Shown in pieces: positions 1-64,000 of a DNA stretch of 64,000 nucleotides. Origin of the DNA: Cyathus striatus (lineage: Eukaryota; Basidiomycota; Agaricomycetes; Agaricales; Nidulariaceae). Under the pieces are notes generated by a model. The model was not told where the DNA came from, did no database searches, and worked only from the letters and a program-made list of their open reading frames with translations. Every line of letters starts with the position of its first letter. The stretch's first letter is position 1. The translations under genes and the position numbers were made by a program. The stretch lies in the NCBI GenBank assembly GCA_025738555.1, contig JAOVFP010000018.1, positions 2,914,001 to 2,978,000 on the forward strand, read 5' to 3'.

Positions 1-736
1 CCCTGGGTGGTTCAAGGTTGCAATGTTTATAAATTCGGGCTTGGGACATAGTGGATATATATCGAAGATTTTGAATTCACTGATCCTGAATATCAGTAAG
101 CATTCAGTTAAGATATTTTGTTGTGCATTAAGTACCTTTGATTATCGTTGTCTCCCAATAGGACAACCCGAAGGCCAAGTCCATCGCCCGTTGAACAAAC
201 GACATACATACTATTTATTACATCCACGCTGGCGACAGGGTCTGTATACCAGTGATGTAGTAAATCAAAGAGGAGAACTTTGCCCGTATAGAATACGAAC
301 AAGTATCGACCACCAGGAACCAGGTAAATGTCGAATATTTCCAAAGCCCCACGATCGGGATAAAAGCACCTCCCGTGGCGGTGATGTAATGGCTCTCCGG
401 GTTCCCACTTTTCAAGGAGTAACATAAATCTATCAGGTCTTGTGGCTGAGAGTCTTAGTTCTTCTAGAGACATATCTTCGAAGGAATAAGTGGCGAGGAA
501 AACGGAATTCTCTTCGCATATATCCTTCAGAATGTCAATCCACAGTCTTTTGTCGCTTGCTGCGAAGTACATCTGTCTGCAAGTCTGTATAAAATGAGTC
601 CAAGATCGCCTATCTTTTGGTTTCTGGAACGTACTTTCTCTATAGATTCTATATCGAGCGGACCCAGGAAACGAAGTATGGATAGTTGAAGCTCGTAAGG
701 GAGGCCAATGAGATGCGGCTGGACGCCATGTGACAT
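1..736 (-). CDS. F-box protein, family A, 3' end beyond the left edge
   Basis: Probable substrate-recruiting subunit of an SCF ubiquitin ligase. Exon 1 (736-635) encodes the F-box, with the motif LPYELQLSILRFLGPLD at residues 12-28. Exon 2 (584-136) carries the family signature DIYLVPGGRYLFVFYTG and GDGLGLRVVLLG. Exon 3 starts at 79 with an FDIYP motif and runs out of the window at base 1. Intron phases match the three complete relatives in this window (50108-51731, 52176-53767, 61358-62962), which supports the model. In those relatives a further exon ends in an ASGLS...PGKQY block, missing here because of the window edge. The roughly 400-residue C-terminal region is not a domain I can name and may be a small propeller. 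The F-box call is firm; the substrate is unknown. Confidence 0.8.
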
Positions 737-1528
737 AGTTGAGAATCTTTTCCAGCAACTTTATTGGAAGGCGAGTCGATTGAACTTGAAGCTCTGTGAG
801 GGATATAGTGAAGGTGTGAGCCCCAACCCCGGGCCCCTGAAGGCCTGAAGGCTGCAACCGCGTTGCTGTTTGTTAATATGAAAAGTAAATGCAATACAAT
901 CACAAGCAATTTTAAACTTTTGGGATAAGCAGAAAGCTTGATCCTAGGTCCGACTAATCCGTTTGGCCTTTGTGCATATCGAGTATTATCTAGCAACTCC
1001 ATACATCCTGAAGCAGGGCAGAATGCGTGTATTAGCACTGGTATGTCGCGGAATTCAAGATCCTGCAAGTGTCTGCTAATCTGAATCTGCCTCACTGAAT
1101 AAGTCACATTATATCGGAAAGTTGGGAGGAGTCAAGTGGAAGTGATTCAAACTCAAGCCTGAGTTCAAGTCAAGTTCAAGTCAACTTGGCAAGTCCTAAG
1201 GCCAAAATTTCTCAGGCCCGTGCGAAATTTAAATTCCAACACCGGCCTTCGGTAGCTCGCTCAGCGCCGCCTACGACGCTAGACCTGTGGCAAACCCATC
1301 TTATTTTTGCTGTTATGCTTATTATTGTCCTCAAATCCTTGCATAGGACTTCATATATCTTCGGAGATACCTGAAAAAAATTCAATGGTTACGAATCCCT
1401 TGAAAGGCTTTGTCCGGTCTTCGTTTCCTTGCCGCCACGACTCATGCCAGCACATCAGTTCAGAAACCCTTCTCCAGTATATCATCAACCTTGCCTACAG
1501 ATTGAAGGCCACTGTTTTGTCTATTTCC
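737..1528. other. Intergenic, divergent promoter region
   Basis: This separates the minus-strand F-box gene from the plus-strand transporter, so it should hold both promoters. Around 1150-1190 a short CAAGTTCAAGT-like motif repeats several times. An open minus-strand frame across 649-1107 has no recognisable domain and overlaps the F-box exon, so I do not call it a gene. Confidence 0.5.
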
Positions 1529-3232
1529 ATGCCGGAACTAGGTTTCTACGAATGGCAGCTTGTCTTGCTCATATCGTTGCTTCTAGTGGTCCTCGTCGGC
1601 GATCGTTATCTGTCGCGCTCCACCAGCAGCAGGAACGACCGTATTGAGAGGGACGAAAGTCGCGGAGATATATCGCTGGAAAGCTGGAAAGCATTCCGGA
1701 GCTTGACATGGAAGTATCTGGTGGTGTATGGAACTGTCATGGGTACGTAGCTGTCCAAAACGCATTTCATGGAGTCGCTCAGAGAGGGTCTACAGGTTCA
1801 GACTGGCTCCAAGGCCCTTACCTCTACACGCTATATCGAGAAGAATACGATTTCCCAGAACGATTGGTTGCTTTATTCTTCGTTACTGGCTTTGTATCTG
1901 CAGGTGTTGCTGCTCCGATTGTGGGTGTGCTGGCAGATCAGTAGTACGTTCCTTCTGGTAGTACTTACAACTCGTTGTATTAATCATATTCCATATACAG
2001 TGGACGTCGAAAGCTCTGTCTTTCATTTTGCATTCTGTACTCCATCGCTTGCCTTCTGATCACGATCCCGAAATTTCCAGCCCTCTTACTAGGTCGCGTG
2101 CTTGGTGGAATTTCTACCTCTATTCTATTCTCGTGCTTCGAAGCTTGGGTCATATCATCTTCAACATCATTATCGCTGCCGCCTCAGCAGCTGTCAACAA
2201 TTCTCGGCCGTGCAACTCTCCTCAATGGGTTCATGGCCGCGTTAGCTGGGGTAGCAAGCAATAAACTTGTGGAGCGCACCAAGTCATGCACCTCCCCCTT
2301 TCTAGCTAGTGCAATGGTGCTATGTGTGGGGTGGCTGGCGATCCGGGGACTTTGGAATGAGAACTACGGCAGACGAGGGGATGCCGGTTCAGAAACAGGT
2401 GGCGATACGGTGGATCTACTTCAGCTTGGACGGATGCGGCAGGCATGGGGAATCGTACGCTCTGGTATGCAATTTTGGCATTACGTCTTCCTATTTTTGC
2501 ATGACTGATCCCGATACAATACAGATATGAAGCTCATTGTTCTCGGATTGGTGCAGACCTGCTTCGAGGGATCGATGTACCTTTTTGTGTTTTTGTGGGT
2601 GCCCACGCTGCAAGAGGTGACCCCGTCCGATACTAGCGTATCTCTTCCCCTGGGATACATATTCTCATCATTTATGGTGTCTATGATGCTGGGATCCCTC
2701 GTGTATACCGTAGCGACATCAACGTTCGAGAGCGGGTCTGCAAAGAGAAAGCGGTCACGTTCCCCGAGCGACGTGACCGCGTCAGCTGCTCCGAGCCAGT
2801 CTTCGGCTTCTAAAGCAATTAACTCGTCTCTGGCTCTTCATACCACTTTGAGTAGCCTGGTATGCCTCGTTGGCGCTATATGCTTATCTTGCAGTGTTCT
2901 TTCGCATGACCCTCACATACGCTTCTATCTATTCTGTCTCTTTGAAGCTTGTGTTGGAATATATTATCCTGTTCAGGGGATGCTTCGCGGAACATTGGTC
3001 TCTGACGAACATCGTGCGACTGTAAGTTGTTCCTGTTTCCTTTACATGAGGCTGAAAAGCTGATCTAATGTTATTATTATAGGTCTCATCTATATTTCGA
3101 GTACCCCTCAACGTGTTCGTTGTGATTTCACTGTTGACAGGAGTATCCTCTGCGAGACACGTCGTACTCTGGGCTAGCGGTCTCATGCTAGCGTTCTCAT
3201 CGCTGTTGATGAAACTTGTCGTTCAACGTTAG
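1529..3232 (+). CDS. MFSD5-like molybdate-anion transporter (MFS)
   Basis: Predicted polytopic membrane transporter of about 489 residues, related to animal MFSD5 and algal MOT2, which take up molybdate. Exons: 1529-1742, 1796-1940, 2001-2464, 2525-3021, 3083-3232, all with GT-AG borders and matching phases. Family hallmarks are an N-terminal membrane segment, DWLQGPYLYTLY at about residue 74, the MFS loop GVLADHGRRK, GRVLGGISTSILFSCFEAWV in the middle, and FRVPLNVFVVISLL near the end. These last two are typical of MFSD5 rather than sugar porters. A basic low-complexity loop (KRKRSRSPSD) lies in the central to C-terminal half. The start is the first ATG just before the first membrane helix, in the right frame. 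No molybdenum cofactor gene lies nearby. The subfamily assignment is fairly confident; the substrate is by homology only. Confidence 0.85.
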
Positions 3233-4035
3233 GCAGGGTTGAAGCTACAGCCTTCACGCTACCGCAAGACATCATACATTCTATAGCTTTGCGACATCTT
3301 ATCAGTTCTGTGTCGTAGATATACCATCAGCAGATCCTTATTCTGCGGATGCGCGTCCTGTAATTCTATAGGTTCGCTTATATTCGCCTGACCTTGGTAT
3401 TTCGATGTCCTTCTCTAAATTGACAGATCGCCGTTTAAGGTTTCCCAAGTGGCGATGCTCCATGTGCAGCTGACGATTCTGCCTACTTAATTGCGGACCG
3501 CGGGGGGTTGGCTGAGCAAGCATTGTGGTCTTTGTGTAGACCGTTACGTTTGTAGTTCTTCGATATCGTTGAGCTCATCAATGATCAGACCGCCTTCAGG
3601 CTTCAGGCACGTATTCTTAATTTTCGGACTGGTCGAAGTTGGACATGTCTGTGGGAGCTGTGGGAGCAGGAGGGCTTCTGTCTGCGCAATAGATCCCACT
3701 GGGCGTCGCGGAGTCCTGCTGTCATAGATTCCCAGGTTATTTTCCAGACGATCACGACATGAGAAGTCACAAACGCCGGTGACAGAGGACATCCGACTAG
3801 ATCACATATACCCTTTATGGATGTATTCTCCCGTAATGTGATTGCTATATCGGCATAGAACCGTCCAATCAACTTAAGTACTCCGTTAGGATCGAATTTT
3901 ATTCATGCTACAGTTATTTATAGAACGTTATCATAAGAAGACTAGCTTGCAGCCATGGGGCTTCTGAGCACCCAGCTCATGCTCTTCTTGCTCTTGCCAG
4001 TGCCCCGCTAATCCATTGTAACTTTTTCATGTACG
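3233..4035. other. Intergenic, no gene recognised
   Basis: It contains several short open frames on both strands, none with a recognisable domain, intron pattern or repeat. It should hold the terminator of the transporter and the promoter of the 7TM gene. Confidence 0.5.
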
Positions 4036-5272
4036 ATGGATGTCTTCCCCACAACTGAAGCCCACATAGTCGGTCTTTTCGTTCAGAGCACCCTTTTTGG
4101 AATATTCTGGGTCACAGCCGGCTTTACAGCGCAGGCTCTACTATTCACAGACAGAAAACTTAGGCGGGCGAGTCAGATTAACTGGATTCTCTTTGGAGGG
4201 GCGGCAGCGCTTTGCTTCCTTTCTACGCTTGATATCGCACTTGCATTATACCATGCTATTCTGGCCTTTGTCCTTACGAAGCAACCGGGTGGCGCTGCTG
4301 AGGTTTATAACGACATATCGAGTTGGATAAATATTTTAAAGGTGTGTTTTATATTTTATTGTGCTCAGCGCTAGCATTGATTGGTACAGAGTGCTGCTGT
4401 ATACACCGAAACTATCATCGGTGATTTCATGCTCGTAAGATAGTTCAAAAAACGTGTCGTGGGCCACTCACCAAACTTCCACCACAGATTTATCGTTGTT
4501 GGATCGTCTACTTCAAATCCTGGAAAGTCATCATACCATCTATAATCCTCTGGCTTGGCTGTCTTCTCTGTGAAATACGGATCCTCTCTATTGGAGCTAT
4601 CTTACGTGCTTCAACGACAGCCAATGCAAGCTTAGAGCTGTTCCCTTACCAATGCGCATTTTGGGCGTTGACCGTTGTGTTAAATATATCCACGACAAGT
4701 GAGAATTTTTCCGTGTTCGTATGTTTCAATTATTGAACCCATTCAACACAGCTTTGTTGATATGGAGACTATGGAAAGTTGATCGCGATAGCTCTCGTTA
4801 TCGTTACCAAAGTGATGAATCAGGAGGAGGAGGAACATTACGCCACGTTATGATCAGCATATTGGAATCTGGCTTATTGTACACGATCACCGCATTCGTA
4901 ACTTGCATCACGTTTGTTACAAAGAGCCCCGCGGTTTATGTTACGACTGCATTTGTAAGTTTTGTTTTTTTACTAATGCCCCGGCGTGTGCCTGAGCTAA
5001 TTTCGTCTTATCAGGAAATACAAGTTGTGGGGATAGCGTTTAACCTAATCATAATCCGGGCAGAGAGGCGTTCTGCAAGAAGGCCACGATCGACAGCACC
5101 TTCTGTTACTGGTGTTCCACTACAGTTTTTACCGGACTCGAGAAGAAATACCCAGCCTGGAACGAGAATACACGTTTTGGTCACTCAGGATGCATTCCAA
5201 GAAGCCGACGAACGAGGTTCTGAAAAAGATGATACCGAAAGTCCTATTACCCCAGATACAGAATGCAAATAA
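4036..5272 (+). CDS. Orphan seven-transmembrane-type membrane protein
   Basis: A 340-residue membrane protein of a type abundant in Agaricomycetes, annotated only as hypothetical or integral membrane protein. Exons: 4036-4341, 4390-4434, 4488-4698, 4752-4954, 5015-5272. Hydrophobic segments alternate with short loops. Recognisable pieces are LFVQSTLFGIFWVTAGF at the N-terminus, IYRCWIVYFKSWKVIIPSI in the middle (the family's usual YR-WIV motif) and a C-terminal soluble tail rich in S, T, R and D/E. The 45-nt second exon is supported by phase and by joining TETIIGDFML to IYRCW. The topology resembles fungal GPCR-like proteins, but there is no ligand or G-protein evidence. Confidence 0.75.
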
Positions 5273-5532
5273 TAAGTAAATTTCAGTATACAAGTCGCAT
5301 ACCCTTTCATTAGACGCACTCGCTGTACAAGTGAAGTTGTAGAGCATTTTAATTGACCAACCAGTAATGTACAGTATGTGAAGTTACAAAAAATAAAAAT
5401 TGTACTTTTAAATCTAGCACGGGGGCAGCCTTTAAAAGGTACATCCCCCAACCCCTAAGCTGAAACACGTCGTAAGTAATATATGCTCTTATTCACCTCT
5501 TTCTTTTACTGTAATATATATAATGCTTTGCT

Positions 5533-6730
5533 TCAGCGCTTCAACACCCGCAGTTCCTTAATTTTCATATGTGGATTATATTTTCTAACTTCAGCAATGG
5601 CTTCGTTCTGAGCATCTCTCACCTAAAGAATCTGAGTAAGGTACATATAACAGAGGCCGTTACAGTTTTAACGCTCACTCTTGTGGCTATGCTAGGCTCA
5701 GGAGTCCCGTGGCACTAAGTATCTTCATTGTTAATAATAGAGTACTTTAAAAGTGAAATGACTAACTGAGACATGACGTTTCATATTTAAACCGCACAGG
5801 TAACAAAAAGAAGTTTTGCAATGCGAGCATAGCACACTATTACACTTCGTATGTTAATTCGTGCTGGTTGTTATTATCGTGGTATTCATAGCTGTGTTTA
5901 TCCGAAACCACTTACCCCGCCTTTCTTGATTATAGCTTCCAAAGATCGACATCAATACAGGTCAAGTCCAACAAAGCTCTCTCTCACCTCTTCTACATCT
6001 TGAGTTGGGACACCACCTGATAACTGCTGCAGCTAGTAATAACGGGATGTCAGTGACGTCGATTTTCTGCCTGACGAGTGTCGCATACACATCTGTTCTT
6101 CTACATAATGTCGACCTCGTAGACGAGGATCTGATGGAACCATTATGAGTTTAATAAATCTATAATTCTATACTCTCAATAAGCTCACCTTCGCAGTCTA
6201 GGGGCCTGTGATCCTATATGACAGGTTAGCATTTTCTTGGTACTATAATCCAGGATAGTACTCGCCCTTTTCTTACAGCGCCTACAGCTAATGATTCCAC
6301 ACAGCTCCATGTCCTGACAGCAGAACGCCTTCGAGTCTCCTTCAAATATACACATAAAATCACAGAACGGACAGCTCTCTAAACCCTCTATATTGGCGTC
6401 TATAATATCTTCCCGTTGTTGCATCTTATCCAGAAGATTTAGCAACCTCTTGTCACGAATACAACGTTCTAGTGCAGGTCTGGGATACGAAGAAGTACAT
6501 CCACTGAGATCCATGCAATGAAAGTCACGGTAGGGATTATTAGTTTCTATGCAGGTCAAAGTGTATTGATACACGCATTTATTGCAGAAGAGGTGTCCTT
6601 CTTCACAGCGTATCATCTTCTTCTCCTTGTTCTTGGAGATTTTTGAGAAGCAACAACCACATTCGAGCTTGCTTTGAGACTTTCTCCTGTTTCGTGGAGA
6701 GGAAATCAAGGCCTGTAACCACTTGAACAT
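5533..6730 (-). CDS. RNF216-like RBR E3 ubiquitin ligase, short paralogue
   Basis: Predicted 266-residue RING-between-RING ligase. Eight exons: 6730-6266, 6213-6189, 6130-6089, 6032-5988, 5935-5916, 5844-5767, 5714-5679, 5622-5533. RING1 is CGCCFS...CEEGHLFCNKC (residues 24-52). The IBR has CPFCDF and CRRCKK (120-154) followed by DHRPLDCE. The catalytic Rcat has RWCPNSRCRRAIIKKGGC, then CSHCKTSFCYLC, so the active-site cysteine position is present. RBR ligases pass ubiquitin through that cysteine. The exon pattern, including 25-nt and 20-nt exons, matches the neighbouring paralogue at 6839-8704. The first intron appears to start with GC (GCGAGT). Compared with the neighbour, the C-terminal tail is cut to about 30 residues and lacks the membrane segment. 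Confidence 0.82.
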
Positions 6731-6838
6731 GGCTCTTAGAAACGCGTAATATGCAATTCAAATGTAAACATAGGCATTAAGTCTATCACATCACAGATTC
6801 ATATAAATAAACCTATATACGAAGTACATGGTATAGCA

Positions 6839-8704
6839 TTAAAATAAATTGGACACTGCAAGAAAAGCCGTTATAATCAATAGAGTTATAAAAGGGAAAG
6901 TTAATTCAAGTTGGCGAGGTCTAGCAGTAAGATAGGTCCAGCAGAGACCGAGATCTATATCATTCGATAGTAACCATTGTTCGACAACTCTGAATCTTCG
7001 TCTCGCAGGATAAGGAATAATTATCGGAGGCAGATTATAGCTTGTTGCTCCCGGCATTCCTTGATAACCGAGCTCTTCCAGTGTTAGTCGTTGTCTTTGC
7101 TGCTGGACTACTATATGTTCTCGTCTATACTGCACATCTTGCTCCACCCTGACGACAGGTTCCCTCATTTCTATTGCAAAAATGTCGTCTTTTCCGTCGT
7201 TGGGCTGAGGACGTTCTTCAGGATCGACGCGAGGAACAAGAACATGAACATCTTGTGGGCGGACCGTCTCAAGTGCTAATTCACGACTCTTAGGTAGGAA
7301 CGTTAGTGCCTTTGGCCAGTGAAAAGTAGGTTTTTCCGCAAGATCACGCTTCCTCCTTATTTTCATGCTCAAACTCTCCTTTTTATACTGTTCTCTTGCG
7401 ATTTTCTCTGCCGCTTTCACCTGGGAAGCTGATTTTAGTAAATTAATCTAGAGATTTGTAACACCTCTTACTTCGTCCTTAGCCCGTTTTTCGATTGGGT
7501 CATAGAGATAACACATTCCCCTATGCTTTTGATGATAGGCGATTGGTCGGACTCAGTCTGGTTTAAGGTCTAAGTAATTTGCTGCGAAGTCTTCGAATAC
7601 AAGCACCCACCCTTGTAAAATGATCGTAGCCAGTGTCATTAATGGCACTCCGACATACATAACATGAGAGTGTGCCACAAAATGGACATTTCATTTTATT
7701 GCACTAAAATAGTTCAAACAGGTAAGTTCCTGAACAGGAAAAGGAAAAGAGCGTAATGTTTTACTTACTCCATCCTCTTTAAGAAAGGCTTCGAAATGTA
7801 AGAATTTTAAGTGAAAGCTCCCACAAAAAAAACAATCGAATGTGTTACCTTTTTTACATTTCGGGCAGTTTCTCATCAATGCTTGTGCTAAAAGGGTAAG
7901 GTATTGATTATCGAAAAATGATGGAGACATCTGGCGTAATTATACTTACACATAGCCTCTTCGATAGCATGCTTCCTGGCGAGCGCCTTCTCTTTTTCGA
8001 TAACTGTGAAGGACATTAGTAGACTATAGTATAATATAGAACTATGTAAACCTTTGCAAAGTTTTGGTAAATGATTCTGTAGATGATAATGAATAATTAA
8101 TAGCTGCCAGTACTCATGATATATTACTTACCGGCTTTTTGCACTTCCTACAGCTTATCTTGCCACAACCGCCATCCTTATTTCCGCACACAAAAAGCTG
8201 CTCTTTCTCATCGTCTATTATGCACTTCCACTCGCAGAATGGACATCCTTCCAAGTTACGAATTCCCGCCTCTATGATATTCTGCTGTATCAAAATCTGT
8301 TGGTACGTGTTCATAAGCTTCACCGGCAAGCAACGCTCGAGTTCTTTGAGTGAGAAAGTCAAGTCGCAGCCATCCATGTGCATACAACTAATCTTCGAGT
8401 TATTATCGCCGACGCTGGTTGAGACATACTGCTCTATGCATCCACGACAGAATAGGTGTCCGTCAGGACACTGTATCATACGGATAAACGAATGGGAAGT
8501 GAAGCAACAGCCGCATTCAACCGAATCTTCGAAATCCCCGGCAGCAATCGATTCACGATCATTATCCATTTCTTCATGGCCCACTGAAGTATCTGTTGGC
8601 GCCTTGTTTCGACGCCAGAACTTCCGCATTACAGTTCTCCGTAGAATAGTGGGTGCTGGCATTAAGTAGGGGGAGACTGGAGTTACTGAGCGTGAAAGAG
8701 ACAA
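6839..8704 (-). CDS. RNF216-like RBR E3 ubiquitin ligase, long paralogue with C-terminal membrane segment
   Basis: Predicted 479 residues. Exons: 8704-8132, 8076-8052, 8003-7950, 7887-7849, 7788-7769, 7703-7611, 7525-7472, 7420-6839. RING1 is CGCCFT...CPDGHLFCRGC. The IBR has CPFCEW and CRKCKKP then NHLPKLC. Rcat has RNCPKCKKAFLKEDGC followed by CPFCGTLSCYVC. This architecture is that of RNF216/TRIAD3, a cytosolic RBR ligase. A 193-residue tail follows, rich in charged residues and ending in a hydrophobic stretch (FITLLIITAFLAVSNLF) that would anchor it in a membrane. The acceptor before 7525 is a judgement call; the other junctions fit phase. It lies head-to-tail with the shorter paralogue 108 bp downstream, implying tandem duplication. 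Confidence 0.85.
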
Positions 8705-9276
8705 AGGTGGGTGGGGATATATATACCAGTAGATGATGATAAATGATCAGCCTACTATATGCATTCCTGGATGGGGCTCTCCTTTGTCAGGTGTCTCATG
8801 TCCCATTCAATGCAAATCAAAAGAACTGAACATGCGCACAGACCTGAATTGCACTGGGTGGCGATTGACTGTTAAAACTTACAGCGCGGTGAGCACAGCT
8901 GCACTCCAGATTAAATTGGATTCCATTAATGTCGATACTAATGTCTATTACCTGTAGGGTGTGCTGGAGTGCTGGAAGTGGGTGGATAGAAAGTATTTAA
9001 AGAGCAAATGAAAGACCTATTTTTAACTGTTTGGAAGGACAAATAAATCTAGGTCATACAGCATCAGCAAAATAGGCCAAATGCCGCTAAAAATAGGAGT
9101 CCGTTTGTCTGAGAGGCTGTGCAGCCTGTGCAGTATATAATAGCTACTTCAAAGCTACTTAATGTCGCTGTTGTAGAAGCAACAAACTGCACCGAGCGAC
9201 TGCAAGTCTACTAGCTTACCTTTTGAATCCATCAACTTATCAAGCATATCGATAAAGATTGAAGCTTTAAGACCAG
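8705..9276. other. Intergenic, divergent promoter region
   Basis: Between two genes transcribed away from each other. A 74-codon open plus-strand frame at 8733-8957 shows no domain and is not called. TATA-like stretches occur just upstream of both genes (for example TATATATA near 8716), compatible with promoters. Confidence 0.45.
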
Positions 9277-10686
9277 ATGATGGAATTAAGTGAAACCGTA
9301 GCCAGTGACTCTCAGACTCCAATTAACCATCTGCCGGCGGAAGTGCTCGCTCAGATTTTTTCTCATTGTCTACCACAAGGACTCCCATATCATACACCTA
9401 AAACAGTACCACTCGTTTTATGCGAAGTCTGCACTGCATGGCGAATCCTCGTACAAAGCCTCCCAGAGCTTTGGAAATCACTGTCTATTCGGTATAGAAC
9501 ACCCACAGATACAGAGCATTTTGGGACGGGTTACCCAGCTACCGATATCATTCAGAAGTGGTGCAGTCATGGAAATCCAATTGGAATCTCATGCTACCTT
9601 GATATTCGAAGTATGAGAAGGGAGGATCGATCAGCGCATGCATTTACAGATCTTATCCTCAATAACTCGGAATCTTTTCGTCGTCTCGATATTGGACTCT
9701 CGTCTGCAATGACATTCGAACGACTTTTCACGCATCCAGCTGGTAAATTCCAAGTCTTGGAATCGCTAGGACTTTTTGTGAATGGAATATCCTGGCCTTC
9801 TTCTGTCACATCCTTCGCGGATGTGCCGAGATTGCGAAGGCTCAAGCTGGATATTGCTATTCTAAAATACTCCGAGTCGTCCAGCTTCCTTCACATTCCA
9901 TGGCAACAGTTAACTCACCTAAATATCTGGAAGACAAGGCATTTATTGGACTATAATATTTGTCTCGGCGTATTAGAACGGTGCTCAAATGTGGAGGAAG
10001 TGGCCATCTCTGTATCCGTTTTCTTCAGACAGCATTCCAGACCTTTTTGCCTTCCATGTTTGCGCAGCCTTTCTCTTGAAATACGCGATCACACACCTAA
10101 TTTTCCCTTGTTTCAACCTCTTCAAGCTCCTGCTCTTCGGCAGCTATTCGTCACTGCCCCCGACTATCCACTTCATCCACGTTGGCGAGATTTAGCGCAT
10201 TTTGCAGAGCAATTTCACTCCCTAACATCGCTTGGATTGGTTCACGTCACTATGGTTCCACAGGAGCTTCTTTCCTTTCTGACAGCAAATCCCAACCTCA
10301 TTGAGATCTCCCTCAAACCTGTGTGGGACACCGGACTTCATGATTGGGCACATATAGTGAAAGGATTAACTATATCCTCTGGTACCCAACCTATCGTTCC
10401 GTATCTGAAGAGGCTGACATTAATGGAGGTATCCTATCTCCCTTATCTCGATATTATAATTCCCGAACAATACGCAAACATGATTGCATCTCGATGGAGC
10501 TTCGATCCTTTGTCAAATACCCAAAATGTGACAGTTTTTACTTTGGGGTATTGTGAAGGGTTTCCCGACATCAATATCAAAGAAATCCTCATGGAACGTG
10601 GATTCGAATGCGATAATAAGCTCAATATTGTTTACTCTGACAAATACACCATTCGTCCTTTCTTTTCGTACACTGGTGGTGATTAG
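9277..10686 (+). CDS. F-box-like protein, intronless
   Basis: A single 469-residue exon. The N-terminal INHLPAEVLAQIFSHCLP then CEVCTAWRILVQSLPELWKSL is the F-box-like domain typical of Agaricomycete F-box proteins (about residues 16-68). The rest shows degenerate leucine-rich repeat spacing (LRRLKLDI, LTHLNIW, LRSLSLEI, LTSLGLV), so it is likely an SCF substrate receptor. It differs from the other F-box family in this window in having no introns and no LVPGGRYL signature. The start is the first of two adjacent ATGs after an in-frame stop. The substrate cannot be inferred. Confidence 0.85.
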   Translation: MMELSETVASDSQTPINHLPAEVLAQIFSHCLPQGLPYHTPKTVPLVLCEVCTAWRILVQSLPELWKSLSIRYRTPTDTEHFGTGYPATDIIQKWCSHGNPIGISCYLDIRSMRREDRSAHAFTDLILNNSESFRRLDIGLSSAMTFERLFTHPAGKFQVLESLGLFVNGISWPSSVTSFADVPRLRRLKLDIAILKYSESSSFLHIPWQQLTHLNIWKTRHLLDYNICLGVLERCSNVEEVAISVSVFFRQHSRPFCLPCLRSLSLEIRDHTPNFPLFQPLQAPALRQLFVTAPDYPLHPRWRDLAHFAEQFHSLTSLGLVHVTMVPQELLSFLTANPNLIEISLKPVWDTGLHDWAHIVKGLTISSGTQPIVPYLKRLTLMEVSYLPYLDIIIPEQYANMIASRWSFDPLSNTQNVTVFTLGYCEGFPDINIKEILMERGFECDNKLNIVYSDKYTIRPFFSYTGGD

Positions 10687-10860
10687 CAAGAACTCACCAA
10701 GTTATCGAAGAGGAGGTCTCATTGCCGACATGCGCACAAATTAGTAAAATTCATGTTAGGAATTACCCATAAAGATACCTAATTATACTCAACCTGCATT
10801 CCACAATCCCAATAATAGTTTACATACATACAAACTATTAACCACCGTAATATCTCCAAC

Positions 10861-13800
10861 CTAGCCTAAACGAGATCCTGACGAATTGCTTCCTTCTTCC
10901 CAATTACCCCCTCCGAAGAAATTTACCCAGTCGTCAAACCTAAGGGATATAATATCAGCTACAGTTCCGGTTTAAATAGATTTATGTTTGTACGTACCCA
11001 ATACCTGTAGGTGCATTCATCCACATGTTCATGGTGTTAGAATCCATACTCGCTGGCAGATCTTGTGCCACATTGGTATTAAACCCGGAGTTCGCATTAG
11101 AAAACGGAAAATGTTCGTTGGTATCAAATGAGACGCTGGAAGACAGGTCTGGATAGACGCTAACACCTCCTCCATGGTCTAGCGTTCCTGTGGTTTCAGG
11201 AGGTGTAGGGTATGTGTGGGTGCCAGGAGTCGGAGTTGGGCGTAGAGGGGCGGTGTACGGAGAGGGCACACTTCCTACAGATGATGATCCAGGTGTAGAA
11301 GCCGACGATGATCCAACGTGATATGACTGAGGCAACAACCGGTGAGAGTCGGGATCAGATGGCGAACCAAGGTTAGCTGTTTTGCGAAGTCGGTCGGTGC
11401 GCCGAGGTCGAGGCGCGGCTATGCCAGCGTGAGCATCGCTAGGGGTAGAGGCAGTAGAGACAGAGGCAGAGCTAGGTGGCCCTGGTTCAGATGAGCCGTT
11501 GCGTTCTTGTGCACGAACAAGCCCATACATGGTATCCCATGCTTTGCCACAAGCGTACCACCTAAGAGTCCATTATCAGACAATTCGTCAGCTAGTCGAG
11601 GGATACTACGCACCTTTCCTCGGCAACCTTAAGAAAATCCAAGCACTTGTAAATCTCGTCCAAGCCCCTTGTATCGTTAGGAGATGAGTTCCCCCATCGG
11701 TTGAGGGCCAGCACAACACCAGACGTAAACGCGAACAGCGTCAGGTTCAGGTGAAGGGGGTATCCTCTCTTACGATATGCATCAACGAGATTACTGCATG
11801 CCCTCGCAGCATTGGTACATATGGTAAGGGAAGGAAATGGGTGGGCGGCGCTGTCTTGCCAAAGGATAAACGGTCGGTGGATGAGGATTTGGACATAGTA
11901 ATACAACCCCATAAGCATCAGCGAGAGCTTGTAGAACTTTTCGTCCTTTCGGTTGGGGTCCCAGCGAACTGATTGGACACATTACGATTGAGGTACCGAC
12001 TTTGAAGGAAGGAGAACACGTACGACACTCCGGTGTAGCAGCCAGCCACCTATTCAACGCCGAATCCATCTCCTCCACAACGTGCTTCTGCCAATCTTCC
12101 AAAATGAATTCCCACATCTTTGACTTCACATGATACTACAACAACCCCTCTCCATTAGCGCCCGCTAGTTCAGAACTAGATATAATAACTCACAATACTA
12201 TGTAGAGCAAAGGCCATAATCTTGTTAAGCCTCAGCTGATGATTGAATGCCGAAATAATTGTAGGCTTCCCTGGAGGCTGCCTAAACCTCTTCTTGGGAT
12301 CTTCGACCTCCCAGTACTCATCGTCGCATTCTACAGGCATATCCAGGTCCATACTATTCAATAAGCTCGTTGAAGTCGTGAAGTCGAGATGATAGCAATA
12401 GAAGCGTACTCATTGTTAGCGATGGCGCATGACCTCCCCAGACCTATACTAGACATCCTATCGAGCGAAATCAAAACCCAAAATGCGCGCTTGCAAAGTT
12501 CGTGCTCGACGGTCAGCTTGTCTAGCGGCACACGGCGTTGGTGTATACCCATGTCTTGGGCTAAACGGATGCCTAAGCCAGCTATCGTCCAACACGAGTG
12601 TGGTGCAGACGTCCCTTGCAGGAATTGACATGCGAGCTGAAGCAAACAAAGATCAGACACTGATATCATAGAGAAAAGAGTAATCAGCACTTACCGCGTA
12701 CATCTGTAAATCATATAAATTAGGCAACTCCACTAACTTGTTCGTCACAACATCGACCTGCTTGAACCACTTGTACCCGGCCGAAAACGGAGAGTCTACG
12801 CCATCCAGCATCACACGCTCATCAATAAACGTGATGTATCGCGATCCTACAGCACAGACAAGGAGTACAACCCCACCAAAGCCATCGTCGCGAAGGTACA
12901 AGCCCTCTTCTATTGATCTTTTGAAAGTTGGTCGATGAAGTAACGGCAAGACGAGATTTACATGCTCGAAATATGCATCCACAAGTTCGTCCATCAAGTC
13001 TCGAGGGGGAAAGTTGTATCGTGCAGGAGCCACCTCTGCGATTTCTAGTTCCCACTGTTCTCGTCTTGATCAGCCTTCATAGGAAACAGCACTTGCATAA
13101 ACTTACAGGTTTCCTACTCCAAAAGTAGTCCCTCCTAGAGGCCACCATTTGCTGTCCAACATTCGCACCCGTTACCTTTATCTTCGATTCCACAGCAGAA
13201 CGAATGAACGAACTGGTCCCCGCGTCCCCGTAAAACCTCCCACCTGCATCACGTATCTGCTGTAGCCTTAGCATGAGTGTTGTCTCACTTGCGTCATCTC
13301 TGAATGGATCGTCTTCAGGTCCCATGAGAATTCTGCAGAACTTGCGGATCAGCTCTGCTGGATCTATGCGACGTGAGGGTCCTGGAAGAGGTGAGGTGTA
13401 TCCTGAGGTAGGTTTGTTTTGGGATTCTTCTTTGAGCCGAGCGTAAATGTCTTGAAGGAGCTTTTCGTCGGGACATACCTGTATTACATTACCTTCGGTT
13501 AGGGTTAGGAGGTGTAAGAAAGAAAGTCGAACTCACTTTACGCAGTGCAGCTTCGAGTTCCTTAATCCTATCCTGCAACTCCTCGATATACCTGTCACAA
13601 TGCATCTATGAGCACACTAATGGCGAAGGAACGACAATAAGCAAGCACCCTTTCGGTCGTCGACGCTTCTATATATGAAACCACCGTAGGTCAGATACCC
13701 AGTTTATCTTCATGGGGAATGATACAACGCACCTTTGGTTCCTCGGATTCGTAAGTACATTCGAGTAAGTGAACGGAACAATTCAAACACTTGTTACTTG

Positions 13801-14124
13801 GAGGTAGAGCGCCTCCGCCTGTATACGAAACGGAATTGAAAGGGAAAAGTACATCCCGATGAGCAAATCACCAGGACACGCTGAAAAGTTGTGAAGGGAC
13901 GTACATCTGACTTGAAGGGAAGAAAGCCATCAAGATCCGGTCATCTGAAATTGCAAGTGAGATAAGTACGTACTTTTGTTCTTCTTGCAATTATCACAAG
14001 TCTTTTTCCCCGTACCCTCGCGCAATGACGAGCTAGCAGCCGATGAACTCGCGCTTGCCATGCTAGAACTCGCTACAGGGTCCTCCCCAGTGCAATCGCC
14101 TCTCGACGTTCTTGACTTGGACAT
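10861..14124 (-). CDS. Zn2Cys6 fungal transcription factor, paralogue 1
   Basis: Predicted 848-residue nuclear regulator in 13 exons: 14124-13974, 13910-13905, 13818-13733, 13668-13649, 13591-13537, 13478-13107, 13054-12695, 12636-12410, 12353-12194, 12135-12024, 11968-11614, 11561-10998, 10939-10861. The binuclear zinc cluster has cysteines at 43, 46, 53, 63, 66 and 73 (spacing 2-6-9-2-6), then a basic linker KRRRPKGYIEELQDRIKELE that begins a coiled coil. The third cysteine codon is completed only if a 6-nt exon (13910-13905) is used. The middle (about 240-560) is a fungal-specific transcription factor domain with YFEHVNLVLPLLHRPTF and CKRAFWVL. The C-terminus is Ser/Thr/Pro-rich and ends in a short acidic-aromatic motif (FDDWVNFF). 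Target genes are unknown; no metabolic cluster adjoins it. Confidence 0.88.
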
Positions 14125-15138
14125 CGCTCACTGTGTTTTTGAAGGTATAAAAGATTCGTTCAGGATTCTTTGTGATCTCCCAAATGTCCGATTACGAATA
14201 TGTCATGACGTCCTTTCTGGCGCTGTACGGGGATTTAATGATATGATATGCAGGGTAATCGTCTTCGAGGAACACAGGAGAAAGCGCGTAGTTCTTTTGT
14301 CGAGGATCTGCGGCGCAGTGGTGCCTTGGTCGGGATGGTGGCTGTGATGATGAAGGATGGAAGCTTACTGCGAGTCGTTGGCGAGTCAACTGCGACTGGT
14401 GCCGATAACATTACCATGACATCGGGACTTCAAATAGTTATCTATCAATGCTATATGGCCGTACCGCGCAAGCCTACGCCCTCAGATATCAGAAATCAGG
14501 CGAATAGACGATATTTAGAAGTCCCCGCAGTACAGAACCACTCAGTGCTGTGCATTGCTATGAAGTTTTGTAAAGTAATCGACTCTACGAAGACGAGGTT
14601 ATGAATAGTACACTGGTTCCTACCCTCAGGCACGTCTACTATTTATATATCTTCGCGTTCCACCGGCCAGCCTCAAGTGACTCTAATAAGTTATATGCAT
14701 TACGAGAGAAGAGAAAGGACATATAACTGTTAAATTGGCACGCACGCAATAAGCACGCGCACAGGTGAAGGTAGAAGCTGTTTCTGAGTACTGTTGACAC
14801 TAATGACCGGAGGACTGCGCATTGCAAATGCTTAGAAGAAGATGTAGACTGCTTGTGTTGACCACTGTTAGCTTCAATGACCGGACTGCGCATCGAGAAT
14901 GCTTTTCTAAGCGAAGCATGCAAATCATAAGTGCGGAGATACTATCAGCATTGCTCTGCGTCATGATTTCCGAGATCGGGTGTCAGTGCAACAGAGAGTG
15001 TGAGAGAACAAGAATGCTAGTGAGCACTGAGACATAAGAGTAGATTCAGCGCATGACTACATCTCAGTCGTAGAGTTTTTGAGAAACTTGGCAGCCCTCG
15101 GGTGATCACTAGGATACATCATGCCTCTATTCCAATCC
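14125..15138. other. Intergenic between transcription factor paralogues 1 and 2
   Basis: It contains the presumed promoter of paralogue 1. A direct repeat lies inside: about 27-30 bp beginning TGACCGG occurs near 14802 and again near 14878, roughly 76 bp apart, each followed by an AATGCTT motif. No coding sequence is recognised. An open plus-strand frame at 14248-14604 has no domain. Confidence 0.5.
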
Positions 15139-18100
15139 CTATCCCGAAAAACTGCTTCCTTTGCCATAATTATACTCTCCCAAGAACTCAACCCAGTCTT
15201 CCAAACTAAGAAATACAATGTTAACGGTGTTTCGTGCCTAAAACTGTTTGGCACGCCTATACACACCTGATACCTGTAGGAGCATTCATCCACATGTTCA
15301 TGGTGTTGGAATCCATACCCGGCGGCATATCTGGTACATCAGCGGCAGGTAACAATCTAAAGTCGGCACTAGAGAGCGGAAGCTGCTCGTTGGTATCATA
15401 GAATACAGCGGAAGATGGGTAGGAGTAAGACCCAAAATGTCCCGGGTCTAGGGTACCTACGCCTTCGGGGGGAGTGAGGTATGCGTTGCCAGGAATCGAA
15501 GTCGGGAGGTGAGGAACGGCGTAAGTTGAAGAGCTCTCGGTAGCCGTTCCCGATTCGACATGGTATGATGGGGATAGAGACCGATAAGAATCAGAGTCGA
15601 ACGACGTGTCGCCATTATTTAGTTGGCGATTGCGGTCAGTAACTCGAGCTTGAGGTGTAGCCATACCTACATGACAATCGTGATATGTAGATCCAGCAAC
15701 AGAGGTAGACCCAGTCTCAGATGAGCTTTCGGCATTGTCACGTTCCTGTGCACTGACTAACCCATTCAGAGTGTCCCATGCTTTTCCGCAAGAATACCAC
15801 CTTGAATTTTCGGTCAAGTAGTCAGGAAGGAGTTAAGAACATAGCACACCTCTCTTCGGAAAACTTGAGTAAATCTAGGCACTTATGAATATCATCCACA
15901 CCCCTTGTGTCACTAGTAGATGATTTCTCCCGCCGGTTAAGGATCAGCACAACTCCAGATGTGAACGCAAACAGCGTCAAGTGGACATGTATCGGGTACC
16001 CTTTCTTCCGGTATGCATCGACAAGATTACTGGTGGCCTTTGCAGCGTTCGAACATATCGTTAGGGAAGGGAACGGGTGCGAAGTTTTGTCTCGAGAAAG
16101 GATGAATGGTCGGTGAATGAGTATTTGGACGTAGTGATACCACCCCATGAGCATCAACGAAAGCCTGTAGAACTTATCGTCGCTTTGATGTGGATTCCAG
16201 CGGACTGTCAGTGTACGGTTATGGATAATAACAACGCGTGAGCTGGAAAGCCTACCGCACTCTGGGACATCTACCAGCCACTTGTTCAGTGCCGAATCCA
16301 TTTCCTCTACAACAGGCTTCTGCCAATCTTTCAAAAGAAAGTCCCACGCCCTCGTCTTCATGTGATACTGCAGAGAGGTCAGACACATCAACCTCAGATC
16401 CTTAGCTGGAGCTTAGAACTTACAAGGCTACGCAGTGCGAAGACCATGATCCTGTTAAGTCTTAATTGGTGGTTGAACGCTGATATAGTTGTAGGCTTCC
16501 CTGTAGGCTGTCGGAACCTCTTCTTGGGATCTTCATGCTCCCAGTACTCATCATCGCATTCGATGGGCATGTCCAAGTCTAGGCTTTTGCTGTCATTCAG
16601 CTCATTGGTATTTAGATGCTAATGAAAAAAACGTACTCCCTATTGTCAACAGCACATGCCCTCCCCAAGCCTATACTTGACATTTGATCCAACGAAACCA
16701 AAACCCAGAATGCGCGCTTGCAAAGCTCGTGTTCGGCGGTCAGTTGTTCCAGGGGTACGCGACATCGGTGTATACCCAAATCCTGAGAGAAGCGAATACC
16801 TATACCAACTAGTGTCCAGCAGGTGTGTGGTATAGATGTTCCTTGGAGGAACTGACAAGCGAGCTGAAGCCCAGAGTAAACACCAGCTAATAGAACGACG
16901 GTAGAAGGAACGTACAGCATACATCTGAATATCGTAAACATTGGGCACTGCCAGAAGCTTATCCTTTACGACGTTGACCTGATTGAACCACTTGTATCCC
17001 GCAGAAAACGGGGAATCCACACCATCCAACATGACGCGTTCATCAATGACTCGTATGTACTTCGATCCTATAGCACAGACCAGGAGTAACACCCCGCCAA
17101 AACCGTTGTCGCGAAGGTGTAACCCCTGAGCCACCGACCTATCGAAGGTAGGCCGGTGAAGCAGAGGCATAATCAAATTGACATGTTCAAAATATGCATT
17201 CACAAGCTCATCCATTAGGTCCTGCTGAGGGAAGGTGTATCGTATAGGCGTCATCTCTCCGATTTTGGGTTCCCACTAGGTTCTGATTATCAGTCATATT
17301 GAACACTATCAGCGGCAGACACTCACTGGTTTCCTCTCCCGAAAGTGCGTTCTCTCCGATGCCAATATTTTCTGCTCTATGTTCTTCCCTTTCTGGAAGC
17401 TTATAGCAGTTCTAATCAACGAAGTAATTCCCGGGTGCCCATAAAGGTGTCCACCTTCCTCGCGTATATTCGGTAGCATTCCGAGCTTGAGAGCTATATC
17501 GTTTGCGTCATCTTTAAACAGATCTTCCTCAGGCTCAATGGTGGATCGGGTTATCTTGCGAACCAGTTTTACAGATTCTACTCGGCGTGAAGGTCCAGGA
17601 AGTGGTGTGAGATGGCCAAACTCCGAGTCAAATGTAGTATCAGATTCTTCGTCAACCCGGGCGTATATTTCTTTGAGAAGTTTTTCGTCGGGACATACCT
17701 GTACCAAAGTGCTGTTAGTCAATATTAGGACACGTCCAACAGAAAGTTAGACGCACTTTACGCAATGCACCCTCGAGCTCCTTGATTCTCCATTGCAATT
17801 CCTCGATATGCCTGTAAGGTATCTATGAACACACTTGCAGGAACTATTGCATACTAAACAAGCACCCTCTTGGCCGTCGACGTTTCTATATAACGTGTCA
17901 GCTACTTTAAGTACATCCCGATAAGAATGACGCTGCAGACCTTGGGTTCCTCGACCTTGTAAGTGCAATCAAGTAGGTGTATGGAGCAATTCAGGCACTT
18001 GTCGTTTGAAGGTAGCAGGCCAGGGTCACCTGTATGCCAAACGGAAATGAAAGCATCCGGGAACGTACATTTGACTTTAAAAGAAGAAACAGTGAAGAGT

Positions 18101-18229
18101 CATCAATACCCGTGATCCAAAATGGGCAAATGATAACGTACTTTTCTTCTTCTTGCAACTATCGCAAGTCTTTTCCCCCGCACCGTCTTGCAATGACGAA
18201 CTTGCAGGTAACGACTCCGTACTTGCCAT
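15139..18229 (-). CDS. Zn2Cys6 fungal transcription factor, paralogue 2
   Basis: Predicted 816 residues, 13 exons with the same phases as paralogue 1: 18229-18142, 18074-18069, 18029-17941, 17885-17866, 17811-17757, 17698-17327, 17275-16916, 16863-16637, 16589-16424, 16367-16256, 16204-15850, 15800-15267, 15205-15139. The cluster is CDSCKKKKIKC then CLNC, assembled through a 6-nt exon (18074-18069). The basic linker is KRRRPRGHIEELQWRIKELE. The middle homology domain keeps YFEHVNLIMPLLHRPTFDRS and CDDEYWEHEDPKKRFRQP. The N-terminus is shorter than in paralogue 1 because the upstream alignable sequence has shifted frame, so I start at the first usable ATG. It ends in an EDWVEFLGE motif that parallels the other copies. 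Confidence 0.87.
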
Positions 18230-18951
18230 GCTAGAACAGAAGCAAGATTGTACCCCGTCCAATCACCGCTCGATGTTCGTAGCAGTAGATAGCCTTCAAT
18301 GCTTTTTGTAAGGTGTAAGAGTCGTTCAAGATTCTATGACACGTTTGATCATCGATTCGACTTTGAGTCAATCTGGATTATGGAGTCGACTACGAGCGGT
18401 ACCGAGGACTGCTCTACAGCGACATCGGGACTTCAAATCTATTTATATTGACAACTGATAGTTATCCAAGCCACCTTAGTAGGCGCAGCTTTGCATTACG
18501 TTATAGGAACAAGAATAACTTATGTGTATGAACAATACATACATAGGTCAGCGTTCCGTTGGGGACAGGTGGTCTTGCAAGTCTACGCGACAGTCATGTA
18601 GATCAGAAGTGTTCCGTTATGTTACTGTTTATGTTTTCCTATAGACAGGAAAGTGAACTGTCGCCTACTGTGCAGTAGATAGCGAGAACGAGAATAAGGT
18701 TAATGTAGCGGAAGAGGGATAACAATAGGTTCCCAAGCACGACACCAGCGACTCGACAGAAGCAATTGATGCAGTTCAAGTCATCAATGTTGTTGAACTT
18801 TGTGCTTTTCGTGCTAGACTTCGATTCCTTCAGGACATGTTGGTGTAAGAGCCGTCTAACCCTTGCCTATCTTGTTCCACAGTTCTTTGATTTAATCATA
18901 GCAAGCATATAATACAAACCAACGACAACAACGAACTTACAAAGTCCAAGC
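18230..18951. other. Intergenic between transcription factor paralogues 2 and 3
   Basis: Presumed promoter of paralogue 2 and terminator of paralogue 3. No gene, RNA or repeat is recognised. Confidence 0.5.
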
Positions 18952-21900
18952 CTAGCCCAAACCCGAATAGCTTCCTTCACCCCAAGTAAGCTCTCCCAAG
19001 AAGTTAATCCAATCTTCAACCCTAAGAAGCGTAGCATCAACAGTGCTTCTACCTTACACAACTTTGCGACTGCGTACATACCCAATACCAGTAGGAGCAT
19101 TCATCCACATGTTCACGGTGTCAGAATCCATATCCGGCGGCAGGCTTGACGCCGTAGTGGTAGGCAACACTCCGAAGTCGGCATTAGAAACCAAGAACTG
19201 CTCGTTTGTATTATACCAGACAGCGGAAGATGGGTTGGAATGGGACTCGAAACATCCCCGGTCTAGGGTGCCCATTGCTTGGAGGGGGGTCGGATAAGCA
19301 CGGTTGCCAGAACTCAGAGCTGGAAAGAGAGGGAATGCGTGTGAGCCGCTCCCTGTCGATGATTCCGGTGTGGAAGCTGATTCGTGGTATGATGGGGGCA
19401 GAGACTGAGAAGAATCAGAGTCAGACGGCGTGTCTACATCACATAGTTTGCGCTTTCGGTCAATACGTCGAGTTCGAGGTGCAGGCATAGCACCACGAGC
19501 ATCGCTAGAAACACCTCCAGAGGCAGAACTATATTCGATTGCAGGAAGATCTTCAGCTCTACGTTCCTGTGCACGAAGTAGCCCATACAGCGTATCCCAT
19601 GCTTTTCCGCAAGCATACCACCTTTCACAGTTCATTGTCAACTAAGTAATCAACAAGGTCCAAAGAACATTGCTTACCTTTCCTCGCCAACCTTGAGCAA
19701 ATCCAAGCACTTGTAAATGTCGTCTACGCCCATTGTATCGATATTAGACGATTTTCCCCGCCGGTTAAGTGAAAGGACTATCCCAGACGTAAACGCAAAC
19801 GGCGTCAGATGCATGTGAATCGGGTATCCTCTCTTCCGGTACCCATCAACAAGATTACTACAAGCTCTCGCAGCGTTCGTACATATTGTATATGAAGGAA
19901 ACGGGTGAGAAACTTGGTCTCGGGAGAGGATGAATGGCCGGTGAATGAGAATTTGGGCGTAATAGTACCATCCCATCAACATCAATGAAACCCTGTAGAA
20001 CTTGTCGTCGCTTCGGTACGGATCCCAGCGGACTGTTGGTGTACGTCAGGAAGACTAGCAACATGAAGGAGCTGAAAAGCCTACCGCACTCAGGCATATC
20101 TGCCAGCCACCTGTTCAATGCCGAATCCATCTCCTCCACGATAATTTTCTGCCAACCCTCCAAAATATAATCCCACATCTTCGACTTCACATGATACTGT
20201 AGAGAAACGCATATATAATCAGATTCCATGATCCAAAGCTGAAACGAGGGGCTCACAAGACTGCGCATAGCAAAGCCCATGATCCTGTTAAGCCTTAACT
20301 GGTGGATGAACGCCGATATAATCGTAGGCTTCCCAGGAGGCTGTCGGAACCTCTTTTTAGGATCTTCATTCTCCCAGTATTCATCATCGCATTCAACGGG
20401 CATGTCCAAATCCATACTATTCTTCTCATTCAGCTTGCAGGTCTCTAGATGATAGCGAAAACAACATACTCTCTCTTATCAATGGCACATGCCCTCCCCA
20501 AGCTTATACTAGACATTCGATCCAACGAAACCAAAACCCAGAATGCACGTTTGCAAAGCTCGTGTTCAGCGGTAAGTTGGTCGAGTGGCACACGACGTCG
20601 ATGTATACCCATGTCCTGAGCTACGCGGATACCTATACCAGCCATTGTCCAGGACGAGTGTGGTATAGACGTTCCTTGGAAGAACTGACACGCGAGCTAA
20701 AGCTAACAATCAGCTGTTGTGATGATAATAAAAGCAACAACGATCACATACAGCATATATCTGGATATCGTACAAATTAGGCAACGTCAGAAGCTTGTTC
20801 TTTACAACATTGACCTGGTTGAACCATTTATATCCCGCAGAAAACTGGGAATCGGCGCTATCCAGAAGGACGCGCTCATCAATGAACTTAATGTATCTCG
20901 ATCCCACGGCACAGACGAGGAGCACAACTCCGCCAAAGCCATCGTCACGGAGGTGCAACCCCTCAGCTACCGATCTGTCGAAAGTCGGTCGATGAAGCAG
21001 CGGCATGATTAAATTGACATGCTCGAAATATGCCTCCACAAGCTCGTCCATTAGTTCCTGCGGAGGAAAGGTGTATTGTGAAGACGGAATCTCCAGGATT
21101 TTGTGTTCCCACTACATCCGTCCTTATCAGCCGCATCCACAACATTGCTAGCCGAAGACACTCACTGGTTGCCTGTCCCAAATACACCTCCGCCTACTAA
21201 CCCATATCTGATGTCCTACATTCTTCCCAGTGACACCATCCTTGGACGTTATAGCAGTTCTAATAAACGAGGTGGTTCCCGCGTGCCCGTAAAAGCGTCC
21301 ACCTTCCTCTCGTATCTTCTGCAGCCTTCGCATGAGATCAGTCTCGCTTGCATCTTCTCTAAACGGATCCTCTTCAGGTCCAATGTTCACTCGAATTATC
21401 TTGCGGATCAGCTCTTCGTAGTCTCCTTTCCGTGATACCACAGGCAGAGGCATGGACAGACCCAAGTCGGATTGCCAGTGATTAGAGTCTTCGTCAAGCC
21501 GCGTGTAGATCTCTTGGAGAAGGTTATCATCGGGACATATCTGTGCCGGGTCAATATTAGAATGTATTAAGAAGCAAAGTCAAACGCACTTTGTGCAAAG
21601 CACCCTCGAGCTCCTTAATCCTATCCTGCAACTCCTCGATATATCTGTATCCCATCTTTAGTACACTCGCAATTGAAAGATGTACAGTAAACAAGCACCC
21701 TTTCGGTCGTCGACGTTTCTATATATCAAAACATTACCATGTAAGCTCCGACGGTCTATCTTCATGAGAATAATGCAACGGACCTTTGGATCCTCAGACT
21801 CGTAAGTGCAATCAAGTAAGTGTACGGAACAGTGCAGACACTTGTTAATTGGAGGTTGCGGGCCTCCGCCTATACACCGAACGGGATTGAAAGTCCCGAT

Positions 21901-22099
21901 GAGCAAATCACTTCTACGCAGTAATAAAAGGACACACATCTGACTATAAAAGAAAGAGAGCGAAGGCACGGAAGAGCCATCAGTCCTCATTATCCGAGAA
22001 GGAAGAAACGAACGTACTTCTCTTCAACTTGCAACTGTTACAAGTCTTCCTTGCTATACTTCTGTTCGATGACCCCCCGCTAACCATAGTAGAACTCAT
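18952..22099 (-). CDS. Zn2Cys6 fungal transcription factor, paralogue 3
   Basis: Predicted 815 residues, 13 exons: 22099-22018, 21943-21938, 21869-21784, 21718-21699, 21644-21590, 21540-21166, 21111-20752, 20696-20470, 20416-20257, 20196-20085, 20032-19678, 19621-19082, 19021-18952. The zinc cluster is CNSCKLKRIRC then CLHC, again bridged by a 6-nt exon (21943-21938). The linker is KRRRPKGYIEELQDRIKELE. The central domain (YFEHVNLIMPLLHRPTFDRS, CDDEYWENEDPKKRFRQP) is close to the other two. The Ser/Thr/Pro-rich C-terminus ends in an EDWINFLGE motif. All exon lengths between the linker and the C-terminal exon equal those of paralogues 1 and 2 within a codon or two. The 5' part of this gene, with its promoter, was copied again at 23396-23861 and 36905-37125. 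Confidence 0.88.
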
Positions 22100-22935
22100 A
22101 ACATTAGGAGATGGTTATCACTGCTCGTCGTTCTTGAAGACATCTTGAGTACTTTCTGTGTTGAAGATATAAAAGCTCCATTCTGTATCCCGTCTCGACA
22201 TCTTAAATGCCCGATTACGAGAATGATATGACCATCTACCCCGCCTCTGCACAGGATTTAACCAGTCTGTGTATTTGCGGAAGAATACATGGCCGGTGAG
22301 AGATGACTGAGGTTCAGCGCTGTGCAATGTTTGAGGATAGGCGGCGCAGCTACCAGGCTTGTAGATGGATGTTGGCTGAACAGTTGAACTTGTGATGGCG
22401 AGAGAACGGTGCTGAGTTCCAAAGGTAAGTCGCAACAAAAATAGCGGTACATAGTATGCCGATACAAACCGAATACAAACCAGTGTTGGCTGAAATAACT
22501 CATATTAGCCCAAAACATTCTCAAAGTCCAATACTTAGTATATTTTCAATATGTATAATTTCGATAAAGGTTCAAAGGTTCAACCCTACAATGATGTATA
22601 ATTTGATAATAATGTATACTGTTCTTCTAGAGTTCAATACACCAATTCTAAACCAACAGGTGTTTCCGTTCCACAAATACAAAACAAATACAATACGTAG
22701 TACAAATTACTTTTCAAAATGCCTACCTCCACAGCCAAGTCAAGCAACACATGCAAGAACAGTAAGAAACATAATGATTGCCCGACAGTAGGGATTACTA
22801 TCTGAACTCGGAGATTCACCCCCTTCACCTTGGGTCTGAATGGAACTTCCTCCAGCATGTCTTTCTTGGGCTAGGGCATCAATTATGGCACCACCAGCTG
22901 GAGGTAGACCAAGTGGTGCGGGTGGGAGTGGGCCA
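22100..22935. other. Promoter region of transcription factor paralogue 3 and unassigned sequence
   Basis: The first 260 bp (about 22150-22360) are repeated nearly unchanged at 36898-37110, so they were part of the duplicated segment. From about 22450 to 22850 the sequence is AT-rich with no recognisable gene. Confidence 0.5.
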
Positions 22936-23395
22936 GCTTCAGCTTGGGCAGCTTGAGGGGGATCAGATGGTGATGCATACAGGAGAGGAAGGGCTTGAGC
23001 TTGGACAGCTTGAGGGGGCCAGATGGTGATGCATGCAGGAGAGGGCAAGCCTGGGCTTGGGCAGCTTGAGGGGGATCAGATGATAGTGCAGGCAGGAGAG
23101 GGCGAGCTTCAGCTCGGGCAGCTTGAGGGGGGCCGGATGGTGGTGCAGGCGGGAGGGGGCGAGCCTGGGCTTGGGCAGCTTGAGGGGGATCAGATGGTGA
23201 TGCATGCAGAAGAGGGCGAGCTTCAGCTTGGGCAGCTTGAGGGGGATCAAATGGTGGTGGAGGCAGGAGAGGGCGAGCTTCAGCTTGGGCAGCTTGACGG
23301 GGACCAGATGGTGGTGCAGGTGGGAGAGGGCGGGCTTGGGCTTGGGCAGCTTGACGGGGATCAGATGGTAGTGCAGGCAGGAGAGGGTGAGCTTA
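22936..23395. repeat. 57-bp minisatellite, about 8 copies
   Basis: Eight tandem units of about 57 bp start near 22936, 22992, 23049, 23106, 23163, 23220, 23277 and 23334, with a few bases of a ninth. The shared core is GGGCAGCTTGAGGGGGATCA followed by ATGGTG-type sequence and GGCAGGAGAGGG. Because 57 is a multiple of three, all three frames on a strand can stay open; on the minus strand one frame reads as a Pro/Ala/Gln-rich 19-residue repeat (DPPQAAQAEA). I see no start, splice context or conserved domain, so I treat it as a repeat and not a gene. It sits exactly at the broken end of the fourth transcription factor copy. Confidence 0.85.
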
Positions 23396-23861
23396 GTAAA
23401 CAAGCACCCTTTCGGTCGTCGACGTTTCTATATATCAAAACATTACCATGTAAGCTCCGACGGTCTATCTTCATGAGAATAATGTGACGGACCTTCGGAT
23501 CCTCAGACTCGTAAGTGCAATCAAGTAAGTGTACGGAACAGTGCAAACACTTGTTAGTTAGAGGTTGCGGGCCTCCGCCTGTGCGCCGAACGGGATTGAA
23601 AGTCCCGATGAGCAAACCATCTCTATGCAGTAATAAAAGGACACACATCTGACTATAAAAGAAAGAGAGGAAGGCACGGAAGAGCCATCAGTCCCTCATT
23701 ATCCGAGAAGGAAGAAACGAACGTACTTCTTCTCAACTTGCAACTGTCACAAGTCTTCCTCGTCATACTTCTGTTCAACGAGCCCCCGCTAACCATAGTA
23801 GAACTAGGAGATGGTTATCCTTATTGCTCGTCGTTCTTGAAGACATCTTGAGTACTTCCCG
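23396..23861 (-). pseudogene. Truncated fourth Zn2Cys6 transcription factor copy (exons 1-4)
   Basis: This is a near-identical copy (by eye about 95%) of 21687-22160, the 5' end of paralogue 3. It retains the start region (RKTCDSCKLRR), the 6-nt exon TCAGAT, the second zinc-cluster exon (CLHCSVHLLDC) and the KRRRP basic exon. It ends abruptly at 23395 where the minisatellite begins, so the coiled coil, the regulatory domain and everything downstream are missing. Its promoter side is interrupted at 23862-23869 by the large transposon and continues at 36905. It cannot make a working factor; at most it could make a DNA-binding stub. Confidence 0.85.
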
Positions 23862-23869
23862 CGTTGAAG

Positions 23870-23912
23870 CGGGAGGGACGAAAACTGACACCATACACGG
23901 TGTAAATTTCAG
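23870..23912 (+). repeat. Left terminal inverted repeat of the 13-kb transposon
   Basis: It begins CGGGAGGGACG and matches the reverse complement of 36854-36896 apart from about seven substitutions. It is flanked outside by CGTTGAAG. Confidence 0.88.
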
Positions 23913-24049
23913 TTCGCGGATACAAAAAGCACCGGAAGAATGAACAGCCGCATCAAAATTTACACCGTGTAGCTTTCGAGCCAGAATAAATATGTTTTCT
24001 TTAATTACGTTTTCTCTAATTATGTAATAATCATTTTAAAAATGCGGGG

Positions 24050-24222
24050 TAAAAGTCATTACAAACTCAGGATATGTCCGTGACGATCCCGACAAGTACG
24101 TCAAGCATGTAGAAGAGATTATGTCCACTCAAGGATTAGGCTACATGGAGGCCAACAACAAGGTATGTATTGAGTTTTGTTGTGTAGTTTGTTGACGCTA
24201 GGACTTGGACTATCAATCCTAC
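24050..24222 (+). other. Short gene-like fragment left of the hAT element
   Basis: Bases 24069-24161 read without stops as YVRDDPDKYVKHVEEIMSTQ and then GLGYMEANN, followed by a good donor site (GTATGT at 24162). No further exon follows because the hAT element begins at 24223. It may be a captured host exon or part of an element gene that the hAT disrupted. I do not recognise the protein. Confidence 0.35.
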
Positions 24223-27200
24223 TAGTGTTGTTCCACGGAGTGAACTACTGCGAATTGAAAATCGCTTCAGTCCGGATTTGCTGACAGATCGTATTTGTTT
24301 ACGGAGTGAACTCCAAGCGAATTGAGTTCACGATTTCGAACGATCTGGTTGATGGCTCTGGACTGATCACGTGGTAAGATGATGGGAGCATCGCGACGCG
24401 TGAATGATGTTGATGCGACGCGACTACTTACTTCTTTCCCAATTTCTATGCTATTTTGATACCATTCTTGTGCCAAATAACTCTGGTTTGAAGAACGTTA
24501 CTATCCACAAGCTTTTAGAACAACTTTCACGGTGACACAAGAAGATAATTTATATGAACTTCTTTGAAACACGGAGCTAAACTGACTCAAGAGTCAACAC
24601 TGTTTTGCATGGGCTGGAGGCTTCGAGCTGCTTTTAATTTGTAATTCACTCACGGATCTTGGAGAGGCCCATGAATATATAACTCGAGAATTTGGTGAAT
24701 AGATATTAGCTTTCATGTCTCAGGATACTCCACCTCTTCAGTCCACTTCCGACACATTGCCAATCCCTGATCGTTCTGTGACTGGCTCGTCTCCCGCTCA
24801 GATACAAGACTTCCAGAATGTTTTGTACCCTTACCTTGCCTCTAGCTCAACTCCCTTCGTTCAGAACCCATATTATCCTATGCTTCATATTCCTCTTCGT
24901 CATCTTCAACAATCTCCAGGTTATTGTGCTTCCTATGTAGCTCCCAATCCTCTTGGAGATGCTAGTTCTGCTATATTGAACTCAGCTACTGTACCTTCGT
25001 CATCTCGGAAGCGTAAGAAGACGAAACAGTTCACCCGTGCTTCAAAGCGTTCGAAGAATATGGCCCCCATTCCAACTCCACCTTCAGAATCATGTGGAGT
25101 AGGGCCTTCCTGTGTGTCATGTAACCCTTCCATAACGCACTCTGATATTTTAATGACAACTTCAAATATGTCTCCTAGTGAACAATCCAACACAGTAGCT
25201 GGATCTTCAACATCACCTGTTTCGTCTTCCATGGCTGCTACCTTTGATTTAGAGCCTATGGGATCGTCTTCAAGGCCAGCTTCGCACCATGCATCATCTG
25301 CAACTGATGTATGGTATTTTCTACGTGCACTTGACACCGAGGAGGTGCCATCTGTGTGGCCAGACCCTGACACCAAACCTCGGCTTACTGATAAGCCAAC
25401 AAGCAAGTTTGTTGGCTGTAAACTTTGCATGTAAGTATTTGATATTCAATCATGATGTTCTCGCTAATTAACAGCCATTTTATGCGAAGGGCATCATGGA
25501 AGACATGGCACCACTGTGGGAGTGGGAGCATGACAAGTTGCTATCATACTCACCTGAAAAATAATCATGGTACAATATGGGAATCGACTGTACGAGAACT
25601 GGGGCTTAAGAGGAGCAAGCATAGTGACCAGCAACACATTACTACCACCCACATCAACGGTGTTTTTAATATGGAAACTTTTTATCATCTCTTAATGCGT
25701 TGGATCGTTGTTGATGATCAGGTGAGTAATAATAGGCTACCTTCTATACAGTAATTAATATACTCTCATTTAGTCTTTAAATGTTGTTGAATGTGAAGAA
25801 TTTCGCGAGCTGATTCTCTATCTTGCTGGAGATGATTTAACTGACGAAGAATTTATTCACCGTAAAAAACTCCGTACTGACATTCTTCTTGAACAAAAGA
25901 AAGCCTTCAATAAACTCAAGATTGATCTACATGTATGTTTTGCAAACGTATACCATTCCACATTAGCTAACAGCTACTCTACAGAATGCTGAGGGGTGCA
26001 TTTCATTTACAACTGATTTATGGAGTGATCCACTTTTACGGTCATTTATGGCTGGTACTGCGCATTTCCTCATCAAAAATGAAGATGGACACCTTGAATA
26101 TCGCAGTGCTCTCATTGCATTTAAGTATGTTGATGGCGACCACAGTGGAGCCAACCTCGGCAAGATTTTTTACAGCATACTATCAGAATATGATCTCACT
26201 GAAAAGGTTTGTTTTTAAATTTCCTATATTTGTCATACTTATAATGATATAGATTAGTTTAATTACAATGGACAACACATCCAATAATAATACATTTATG
26301 GCTCAGTTGGAACACACACTACTATCTGAAGGTGTTGAGTTTAACCGAGATGGAAATCGCATTCGGTACATGCTTTTATTTAATACTTTAATTCTACCTG
26401 GAGTTTATATGTTTATTGTTACTGTAGCTGCTTTCCGCATATTATCAACTTAGCTTGCCAAGCAATTCTTGATGAGCTCAAAACAAATCCACATGCACCT
26501 CGCCTTTATGTTCCGCCTACAACATCAGATTCAACTGTGGAAAGCACTATTTTGAGGAAACCCCCAACTACCCTCGAGCTCCATCGTTATGCACAAAGCT
26601 TGACAAAAGATTTGGTTGGAAATTGTCGAAATCTCGTCGCTGTATGTCGGGCATCTGGACAACGTCGAAAACAGCTTGAAGATATTATTATTGAAGGTAA
26701 TACTAAAGGTTACTGGTGCGATGGGAATTCAAGCCTTCCAGTTTTGCAATTGTTGCGTGATTGCGAAACGCGCTGGTCCTCAACACATCAAATGATTGGT
26801 CGAGTGCTTCAGCTATACCCAGTACGTGTGCATATATTGGATGTCATTAAGTTGTAACACTGTTTATAATTTAAAATTCTCAGGCAATTAGCATTTTTCT
26901 TGTACGAACCGAGCAGCCCGAATATCAATTTACAAATGACGACCTTGGTGTCTTGCAAGATATAGACCAAGTATTGGAAGTTTCACACAAAGTGCAAGAG
27001 ATCCTTTCCGCAGAGAGAACACCCACTTTATCTCTCGCTCTTCCAATATACGAAGTCCTGCTTGAGAAGTGGCGGATACTACAAACTACAATTCCTGAAC
27101 TTTCCCACTACATTGGAGTTGGTATCTCAAAGATCGAAGAATATGTCTCTCTGGCTCGTAATACTCGGATATATGTACACACAATGGGTAAGTTAAATGG

Positions 27201-28466
27201 GATTCAATACTAATTACAGTCTTACCAATATAACTAGTACTCAATCCAGCAATAAAGTTCAAATGGATGAAAGATAATTGGCCACCTGAACGTGTGAATG
27301 AGGCACGATCTTGGGTATTAGAATCTGTATGTTCAAATTTTAACTTCTACAGGATTTATTCGCACTGTAACTAAATGTAAACTAGATGATTCGATATCAA
27401 ACATCTCAACGGAAACTACACGAGAAGGTTAATACACAGTCTATACCAATGGCTACCACCCAAACACCCATATCCTCCTACACAGCAGTCACGCATGCAG
27501 TTCAAGCACAGTCCCATGGGTTGGTGAATCTTTGTTCACTAGATGTTTATAAACGTCGTCGTCGGCCTTCCAATCATACTTCAACACACACCACTATGCC
27601 ATCCATTGATTCGAGTCAGCAAGAATCAATTCCAATTTCCGCCACCCCACTTCAGCACACATCGTCACAGGAGGAGCTTGAGGAGCAAGAAGCCTGAAAG
27701 CTTGCTGAAGATCGAAGGATTGCAGAGCGTGAGCTAGAGAACTACGAAGAGGAGGGGGTTTCTAGTATGCACATGGTGTGGTTCTGGGAGGTAAGTAAGC
27801 ATTGTGAAAGTTTTATTACCTGTCTCATTTAAATTATCATATAGAATCACGAATTCTTGTCTCCACTGCTTTTCCACGTTGCCATGGATGCACTACCTGC
27901 ACAAGCATCCTCAGTCTCATGTGAGCGCGCTTTCTCTTCAAGCAAAGAGACCGCATCACTGCGCCGAAACCGCATTTCTACTGATCTATTCGAGGCTCTG
28001 CAAATACTTAAGTTCTCGTTTAAGCAAGAGCGCCTAACTTTTACAGATAGTATTCAACTTGCAAAACCTGAAGACTACTGTATATCTGGGCCTGTTACAG
28101 CTTATGCTGCACAGGAGCTGCTAGAGGTGGATAGGTTAGATGAGCTGGAAGAATTGATCAGTAATGCACAGTCAGAAGGGTATCCCACTCCTATTGTAGA
28201 ATACAGTAACTAATTGGTAGAGTATAAGGCATGTGCTACCTCAGCCCAACCTCAGCGGCTCAGCCTACTCAAGCGCGATGTTACATTCTAATCCGAGACT
28301 TGTCACCTGATTGGCTATTAACTTTAAAACCGACTTACAACTGAAATCGCGAACTAGATTGCTACTATGAAGTACTCCGTTCATATTAAATCGTTCTGGT
28401 GAACTGTTGTGAACTATTTCAATAATTTCAATTCAGTTCACTTCAGATCAGTCCGGAACAACACTA
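24223..28466 (+). mobile_element. hAT-type transposon nested in the larger element
   Basis: About 4.2 kb with short inverted ends TAGTGTTGTTCC (24223-24234 and complement at 28455-28466). Subterminal AGTGAACT/GAATTGAA motifs occur on both sides, as hAT elements often show. It contains one transposase gene (24715-28213). The 8 bp outside each end (AATCCTAC and CGGGCCCT) do not match, so the target duplication has been lost, the ends are misplaced by some bases, or the flanks have rearranged. Confidence 0.75.
24715..28213 (+). pseudogene. hAT transposase with BED finger and hATC domain, one premature stop
   Basis: A multi-exon transposase read through introns at about 25431-25484, 25722-25773, 25933-25984, 26205-26251, 26366-26431, 26829-26883, 27187-27250, 27328-27386 and 27792-27845. 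The N-terminus is low-complexity. A BED-type zinc finger spans the first intron (CKLC then HLKNNH). The RNase-H-like catalytic core includes TTDLWSDPLLRSFMAGTAHF, ISLITMDNTSNNN and RCFPHIINLACQ. The C-terminal dimerisation domain (hATC) reads LPAQASSVSCERAFSSSKET followed by LRRNRIS. The reading frame is intact except for one TGA at about 27696, in the context EEQEA-stop-KLAEDRR, where CGA is the likely original codon. It could be active if that stop is a recent mutation or is spliced out; I consider it inactive. Confidence 0.8.
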
Positions 28467-29344
28467 CGGGCCCTCACCATATTTACTAATAGATTAGTAA
28501 TACCTACTGTATATAGAAGTCTGGCAAAAATGGCCATAAACCAAAAATATAACTCACTCAGTTTTGAGAATTTTGACAAATGCTCTAGAGGATTTACTCA
28601 CATCATCAAAACAATCACTTTTACTAGAGGAATAAGAAAAAGAGGCATTCTAGCATGAGAAATTTTCATTGTACAAAACATCGCTAAATTCTGGAAGTTT
28701 TTATACAATCGTATATGGTAGTATAATTTGCCGTAAGTTGTGTGAATGGACCTAACATCTGTGTGAGATTATACTACCATATAATGGAGTACGTGGTAGC
28801 ACCAAACTTTATGAGTCTCTGTGCTGCTCAGAGAGAATCACAAAAGACTCATAATATAAAAATGACATGATGAGGGATAGAGAAGGTTATTACTCAATTA
28901 TAAATGCTTGTAGATCTGTGAGGTTAAGCATGAGTTTTATCCATGATGCTAGTGTGCATATACATTCACTGTGAGCTAATAGACATTGCGCACATTCACC
29001 ATAAGCTTATAGGAGTATTATACACTCACTATAAGCTAAAAGGTGTATTATGCAGTCGCTGTAAGCTGATATATAGTGTGAGCATGATAGGTAAGGTTGA
29101 AAGAGATTTACGATGAGTTCAGGAGCACATAAAACATGTATCATTTTGATACCTATCAAGAACACACATATACATTAACTATTAGCTATATACAATGTCC
29201 GGCCTTGAATTTTTAAACAACGTGAGTCTGCAATCAGGACGAAGCCCTCCTGGAGCTCATTCTTCAACTGTATCAGAGCGATCTTAGGAGCCCGGAGCCA
29301 ATGAGATTGATGGTGGAGAAAAGTGTCTCAGGCAGTGTAACATG
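28467..29344. other. Non-coding interior of the 13-kb transposon
   Basis: AT-rich sequence between the hAT end and the DUF6698-like gene. Short direct repeats containing ATAAGCT or GTAAGCT with ATTATACACTCACT-like spacing recur about every 35 bp between 28975 and 29065. No gene is recognised. Confidence 0.45.
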
Positions 29345-31000
29345 CTACTGGGTCTTGGGGTTATTGGCAGTGTGAGCCGCCAGTGCCTCAGCTGCCTCGC
29401 GTTCATGATGAATTCTCTGCTCTCGAAGCTTGTTCTTTGACTGTGTAAAGGTGTTCTTGGGAGCCGATGCAACTGATTGTGGGAAAATGTGTCTAAAAAG
29501 ATAAAAATCAGTAAAGATCACTGAGATAAAAGAATGCCTACATGTTCCACCATGACAATATGTTCTGAACATAGCTACAAGCTGTTGGAGTTGTAGACTC
29601 TTCAAAAAAGTTGACAATGAAGTCATAAAATGTGATGTAGTTGAAACCTTCCACCTCAGTCTGTAACCAACTATCTGCACTTGAGAAGGTGAAGTGTAGC
29701 TGTAAATATCATATAAGTATACATATTTGACTTGAAAATGATAACCACATACCTGAATGCAGACATATGCTATGGATCTTGTGGTCACCAACTTCATATT
29801 AATCAAGTTGGCCACGTCTGCCCGATTATGGCGCTTATTGAGCTTGCAGGTTTTGAAACCATGAGAATTCTCAATAGTGGAGTCAGCATCATGATAGATT
29901 GCGAACCCCTGTGTAGAGCTTGGGGAATTAAATAAATGCTGATATGCCTATGAAGGAATCAGCGATGATGTACTGTGGTAACAAATTGATCATGCACAGC
30001 AATAAGAAGTTCATTCTGCAGAAAACCTTGCTCAACATCATCTGGATTTCCTTTAAAATTATGGTACAGAAGCGGAATATAGAAGCTGGTGCCAAGTGAC
30101 ACATCAGGTTTGTCTCCAGCCCTGATACTTGCTCGGGTTCTATTAAGTACACATAAAATTGACATAAAATCAGTAAAATACAATGCTATATTGATAGAAA
30201 ATCGTACTCTTCATTATCCCAGTCCAGCTCAATAGGACAAAGGAGCTTCCCAATTATATCATGTTGAATTCCGTGGTTTTTTCGATTTCTGAGATTCAGA
30301 GCTGGAACAGGGTTGAGGTTGCCGTTATTGAGCCATTCTGCAACTGCAGCTGTCAGCACCAGAGTATCATGGGCCCTGGCATCATTCACCTTCTTTTCCA
30401 GCTACAATAACAAGAATGAGAGAGAGGAGAGATATATCATTCAAAAATTACCTCGAAAAAATAGGCCACACATTGAATATTATTGCAATTCCTAACGATC
30501 TTGTCAAAATCTGGAATAAGGTCATTTAAGATGTTAACGGCAGTGTGGTTACGCTCTCGTCTGCCCAAGATGTCACATGATCCATAAGCAAGTCATAACA
30601 AAGCAATGTTGATCAATGTACTCGTGTTTCATGACCATTACTTGCTCCTTGGATAGCTTCACGAGTGCTGTGTCCTCAAATCGTACCCTGCTATTGAGCG
30701 ATTTACTGTGCATTGTTGCATCAGCCTTCAAGTGGCTGATACTCAGATACAAGTGAACAAGATGACAGATGCCTCTTGCAGTAGGAGAGGCATCATCCCC
30801 ATTGAGTCTGCAGCAAGATAAGTAAGTATTCCTTGCTATATGTCAAGCACTTACCTCTTTCGTTTTCTAGATTGATATACATTCACCTGATCTTGCAACA
30901 CAGAGATCTCCCATTATAGTTCTTCTACATCTGATGGGAGTTGATCGGCACCTGCATTCTCGGAATTGGAATCACTAGAACTTGGCATGCTAGCCTTTCT
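29345..31000 (-). pseudogene. DUF6698-like protein, decayed companion gene
   Basis: Pieces in order along the minus strand match the Agaricomycete DUF6698 pattern. They are a coiled-coil start near 30980 (SDSNSENAGADQLPSDVEEL), LTAAVAEWLNNGNLNPVPAL then GIQHDIIGKLLCPIELDWD (30389-30186), RASIRAGDKPDVSLGTSFYI then GNPDDVEQGFLQNELLI (30130-30000), and NLINMKLVTTRSIAYVCIQ (29812-29757). The last piece is a WLQTEVEGFNYITFYDFI block ending WWNM (29680-29540). Introns separate them. A TAA interrupts the first exon just after VEEL, and other frames break around 30560-30620, so it is probably not functional. The gene is divergent from the transposase. DUF6698 has no known function that I am aware of; its place inside the repeats suggests it travels with the element. 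Confidence 0.65.
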
Positions 31001-31468
31001 GGAGTGGTGAGTACCGTGTTTGTTTCACATGTAACAGGAGACAAGAGGTACAATGCTATGTAAAAGGGTTACAAAGGGGAGGTGGTTTGGGAATTGGGAC
31101 CAAGGTACATTGCACTTTTTATTTCAAGCCCAACATTGAAATTAATAATGGACACCAGGCTACACCAAGGCGGGATGCATCGCAACCATGTATGTTAATA
31201 TTGATGGTCTAGTTTTTTGGTCTGGTGATCCACCTGTGCAATATAATGGTCTGCCCATGTCTGTTTGTGATGTGCCCATGTTCTCTGATGTGCCTGTACA
31301 GGTAGTCCAGCCCCTTGCTACATCATTACATGGCTAGGCTGCAGTCTGCTGCAACCTGTGTAGACTTTAAAGCTCAGACTGCAAATAGCAATGATGTAAT
31401 AGATATTCTTACTGCACTGGCTGCTTCCAATGCAAATTTTATTCTTACTTGCTTTAACTTCTCTTTTC

Positions 31469-34400
31469 ATGGCATTTACCTGCACACCCAACTGCTCTAA
31501 ACAGTTTGCGACATCATCAGCGATATGGAACCACCAAAATAAATGTAAGGTCTATCAAAAATACATATCAGGGGCCTTTCATATGTCCGAATCTTCGTCT
31601 GCTTCGAAGAAACATTTGCAGATTAAGAAAGCAAAGGTTCAGCAACTAGTTGCCTCACAAGTAAGCCTATTCATTTATGATGTCAATCCATATTGTTAAT
31701 AAGACATTGTTTGTAGTCAACAACTGCCGGGACAACACACATGGATGTTGATCCTGTCACCACTGCTCCAGAAGCTGTACCACACTCCATGCCACACTAA
31801 ACTTCCCCGCCTATTTGAATAACACAAATTGGTAGGGGTACACATCTGCCACGACAGTATAAAGATATACTTCCTGAGCCACCAATACCTTTAGAGCTGC
31901 AACCTCCACCTGAGCAGCTGCAGAGGATCCTCCCTCATGTTATTTTAATTGTTCATAATCGTTTGTGAACAATTATGAATACTTTTGGCATCTGGCATGA
32001 ATATCTATATTGCCCATCTCATGATCCTGATGTGTTTGTTTCCTCAGAAGATTTTATCACACATCCTTATGTCCCAGAATCTGCTGTGGAGCCTGAATTA
32101 GTACCAAATGTGTCACACATCCACATGAACAATAGTATATCAATGCTCATGGACTGGCAGAATACTGGAGGTGCTATGAAATTGAATGTCAAAATGGATC
32201 GACTCATAAACAAGGTTCTTTTAAATTCTAGTTTTCATGCAGTGGACTTGGCAGGGTTCTCTGCACATCATGAAAATCAACATAGTGACAAAGCTGACAA
32301 GAAGTCACCACTCCTTGACTCTTTCAATGAGACCAGTGTTCCCATTGAAGTACCTTCTGGAGACAAAAACATTCTGCCACAGACATTCTCCATACCAGGA
32401 CTTCATTTTCATAGTCTCCTCAGTGTCATTTGAGCAGGGTTCTCTGATCTGCTGGCATCCAAATTTCACTTTTCTCCCTACAAGCTATTCCACAGGTCGC
32501 CTACTACTGGCAATGATGAATGCTTATTTTCTGAGGTATATGATTCTGATGTTTTTATCAAAGAACATGACAAGGTGCAACAAGCTCCACTTCCACCTGA
32601 TGATCCAAACTGTAAATGAGAAAAGATTGTTGCTGCTCTGATGTTTTGGTCTGATGCAACTCACTTGGCTACATTTGGTAATGCCAAGCTCTGGCCAATT
32701 TACATGTTTTTTGGAAATCTCTCAAAGTACATTCGTTCACAGCCTTCTTCTGGTGCATGCCACCATATCGCATATATTCCCTCTATACAGGATTCTCTGC
32801 AAGACCTGCTGGCATTGTATCATGCAAAATGGGGTACACAGAAGAAAGCGATACTTACACATTGTCACCATGAGCTCATGCAGGCAGTTTGGCACATATT
32901 GCTTGATGATGAATTTATCCATGCTTACAAATATGGCATGGTGATAAAGTGTTTTGATGGCATAGAACAGCGTGTATATCCTTGAATTTTCACATATTCT
33001 GCTGATTACCCAGAGAAGTATGGTGTTTAGTTGTTTTTTATATGTGTACTTATAATTTCTGTGTAAGGGTGCTTTTAGCAACCATCCGAGATAAAGGGCT
33101 TTGCCCTTGTCCCCATTGTCTCATTCTGAAATCCAAGCTGGACCTAATGGGACTGGTACATGACATAAAACGTCATTTCAGCCAAGCACGAACATTTCTA
33201 AAGGATAGTGTGCTACAAAGCCGTGAATTCATCTATAAATTTGCACTTCCAATAGGTGGTACAGCTGTAGAAGGCCTACTTAAACCAACATCATCAGTGC
33301 TGACAATGGTAAGTTGCTTTGTCTAGAATTTAAATTCTTTCTTAACCTTATCAATTTTTATTAGAATGCATTTGTTGATAATATTGGAGATGACTTTAGT
33401 GTCTCGAAAATGCTAGTAGTTGATTTCATGCATGAGTTTGAGCTTGGTGTTTGGAAGGGCTTATTCACACACCTTATTTGACTTCTATATGCTGCTGCAC
33501 CTGATGGCTGCCTAGTATCCGAACTAGATCTCAGGCATGTTACTATTGTATTCATTTATGTTACCACTACTAATTTCCTATTAATTACTGTACTAGATTT
33601 CGAAAAATGCCAACCTTTGGGAAGGATACAATTTGCCAATTTGCAACTAATGCTTCAGAGATGAAAAAGCTAGCTGCTTGTGATTTTGAAGATTTACTTC
33701 AGGTGTGTGTTCCATAACTTCACCTATTGTTGTAAGTCAGTGACTTACTAGAAATAATGTAGTGTGCAATTCCAGCATTTGAAGGACTCTTAGAAGAACC
33801 ACATAATGGCCACCTCATGAAGCTTTTGTATCGTACTGCTGAATGGCATGCATTTGCAAAGCTTCGGCTTCACACAGATTCCACACTTGCACACCTGGAA
33901 CTTCTAACGAAAGAGTTTGGTCAATTGATGCGCAAATTCAGGGACCTTACATGCAATGAGTACTCTACTGTAGAGCTTCCCAAAGAAGCTGATGCTCGAA
34001 GTCGCCGGGGGCACACTCAGGTTGCTAGTAACCAAGGAAATTCCCACACACAGCCATTCACCAAAAAGCCATGGCACCTTAATTTGTTTACTTACAAATG
34101 GCATGTGTTAGGTGACTATGTTCACACCATTCATTTGTTTGGATCCACCGATTCATATTCCACTCAGCTTGTAAGTAGAATTGATGCATCTAATCAATAG
34201 TCTTGCATTACTCACTTGCAGATCTAGGGAGAACATTCTCATAGGGCTGTCAAATGCATGTACGGCTTAACAAACAAACGAAATGCTACAGCTCAGATCT
34301 GTAAACTCTACCATAGAAACATGAAAGCGCATGCAGCAAATTCCGAACAAGCATGTGCTGCCATTGGTCCAAATGAAGATTTCAATACACACATTGTGAT

Positions 34401-35527
34401 ATCTAAGTCATGCAACCACCCATTGGAATTATTTTCATTTGTTAGAGAACATACCAATGATCCTGCAGTAAAAGTATGTATTCAGAATCAAGTGGTACAA
34501 TTGGCAATAACTAAAATTATTGATGTTATATGTAGAACTTCATTCCAAAGCTTCAAGAACATGTACTCAGGTACCTACTTAATCGCTCATTCAATAGCAA
34601 TACATATGGCGAGTTTTCTGATGAAGATTGGAATACAGTTCATTTTTGTGGAAATAGGATTTATTCAGTTGATACTTGCTGAATTAACTACACTACATAT
34701 GATGTGCGACGCAGCCAAGATGTTGTTAATCCACACAATCATGCTGATGTCATGGTCTGTCCACCTGAAGATGTCAGGTGTTCACAGGACTATTGGTATG
34801 CGAGAGTGCTGGGGATTTTTCATGCCAATGTTTGGTGTGATCACGCTGATTTACATATAGATGATGCAGCAACAGTGCCAGCTACAATGGAGATTTCATT
34901 CCTATGGGTGCGTTGGTTCGGCGACGAGCCAGACTACGTATCTGGGTTCCATGAAGGAAAGCTTCCAAAAATAGGATTTGTTCCTTCAAGTGATCCCTAT
35001 GCATTTGGCTTCCTTGACCCTGCCCTCGTTGTTCAAGGTTCCCATCTCATCCCTGCTTTTACCAATGGATTCACACAAGAACTCCTTCCTGTCATCTCTT
35101 CACTGGGTCATAAAGCTCATGCCAAAGATGACTGGACAAACTTTTATGTTGGAATGTATGAAATTTTACATACATATGTCTCTACCTACTGACATGGTGT
35201 TATATTTACAGTTTTGTTGACCGAGACATGCTCATGCAACATTTTGGAGGTGGTATAGGCCATCTAACCAATGCCCCACCTGCAATACTGGATGAGCCTG
35301 TCATGAATCTTGCAGACGAGGAGGCAAATGAAACTGAATTTGAAGATTTCACAGCAGACAAGTCAGATGATTCAGATACTGAAATCAAACTGCTGGATGC
35401 AGAAGTAGGGGAATTTGAAGAGAATTCAGGTGATGTTCTCAAGGAGTGGCAGCTAGATGAGGGTGATGCTGAAAGTGAGGACAGTGGCAACTCAGATGAT
35501 GATGATGATGGGTATGCAAGCCTCTAA
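31469..35527 (+). pseudogene. Plavaka/KDZ-type transposase, inactivated by repeated CGA-to-TGA stops
   Basis: The N-terminal C2H2-like finger (CTPNCSKQFATSSAIWNHQNKC) begins at the ATG at 31469. Conserved Plavaka blocks follow: FHFSPYKLFHRSPTTGNDEC, MFWSDATHLATFGNAKLWPI, VLLATIRDKGLCPCPHCLI, MLVVDFMHEFELGVWKGLFT, TNASEMKKLAACDFEDLLQC, then GEHSHRAVK, INYTTYDVRRSQDVVNPHNH, DEPDYVSGFHEGKLP and RDMLMQHFGGGIGHL. The C-terminus is strongly acidic. Several introns are recognisable. At least seven in-frame stops interrupt it (for example at about 31798, 31824, 31966, 32431, 32617, 32983, 33479 and 34681). Nearly all are TGA at positions where arginine is expected. It therefore cannot encode a complete enzyme. 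Confidence 0.85.
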
Positions 35528-36853
35528 TTAGCAATATACTCAAAATACACTCCTTTCAACTTCAATCAGTGTTCCTTTGCACATATTTTAACGACGTCAT
35601 AATCAGTTACTTGAGGATAGCCAGCTGTGATGTATGACATCATACTCATACACTGTGTATAATATGCCAGTGAAATGATAACTAAGCACAATGAGTGAGA
35701 ACATTATGTGGAACTTGTACCTACTGATAATTCAAGTACAATATGTCAGTAAAATAATGATCACTACTTGATATGCCAGTCTCATTATATTGTAGTTATA
35801 ACCTGGTATGAGCGCTCGTAATAGCTTCATCACGTGAAGTTGAGCTCATAATAGATATAAGGATATATGAGGTTTTCACGAATTTAGCGATGAAGTTGTG
35901 GTGACTAAGTGATTCACACCATAGCTCATATGACACTGCTGCATGCGTGAAGTTGAATGAGGAGAAGGATTGCATTGAGAGAAAGAGAAGCAGGAGCTGG
36001 AAGGAGACGAATGACTTCTTAAGGGAGAGTACATGCCTTGCAGCAAGTTTCTTCGTATTTATCTCATCTTCTACATACAGGTACGACTGACTGTACCAGC
36101 CATTCTTCTCATGAAGAGTGCATCACAGGGCTTCTCCAGCCCCAAGGCCATACTCCATGGGACACCATTGGCCAGCACCCACCCCACCCTCTCACCATCC
36201 ACAATTCGACTCCGTAATTCACCAACCTCCCATTTCTAACATACCCAATGCCAGTCAATGTCTACTGCTTCTATGAACATACGTTCTCCGAGTCTCACAC
36301 CCACACCCGCCCCATCTACAAGACTGGGCTTTATGACATTGCAAATTGGCTTGTCATCTTCCTCGTTGTTCTCTGCATGTATTTTAGATGACGTAGCTTA
36401 AAGCAGAATGATGGTTGTAGAGCAGGCATTCTGTCTGTACCATAAAATCGGCCTCATGTTGGTTTTTATTAGTTCACTCATTTACAACATTCTGTACCTA
36501 TATAAGTACAGTAGTTTACTCTCGTTGAATACTAGGTTCCTTTCCCCCCCTTTCTCACTTCTCAACAAACCTCACTAGGACCTGAGGATAGACAGACATG
36601 CTATCCACTTGCAAGTTCTTTGTTCAAGAACTTCCTTCAACCGGGAATCTTCTTCCACATGGTGAAAGTGGGAAAGTGTCAGGGAAGCATCATTGTATGT
36701 CGTCCTTGAAATTTTCAGGTTTGTTTCTCATTATTTACCATATCTCATTATTTTCCTACACATTTTTAATCAAGTGTTATCTATGTAATTCTTTTAAGTA
36801 CCATGGGTAATTATATCTTGAGCTACATGGTGTATCCCTTACATGGTGTAAAG
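35528..36853. other. Right non-coding arm of the 13-kb transposon
   Basis: AT-rich sequence with no recognised gene. Near 35630-35790 a motif like GATATGCCAGT/ATATGTCAGTAAAAT recurs three to four times. Toward the right end the GGTGTAAA subterminal motif appears before the inverted repeat. Confidence 0.45.
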
Positions 36854-36896
36854 TGAAATTTACACTGTGTATGGTGTTAGTTTTCATACCTACCCG
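36854..36896 (-). repeat. Right terminal inverted repeat of the 13-kb transposon
   Basis: The reverse complement begins CGGGTAGGTATG and pairs with 23870-23912. It is followed by the 8-bp target duplicate CGTTGAAG at 36897-36904. Confidence 0.88.
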
Positions 36897-36904
36897 CGTT
36901 GAAG

Positions 36905-37125
36905 ATATAAAAGCTCCATTCTGTATCCCGTCTCGACATCTTAAATGCCTGATTACGAGATTGGTATGACCATCTACCCCGTCTCTACACAGGATTTAAC
37001 GAGTTTGTTGTGTATTTGCGGAAGAATAGCCAGTGCCGGTGAGATCTTGAGAGATGACTGAGGCTGGGCGCGGTGTACAAAGTGTTTGAGGATAGGCGGC
37101 ACAGCTGCCAGACTTTGCAATAATT
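36905..37125 (-). other. Displaced promoter half of the fourth transcription factor copy
   Basis: It is nearly identical to 22168-22360 upstream of paralogue 3, starting ATATAAAAGCTCC, and joins logically to 23861 across the transposon. This shows the duplication predates the insertion. No coding sequence. Confidence 0.8.
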
Positions 37126-37459
37126 AGCACGCTCAGTTGAACGTTGAGCTAAGTTTTATAGCCAAGTACCACTTAGTGAGGAGTGAATTCGGCAATTTCG
37201 GCAAAGATGATCGGAGCTTGAACTTTATATTAACGGATGATGTAGTCGCTCCACCTCCCCGAGTCTCAAGTTTCAACTCAACGTAAAGCTTGCCAATGCG
37301 ACGTTCTTGAGTGCTTTCTCTCTACTTTGCCTAACCACCTGCAAATCCTTGGGAAATATCACTCATATACTCATATATTAATCTGCATACAAAGGTAAAG
37401 AGAGTGTTTCATGCAATTGACAATTACTCATGACCAAGTACTAGTTTGCATTCAATACA

Positions 37460-38447
37460 ATGACCCACTCAGCATCGGAAAAACCCTCAGATGTTCAATT
37501 GTATGAATCGAATCAGAAATGGAGAGATGTACGCAATAAATACGCTGTATGTTATACTCACAGAGGATATCGGTTCTTGTCGCTAACAGAGACTACATGT
37601 GCTCGCAGTTCGGTGACAATACGGTGCTAAGGGATATGTATGAATACACCCTAGAGTACGCCAAGTTTGTAGGGCAACCAGATATGCCCTACAGTAGTTA
37701 TATTCAAACATGTGTGGAAAGTGTCGTAGCACTAGTAAGAGTGGTCGAACTTTCGAGGGTACGTGAGCCACTCTCTGTTCTGGAGTGCAGTAATTTACAT
37801 GAATCACTTCGTTTGTTTCTACAATAGCGAAATATTTTTCATAAGATAGCTACACGAGGTCGCCCTATTCTAGCAAGATTACAATTGATCGAGTCAACGT
37901 GCAAATTTCGAGGAGACATGACAATGTCCTCATACTGCGCTATACTAGATATCATGGGGTATGTCTTTAAATAGTATATGTATATATACGATTTTTGATT
38001 TTTTTCAGAGATTTTGATTATGCAAAAGATCTGGCGAACGAGATTTGGGAAGATGGCTGGGAGTCGCTGGAGAACCTCAACAACTCTCAACGTGAGCGCT
38101 TTAATGATCTTGTAGACAGGGTTACGATGCACGAATCAAATCTTACTGTAAGCTCTTTGTCCTCCTTCCATTTCTAACCCTTGTCTGATCCTTTTATTTT
38201 GTAGGAAGCTTCATTAACACAACTAGTTGCCCGGCCGATCATGAGAAGAAAACGTCTTGAAATTTATTCCAAAAAGAAGGATCTGGGATTCTGGGATATT
38301 AACAAGTGGAAGGTTTCCGAAAATGTGTTTTTTTTTCTGACACGGATTTCCCAAATATCGAACTCTATTTTTGCACGTCTTGTTCTTGGTGTTTTATTGT
38401 TCATCGCAGGTTTCATGATTTCCGATTACTTTAATAAGCAAGAATAA
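37460..38447 (+). CDS. Unrecognised tail-anchored helical protein, copy 1
   Basis: Predicted 249 residues in five exons: 37460-37546, 37609-37758, 37828-37958, 38009-38147, 38205-38447, all phase-consistent. I do not recognise the family. The body looks all-helical (VLRDMYEYTLEYAKFVGQ, SLENLNNSQRERFNDLVDRV) with a conserved PYSSYIQTC motif. The C-terminus ends with one hydrophobic helix (LVLGVLLFIAGFMISDYF) and four residues, typical of a tail anchor facing the cytosol. A paralogue with the same exon lengths lies at 42005-42887. The layout resembles small membrane-linked helical-bundle proteins such as cell-death or incompatibility effectors, but there is no motif to prove that. Confidence 0.65.
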
Positions 38448-39035
38448 AACTGTATTTATTACGACTCCTTCTCCTAGGTACATTATAATGAAAAATAATA
38501 TCCAGACACAGCAGACCGTCGACACCAATTGGACTTTGCCTTGAGATCACTGCAGCTTCTGGTTGAAACGGTGATCAAGAGAATTACGTCATTACGTCTG
38601 AATACAAGACTGGCGTTGAATCAGCTTGTCGTCGTTTCGGAAGCAAACCAATGTTGCTCGATGGTGACTCTACTGTGTAACTTTGGAGCTATTCTACTCA
38701 AGTTCAAGCTCAGGCTCAAGTATACGACCAATCTAGTGCATTCTCTTTGTCCGGCTTTTAAATTTTACGCAAACTAATGGTAGAAATGGATATGTGTGTA
38801 TCGGATGAATTACAAGTGGAAAGGTTGTTAAGCAAGGAAAGCAACAGTCTCGTCTCACGTCCTGCTCAGGTCGCTTATATTAATGCTCGTATTCCTTTTT
38901 AGAACTGAGTCACCATCGTGGGCGGATGATTCCTGGGCTGCTCACTCCGACCTGCCAGTTTTTCAGAAAGTAACTCTCCTTTCCTCCCCCACTACTACTA
39001 TCCCAAGGCTTCTGCACATTTACACTCCCAAAGAT
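38448..39035. other. Intergenic, no gene recognised
   Basis: It includes a short run of CTCAAGTTCAAGCTCAGGCT near 38695, similar in style to the CAAGTTCAAG repeats upstream of the transporter near 1160. Nothing else stands out. Confidence 0.4.
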
Positions 39036-41200
39036 ATGGCCAATCGAAGAAGTGAAAGGCTCGAAACAGTTGAACGAATCAACTACGGCGATTTAGGCAA
39101 GAGTTCCAGAGGTATAGTAAAAATATTCTAACGTCGGTGCATTTGTTCCTCACTACTAGCCCCTTCCCTCTCTTACGTAGGCCGCGCAAAGGTCAGCATC
39201 CTTATTCTCGTGTAGCTAGTTCCAGTGCTTATTTAAGGATAAGGGGAAGGAGAAGAAAGGTACTGTTAAATTGTTTACACATCTGTACTTCTCTCGCTTA
39301 TGAGCTTTATTATTATTATTATTCTCCCAGTCTCAGTCAGTGTATACCGCTCCCTGTGGCCTGTCCCTCTGCTCACCTACTTACAGCCATCACCATCAGA
39401 GGCTGAGGGCCCTAACGAGGATAAGGACCTCAGTGAAGATGTGTTTGGAGATATCGAGGAGCCAGCACCCGCTGCCAGTGTACTGCTTTATTCTTACAAG
39501 TTACAATTTCCAACTTACCTGACTACCGAAACCAGTCCAGTAACTCGCCCTTAAAATCATTATATCGCGGCGGTAAGAGCATGGTTCGAAACGTGAAAAA
39601 ATCCGGCAAACGCGCTAAGATGGCTGGTACTGTTGAAACTTGAATATCTCGATTTTGACGCTGACTCAGTGAAAAGTGAAAAAGGGACTCGCAGGAGAAA
39701 GTTATGATCAGGTAAACCCCTTTACTAGTAAGTAATCAGTGCGCGCATATACTGACTGACCCCCAGGCCGAAGAGGAGATGGAGCAGGCTCCAACAGAAA
39801 CTCCCAGAAAGGGGAGGGGAAGGTCTAGGGCAAGGAATGGTGCAGTGAGATTTATTCACTTTGCTCGTCTATGACTAACCCTCGGCTACGTATCCCTATT
39901 CCTTCCTACAGACGTTAGGGCCTGCGTGGTAACTACGGGTTCAATCCCGTACGGGATCATCCCTTTTCACAAAAATGCGAATATCTTCGTGGCGGCTTAA
40001 AATACCAATATGATACTTAGCATACAGGTATACAGACTATAGTAGTTCGTAATTCCGAAATTTCGTTGCACTGGGACTGTTTGGAGTGTTGGAAGGTACT
40101 GATTGAGCATACTGGTTCAATCCCTCACAGTTCCTTAATCCCACTGATTCTCACACTGGGCAGTTGTACATTTTAGATTGATTTTAGATGAACGACGTAT
40201 CGTACACTCACAACATTTTACATGTAGAAAGATAACTACTATTAATACATGCATGTAAAATATCGAGCTCATATCGTACGTCGTTGCAACGATATTCGCA
40301 TTTTTGTGAAAAGGGATGATCCCGTACGGGATAATATTTACTTGCTGTTGTATATTTGTGCCAGTGCACCACTCACTCAACGACAGAACGAACGCGAAAG
40401 TATCCAACACGGAAGTCAACAGCAACAAGTCGGAGACGAAGAACAGGATGAGCAGGAGGAGGAAGAGGAGGAGAGCCGTATTAGAAAAACGGACAAAGGA
40501 AAAGGGAAAGCTAGTATGGCGACAGGTACAACAGACTTATTCAAGCATCTGCTTGCTCGCTGATTAGAAGCCCTTTTCATCATTCAGACGAGGATGAAGT
40601 CAGCATACACCTTCTGTTGCTTAGTAGTCGGACCGCTTACCCGGCTAAGTATAGGACACGCAACGAGAAGAAGACTCGGAAGAATACCCAGAGGGACGCA
40701 CGGAGGAATACCCAGTGGCGGAAAGGCTGATGGAAAGGCCGGAGGAAGATCTGGAAGAAGAACCCGGATCATTGGATGACGTATGTCTGTCTTCCTCATT
40801 ATCACAATTGCCGCTTTGCTGATTGCCAACAACAGCAATCGTCTGCTCGAAAGGCCATTCATAAAACGGGAAGGAGGGCGAAGAAGGGAGCAAGCAAGGT
40901 GCGAAAGCCAATAGGTAACTACAAACCTTCTTTTCTCCGATATTTATGCTAATTCCAAGCTAATTCAAATCACAGGATATATCTTCCACCCCGACAGGTC
41001 TCGTAATCCTGAAGGATTTACACCCCTCGAAGTCACTCAGGTTTCTTAATTAGTCGGCTTGCACATATATTAACTGTCTTTATCATCTAGCCCGAGTTTG
41101 CTGAGGGTTCGAGGACGCTCCTAGAAAAAGACCGCGATGAATGGTTGAGATTAGTGGACGATTTTAACGTACGTCTAACAGACGGCACCATACCATAGTC
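39036..41200 (+). other. Possible multi-exon charged low-complexity gene, model unresolved
   Basis: Several stop-free stretches with plausible splice sites lie in one direction: MANRRSERLETVERINYGDL at 39036, an acidic stretch GPNEDKDLSEDVFGDIEEPA near 39409, QAPTETPRKGRGRSRARNG near 39789, EEQDEQEEEEEESRIRKTDK near 40438, EEYPVAERLMERPEEDLEEE near 40710, and EGSRTLLEKDRDEWLRLVDD near 41104. The composition alternates strongly basic and acidic blocks. The phases cannot all be reconciled, and a MITE-like element sits in the middle, so this may be a decayed or rearranged gene. No domain is recognised. Confidence 0.3.
39944..40332. mobile_element. MITE-like element with 42-bp perfect inverted repeats
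   Basis: Bases 39944-39985 and 40291-40332 are exact inverted copies (starting ATCCCGTACGGGATCATCCC), separated by about 305 bp with no coding capacity. The first 14 bases are themselves palindromic. No target duplication is visible in the flanks. The size and perfect ends fit a non-autonomous DNA element. Confidence 0.65.
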
Positions 41201-41219
41201 TAAGTTTACTGACTGACAT

Positions 41220-41470
41220 TGTACATATGAAGTTCCAAGTGTTGAAAAAGTCGCGTGCGCCGTAAATTGGTTGTGCCGTGTGCCGTACCTATACTGCATC
41301 ATTGGAATTGCTGGGTCTTCTTAATTCTTTTGGTGTATATACGAATGTAATATTTCCTACATAATATGAAGTGTTTTTGTCTTTATTATATGCAGTTTTT
41401 CCGTCTTTTTATACATTTTAGCACTTAAAAGCAAGTAATTCCCACGCTCCTCAGCCCCTCCGCTCACCAT
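41220..41470 (+). repeat. Left arm of an inverted duplication
   Basis: It resembles the reverse complement of 41868-42112; the outer 90 bp match best (starting TGTACATATGAAGTTCC). The arms are about 400 bp apart. The right arm holds the presumed promoter and first exon of the tail-anchored gene copy 2, so the left arm is an inverted partial copy of that 5' region. Confidence 0.65.
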
Positions 41471-41867
41471 TACTCACTGTCAAGCAGAGGACACAACTCA
41501 TAATTTACAAGTAAAGCTGTGATTAAGTGAGAGATAAAAGTTATTATATCACAAATTCAACGTAAAGAAGTTGAATGATAAACTATATTATTGAATTTTC
41601 GATATTGTAAGTATGATCCCCAGTCATTCATCGTTGCATACATGTGTTGGGATTGCATGATACTTACAACAACACATGGAAGAGTGATATTACAACTGAG
41701 GAGACCTAACATAAACGACTAGAACTATAGCTTAAACACATTTATGTGCCCAGTGTACTTTATGTATTATTATAATTTTACGACACTAAACCGCATTTTA
41801 TACATTGAAAAATGTAATATGTTTGAATCAACCTTTTTTCTGTAGATTCGGTACCTTTTCGGAAGGC

Positions 41868-42112
41868 TGAACAGTGCGCGGGGGAGCGTGGGAACTATCC
41901 TTCAGATGATAAAAACATAGCAAAAAGACAGAATACATCTCCTATAACAGTGTAAAAATGCATTGAATATAATATAATACACGTTGTAATCATAAATATA
42001 CAAAATGAGTAAGAAAATCAGCAATTCTAACGATACAGTGTGGATACGGCACACGGTACAACCGATTTACGGCGCGCACGACTTTTTCAACACTTGGAAC
42101 TTCATATGTACA
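41868..42112 (-). repeat. Right arm of the inverted duplication
   Basis: Partner of 41220-41470, diverged by substitutions and short indels (roughly 75-85% by eye, best at the outer end). It overlaps the first exon (42005-42055) of the neighbouring gene. Confidence 0.65.
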
Positions 42113-42887
42113 TGCTTATAGAGCGGAAAGAAGGTGGCCTTAGAAGCCGGTTACAATTCTATACTCGCTTTGGCGGACGTTATCGGGCAGACAGGCCAGC
42201 CTTACAGTAGCCCAATACAGGCCTGCTCAAATGCCGTAAGATCTTTAATTGAAACCAGTAGAGATGTTCGGGTATGTTTGTGGGTTGCGTATACTTCTGA
42301 TGTACACTTCAATTCTCTATGTGATAGAGCTCTCAAAAGGAGTTCCGCTTACTTGCCGTAAAGGGACGAAATGTGCTGCGAATATTACAGATGGTTGAGG
42401 AGGAATGTGTCAAACAAGGAATGATGACACCGTATCTCCAGTCCCATATCGAAGATACCACTGAGTAAGTTCCTCCTTCAATTTGAAATACAAATTCATT
42501 ACTTTGTTCTTCTCTAGTATTTATCGGCAAGTAGCTCGTGATGCCGATCGCGGGGAGCGTGTCGTACGCACAATATCTAAAGACCACCAAAATCGCCTCG
42601 ACACCCTCTGCCAGATGGTGGAAACAACAGAAACGCAGCTTGATGTAAGTAAGCTCCTTTAAGCTCTTGAATTTATATTAATTATCTACTTGTTATGTAC
42701 ATCATCTTTCTGTCTATGTAGCTCGCGGTGTCGTCTCAGGCGAACCACTGCGCTGGAAATTGCTAATCGACAACGTCAATGTTTCGACGAGCTTGACGAT
42801 CTCCGCCGTACAACTCGCAAAATATATATTATTGTTATTGCAATTTCAGTCGCTTTTATTTGGAATTGGTACTTTCACTCGAGATAA
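42005..42887 (+). CDS. Unrecognised tail-anchored helical protein, copy 2
   Basis: Paralogue of 37460-38447. Exons 42005-42055, 42122-42271, 42328-42464 and 42518-42644 fit in phase; the second is exactly 150 nt in both copies. Shared features are GQPYSSPIQAC (copy 1 has PYSSYIQTC), a VKGRNVLRILQMVEEECVKQ helix aligning with RGRPILARLQLIESTC, and a RTISKDHQNRLDTLCQ helix. The last exon is uncertain. A frame ending in IYIIVIAISVAFIWNWYFHSR at 42887 gives the expected tail anchor, but the obvious acceptor leads into another frame, so a frameshift or unusual splice may exist. Function unknown. Confidence 0.55.
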
Positions 42888-43635
42888 GCAGTTGTTAGGC
42901 TAATAATAGTTCGATTACCTTCGCAATACAGTGACTTCGTAGCCCTTTTTGAAAGAAATAATATTAATAGCTGTATATATATCTTGGTCCGGACTCTAAT
43001 TTCAGTGAGAACGTTATATATATACTTACTTCACTGTACTTAGTTACAGACTAAGACCTTTCCGACACCGCCAATGCCACCAAACCGTGAACTCGACCAC
43101 CAGCCCAACATCATTCCGCAAGTTTTGACACAAAAGTATCAAGTTTATTTTTCATTCTTGTCTGTTTCAGCTATTTTGTTATAAGTTATTACCTTCATTG
43201 AGACTGTCGTTTGTGATCCTGTAGTGTGTATTTAATTGCTTTACTCGGTATATATTCTGCTGTATTGTCTTTACAGCTCTCTAACCAAGTTTTATACCAT
43301 ATCTTACTCAAATTCTTTGTCCCTTACACTGTTTTGATGATTTCTTCTTAAGCTTACTCAGTTCTATGGTCTCGTCACCTGAGACCTCTCGTGTTTAATC
43401 TCATTATGTCGCAAGCTTTCCTTTTATCTGTCTAGCTTTGTCCGTCTCACCTCACATCAATACTAGAAGGAGAGGAAAATAATCTTGATGTAATCATGTA
43501 TCAAAATCTTCCTTCAAGTTGGATTCACTGGGTAGTTAGTAGTAGTGGACTCAAGACTCGAGAACAACTTATGAATGTGTCGAACACGAACAGATGCCTT
43601 ACTAATTACGTACTAATGCGGTATTCACCTCTCAA
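42888..43635. other. Intergenic, no gene recognised
   Basis: AT-rich, with no conserved coding frame and no visible repeat up to the border of the next element. Confidence 0.45.
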
Positions 43636-43885
43636 GGCAGGCTCCTAAAACCAGCCGTATCACTCGCTCGAATGGCCTACGTAGGATAAGATAAAGTGTA
43701 CAAACAAAGGACAAACAAATCTAAGAGGCCAAACTTACGAGTGAGCGGCTGGCAGATTTCGTTTCGGTCTCCTCGGAGACGTGACAAAACCTCACCAACA
43801 AGGTCCCAAGAAATACCTCGCTTATAATAAATACTGACTTCACACGAGAATAAAAATCATTTTGCATCAATGCATCAATTCTCAT
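43636..43885 (+). repeat. Left 250-bp terminal inverted repeat
   Basis: It matches the reverse complement of 49469-49719 almost base for base, with about four substitutions and two 1-bp indels seen by eye. Confidence 0.9.
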
Positions 43886-44123
43886 GTCAGGGCTCGGCTA
43901 GTTCCAAGACCCTGTTAGTAGCGATGGGGCACTTCAGTCTATTAATATATTTTGCCCATTCCTCTTGATAAGTATACTCACCGGTGCATTTCAAATAGAA
44001 CATTTCACTCATGCTACATCTGTTCACTGCTATATTTGATATGCATAGGTATAAAGTAAAGTTGACAATAGACATATTGCTTCCTTTCCTTCTCCCGCTT
44101 GTAACCCCTCACCATGAGTTCTA

Positions 44124-46921
44124 ATGAATCTCAGTGAGCCAACAGCAGTGCACAAACTGCTTGATTCACTTCAAGGCTGTGGATTAACACTACTAGATCT
44201 CATCAATGCAATACTAACTGTTCCAGCACTTCAAGAGCATGTAGTAGCCCAAAATTTCATTCACAATACAACCAATCTTTTGGATACACTCAACTCATCT
44301 TCAACAACTAGTAGTGTTGTGCAGGCCTGGACAAAAGATCAAGTTATATCTCTCTTTAAATCACAAGTCACTACTCTGTCAAAAAAGGAAACTGGGTTCC
44401 ACTTTACAGCTCGCAAAACTACAGAAAAGAAGCTTCATGAGTTCCAGATTGATGAAACTGCTATGCAGTTTAAATTGCTCGCACCAGATCTATGGCATCT
44501 AATTAAAAGTCTACTATCATCAAATGATGAATTAAACAAACGGAAGCATGTATGGTATGAATCTGTAACAAAGAAAAGGGAAACTAGCAATACCACAACT
44601 TCGGCTGGGGACTATGGTGATGGTGATATAAATATGCAAGATGTTGGCATATCAAATCCAATATCTGAAAACAATAAGGATTATTCATATTTTATTGAAG
44701 AAGGAGCTCCCATTGTCGAAGCCGGTGAAGATCAGCCAGAAGACATAGAAGAACAGAAAGAGATCAGATTTGAGTCTCTTACAACAATAGTAAGTATTCA
44801 TAGACTTTTAAAGATATTGCACAATAGTGCTAATAATATATGCTATTTCATAATTAAAGAAGGCAGTTGCTTGTATCAGCATTCTAATGCATAGCTCAAA
44901 TAACCACTGCAATGCTTTTCAATCACTTATGGGTGTATTTTTACACTCTGCAAATACACCAGAAACTGTGCAAGAACTTTTGGCAAGGCTTGGATTATCT
45001 ATATCTCCCAGCACAATAAATCAAGCTATCTCATCACTTTCGGAAACAGCAGAGATAAAGATCAAAGAAGTTGGAAAAACACTCCTAGCTTTGTATGCTT
45101 ATGATAATCTTGATATTGATCTGAAGCACTCGGTTCCAACAGTTGAAAAGCCACAAGCAACTCTTGTGCATCTTACTACTGGCACTATGCTCCCATTATC
45201 CCATAATATTAAATTAGAAGACCTTGATTACTCTGCACAACTGTGGAATAAGTCAAAGTTAAATTCGGATATTAGATCTCGAGACAGGCTGTTTATTAGT
45301 ATTCAAGATCTTGTTACACGCATACATCCTGAGATTGAAAATCACCCATCTGGGCTTGCACAACATGGGCGCTTCAACAAACATAGATTTTTGCATGATC
45401 TTGTACACTTTGGTCCAGAGTCATTTTGGAAATTTAAAAAGGATCTAGGTGAACCTGAATGGATTGAACATATCCCTGAAGAACAAACAACACAGGTACC
45501 ATTACATGGTTTAAATGTTAGCCCAAGCACTCCAGCCCAAAATGCAGAGGCTTTAGATTCCTTTTTCCACCAGACAGAAGTTGGAGATCCTAAAGATAAC
45601 AAAAGAGCACATGATACTAAAAACTTGGTGATTCTTGTCAGTGGAGATCTATTAACTGGCCAGCATGTTCGAAGTTTAATGCAGTCAAGATCTGAAGAGG
45701 ATACACCATGGCGCCGTTATCAATTTATAATATTTATCATGGGATTGTTCCACTTAAAAATGGCATGTGCTGATGCGATCTGGAAGATATTTCTTCATCC
45801 AAAAACATCTTGGTTGGATCGTACTAGTCTCTTGAACTGTGTCTTTCAGATACGGCCAAATGAAACTAATAAAATTGGAACAAATCCTGGGTTTCGAAGA
45901 ATGCATGAAGTCATACAACATGTTGGTATTGTCTCTCGCCTTAATGCTTGGCTCCTTGAAGTGAAAAAATTAAATTCTCAAATATCCACACTGGAAGACT
46001 TTGCAAAGACCAATCCTACATGGGATGATCTCGAAAATATTGCCCATACTCTTACTCTGGAATATGTTGCCAATAGTGAAATTGGTGATCTTCGCATGGA
46101 GCCCTCCAGTCTACGTGATGAGCAACATGAGAACATACTTATCCAACAGCAATACTTCCTTTTGTATGAAGAAATGTCATATGCACTTAACTATGGAGAT
46201 ATTGGACAAGTAGAGTCCTGTTTTATTCCCTGGATGTTTATATTTTTAGGTTGTGGAAAACATAAGTATGCTGCAGAAATGAAGCGGCATCTTGAAAATG
46301 TTCACTTCATCTATCCAAAGCCCCTAAGGTAAGTATAATACCCTAGCACTTCGATAATCTGCTTATTATTCTTCAGTCATGCAATCCGAATGAATATATT
46401 GTGCAATCCAACTGGAAAAAAAGGTCATTTCAGAGCGATTGACTGGGTTGTTGAGCATAACAACTTATATATTAAAGTTAGTACATTTAAATAATGTGAA
46501 ATTACTTACGGTTGGTTTCAATTTGTATATACAGCGTATCTATGGAGGAAAGTTTTCAAACCACCAGGTACAACGGATCTTAGATGAATCACCTCTAATA
46601 GAAGTGTACAAAAACACACGACTTCAATTTGAGAAGATGTTTTGTCTGGAGCATAAAACTACGCGACACTCACCACCAAATATGCATATGACATTTGAAA
46701 AGCTCGCAATGTACATGCAGAATGAAAAATTAAATGAAATTATTCCTGGACGGAAGTCAATGTACAATGTACCCGATGCAATGGGAAATGGGATGGACAA
46801 ATTAATGAAAAGTAAACTATGAGATGATGTTGATGAAGGGGATAATAGTGAAATGCTTGTTGAAGAGGAAGATTTAATTGATGACTATGAGGTAGAGGAT
46901 GATGGCAGCCTTGATATTTAG
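44124..46921 (+). CDS. DUF6589 protein, putative transposase, one late premature stop
   Basis: About 873 codons in four exons: 44124-44789, 44860-46328, 46377-46476, 46535-46921. Conserved blocks typical of the large Agaricomycete DUF6589 family are VACISILMHSSNNHCNAFQS, FIIFIMGLFHLKMACADAIW, PGFRRMHEVIQHVGIVSRLN, QQYFLLYEEMSYALNYGDIG, FLGCGKHKYAAEMKRHLENV and RAIDWVVEHNNLYIKRIYGG. Acidic residues in GDLLTGQ (D about 485), ACADAIW (D about 527) and GQVESC (E about 674) are spaced like an RNase-H-fold DDE catalytic set, but this is my inference. One TGA occurs near 46820 (KSKL-stop-DDVDEGD), removing an acidic 33-residue tail; CGA is the likely ancestor. The truncated protein might still work. 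Confidence 0.75.
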
Positions 46922-46940
46922 ATAGTATGTATCAGTATTT

Positions 46941-49314
46941 CTACTTTGTGTTTCTGAAAGTTGAGGTGTGCATAGATGTACTAGCGACGGGAGTGTTCTC
47001 ATTGGTGCCTTCATTTGTGTGTTGAAAGCGCTGCAGATGTGCTTTGATCTTCTTTGGACATGCACTATTGGCACCCATACAGAATAAGAAATGGCAAGTA
47101 TTCATTAAATCGAGTAAAACTTACTATTATGTCCAACCTGCCCACAGGCACTACATGTTATTGTTCCCCGTTTTCGTGTTGAAGGCTTTGTAGCTGGAGC
47201 AGGTGTATGGCAAGAAATGACATCGAATAGAGACGGTCCCACACCCTCCACCCAGTCTTTACTCCAACCTGTCTCCTTGAATATATGATCAACCGATGTT
47301 ATTTTTCCAGCATGCGTGCAATCTACAAGTCGCAAAATAATGGAATCTGAGATAAGCAACTTCGCACCAAAAGTGCGAACTGTAGCGGCACCAAATTTTT
47401 CGATGGCAGTTTTCCTTTGCCAATCAAAGAGTGCGGCTTTCAAATTGTGGTCAGCTGGTGTAGAATCATATGGCTTGACGTGTGATTTTGCACTTCCTTT
47501 CGTAGCCTTCATAAGTGGAACTCGAAACTGTTCAAACTTCTCCGGATGGCACTGGTCACAACACACTGTAGGAAGTTTTGGGCGGCAGCGAGTGCAGCCA
47601 GTAGCTTTTGTGTTGTCGCAAAGAATGTGGTCTTTTGTTGCTGAAACAATAGAGAAGTGAGCAACAATTGATGAATATTGAGTGTTCGAACATTAACTCA
47701 CAGGCCTTGTCATTCCCAAAATAGATCATGGGCACAATGCGGCGACAATTAAAGCCTATAATGGATGGATTGATGTAATCGTCCAATGGGCTTCCCACCT
47801 CAACATCCACACGCTGTTTTCTTTTCTTCCCCCCATCTTCCATCTCACCCCGGCTACCTGCCTTTGCATAGTGCAGTCTTCGTTCATTTTTCAAAATGTC
47901 AAGATTTATTACTGGTGGAGGTCTTTCATTCTCGTGTAGAGCCAGCAGTACATCTGGGATGGGTACTTCATTGTTTATATGGAGAGAGGTGCGGTCTTCC
48001 AGTACTCTTTGCTTAGATTGCCTTTCTGACTGAGAGGTTATTTTACGTTTTGCAGGTTTTGTCACCTGTGGTGCATCCGGTATCATCAAACTTCGGTTAT
48101 TGGCTATTTCCTTCGGTTCAACTAAAAGAATAGCTGTAGCTTCTTGTCCAGCACCACGTGCTGCACGCCCAAAGCGTTGCCATAGAGTACAGAGATTGCT
48201 TGTTGCCTGATATTGAACAACGATCTTGATACCTGGAAGGTCCATTCCCTGTAAAGAGTAATGGTATGTTGGTGTATCGAACAATTTATTTTTTAGATAA
48301 TATTCACTTACCATTCCAAAGGCATCTGTGCAGCAAAGTCCCCATAGATCGTCGTTCTTCAATTCCTTAACCCGATCTTCTCGATATGGGGTTGACATTG
48401 TTGAATGAAAATACTTTACTTTCTTGTGAAATGCTCGAGGTAAGAGTGATCGTAGGTATACACATGCTGATTCAGTATTCTTTGTACTGTCAAAGAATAC
48501 AATAAACTTTGGCGGAGGTGCACTTCCATTTTGCAAGCCATTTGGAATCAAGAATGAAAGGTCCTTGAAGCTATTTGCAGGGTACACGAGTGTGCATACC
48601 ATAAGACCAATCTCAGGACGATCATTTGAACGTAAGATAAATTCAGTCTGATCATCTTGGAGCTGGAGAATGTTGACAACTTCGTTTAGAACTGCCTTTG
48701 GTAGCGTAGCAGATGGGACATAAAAAGGAATTCGTGCTGGTACGCGATAACGCAGAGCCCCAAGGTTGAGGTACTGCTTCCTAAACGCTGCCCATTGGCT
48801 TACACAATGTCCTTCATCAATGATAAAGTTGAGTATGCGTCGTGTTACATGCTCCTTCTTCAGAAGCTCTTCAATGGCTGGATGATCCATTAAAATCTCG
48901 GGGTTTATGACAACTACTTTGTATTTCCCTAGTTCAATTTCCTAATATTATGTTAACTACAGTGCGCTAATATTGGGAAGAACAACAGACCTTGACAGTT
49001 AAAGAGTTCATACTCTCACGTGTTACTGAGATTGCTTCTATCCCCACTTTCTCCAATAGGGAGACATTCTGTTGTCCCAGTATATTCAATGGTGTAATGA
49101 TGAAAGTCATCTTATCACGCTTCTCTTCTGCTGCCATCAACAAGGGAATCCAAAATGTGAGAGTCTTCCCAGCACCTGTTGCAAGACATGCAACGACGTT
49201 CTTCCCCGCATACAGTGACATAGCAATCTTAATCTGTGTCCAGCACGGTCTTACTTGCAGCTTTGATTGGGTAAGTGCGCGCATATCAAGAACTGACCAC
49301 TGCCGTTGAGACAT
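46941..49314 (-). CDS. RecQ-like ATP-dependent DNA helicase with C-terminal zinc knuckle
   Basis: Superfamily 2 helicase expected to unwind DNA 3' to 5'. Exons: 49314-48991, 48941-48312, 48248-47702, 47640-about 47122, and a last exon ending at TAG 46941. Walker A is ATGAGKT (residues 45-51). The DEGH box is IIDEGHCVSQW (149-158), a RecQ hallmark. Motif III is PSATLP. Helicase C motifs are FFDSTKNTESACVYLR, CTDAFGMGMDLPGIKIVVQY and WQRFGRAARGAGQEA. A cysteine-rich region (GCTRCRP, CCDQC) follows, then a CCHC-type knuckle CSACGQVGHN completed in the last exon. The exact donor before that exon is unclear (GTAAGT gives the wrong phase, GTTTTA preserves the knuckle). No RQC or HRDC domain is recognised, unlike cellular RecQ. 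No premature stop was found. Confidence 0.82.
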
Positions 49315-49468
49315 TGATATCAGTCCGAGCGAGTGCTAACACGTGTCTTGTATTGCGCGTCGCAAATGCCTTGAGAATACACGAGGGCTTGAGAAAAGAA
49401 CCGCTAGCACGACTAAAATTGTGCGAGATGTCACCTTCCAAGTTTAGCAGACCCTGACCTATCCTGAT

Positions 49469-49719
49469 ATGAGAATTGATGCATTGATGAAAAACGATTT
49501 TTATTCTCGTGTGAAGTCAGGTATTTATTATAAGCGAGGTATTTCTCGGGACCTTGTTGGTGAGGTTTTGTCACGTCTCCGAGGAGACCGAAACGAAATC
49601 TGCCAGCCGCTCACTCGTAAGTTTGGCCTCTTAGATTTGTTTGTCCTTTGTTTGTACACTTTATCTTATCCTACGTAGGCCATTCGAGCGAGTGATACGG
49701 CTGGTTTTAGGAGCCTGCC
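49469..49719 (-). repeat. Right 251-bp terminal inverted repeat
   Basis: Partner of 43636-43885. Its outermost bases on the minus strand read GGCAGGCTCCTAAAACCAGC. Confidence 0.9.
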
Positions 49720-50107
49720 AACATGCCAAACCTTTGTGTGCTCAAGCTAAGTCCACGCGTTAAGTTCAACCGAAAAAGCCTTGCGATTGATCAAACCGAC
49801 TTTTCGACCGAACCATCGATCTTACTGAGACTCGGATGTTCGATGGTTATCACATCACTGGTCCCAAGAGTCCTTAGACCCCCGGAACTTCTTGTTTGTT
49901 TGTATGTATATACATACAGCTTGCCTTCTGTGCATAATATCTGCAAATATCGATGCTTCGAAACCGGGACGCGCTTTAATTTTTTTCAACAGCGTTCTAC
50001 TTCACATCTTGACTCTTTCCACTGTCATAATACCCTCTTAATCTATTTGTCCGTCTTTCAAAGAGTCTAAAAAGATCTTTTTACAGCTCTAACTTCCTGC
50101 TGGAATC
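49720..50107. other. Upstream region of the F-box gene at 50108
   Basis: No gene is recognised. The last 60 bp resemble the region just upstream of the relative at 61358 (shared CTACTGGAATCATG-type context), which supports the chosen start. Confidence 0.5.
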
Positions 50108-51731
50108 ATGCCATGTATACACTCGCATCTTACTATCCTTCCATGTGAGCTTCAGCTACGCGTACTTTTCTTCCTTGGGCCACTCGATATATTATCCCTT
50201 CAAAGGGTACGATTCCTCAGAAATTACTCGATATATAAACTGACATGATTTCGCAGACATGCAAACATATGCATACCATGATAAGTGATCGAAGACTGTG
50301 GATCAGCAAACTGAAAGATATGTGTGAGGAGAGCGCGGTCTTCTCCCCTACCTATCCTATTGAGGAAATGACCCTTCGGGAATTAAGGATATCAGCTACA
50401 AAACCTGATAGATTCTTATCATTCCTCGAAAAGTCAAACCCTGGACAGCTACTGCAACCAATTGACCAGCAGTCGATTCCCTTCACGGGACATGAATGGC
50501 ATCCTGACCTTTATTTGGTTCCAGGCGGGCGATATTTGTTTACGTTCTTTTACGATTCTTTTTCACTTTTAGACTTGGGAACCCATGATTCAACTCCTAT
50601 GATATTGGCCAACGCAAATGCTATCTGTGAAAGTTATGTCGTTAGTACAACATGCGACGGGCTAGGTCTTCGAGTTGTTTTATTCGGAAACGACGAGTCT
50701 GAGAACCGAAGGTAAGTATCTAAAAGTCGTTAGTGTTGCGTCCCTACTCATCATGGCAACTAGTGAATTGAATGTGTTCGACATATATCCATCATCCCCT
50801 GATCCAGAGTTCATAAATATTGCTACCTTAAACCACTCAGGACAGATTTACATGGAAGTTCTATGTGTATGTGGCGAATTTGCGGTTCTCACAAGTGATA
50901 AAAATGTGAAGATATGGAACTTTATAACCCAAAAATCCACTTCATGGAAGGTCGATGATCGATTTGAATGGGTAGGGAATCAATATCTATCCTTTCCTAG
51001 TCTTTGACCTGAAGGTGTAACAGATAGCCGCTACAGACGCGACAGTGACGACGGTTTCGTATGCTGGAATCTGGACTTGGCGCATTCCTGACTTATCGTT
51101 CGAACCATCTGCACTATTCTTGAAAGATGTGAAGCCTTTACACCCGGATACAAAAGTCGAATTTGTTGATAATTTCTCACATATTGGACAATTCGCGGGA
51201 CCATGTGATTGGTACACGGGAATGAAGATGTATCACAGTCATTTATTTGACATTGTTGAGTCCAGTTGGATTGGTCGTAACGGTGTTTCTGTGGATAGAA
51301 CGAACCCATACATACCGATATTAAATCGGTTCCAGCTAGATGCAAGCAGTCCCCCAGACAAAGATCTTTCGGCACATGAACCTGACCTTATCCAAAAGTA
51401 TTATTTAGACCCAACCCCGGACATTCATGAGCAAGTTCAGCCCTATCGCATTGTCAACTCTAGGCTTGCTAGCATATGGCATGAAGGGCCTAACGTCGAT
51501 TCTGACGATTCGGATTCTGAGGAAGCTACAACGGTGCTGAAAACAAAACTGCACATTGGAGCGAGTGGGTTATCCAGTTTCCAGGTACCAGGAAAACAGT
51601 ATACCTTATTTAAAGGCGACCCGCTAATACTGAGGCTGAGATCGTTTACATTTTGTCCTATTTCTGGTCGCATTTGTTATGTTTCTGACTCAGCGGGTGA
51701 TGTCATTAATGTTCGTGATTTTGTAAAGTAG
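50108..51731 (+). CDS. F-box protein, family A, complete
   Basis: Predicted 489 residues in four exons: 50108-50206, 50257-50711, 50764-50971, 51024-51731. Exon 1 is the F-box (LPCELQLRVLFFLGPLDILS). The remainder is the family domain: LRISATKPDRFLSFLEKS, DLYLVPGGRYLFTFFYDSF, TCDGLGLRVVLFG, VFDIYPSSPDPEFINIATLN, WTWRIPDLSFEP, GPCDWYTGMKMYHSHLFDIV, KLHIGASGLSSFQVPGKQY and FTFCPISGRICYVSDS. It is likely an SCF substrate receptor; the large domain may be a seven-bladed propeller, as in other F-box proteins, but I cannot assign it. It is convergent with its relative at 52176-53767, with about 440 bp between them. Confidence 0.85.
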
Positions 51732-52175
51732 ATTTATGGATGCTCTTACATACCGCACATTACTATGTTCGAGATCTTGATACCAGAGTAATATCCGATG
51801 GACTGTAAAATGGTTAGCCATATCTAATATAGGTTATTAGTTGCATTCGACGGAACCAAGAGAGCGTTCTAAATTGTGACCCTACTTACATATCTACATA
51901 TATTCTCATAGGTTTGTGTAGACCTCCCATTCAGCCCTTGTTCGTGTGGCTGCACGAAAAGTCTGTTTTACTTTCAGAATGATAGTACTCAGCTCGTAAG
52001 TCAGTGGGAAATAGAGAAATTCTCTTTATTTATCATGATTTTGACAAACTCATGGTTGATATATCATCTTTGCTCTCATTGAATGCATCATAATAGAGCG
52101 GAACGTGATATTAAACTATTGTGGTAAAAAGTCCTTCAGTAAATTAGCATGCAGTATCTAAGAGCGTTCATATAT
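51732..52175. other. Convergent intergenic region between two family A F-box genes
   Basis: Expected to hold the two terminators. No gene or repeat is recognised. Confidence 0.5.
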
Positions 52176-53767
52176 CTAATTAACGTAGTCAAGAACAGTA
52201 ATACCATTTCCCTGTGATTCGTTGATATAGCAAATGCGGCCAGAAACAGGACAAAAGGCGAAAGATTTCAGTTTTAGAATTATTGGATCTCCTTTAAACA
52301 AAGTATACTGTTTTCCAGGTTCCTGGAAACGGGATAAGCCACTCGCTCCAACGTGCAGTTTCGTCTTCAGCACTACCGTAGGGTCATCTTCATCGTCGGG
52401 TTCTTCATGCCACACGCTAACAAGTCTAGAATTGACAATACGATAGGGCTGAACTTGTTCACCAATGTCGGGAATTGGCTCTAAACAATATTTCTGGATA
52501 AGGGACGGCACACAGCGCGCCGAATGGTTAGAATCTGACTGGAACCGATATAAAATCGGTATGTTTACGTCTTTTTCATCCACGGATGCCTTGTTAGGCA
52601 CGACGTCAACGAAGTCGAATAATTCATTGCAGTACATCTTCATTCCTGTGTACCAATCGCATGGTCCCTCGAGTTCTCCATAGGTAGGCGAGAAAGCGGA
52701 AAGCTTGATTTCCGTATGCGGGCGCAAAGTCTCTGCATCTTCGGAGAAAAGTACAGACAGTGGCTCAGATAATAGGTCAGGAATACGCCATATCGAGATT
52801 CCAATCTCCGAAATTGTCGTCACTGTCGTTTCTGTCACGGTAATCTATTAACTTAATGTTTAGACTAGGAAAAGAATAGAGATCGATTTAGTATGTACCC
52901 AATCAAACTTCTTGACCTTCCATGAGGTGGCTTTTTGGGTTACAAAATTCCATATCTTCACCTCGTTATCACCTGTGAGTACTGCCATATCTCCACAGGC
53001 ACAAGGGACGTGCATGTAAATTTTCCCGGGATGGTTCAACATCGCAATGATTACGCACTCCCGCTTTGAAGATGACGGATATATGTCGAACACCTTTAAT
53101 TCACTAGTTGCGAAAATAGGTAGTAGTCCAACTCAAAGTATGTTGAATGTTACTTACCTTTGATTGTCCGAATCATTATATCCGAATAAAACGACCCGAA
53201 GGCCAAGCCCATCGCGTGTTGTACTAACGACGTAACTTTCACTGATAGCACGCGCGTTAGCGACTACAGCAGAACCTAAACCACCGAGTTCTAGATCAAA
53301 GAGCAAGAATTGCCTATAAAAAAACGTAAACAAGTATCGACCACCTGGAACTAAATAGAGGTCAGGATGTTCATCAACTTCCGGGTTGAATCGAATCAAC
53401 CCGATGATGCCTCCAGATTCCAATACTTCTCCAGGCTTAGAATTTTCAAGAAACGATAAGAATCTATCAGGCCTCGTAGCTGACATCATTAAATCCCGGA
53501 GGTTCATAGTATTCATGGATTTATAGGTAGGAAGAAACACCGCGTTCTCTTCGCACATATCCTTCAGTTTCTTGATCCACAGATTCTTTTCACTTGTCAA
53601 TTTACAAATCTGTTTGCATGTCTGGAGAATAATGTCAGCTACATTAGTTTCGGAAAACACGTACATACTCTTTGAAGGGATAACAAGTCAAGCGGACGAA
53701 GAAAAAACAGTATGCGTAGCTGAAGCTCGTAAGGAAGCTTTATGAGATGCGACTGTGCGTATTTCAT
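52176..53767 (-). CDS. F-box protein, family A, complete
   Basis: Predicted 478 residues in four exons: 53767-53669, 53621-53158, 53103-52899, 52844-52176. Exon 1 is 99 nt, as in the relatives, and encodes the F-box LPYELQLRILFFLRPLDLLS. Later blocks are MMSATRPDRFLSFLENSKPG, DLYLVPGGRYLFTFFYRQF, TRDGLGLRVVLFG, VFDIYPSSSKRECVIIAMLN, GPCDWYTGMKMYCNEL, KLHVGASGLSRFQEPGKQY and FAFCPVSGRICYINES. An upstream in-frame extension exists, but the start chosen aligns with the other copies. It is a likely ubiquitin-ligase receptor with unknown substrate. Confidence 0.85.
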
Positions 53768-54459
53768 GAATCCAATTAGTAAGTTAGAGCGGAATGAAAA
53801 AATAGCTGGTAGTTGGAATATGAACGAGTCCACCGAGGGGGTATCTAAGATGTGAAAACCGTACGACACTAGTCTACAAAAAACTGTTAAAACGTTGTTG
53901 AGCTTTTTAAGGCCTTGCCACAATATTTACAGTTATTGTGGCATCAAAGATAAGGCAACAAAAGGGTTCGGCGCCTAAGTATGTAGTTGATGTCATTCCA
54001 GCGTCTGGACTTGTACGCGCCAGTGTTTTGGTGTGCTGAGTACCTGGGTTCCATTGCGCCAATCCTTTTTATGCAGGAATCATGTAGAATGAAAATATGC
54101 ATCTTACGAAGTTCAAGAAATACGAGCTCAATGGCAACCTCTGGAACTGTGAGCCAGATACAAAAAGACAAGACAAAATACTTAAATCTCATTCTTATGC
54201 ATACAAAAACGCCATACTATCGTACAATTCCCTGAATCCCAACAGACTAAACAACCCACCACTTGTATAGGTAACATAAACGAGACAGACTACGAAATAC
54301 GAAAATATGACTATGAGTAAGTATGACACTGAGTAAGCTAACTATGACGACCGAACGAAGGACACCAGTGACCGAATCCCACTAAACCTCAAACACGAAA
54401 CTGTATATATGTATGTAAAACGAATAAAAGGAAGGAGATATATACGAGTCCACCCCAAG
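53768..54459. other. Intergenic between the F-box gene and the PIN-like carrier
   Basis: Promoter side of the F-box gene and 3' side of the carrier. No further gene is recognised. Confidence 0.45.
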
Positions 54460-57400
54460 TTAAATCTTAGCAACCATCAACCCCACAACCACGAAAATAA
54501 TAGTCGTAGGGGGCGTAACAACGCAATAACTCCAAAATATCGTCTTGCTAATCAGCCTCTCGAACGCGTCTCCGGACGCCGCTTGTGTGATCTGCGCCAG
54601 TGTCAGCGCAGGCGGGGAGGCGATGAGGAGGATGTTCGATACGACGAATACCGGGCTACACAGTAGCGTTAGTAAAGTGGAATGAAGAGAGGAAAAATGT
54701 AAAACGCACTCTTCAAACACAGGCAAATAATCGTACCGCGCACACAGCACCATAAGAGGCATCAACAAAAGCGGGGTAATAATCATCCTCGAGAGCACCG
54801 CAATCCACACCGTCTTCGTCTCCCCAGGCTTAACCTCCTCATTCGACACCTCCCCATGTTCCTCCCCAGCCTGCACATCATCATCTGAATGAGCCAACAA
54901 CCCCGCCTCCTCCTCTCCAACCCTAAAATACCCCTGCTTCCCCTTATTCTTCTTAAACACACCCGCAACGCTCTTCTTAACAGCCCCAAAAAACCCCTTG
55001 ATGCTCTCAAAAAGCGAAGCAGCCTTCTCACCGTCCTTGACTTCCTTATGGAAATATGCACCAAGCACAACAAGCGTGATAGGGATAGAACACTTCCCCG
55101 CGCTCGAAATGGCACCTTTCACCGGCTGCATGTGGTTCTCCAGCGTATGCTGCAACGGGCTAATACCCGCTACAATCAACGACAAGAAAGCAGCCCACAG
55201 GGGGACAGTCATAAAATCATTGAAGGCCGCCCATCCCCGTGCAATGCTTCTCCACATACGCTTAAGCACCCCGCGATTATGCGTGTGCTCGCGGTGCTCC
55301 AAGAGACGGGAATGCACCCCAGCTTGCGGGTGCTCGATCAACCTCTGCTCTACCACGCTAGCGGATTCTGACGACGGAGAGGAAGAATCGTACTGCGCAA
55401 GGTTGGTCCGCGAATCATTAGGGCTATTCGGGAAACTCTTGTAAAACGTGGTCCGTTTCCGGGCGATAGGGCGCGCCTGAGGCTGAGGCTGCTCCACAAC
55501 CACCTTCGTTACATCAAACGAAGATCGAGACTGCACCTCGTATCCCTCCATGAACTGCACCGAAGACCTCGACGAGGAAGCGACCGAAGGGGTATCAACG
55601 ACCGTCGGCGAGGGCGCATGATAGCTCTGCGGGAAAGAGTTCGTTAAAAGCGGACTACGTTCCGTCAGAGTCGCATTTTCTTCGTGTGTATGGCTGACTG
55701 TGATTGTCCTAGGCTCGCTTGGTGTGGGAGGTGTCACTTCTTCATCCGCTTGAGTAAGCAGACGGACGCCGTAAGACCAACGAAGCTGTGGGAATTAGTT
55801 AGTCGACTGAGGTACGGATAAGAAGATAAGGGGTGAAATTGAAAGAGAGTAGGCGTGGGAAGAGAAGAGAAGCCTGGGTGACGGAACGGAAGAGGGGTGT
55901 ATGCGGGGTAAAGATTGACGGTCCCGTGGTACAGTATGTTTTCAGCATGTCAGATCGTGGGGAGCTGAAATATGGACGTTGTCCTTTGTAGGAAAATGAA
56001 CCAGAGGCGAACTGCCCCTGGGACTGTAATACGCCATACGCAAAGAATGAAGACAATGGCAGGCCGTCGGGTAGTAGGGTAAACGAAGAGATCCAGCGCC
56101 TTCAAAAAAGATAATCCCACAGGAAGAAGGAAGTTATCTCGGTGCCCCACTGCTTCTCCGAACTCGAGCTCGAGCTCGTCGTTGCTGCACAGTAGTAGCA
56201 CTGCACGCAGCAACTCGTCCCCACCCACGTCGGGAAAAAGTTAAACAGGACGTCAAATAAACTTCGGAGCACGCCACATAGAACACGTCCAGACACTCGT
56301 CAATCTTCCCATCGGCCTACACAACCACAGCTCCCACTATGTATGCAGCATGAACTCCTCGGGTGGAAGACAGACCAGAATACAAGAACCACGACTTGTA
56401 TCTCTGGCATCATTCCGAAGATGAAATTCCCTGCACATCTTTTCGCAATCGTGCGTGTATCTCCAGTCCTCGGATAACGCCTCTACATCGTGTAAAAATA
56501 TCACGTAGGCGCTGGAGACTGAGACGCTGAGAGGAAGAGGAATGTTGAAGATATGACAGGACATGACAGATCGGATTCTGCCGCGAAGGTGGGTAGAACG
56601 ATAGGCTTCTTGGAAGCCTCCCCAAAGTCAGGGATCATCCCCGGTGATAATTTCAACTACCACCTCGCATGAACATGAACGGATGACAGAAATCGTGTTC
56701 TCCGAACCAACTTCTGTCAGCCCAATGTAAGGGATCATGTTTGATGATCCCCCCCTCCAAAAATACCCCAAAAACCAGAAAAACCAAATGAAAATAGAAT
56801 GTGTACTCACCACCATGCCTAACGTACTGTACATAACCAAATAGGTCAACGCCCGACCTAGCATCGCATTCTTTGAGTCGTACTTGTCCCATTGGAGACC
56901 GGGGACGGTGACGACGAGGGATTGCATGAGTGCGATGGGGAGAGAGTTGGAGTTCATGAACATCGCTGCTGCCATTGCGAATGACCTGCGCGTAATGTTA
57001 GTTAAGGTGATAAGAAGAGTGGGGGAGGTGGGTACCGTTGTGATTTTCGTAGTCGGAACAACCAGCCTAGAACAAATGCGACGCTCATGCTGACTGCTGT
57101 AACGATGCAGAAGAAGATGGGGATGATCCATAGTTCTTGTAGTTTTTCTATTATGGTATAAGGATATGTTGAAGATAAGAATAGGGGGCGCAGTCACGTA
57201 CCGGGAGTAAGAAAGAAAGCGACTTTGGAGAAGAGGAGGGCGGGAGTGAAGAGGGACACGTTCAGTCGATTGAGTTGCTGCAGAGCACACTATCAATAAC
57301 ACGTATCGAAGAAATAGGGGCAAAAGCGAACCTTTTGTGTCTTCTTATCAAGTATACCTCGGCCGGCGAGAATGTACCCGGCAAGACAGAGCAAGAACAC

Positions 57401-57622
57401 CTCGAGAATGGACGTGAACACGACAAGGAGCAATGGGCCAATGGGCGTTGGGTCTGTTGAAGTAGTGGCAGCAGCGACGACCTGCGGCATGAGATTGAAC
57501 CCTGGACCGAGGGCGCCGCCACCGCCGCCAGCATCGTCGGCGAGATTATAGTTGTCGTACTCGTACTCATAGTCGAACTCGTCATACTGTGCATAGTCGT
57601 AGTCGTTGTATGTATATTCCAT
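54460..57622 (-). CDS. PIN-like / auxin efflux carrier family membrane transporter
   Basis: Predicted 641-residue polytopic carrier of the Mem_trans (auxin efflux carrier, PIN-like) family, which in fungi includes ECM3-type endomembrane proteins. Exons: 57622-57332, 57277-57202, 57147-57036, 56985-56811, 55785-54710, 54655-54460. N-terminal helices include GPLLLVVFTSILEVFLLCLA and LNVSLFTPALLFSKVAFFL. The central family motif AAAMFMNSNSLPIALMQSLV is clear. A long hydrophilic Ser/charged loop (about 155-300) precedes the C-terminal bundle (VPLWAAFLSLIVAGISPLQH, FDDPVFVVSNILL-type motif). The acidic-tyrosine N-terminus (YNDYDYAQYDEFDYEYEY) is unusual. Intron 4 is about 1 kb, far longer than the others. 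Substrate in fungi is unknown. Confidence 0.85.
55786..56810 (-). other. Unusually long (1,025-nt) intron in the PIN-like gene
   Basis: The exons on either side join directly in the protein (STLGMV followed by LRWSYGVRLL) as in relatives, so nothing coding seems to be missing. The intron contains a GAGCTCGAGCTCGAG palindromic run near 56162 and a pyrimidine-rich 3' end resembling a promoter or 5' leader. No domain is found in its open frames. Confidence 0.55.
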
Positions 57623-57903
57623 TGTAGGGAGGGGGGAGAGGATAAGAGGCGAGTCGCACTGCAACTTGGTAGTAGTTTTTGTAAGTGAGGGAAGCACCAG
57701 GCTCGCCAAGATCAATTCATTTCGTCAGTCTGCAGTCTAAATATTTTCCGGCTCGTTCAGTTTGCACTGCCACGAACCGGCTTGACTCCCATCATTTGTC
57801 ATCCTCATCCAGAACACTGAGCTCGATACTAAGTCTTATCCTACTCTTCACAACGTACGTTCTCCTCGTGTACTTCATACTACCACTCTTCACTCCATTC
57901 AGC
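57623..57903. promoter_or_regulatory. Shared divergent promoter of the PIN-like and methyltransferase genes
   Basis: Only 281 bp separate the two start codons, which face away from each other, so the interval must contain both promoters. No specific factor site is identified. Confidence 0.6.
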
Positions 57904-60086
57904 ATGGCCTGGCGATGCACAGGAAAGACCAACGCAGAGCTCATCGCCAACATGCGACGAGCCGACATCATAGGCAGCGATAGAGTCGCCGAGGTGCATC
58001 TCCCCCTCTCTCTCTTTAACGCATCTCAGCTAACGGATCCAATCATCCCACTCTGCGTTTCATTGATCCAATCTGATCGTTTCAACATCCTGATGCACGC
58101 AATTACTCATCGCATGTCTGGAATCGACGGAATGATGCGCCTCGCACCGCTTTTGATATCCCGCCGTTTATTACCGTCATCGGCTTTATAATGCGAATCG
58201 CATTTCATTGTATTTGACTGTCACTGCGGGATCGGCGTAATAACACCCGCAGGCAATGTCAAAAGTAGACCGGGCAAACTATGTCCCGCACTCCTCAACA
58301 GCGTACGAAGACTCGCCCCAACCAATCGGACACGGAGCGACCATCTCTGCTCCTCACATGGTTCGTTTGCCCTCCTCGCTACCCACTCACTCACCCACTC
58401 ACTTAACAACAGCACGCATACGCATCAACCCACCTTCTTCCATACTTATCCTCCACCTCTCACGTCCTAGACATCGGCTCAGGCTCAGGCTATCTCACTG
58501 CAGTATTTCACCATCTCATAGGCCCACAAGGCGTCGTAGTAGGCGTCGAGCACATCCCCGAGCTCGCACAGTGGTCTGAGGCCAATCTGCGGAAAGATGG
58601 CCTAGGAGGCGCGTTAGAGAGGGGAGAGATAAAGGTTGTGGTTGGTGATGGGCGGGAGGGGTTTAAAGAGAATGGTTTGTTTCCTCGTCTACTTGTATTT
58701 CATTTTTCTAACACCCCTCCTAGCACCATACACAGCTATCCACGTAGGCGCAGCAGCCCCGACCGTCCCACAACCCCTCATCGACCAGCTCGCTTCCCCC
58801 GGACGGATGTTCATCCCCGTCGGCACAGGACTGCAATACGTCGAGCATGTCGACAAGAACGAGAAGGGGGAAGTGACTAGGGACAGAGTAATGGGCGTAT
58901 CAGTGAGTCTTCCTCTTCCTGCTCTCTATATTCGCATCTCTTCGTGTTTTTTTCTTTTATTCGATTTTCGTGTTTTTGTCGAATTTCGGAATCGCGCCTG
59001 CTTGAAAAAATACAAACGGAACGGAAAGCAGACAACGGACGAACCACCACCCCACCCCCGGACAGTTCGCCAAGCCTACTTATTAAAACTTAACTTCTTA
59101 TGAAGAAGTCAAAGAGGCTTTAAGTTCAGCTTCGCTCCATTACGCATTCATTGCCTTTGCATGGTACTCTTAATGAACAGTGCGCAGCGGAGCGTGTTGG
59201 ATAGGTGATGCCAAGCAGGTGGTGTTGTGGATTGTGAATTGTTGCGTTGGTCGGTGGAGTCGGTGGCGGTGGTGTGTGTAGCCACCTAGCTTAATAGGCA
59301 TATTAGGCCCAGGTTGGCAGGAGATCTTCAAGTGTGCTGCGTCGGTTGGTGTGGTGAACGACAATCCCTGTCTCCGTTCATAATGCAGCTTGCCAAGGAA
59401 AGCCACATCGGTGGTCGATGGCTATTGGCGTTCTGGTATACCAGATCGAATCTAGCTTTCCAAGGACACTTGCGTCGGTGGTGATACCACCACTGTTGCT
59501 GTTGAACAACGCCAAATGTGGTCGTTCTCGGATGCCAAGAGCGCGTTAAAGCCTCCAACTTCCTGTACTTTCTATTCCTCCTCCTCTTTTCTTTTCCTCG
59601 TTTGCTTGGGGAGAAATTCTGGGGAGATGGGACAAAACGATGTAATCTTAACTTCCTGCGCTGCGTTGTCTATTCCTTTTTTCATTTTCTATTCTATTTT
59701 CCTGGGGGACGAATACTAGGGAGATGCACGAATCCCCTCCCACGCAGTCTATGCACCGCTCTCTCATCAAGTTGCATATCTAGCTTCCTGAACACTAGGC
59801 TTTCTTCAGTCTACTTCTCCATTGCTACGCTACTTGACACAGATTCCAGACAGACGTGCGCAGCGATGCCAAGCACTTACTTACCTTCATGCTGTAACAA
59901 TGTCGATGGTGTTAGTGTTTTGGTGGAGCTGACTGCGTCTTAGACGCCAAGGATGCGTTAGAAACTCTTTATCCTGTTCTACTTCTACTTCTACCTCGTA
60001 ACCTGCAATCTGGACCAGTACTAACGTTTTCTTTGTAGTATGTACCTCTCACGGACCGCGCGAAACAGACGGGGAGGATGAATTGA
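57904..60086 (+). CDS. Protein-L-isoaspartate O-methyltransferase
   Basis: Repairs damaged proteins by methylating isoaspartyl residues with S-adenosylmethionine, in the cytosol. Predicted 228 residues, the usual length. Exons: 57904-57993, 58253-58360, 58413-58674, 58724-58902, 60039-60086. Family motifs are [14 protein letters not shown] near the start, [16 protein letters not shown], the substrate loop ISAPHMHAYA (about 61-70), the methyl-donor motif [13 protein letters not shown] (84-96), then AIHVGAAAP and RMFIPVGTG. It ends [15 protein letters not shown]. Intron 1 (259 nt) and especially intron 4 (1,136 nt) are much longer than the other introns in the window. It shares a promoter region with the PIN-like gene. 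Confidence 0.9.
58903..60038 (+). other. Unusually long (1,136-nt) intron with internal repeats
   Basis: It lies between ...VMGVS and YVPLTDRA, which are contiguous in relatives. Two diverged direct repeats of about 80-100 bp (around 59549-59632 and 59650-59730, each AACTTCCTG...TCTATTCC... GGGAGATG) lie side by side. Shorter repeats of a CGTCGGTGGTG type recur near 59338, 59408 and 59470. A CCAAG...GCGTTA motif occurs near 59537 and 59946. No coding frame is supported. Confidence 0.6.
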
Positions 60087-61357
60087 CTTTTGAGCAAGTT
60101 GTTCGGCAGTTTGTGGTGTGGTTTAAGGTAAAGAAATGATTTGCATCTTCAAGTTACCGTGTATACTTCTATTTCTATTTATTTATTTTCTTTTGCCCCG
60201 CACATGTATTAACAAAACCCGCACATATCTCCTGCACTTTGTATTTCTGTACTACCAATATGTATACTTGTCAATGCTATATTTGATTCTGCTGTCAATC
60301 AAGTTGTTTTCTCTCCTTGGCAATGTTACCTTAGCAAAGAGGTATGGCGTGCGGAGGTTGCCACCGCTAAATTGCGGGTGATAGTGAAGGTTATATGGCA
60401 GCAACTGCTAACTATATGTAATACCTCAAATGGACGAAGTAAAGCATACTTTCTCTTGGCTACTCTAGCTTTCATTACACTCTTATCCAGCCGGCTCAAC
60501 TAGCTCGAATCACCGGCTCGTCCTCGAGAGCTAATCAACTCCTCCTCCTCCTCGATCCTCTCCCGAGTGACGAGTCCATCACTTGGCTGACCCTCGTATC
60601 CACTCGATGATACATTTCCATCGCTTCCTTTCATACTACACGTCTTGGCTTATCCACATACTTTCCTATACTCACTCATCCGTTACCCAAAGTGAATACT
60701 TGGGCCACTTGACAGCTTCATTACACTTCATCCGCGAGGATCAACAACTCTGCTCAAGTTCGACCTCCACAACCCGCGGTAAGCCTATACAGCAGCGAAA
60801 TACGGTATGACGTCATTAGAAAATCGTCACTGCGTCATCGCTGTACAGTGTACGTGCATGTTGCTTAACACACGTGTGCCTCGCAAGGTCTGAGCGACGA
60901 TCGGGGTTCAGTATGTTGGAGCTGTGGTTCGGTTTTTGCAAGGGGTGGTTCAAGCGCGGGGGGCCGGATTGAATTTGTCGAGGACCTGGACCGTTGGGAC
61001 TCGGGCTGAAGTGAAATGTTTACGAACGTGCGTGTGGAAAAGGCGCGATGAGCGTTAGACGCCAGACTAGCCTATTCCTGCCCACCGATTCTTCCCAAGT
61101 GCCAAGACTGTTTGAGGTGATAAGTAGTGTACAACCAAAATAGTACTACCTTTGTTTTTTTGCTTGTAAAATTATATGGCTACCTCCGGAGCATAATATC
61201 TACAAATAACGACAGTACTACCGTTGACGGCGGTAATCTTCAAACTCTGAGCTGTTGCTGAGGTGACTGCAAACCACGGACCATTGCTCTCTTTATCGAT
61301 TTGTTCATCATTCACTATCGACAAATATTCTCTCAGGTCTAATTATCTACTGGAATC
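60087..61357. other. Intergenic, no gene recognised
   Basis: About 1.27 kb with no recognised coding, RNA or repeat feature. Pyrimidine-rich tracts near 60520-60560 only. Confidence 0.5.
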
Positions 61358-62962
61358 ATGCAAAATACACCCTCGCGTCTCATCATCCTTCCATACGAGC
61401 TTCACCAACTCGTACTTTTCTTTCTTGGACCACTTGATATATTATCACTTCAAAGAGTGCGTCTCATCGGGAACTACGAGATTTATGTTGACCTGAATTA
61501 TCTCACAGGTATGCAAGCAAATGCATAATCTAACAAATGAACGAAATCTTTGGATCCAAAAACTGAAAGAAATGTGCGGGCAAAACGCGGTCTTTTTCCC
61601 TACCTATCCCATCGAGGTTATGACCCTTCAGGAATTGAAGCTTTCAGCTACGAGACCTGAAAGATTTTTATCATTACTTGAAAATTCCACACCTGGAGAA
61701 TCGTTACAATCATTTGAAAAGCGGTCATTTCACTTCCAGAGATTCATTGATGACACCCTCCACATCTATTTAGTTCCTGGAGGCCGATATTTGTTTTCAT
61801 TCTCAGGCAATAATTATATTTCTCTCCTGGACCTAAGTCACTTTGAACCTGTTAAGCTGGCCGAGATAGAAGCTCCCTGTAGAAGTTTGGTCGTTAGTAC
61901 AACGTGCAACGGCCTGGGTCTTCGAGCCGTTGTATTCGGATACACGCCGGAGAGTCGAAGGTATTTAATAATCAAAAACCTTGATCCTACTCATCATGGC
62001 AACTAGTAAACTAAATGCTTTCGACATATATCCATCATCTCCTAATCCGGAGTTCATAAATATTTCAACTTTCAGCCATCCAGTGATAGTTTACATAAAA
62101 GTTGTGTGTGTCTCTGGTGATTTAGTGGTGTTAGCAGGTTGTCAAACACTGTGGGTATGGAATGTTATAACCCAAAAAGCCACTATGTGGAGGGTCATGG
62201 GTCAATTTAACAGGGTAAAAGAAATCAATACCTATCTTTCGTAGTGCTTAAACTAACAACTAATAGATTTTCGCAACAGAAATGACGGTGACGACAGTTT
62301 CAAAGAATAAAATCATTCGGACTTGGCGCATTCCTGAATTATCTTTCGAATCATCTGCATTGTTCTTCAAGTTTGGAGATGCGAAATTTTTACACCCAGA
62401 TACAGAAGTTGATTTTTCTGGAGATTTCTTGCGCAACATCGGACAAGTTTCTGGACCATGTCATTGGTACACAGGAATGAAGATGTATCCGAATCATTTA
62501 TTTGACCTGGGTATTTTCACTTACAATGAAGCTTCTGTGGATGAAACGGAAGAATACACACCGGAATTATATCGGTACCAGCTAAACGCTAGTAACCCCT
62601 GCGATACAAATATCTTGGTGCATAAACCTTATCTTGTTCAGAAATATTGCTTAGAACCAACCACCGATGTTGAGTTGGAGCAAGTTCACCCCTATCGCTT
62701 TATCAACTCTAGGCTTGCAAGAGTATGGCATGAAGTCGTATGTCCGGATTCCAACGTTGATTATACAAGAACAAAATTGCACATTGGAGCGAGCGGATTG
62801 TCTGATTCTCAGGTAACTGGAAGACAGTATTTCTTATTCGATGAAGATCCTGTAATTCTAGCTCCGCCGTCGTTTACATTTTGTCCTATTTCTGGTCGCA
62901 TTTGCTACTTTCCTTACTTGGGTCGCCGTGATGGCGTTAGTGTTGTTGACTTTGTTAAATAG
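61358..62962 (+). CDS. F-box protein, family A, complete
   Basis: Predicted 484 residues in four exons: 61358-61456, 61509-61960, 62007-62214, 62267-62962. The F-box exon (LPYELHQLVLFFLGPLDILS) is again 99 nt. Family blocks are LKLSATRPERFLSLLENS, IYLVPGGRYLFSFSGN, TCNGLGLRAVVFGYT, AFDIYPSSPNPEFINISTFS, RTWRIPELSFESSALFF, GPCHWYTGMKMYPNHLFDLG, KLHIGASGLSDSQVTGRQY and FTFCPISGRICYFPYL. The last acceptor was chosen (after TAATAG at 62261-62266) because it alone restores the block IFATEMTVTTV that aligns with the relatives. Substrate unknown. Confidence 0.83.
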
Positions 62963-63079
62963 ATTTACAGATGTTACTACAGTGTACACTACTGTATCTG
63001 CTATGTCTATGGGCTAGTTACTGGAGTAGTTTACCAACGACCTATAAACAGACTGCCCATATCTAACACAGCTATATTA

Positions 63080-64000
63080 TCATAGATCCGTGTAGACCTC
63101 CATTGGTATTTCTATCTCGGATTTTTTATGCCGTGTCACGAATCCTTCCCATGGAGAGAAAGCATTGTCCGACTTTCTAAAGTAAACGGCGGATTTTTCC
63201 CCAAGTAGTACTTTATCCTCTTCCGAGTTCTCCTTTTGCCTATACTCATTAATGAAGATGTTAATTTGTCGAAGAGCAGCAATCCGATCATCAAGATGAT
63301 GTGCTTGCTGGCGTGCTTTCACAAATTCTTTCATGCCTTGTGCTGAGATGCCTGTTATCACTTTTGGATCGCAATACAACACCTCCAGCTGAGGGCATAT
63401 TATATCAGAATAGTCTTTTCCTAGAGGCCAAAGATCGTTGCAAATATCGGAGTCGCTGATAAAGTGTATAACATAATCATGCTGCCACGGTATGTCATCA
63501 TCGTCAACCTCCGTTACTGGAGACATTGGATGAAATATCATCGAAGTACCTTGAGGCTTCACCCATCTGTTATGAGTGAGGTTGGTTGAAAGTAATCTCA
63601 GATATTTGAGGTTTGGTGTTAACTGAAGAAGTTTCGCAATGTTCTGTCCAGACTCAGAGTTTTCAAGAGACCGCGGGGAATATATATTCAAAGATTGTAA
63701 ACTCTCCCCGCAGTTATGCAAGAGTTTATTCAACACATTTGCAGTTGTCAGTGTTTCTGCAGATGAATAACCGAGCTGGATATTCAATACTTTCAAAGCA
63801 GGTAGGTGTAAATGTTGCACGAAACCCATGACTTCGAATGACAGACTTCCAAATTCTAAAGATAGTGCTGTTAGGTTCGGGAGGGTAATATGCCCAACGC
63901 GGCGCGGCCATGAGTCATCACGATCATTACTATGATCGTGAATATTAAATACAATCATCTTTAGTGTCTCCAAAGATTGACAATGTTGAATAATGTTGCT
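63080..64000 (-). CDS. Leucine-rich F-box-type protein, 5' end beyond the right edge
   Basis: An open frame runs from the window edge to the stop at 63080 (about 306 codons seen). Degenerate leucine-rich repeats (LPNLTALSLEFGSLS, LPALKVLNIQLG, SLQSLNIYS, NLKYLRLLS, CPQLEVLYCD) resemble the C-terminal part of Agaricomycete F-box/LRR proteins. No F-box is visible because the N-terminus lies outside. The tail (EFVKARQQAHHLDDRIAALR) is helical and charged. It is convergent with the F-box gene ending at 62962. Confidence 0.7.
   Translation of the reverse strand, partial: SNIIQHCQSLETLKMIVFNIHDHSNDRDDSWPRRVGHITLPNLTALSLEFGSLSFEVMGFVQHLHLPALKVLNIQLGYSSAETLTTANVLNKLLHNCGESLQSLNIYSPRSLENSESGQNIAKLLQLTPNLKYLRLLSTNLTHNRWVKPQGTSMIFHPMSPVTEVDDDDIPWQHDYVIHFISDSDICNDLWPLGKDYSDIICPQLEVLYCDPKVITGISAQGMKEFVKARQQAHHLDDRIAALRQINIFINEYRQKENSEEDKVLLGEKSAVYFRKSDNAFSPWEGFVTRHKKSEIEIPMEVYTDL

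What the first reader, a model, noticed from the sequence alone, without database searches (positions are those of the whole stretch)
43636..49719. A two-gene transposon pairing a DUF6589 protein with a RecQ-like helicase
Long (about 250 bp), nearly identical inverted repeats enclose exactly two convergent genes: a DUF6589 protein and a RecQ-type helicase with a zinc knuckle. I know of no characterised transposon class with this pair. DUF6589 has no assigned function, yet it sits where a transposase is expected and carries acidic residues spaced like a DDE set. The helicase resembles RecQ-type proteins often annotated in mushrooms, suggesting many of those may be transposon genes. The pairing suggests a replicative or peel-and-paste mechanism needing strand unwinding. 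The repeats are so alike that the insertion is probably recent.
Basis: partly seen in the sequence, partly recalled or inferred. Interest (0 to 1): 0.88.

Follow-up and report, generated by a model that had tools for sequence, protein, structure and literature searches.

The report
Helicase-carrying AcademH-type transposon in mushroom
A mushroom genome carries a two-gene jumping element that pairs a cut-and-paste enzyme of previously unassigned function with a RecQ-like helicase; it fits a known kind of fungal transposon, and two of its copies appear to have flipped the 47 kb of DNA between them.

Summary
The element is real: 6,080 bp (43638-49717, two bases in from each stated end), ~255-bp terminal inverted repeats (TIRs), and two convergent genes. 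One encodes a DUF6589 protein, the other a RecQ-family helicase.

The pairing is general. Here 61 of 93 DUF6589 loci have a helicase match convergent within 10 kb (about 1.3 pairs expected by chance). It recurs in other Agaricomycetes.

Of 19 pairs of ends read, 16 have 9-bp target duplications (13 exact, three 8/9) and one 7/9. The other two, this copy and a near-identical inverted copy 47 kb upstream, have exchanged duplications: a flip of the 46.7 kb between them, real or in the assembly.

An AlphaFold2 model of a relative looks RNase-H-like; the 17 best-aligned chains are all DDE recombinases. The likely triad is D304 or D307, D485 and E674.

Helicase plus 9-bp duplications in a fungus match the published AcademH lineage, so this is a member of a known kind. 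Homology to a reference Academ transposase was not testable. The useful additions are the DUF6589 assignment (a full-text search for the name found no held paper) and the flip.

The parts
43638..49717 (.). Whole element, 6,080 bp
   Evidence: Ends set by comparison of copies, CAGGCTCC...GGAGCCTG
43638..43891 (+). Left terminal inverted repeat, DUF6589 side
   Evidence: termini
49463..49717 (-). Right terminal inverted repeat, helicase side
   Evidence: termini
44124..46822 (+). DUF6589 gene, the probable DDE transposase; exons 44124-44789, 44860-46328, 46377-46476, 46535-46822 (GT-AG junctions placed by eye); reading ends at a TGA, with an acidic stretch in the same frame after it
   Evidence: fold of a relative
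46941..49314 (-). RecQ-family helicase gene, convergent with the transposase gene; main reading frames 48967-49335, 47556-48941 and 47105-47692; exon junctions by eye, the last exon and the 46941 end tentative
43629..43637 (+). 9-mer left of the element; its reverse complement is the left 9-mer of the neighbour copy at C18:2904839-2910917
49718..49726 (+). 9-mer right of the element; its reverse complement is the right 9-mer of the neighbour copy
1..43637 (.). Part within the window of the 46.7-kb segment (C18:2910918-2957637) that appears flipped between the two copies
   Evidence: exchange of both 9-mers

Best explanation
The element is a DNA transposon of the AcademH lineage with both genes of an autonomous copy. 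The DUF6589 protein is an RNase-H-fold DDE transposase: it binds the ~255-bp inverted repeats, cuts at CAGGC...GCCTG ends and inserts with a 9-bp stagger, leaving a 9-bp duplication. The RecQ-family helicase, transcribed convergently, probably unwinds DNA at the ends or in the target during strand transfer or gap repair. Shortened copies with the same ends and 9-bp duplications are moved in trans. The window copy lost its matching duplication because recombination with a near-identical inverted copy 47 kb away flipped the segment between them (or the assembly did). Shown: ends, 9-bp duplications, gene pairing, predicted fold, exchanged 9-mers. Inferred: catalysis, cut-and-paste mode, the helicase's step, the cause of the flip.
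Confidence: 0.86

Rival explanations
1. A KolobokH transposon: a Kolobok-type transposase with a RecQ helicase, inserting at TTAA.
For: KolobokH also encodes a RecQ helicase and is reported only from fungi (passage in PMC9587614).
Against: Kolobok makes 4-bp TTAA duplications and has 5'-RR termini (passage); these elements make 9-bp duplications of varied sequence and begin CA or TA.
Confidence: 0.03
2. A separate, unnamed superfamily that resembles AcademH in carrying a helicase and making 9-bp duplications.
For: A DUF6589 profile matches no solved transposase by sequence (best of 8 rows E 0.18, none a transposase) and no held paper contains the name; homology to Academ could not be tested.
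Against: Helicase, duplication length and fungal host fit the published AcademH statements seen.
Confidence: 0.09
3. A local inverted or segmental duplication that merely encloses two genes.
For: The nearest full copy is in inverted orientation only 47 kb away, and the two right flanks share diverged stretches (seven pieces, 71-88% alike, from about 360-420 bp outward).
Against: The two elements are 99.95% alike and inverted, while the similar flank pieces are far more diverged, in the same orientation and do not reach the element; the left flanks show no match. Dispersed copies with their own 9-bp duplications exist.
Confidence: 0.02
4. For the exchanged duplications only: the transposase itself made the flip by acting on ends of two different copies.
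For: Such events are known from other DDE transposons (recalled, no call).
Against: Plain recombination between inverted copies 99.95% alike gives exactly the observed exchange with nothing added.
Confidence: 0.08

Closest known systems
AcademH lineage of Academ transposons (Kojima 2020, Mob DNA 11:15; not held, known here only through passages of citing papers)
   Same: DNA transposon encoding a helicase, 9- or 10-bp target duplications, present in Basidiomycota
   Different: DUF6589 is not named in any held paper; the citing paper calls AcademH low-copy while 93 DUF6589 loci of several families are found here; transposase homology untested
KolobokH
   Same: RecQ helicase in a fungal DDE transposon
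   Different: TTAA-specific 4-bp duplications against 9 bp here
AcademX
   Same: Academ superfamily
   Different: Nuclease instead of helicase, 3- or 4-bp duplications
Hermes (hAT), P element, Transib/RAG1, Tn5, ISCth4 transposases
   Same: Overall fold match of the model, which has a long helical stretch between strand 336-340 and the helix with the last acid
   Different: 8-12% identity in rows 1-17; no sequence-level match
RecQ-family helicases (E. coli RecQ, WRN, BLM, RECQ1)
   Same: Walker A, DEGH/DEAH box, QRFGRAARG motif, downstream cysteine cluster
   Different: C-terminal zinc knuckle in relatives; found beside a transposase gene

Membership tests
AcademH | Encodes a helicase | tested here: met
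   DEAD E 1.6e-23 and Helicase_C E 1e-16; TIGR00614 E 1e-44
AcademH | 9- or 10-bp target duplications | tested here: met
   16 of 19 pairs at 9 bp with at most one mismatch, a 17th 7/9; the other two exchanged theirs. The window copy itself has no matching pair
AcademH | Academ-type DDE transposase by sequence | not testable with these tools
   No reference Academ sequence at hand; defining paper not held
AcademH | Found in fungi including Basidiomycota | tested here: met
   The named relatives seen in the list for the DUF6589 protein are mushroom-forming fungi, best Hypsizygus and Lyophyllum; host itself unnamed
DDE transposases (RNase-H fold) | RNase-H-like fold of the transposase | tested here: met
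   Model of a 64%-identical relative, pLDDT 87; rows 1-17 all DDE recombinases; Foldseek best E 4e-3 only
DDE transposases (RNase-H fold) | Conserved D, D, E triad at the expected places | tested here: inconclusive
   D304/D307 in the first strand, D485 right after strand 304-308 of the model, E674 in model helix 492-508, each kept in at least 81 of 83 rows; no side-chain distances could be measured
KolobokH | TTAA 4-bp target duplication | tested here: not met
   9-bp duplications; definition from passage
RecQ helicase family | RecQ helicase core | tested here: met
   1oyw E. coli RecQ E 2.7e-27; TIGR00614 E 1e-44 but 152.8 bits against its cut-off 219.8

The most novel reading that the evidence does not exclude
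DUF6589 plus convergent RecQ elements are a separate superfamily, abundant across mushrooms, whose transposition depends on the helicase (for example to peel or replicate one strand) rather than simple cut-and-paste, and which is the source of most RecQ-annotated genes in Agaricomycetes.
Probability: 0.08. Interest if true: 0.75.

Novelty: new member of a known kind. Interest (0 to 1): 0.45.

Why it matters
It gives a probable function to a large 'unknown' Pfam family (DUF6589) and warns that many mushroom genes annotated as RecQ-type helicases may belong to transposons. The family, with near-identical copies, clean 9-bp duplications and deletion derivatives, is a practical system for asking why a transposon carries its own helicase. 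The exchanged duplications show a simple way to read a transposon-borne flip from a single assembly.

Tried and rejected

Literature: 'DUF6589' in 0 papers; 'AcademH' in 7: passages with content seen in two (PMC10799480, PMC10045372), only reference-list entries in three (PMC8290104, PMC12210899, PMC9970103), two not opened (their titles are on chest CT and human retroviruses). One search listed 20 of 54 papers; of these I opened PMC12730594 (0 occurrences of Academ), PMC9587614 and PMC10045372. 'Academ superfamily' with helicase: 1 paper; 'Academ-H' or Agaricomycetes: 10 of 3,420 listed, none of the ten with Academ-H; 'Academ transposons' with DDE: 0; RecQ, helicase, TIR, basidiomycete and transposase: 1, on Helitrons, not opened; Academ, RecQ, transposon and fungi: 3, one of them (PMC3627910) not opened.

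Full report
Anatomy. The stated repeats exist. Comparison with other copies moves each end inward by two bases: most copies start CAGGCTCC and finish GGAGCCTG, so the element is 43638-49717, 6,080 bp. The GG and CC that seemed to extend the repeat are flank. Inside are two convergent genes: DUF6589 on + (PF20231, E 6e-67) and a DEAD/Helicase_C helicase on -; the other open frames of 80 codons or more listed inside the element overlap these on the opposite strand or in another frame. The helicase is of the RecQ family (E. coli RecQ 1oyw, E 2.7e-27; TIGR00614, E 1e-44 though below that model's own cut-off). In an alignment of the window helicase with 35 of the 120 listed relatives, the helicase motifs, a downstream cysteine cluster (C486, C506, C514, C517, C525, C526 in at least 33 of 36 rows) and a C-terminal knuckle (C661, C664, H669 in at least 34 of 36 rows) are conserved. 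The knuckle passes the Pfam cut-off as zf-CCHC_6 in 3 of 4 relatives scanned. In the window copy it scores only E 0.19, and the last exon is not settled.

Copies and duplications. The genome (107 Mb, 24 contigs) gave 40 TIR matches, from 40 scored of 122 candidates. In the loci fetched by then, 19 pairs of ends with the strict terminal motif could be read (two of them came from the pattern search, where 6 of 8 fetched loci gave none). Three single ends without a partner (C11:509429, C16:2283636, C4:965300) were dropped. Of the 19, thirteen have an exact 9-bp duplication, three 8 of 9, one 7 of 9, and two none. No exact match occurs at 4-8 or 10-13 bp, and 0 of 342 mispaired flanks pass at 9 bp. 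At 3 bp two pairs match exactly, which chance allows (52 of 342 mispaired flanks pass at 3 bp with one mismatch). A 1,345-bp copy at C20:150937-152281 is an internal-deletion derivative of the window's family: its two parts match both ends of the window element at 94%. Two further families with different termini (TAGTCC, TAGTCT) and TIRs of about 307 and 450 bp have the same convergent two-gene layout; 2 of 4 and 1 of 2 of their copies read show 9-bp duplications, and the three without do not exchange 9-mers with the copies read.

The exchanged duplications. The window copy and the copy at C18:2904839-2910917, in opposite orientation, differ at 3 positions in 6,080. Neither has a matching pair of 9-mers, but the left 9-mer of one is the exact reverse complement of the left 9-mer of the other, and the same holds for the right ones. 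No other two of the 19 pairs do this. That is what a flip of the 46.7 kb between two inverted copies leaves behind. It may be a true inversion by recombination or a flip in the assembly; no reads were available. A check of 1.5 kb on each side found no similarity of the left flanks, but seven diverged similar pieces (71-88%) between the two right flanks, in the same orientation and starting about 360-420 bp out. They look like members of a local gene family and do not explain 9-mers that are reverse complements of each other at the element edges, but they mean that the two sites are not wholly unrelated. The differences between left and right TIR of the window copy are shared with the other copy, so they predate both insertions and do not date this one; the 3 differences between copies do suggest recent spread.

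The pairing. The genome gave 105 DUF6589 matches (102 scored of 201 candidates) and 102 matches to one open frame of the window helicase (92 scored of 171); both are lower bounds. Merged, 93 DUF6589 loci and 76 helicase loci remain. Sixty-one DUF6589 loci have a convergent helicase within 10 kb (median gap between matched stretches 1.8 kb), one has it in another orientation, 31 have none; about 1.3 pairs are expected by chance. Fifteen of the 76 helicase loci have no DUF6589 partner by this rule. In other species, 26 of the 120 listed DUF6589 relatives (of 396 found) are on contigs of exactly the same length as contigs holding one of the 120 listed helicase relatives (of 187 found); nine shifted lengths give 0 or 1. 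By the names in the two lists, 25 of the 26 agree in organism and one is an unnamed metagenome contig; two of the 26 share one contig. On long contigs this does not show closeness. Six pairs have neighbouring or near-neighbouring locus tags, for example H0H92_004012/004013 and QCA50_004608/004609. One gene model carries both domains in one protein.

What is known. A passage in PMC10045372 says AcademH generates 9- or 10-bp duplications and AcademX 3 or 4 bp, and links this to helicase against nuclease. Passages of PMC10799480 report AcademH as low-copy in Basidiomycota, Ascomycota and Mucoromycota and count DEAD and Helicase_C among the domains of AcademH, KolobokH or Helitron. Passages of PMC9587614 describe KolobokH with a RecQ helicase in fungi and Kolobok's TTAA duplications. 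The defining AcademH paper is not held. So transposons that pair a transposase with such a helicase are known. Whether the AcademH paper itself deals with DUF6589 could not be checked; no held paper contains the name.

Mechanism. Shown: ends, duplications, pairing, predicted fold, derivatives with the same ends. Inferred: DDE catalysis, movement of derivatives in trans, cut-and-paste as the default, helicase unwinding at ends or during repair. Nothing found speaks for a replicative mode.

Noticed in passing
window 11500-23700: Three tandem segments spaced about 3.8-4.2 kb (for example 11580, 15816, 19644; matched stretches mostly 63-88% alike) look like a local gene-family expansion.
   Followed up: no
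window 22913-23394: Tandem array of a 57-bp unit, 8.5 copies.
   Followed up: no
window 108-872 (-), 50239-50715 (+): Two reading frames with visibly similar protein stretches, one inside and one outside the flipped segment; no Pfam match for either.
   Followed up: no
window 50137-51091 and C18:2911274-2912270: Diverged similar stretches (seven pieces, 71-88%) in the right flanks of both full copies, same orientation; probably the same local gene family.
   Followed up: partly
window 9271-10686 (+) and 54460-55794 (-): An F-box-like reading frame and a membrane transport protein (PF03547) reading frame.
   Followed up: no
L073 (C14:151930-157871) and C13 copy with ends in L078 and L079: DUF6589+helicase copies without matching 9-mers and not exchanged with the other copies read; they may have recombined with copies not read.
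   Followed up: partly
P0241: A Paramarasmius palmivorus gene model with DUF6589 and helicase domains on one strand in one protein, unlike the convergent layout here.
   Followed up: partly
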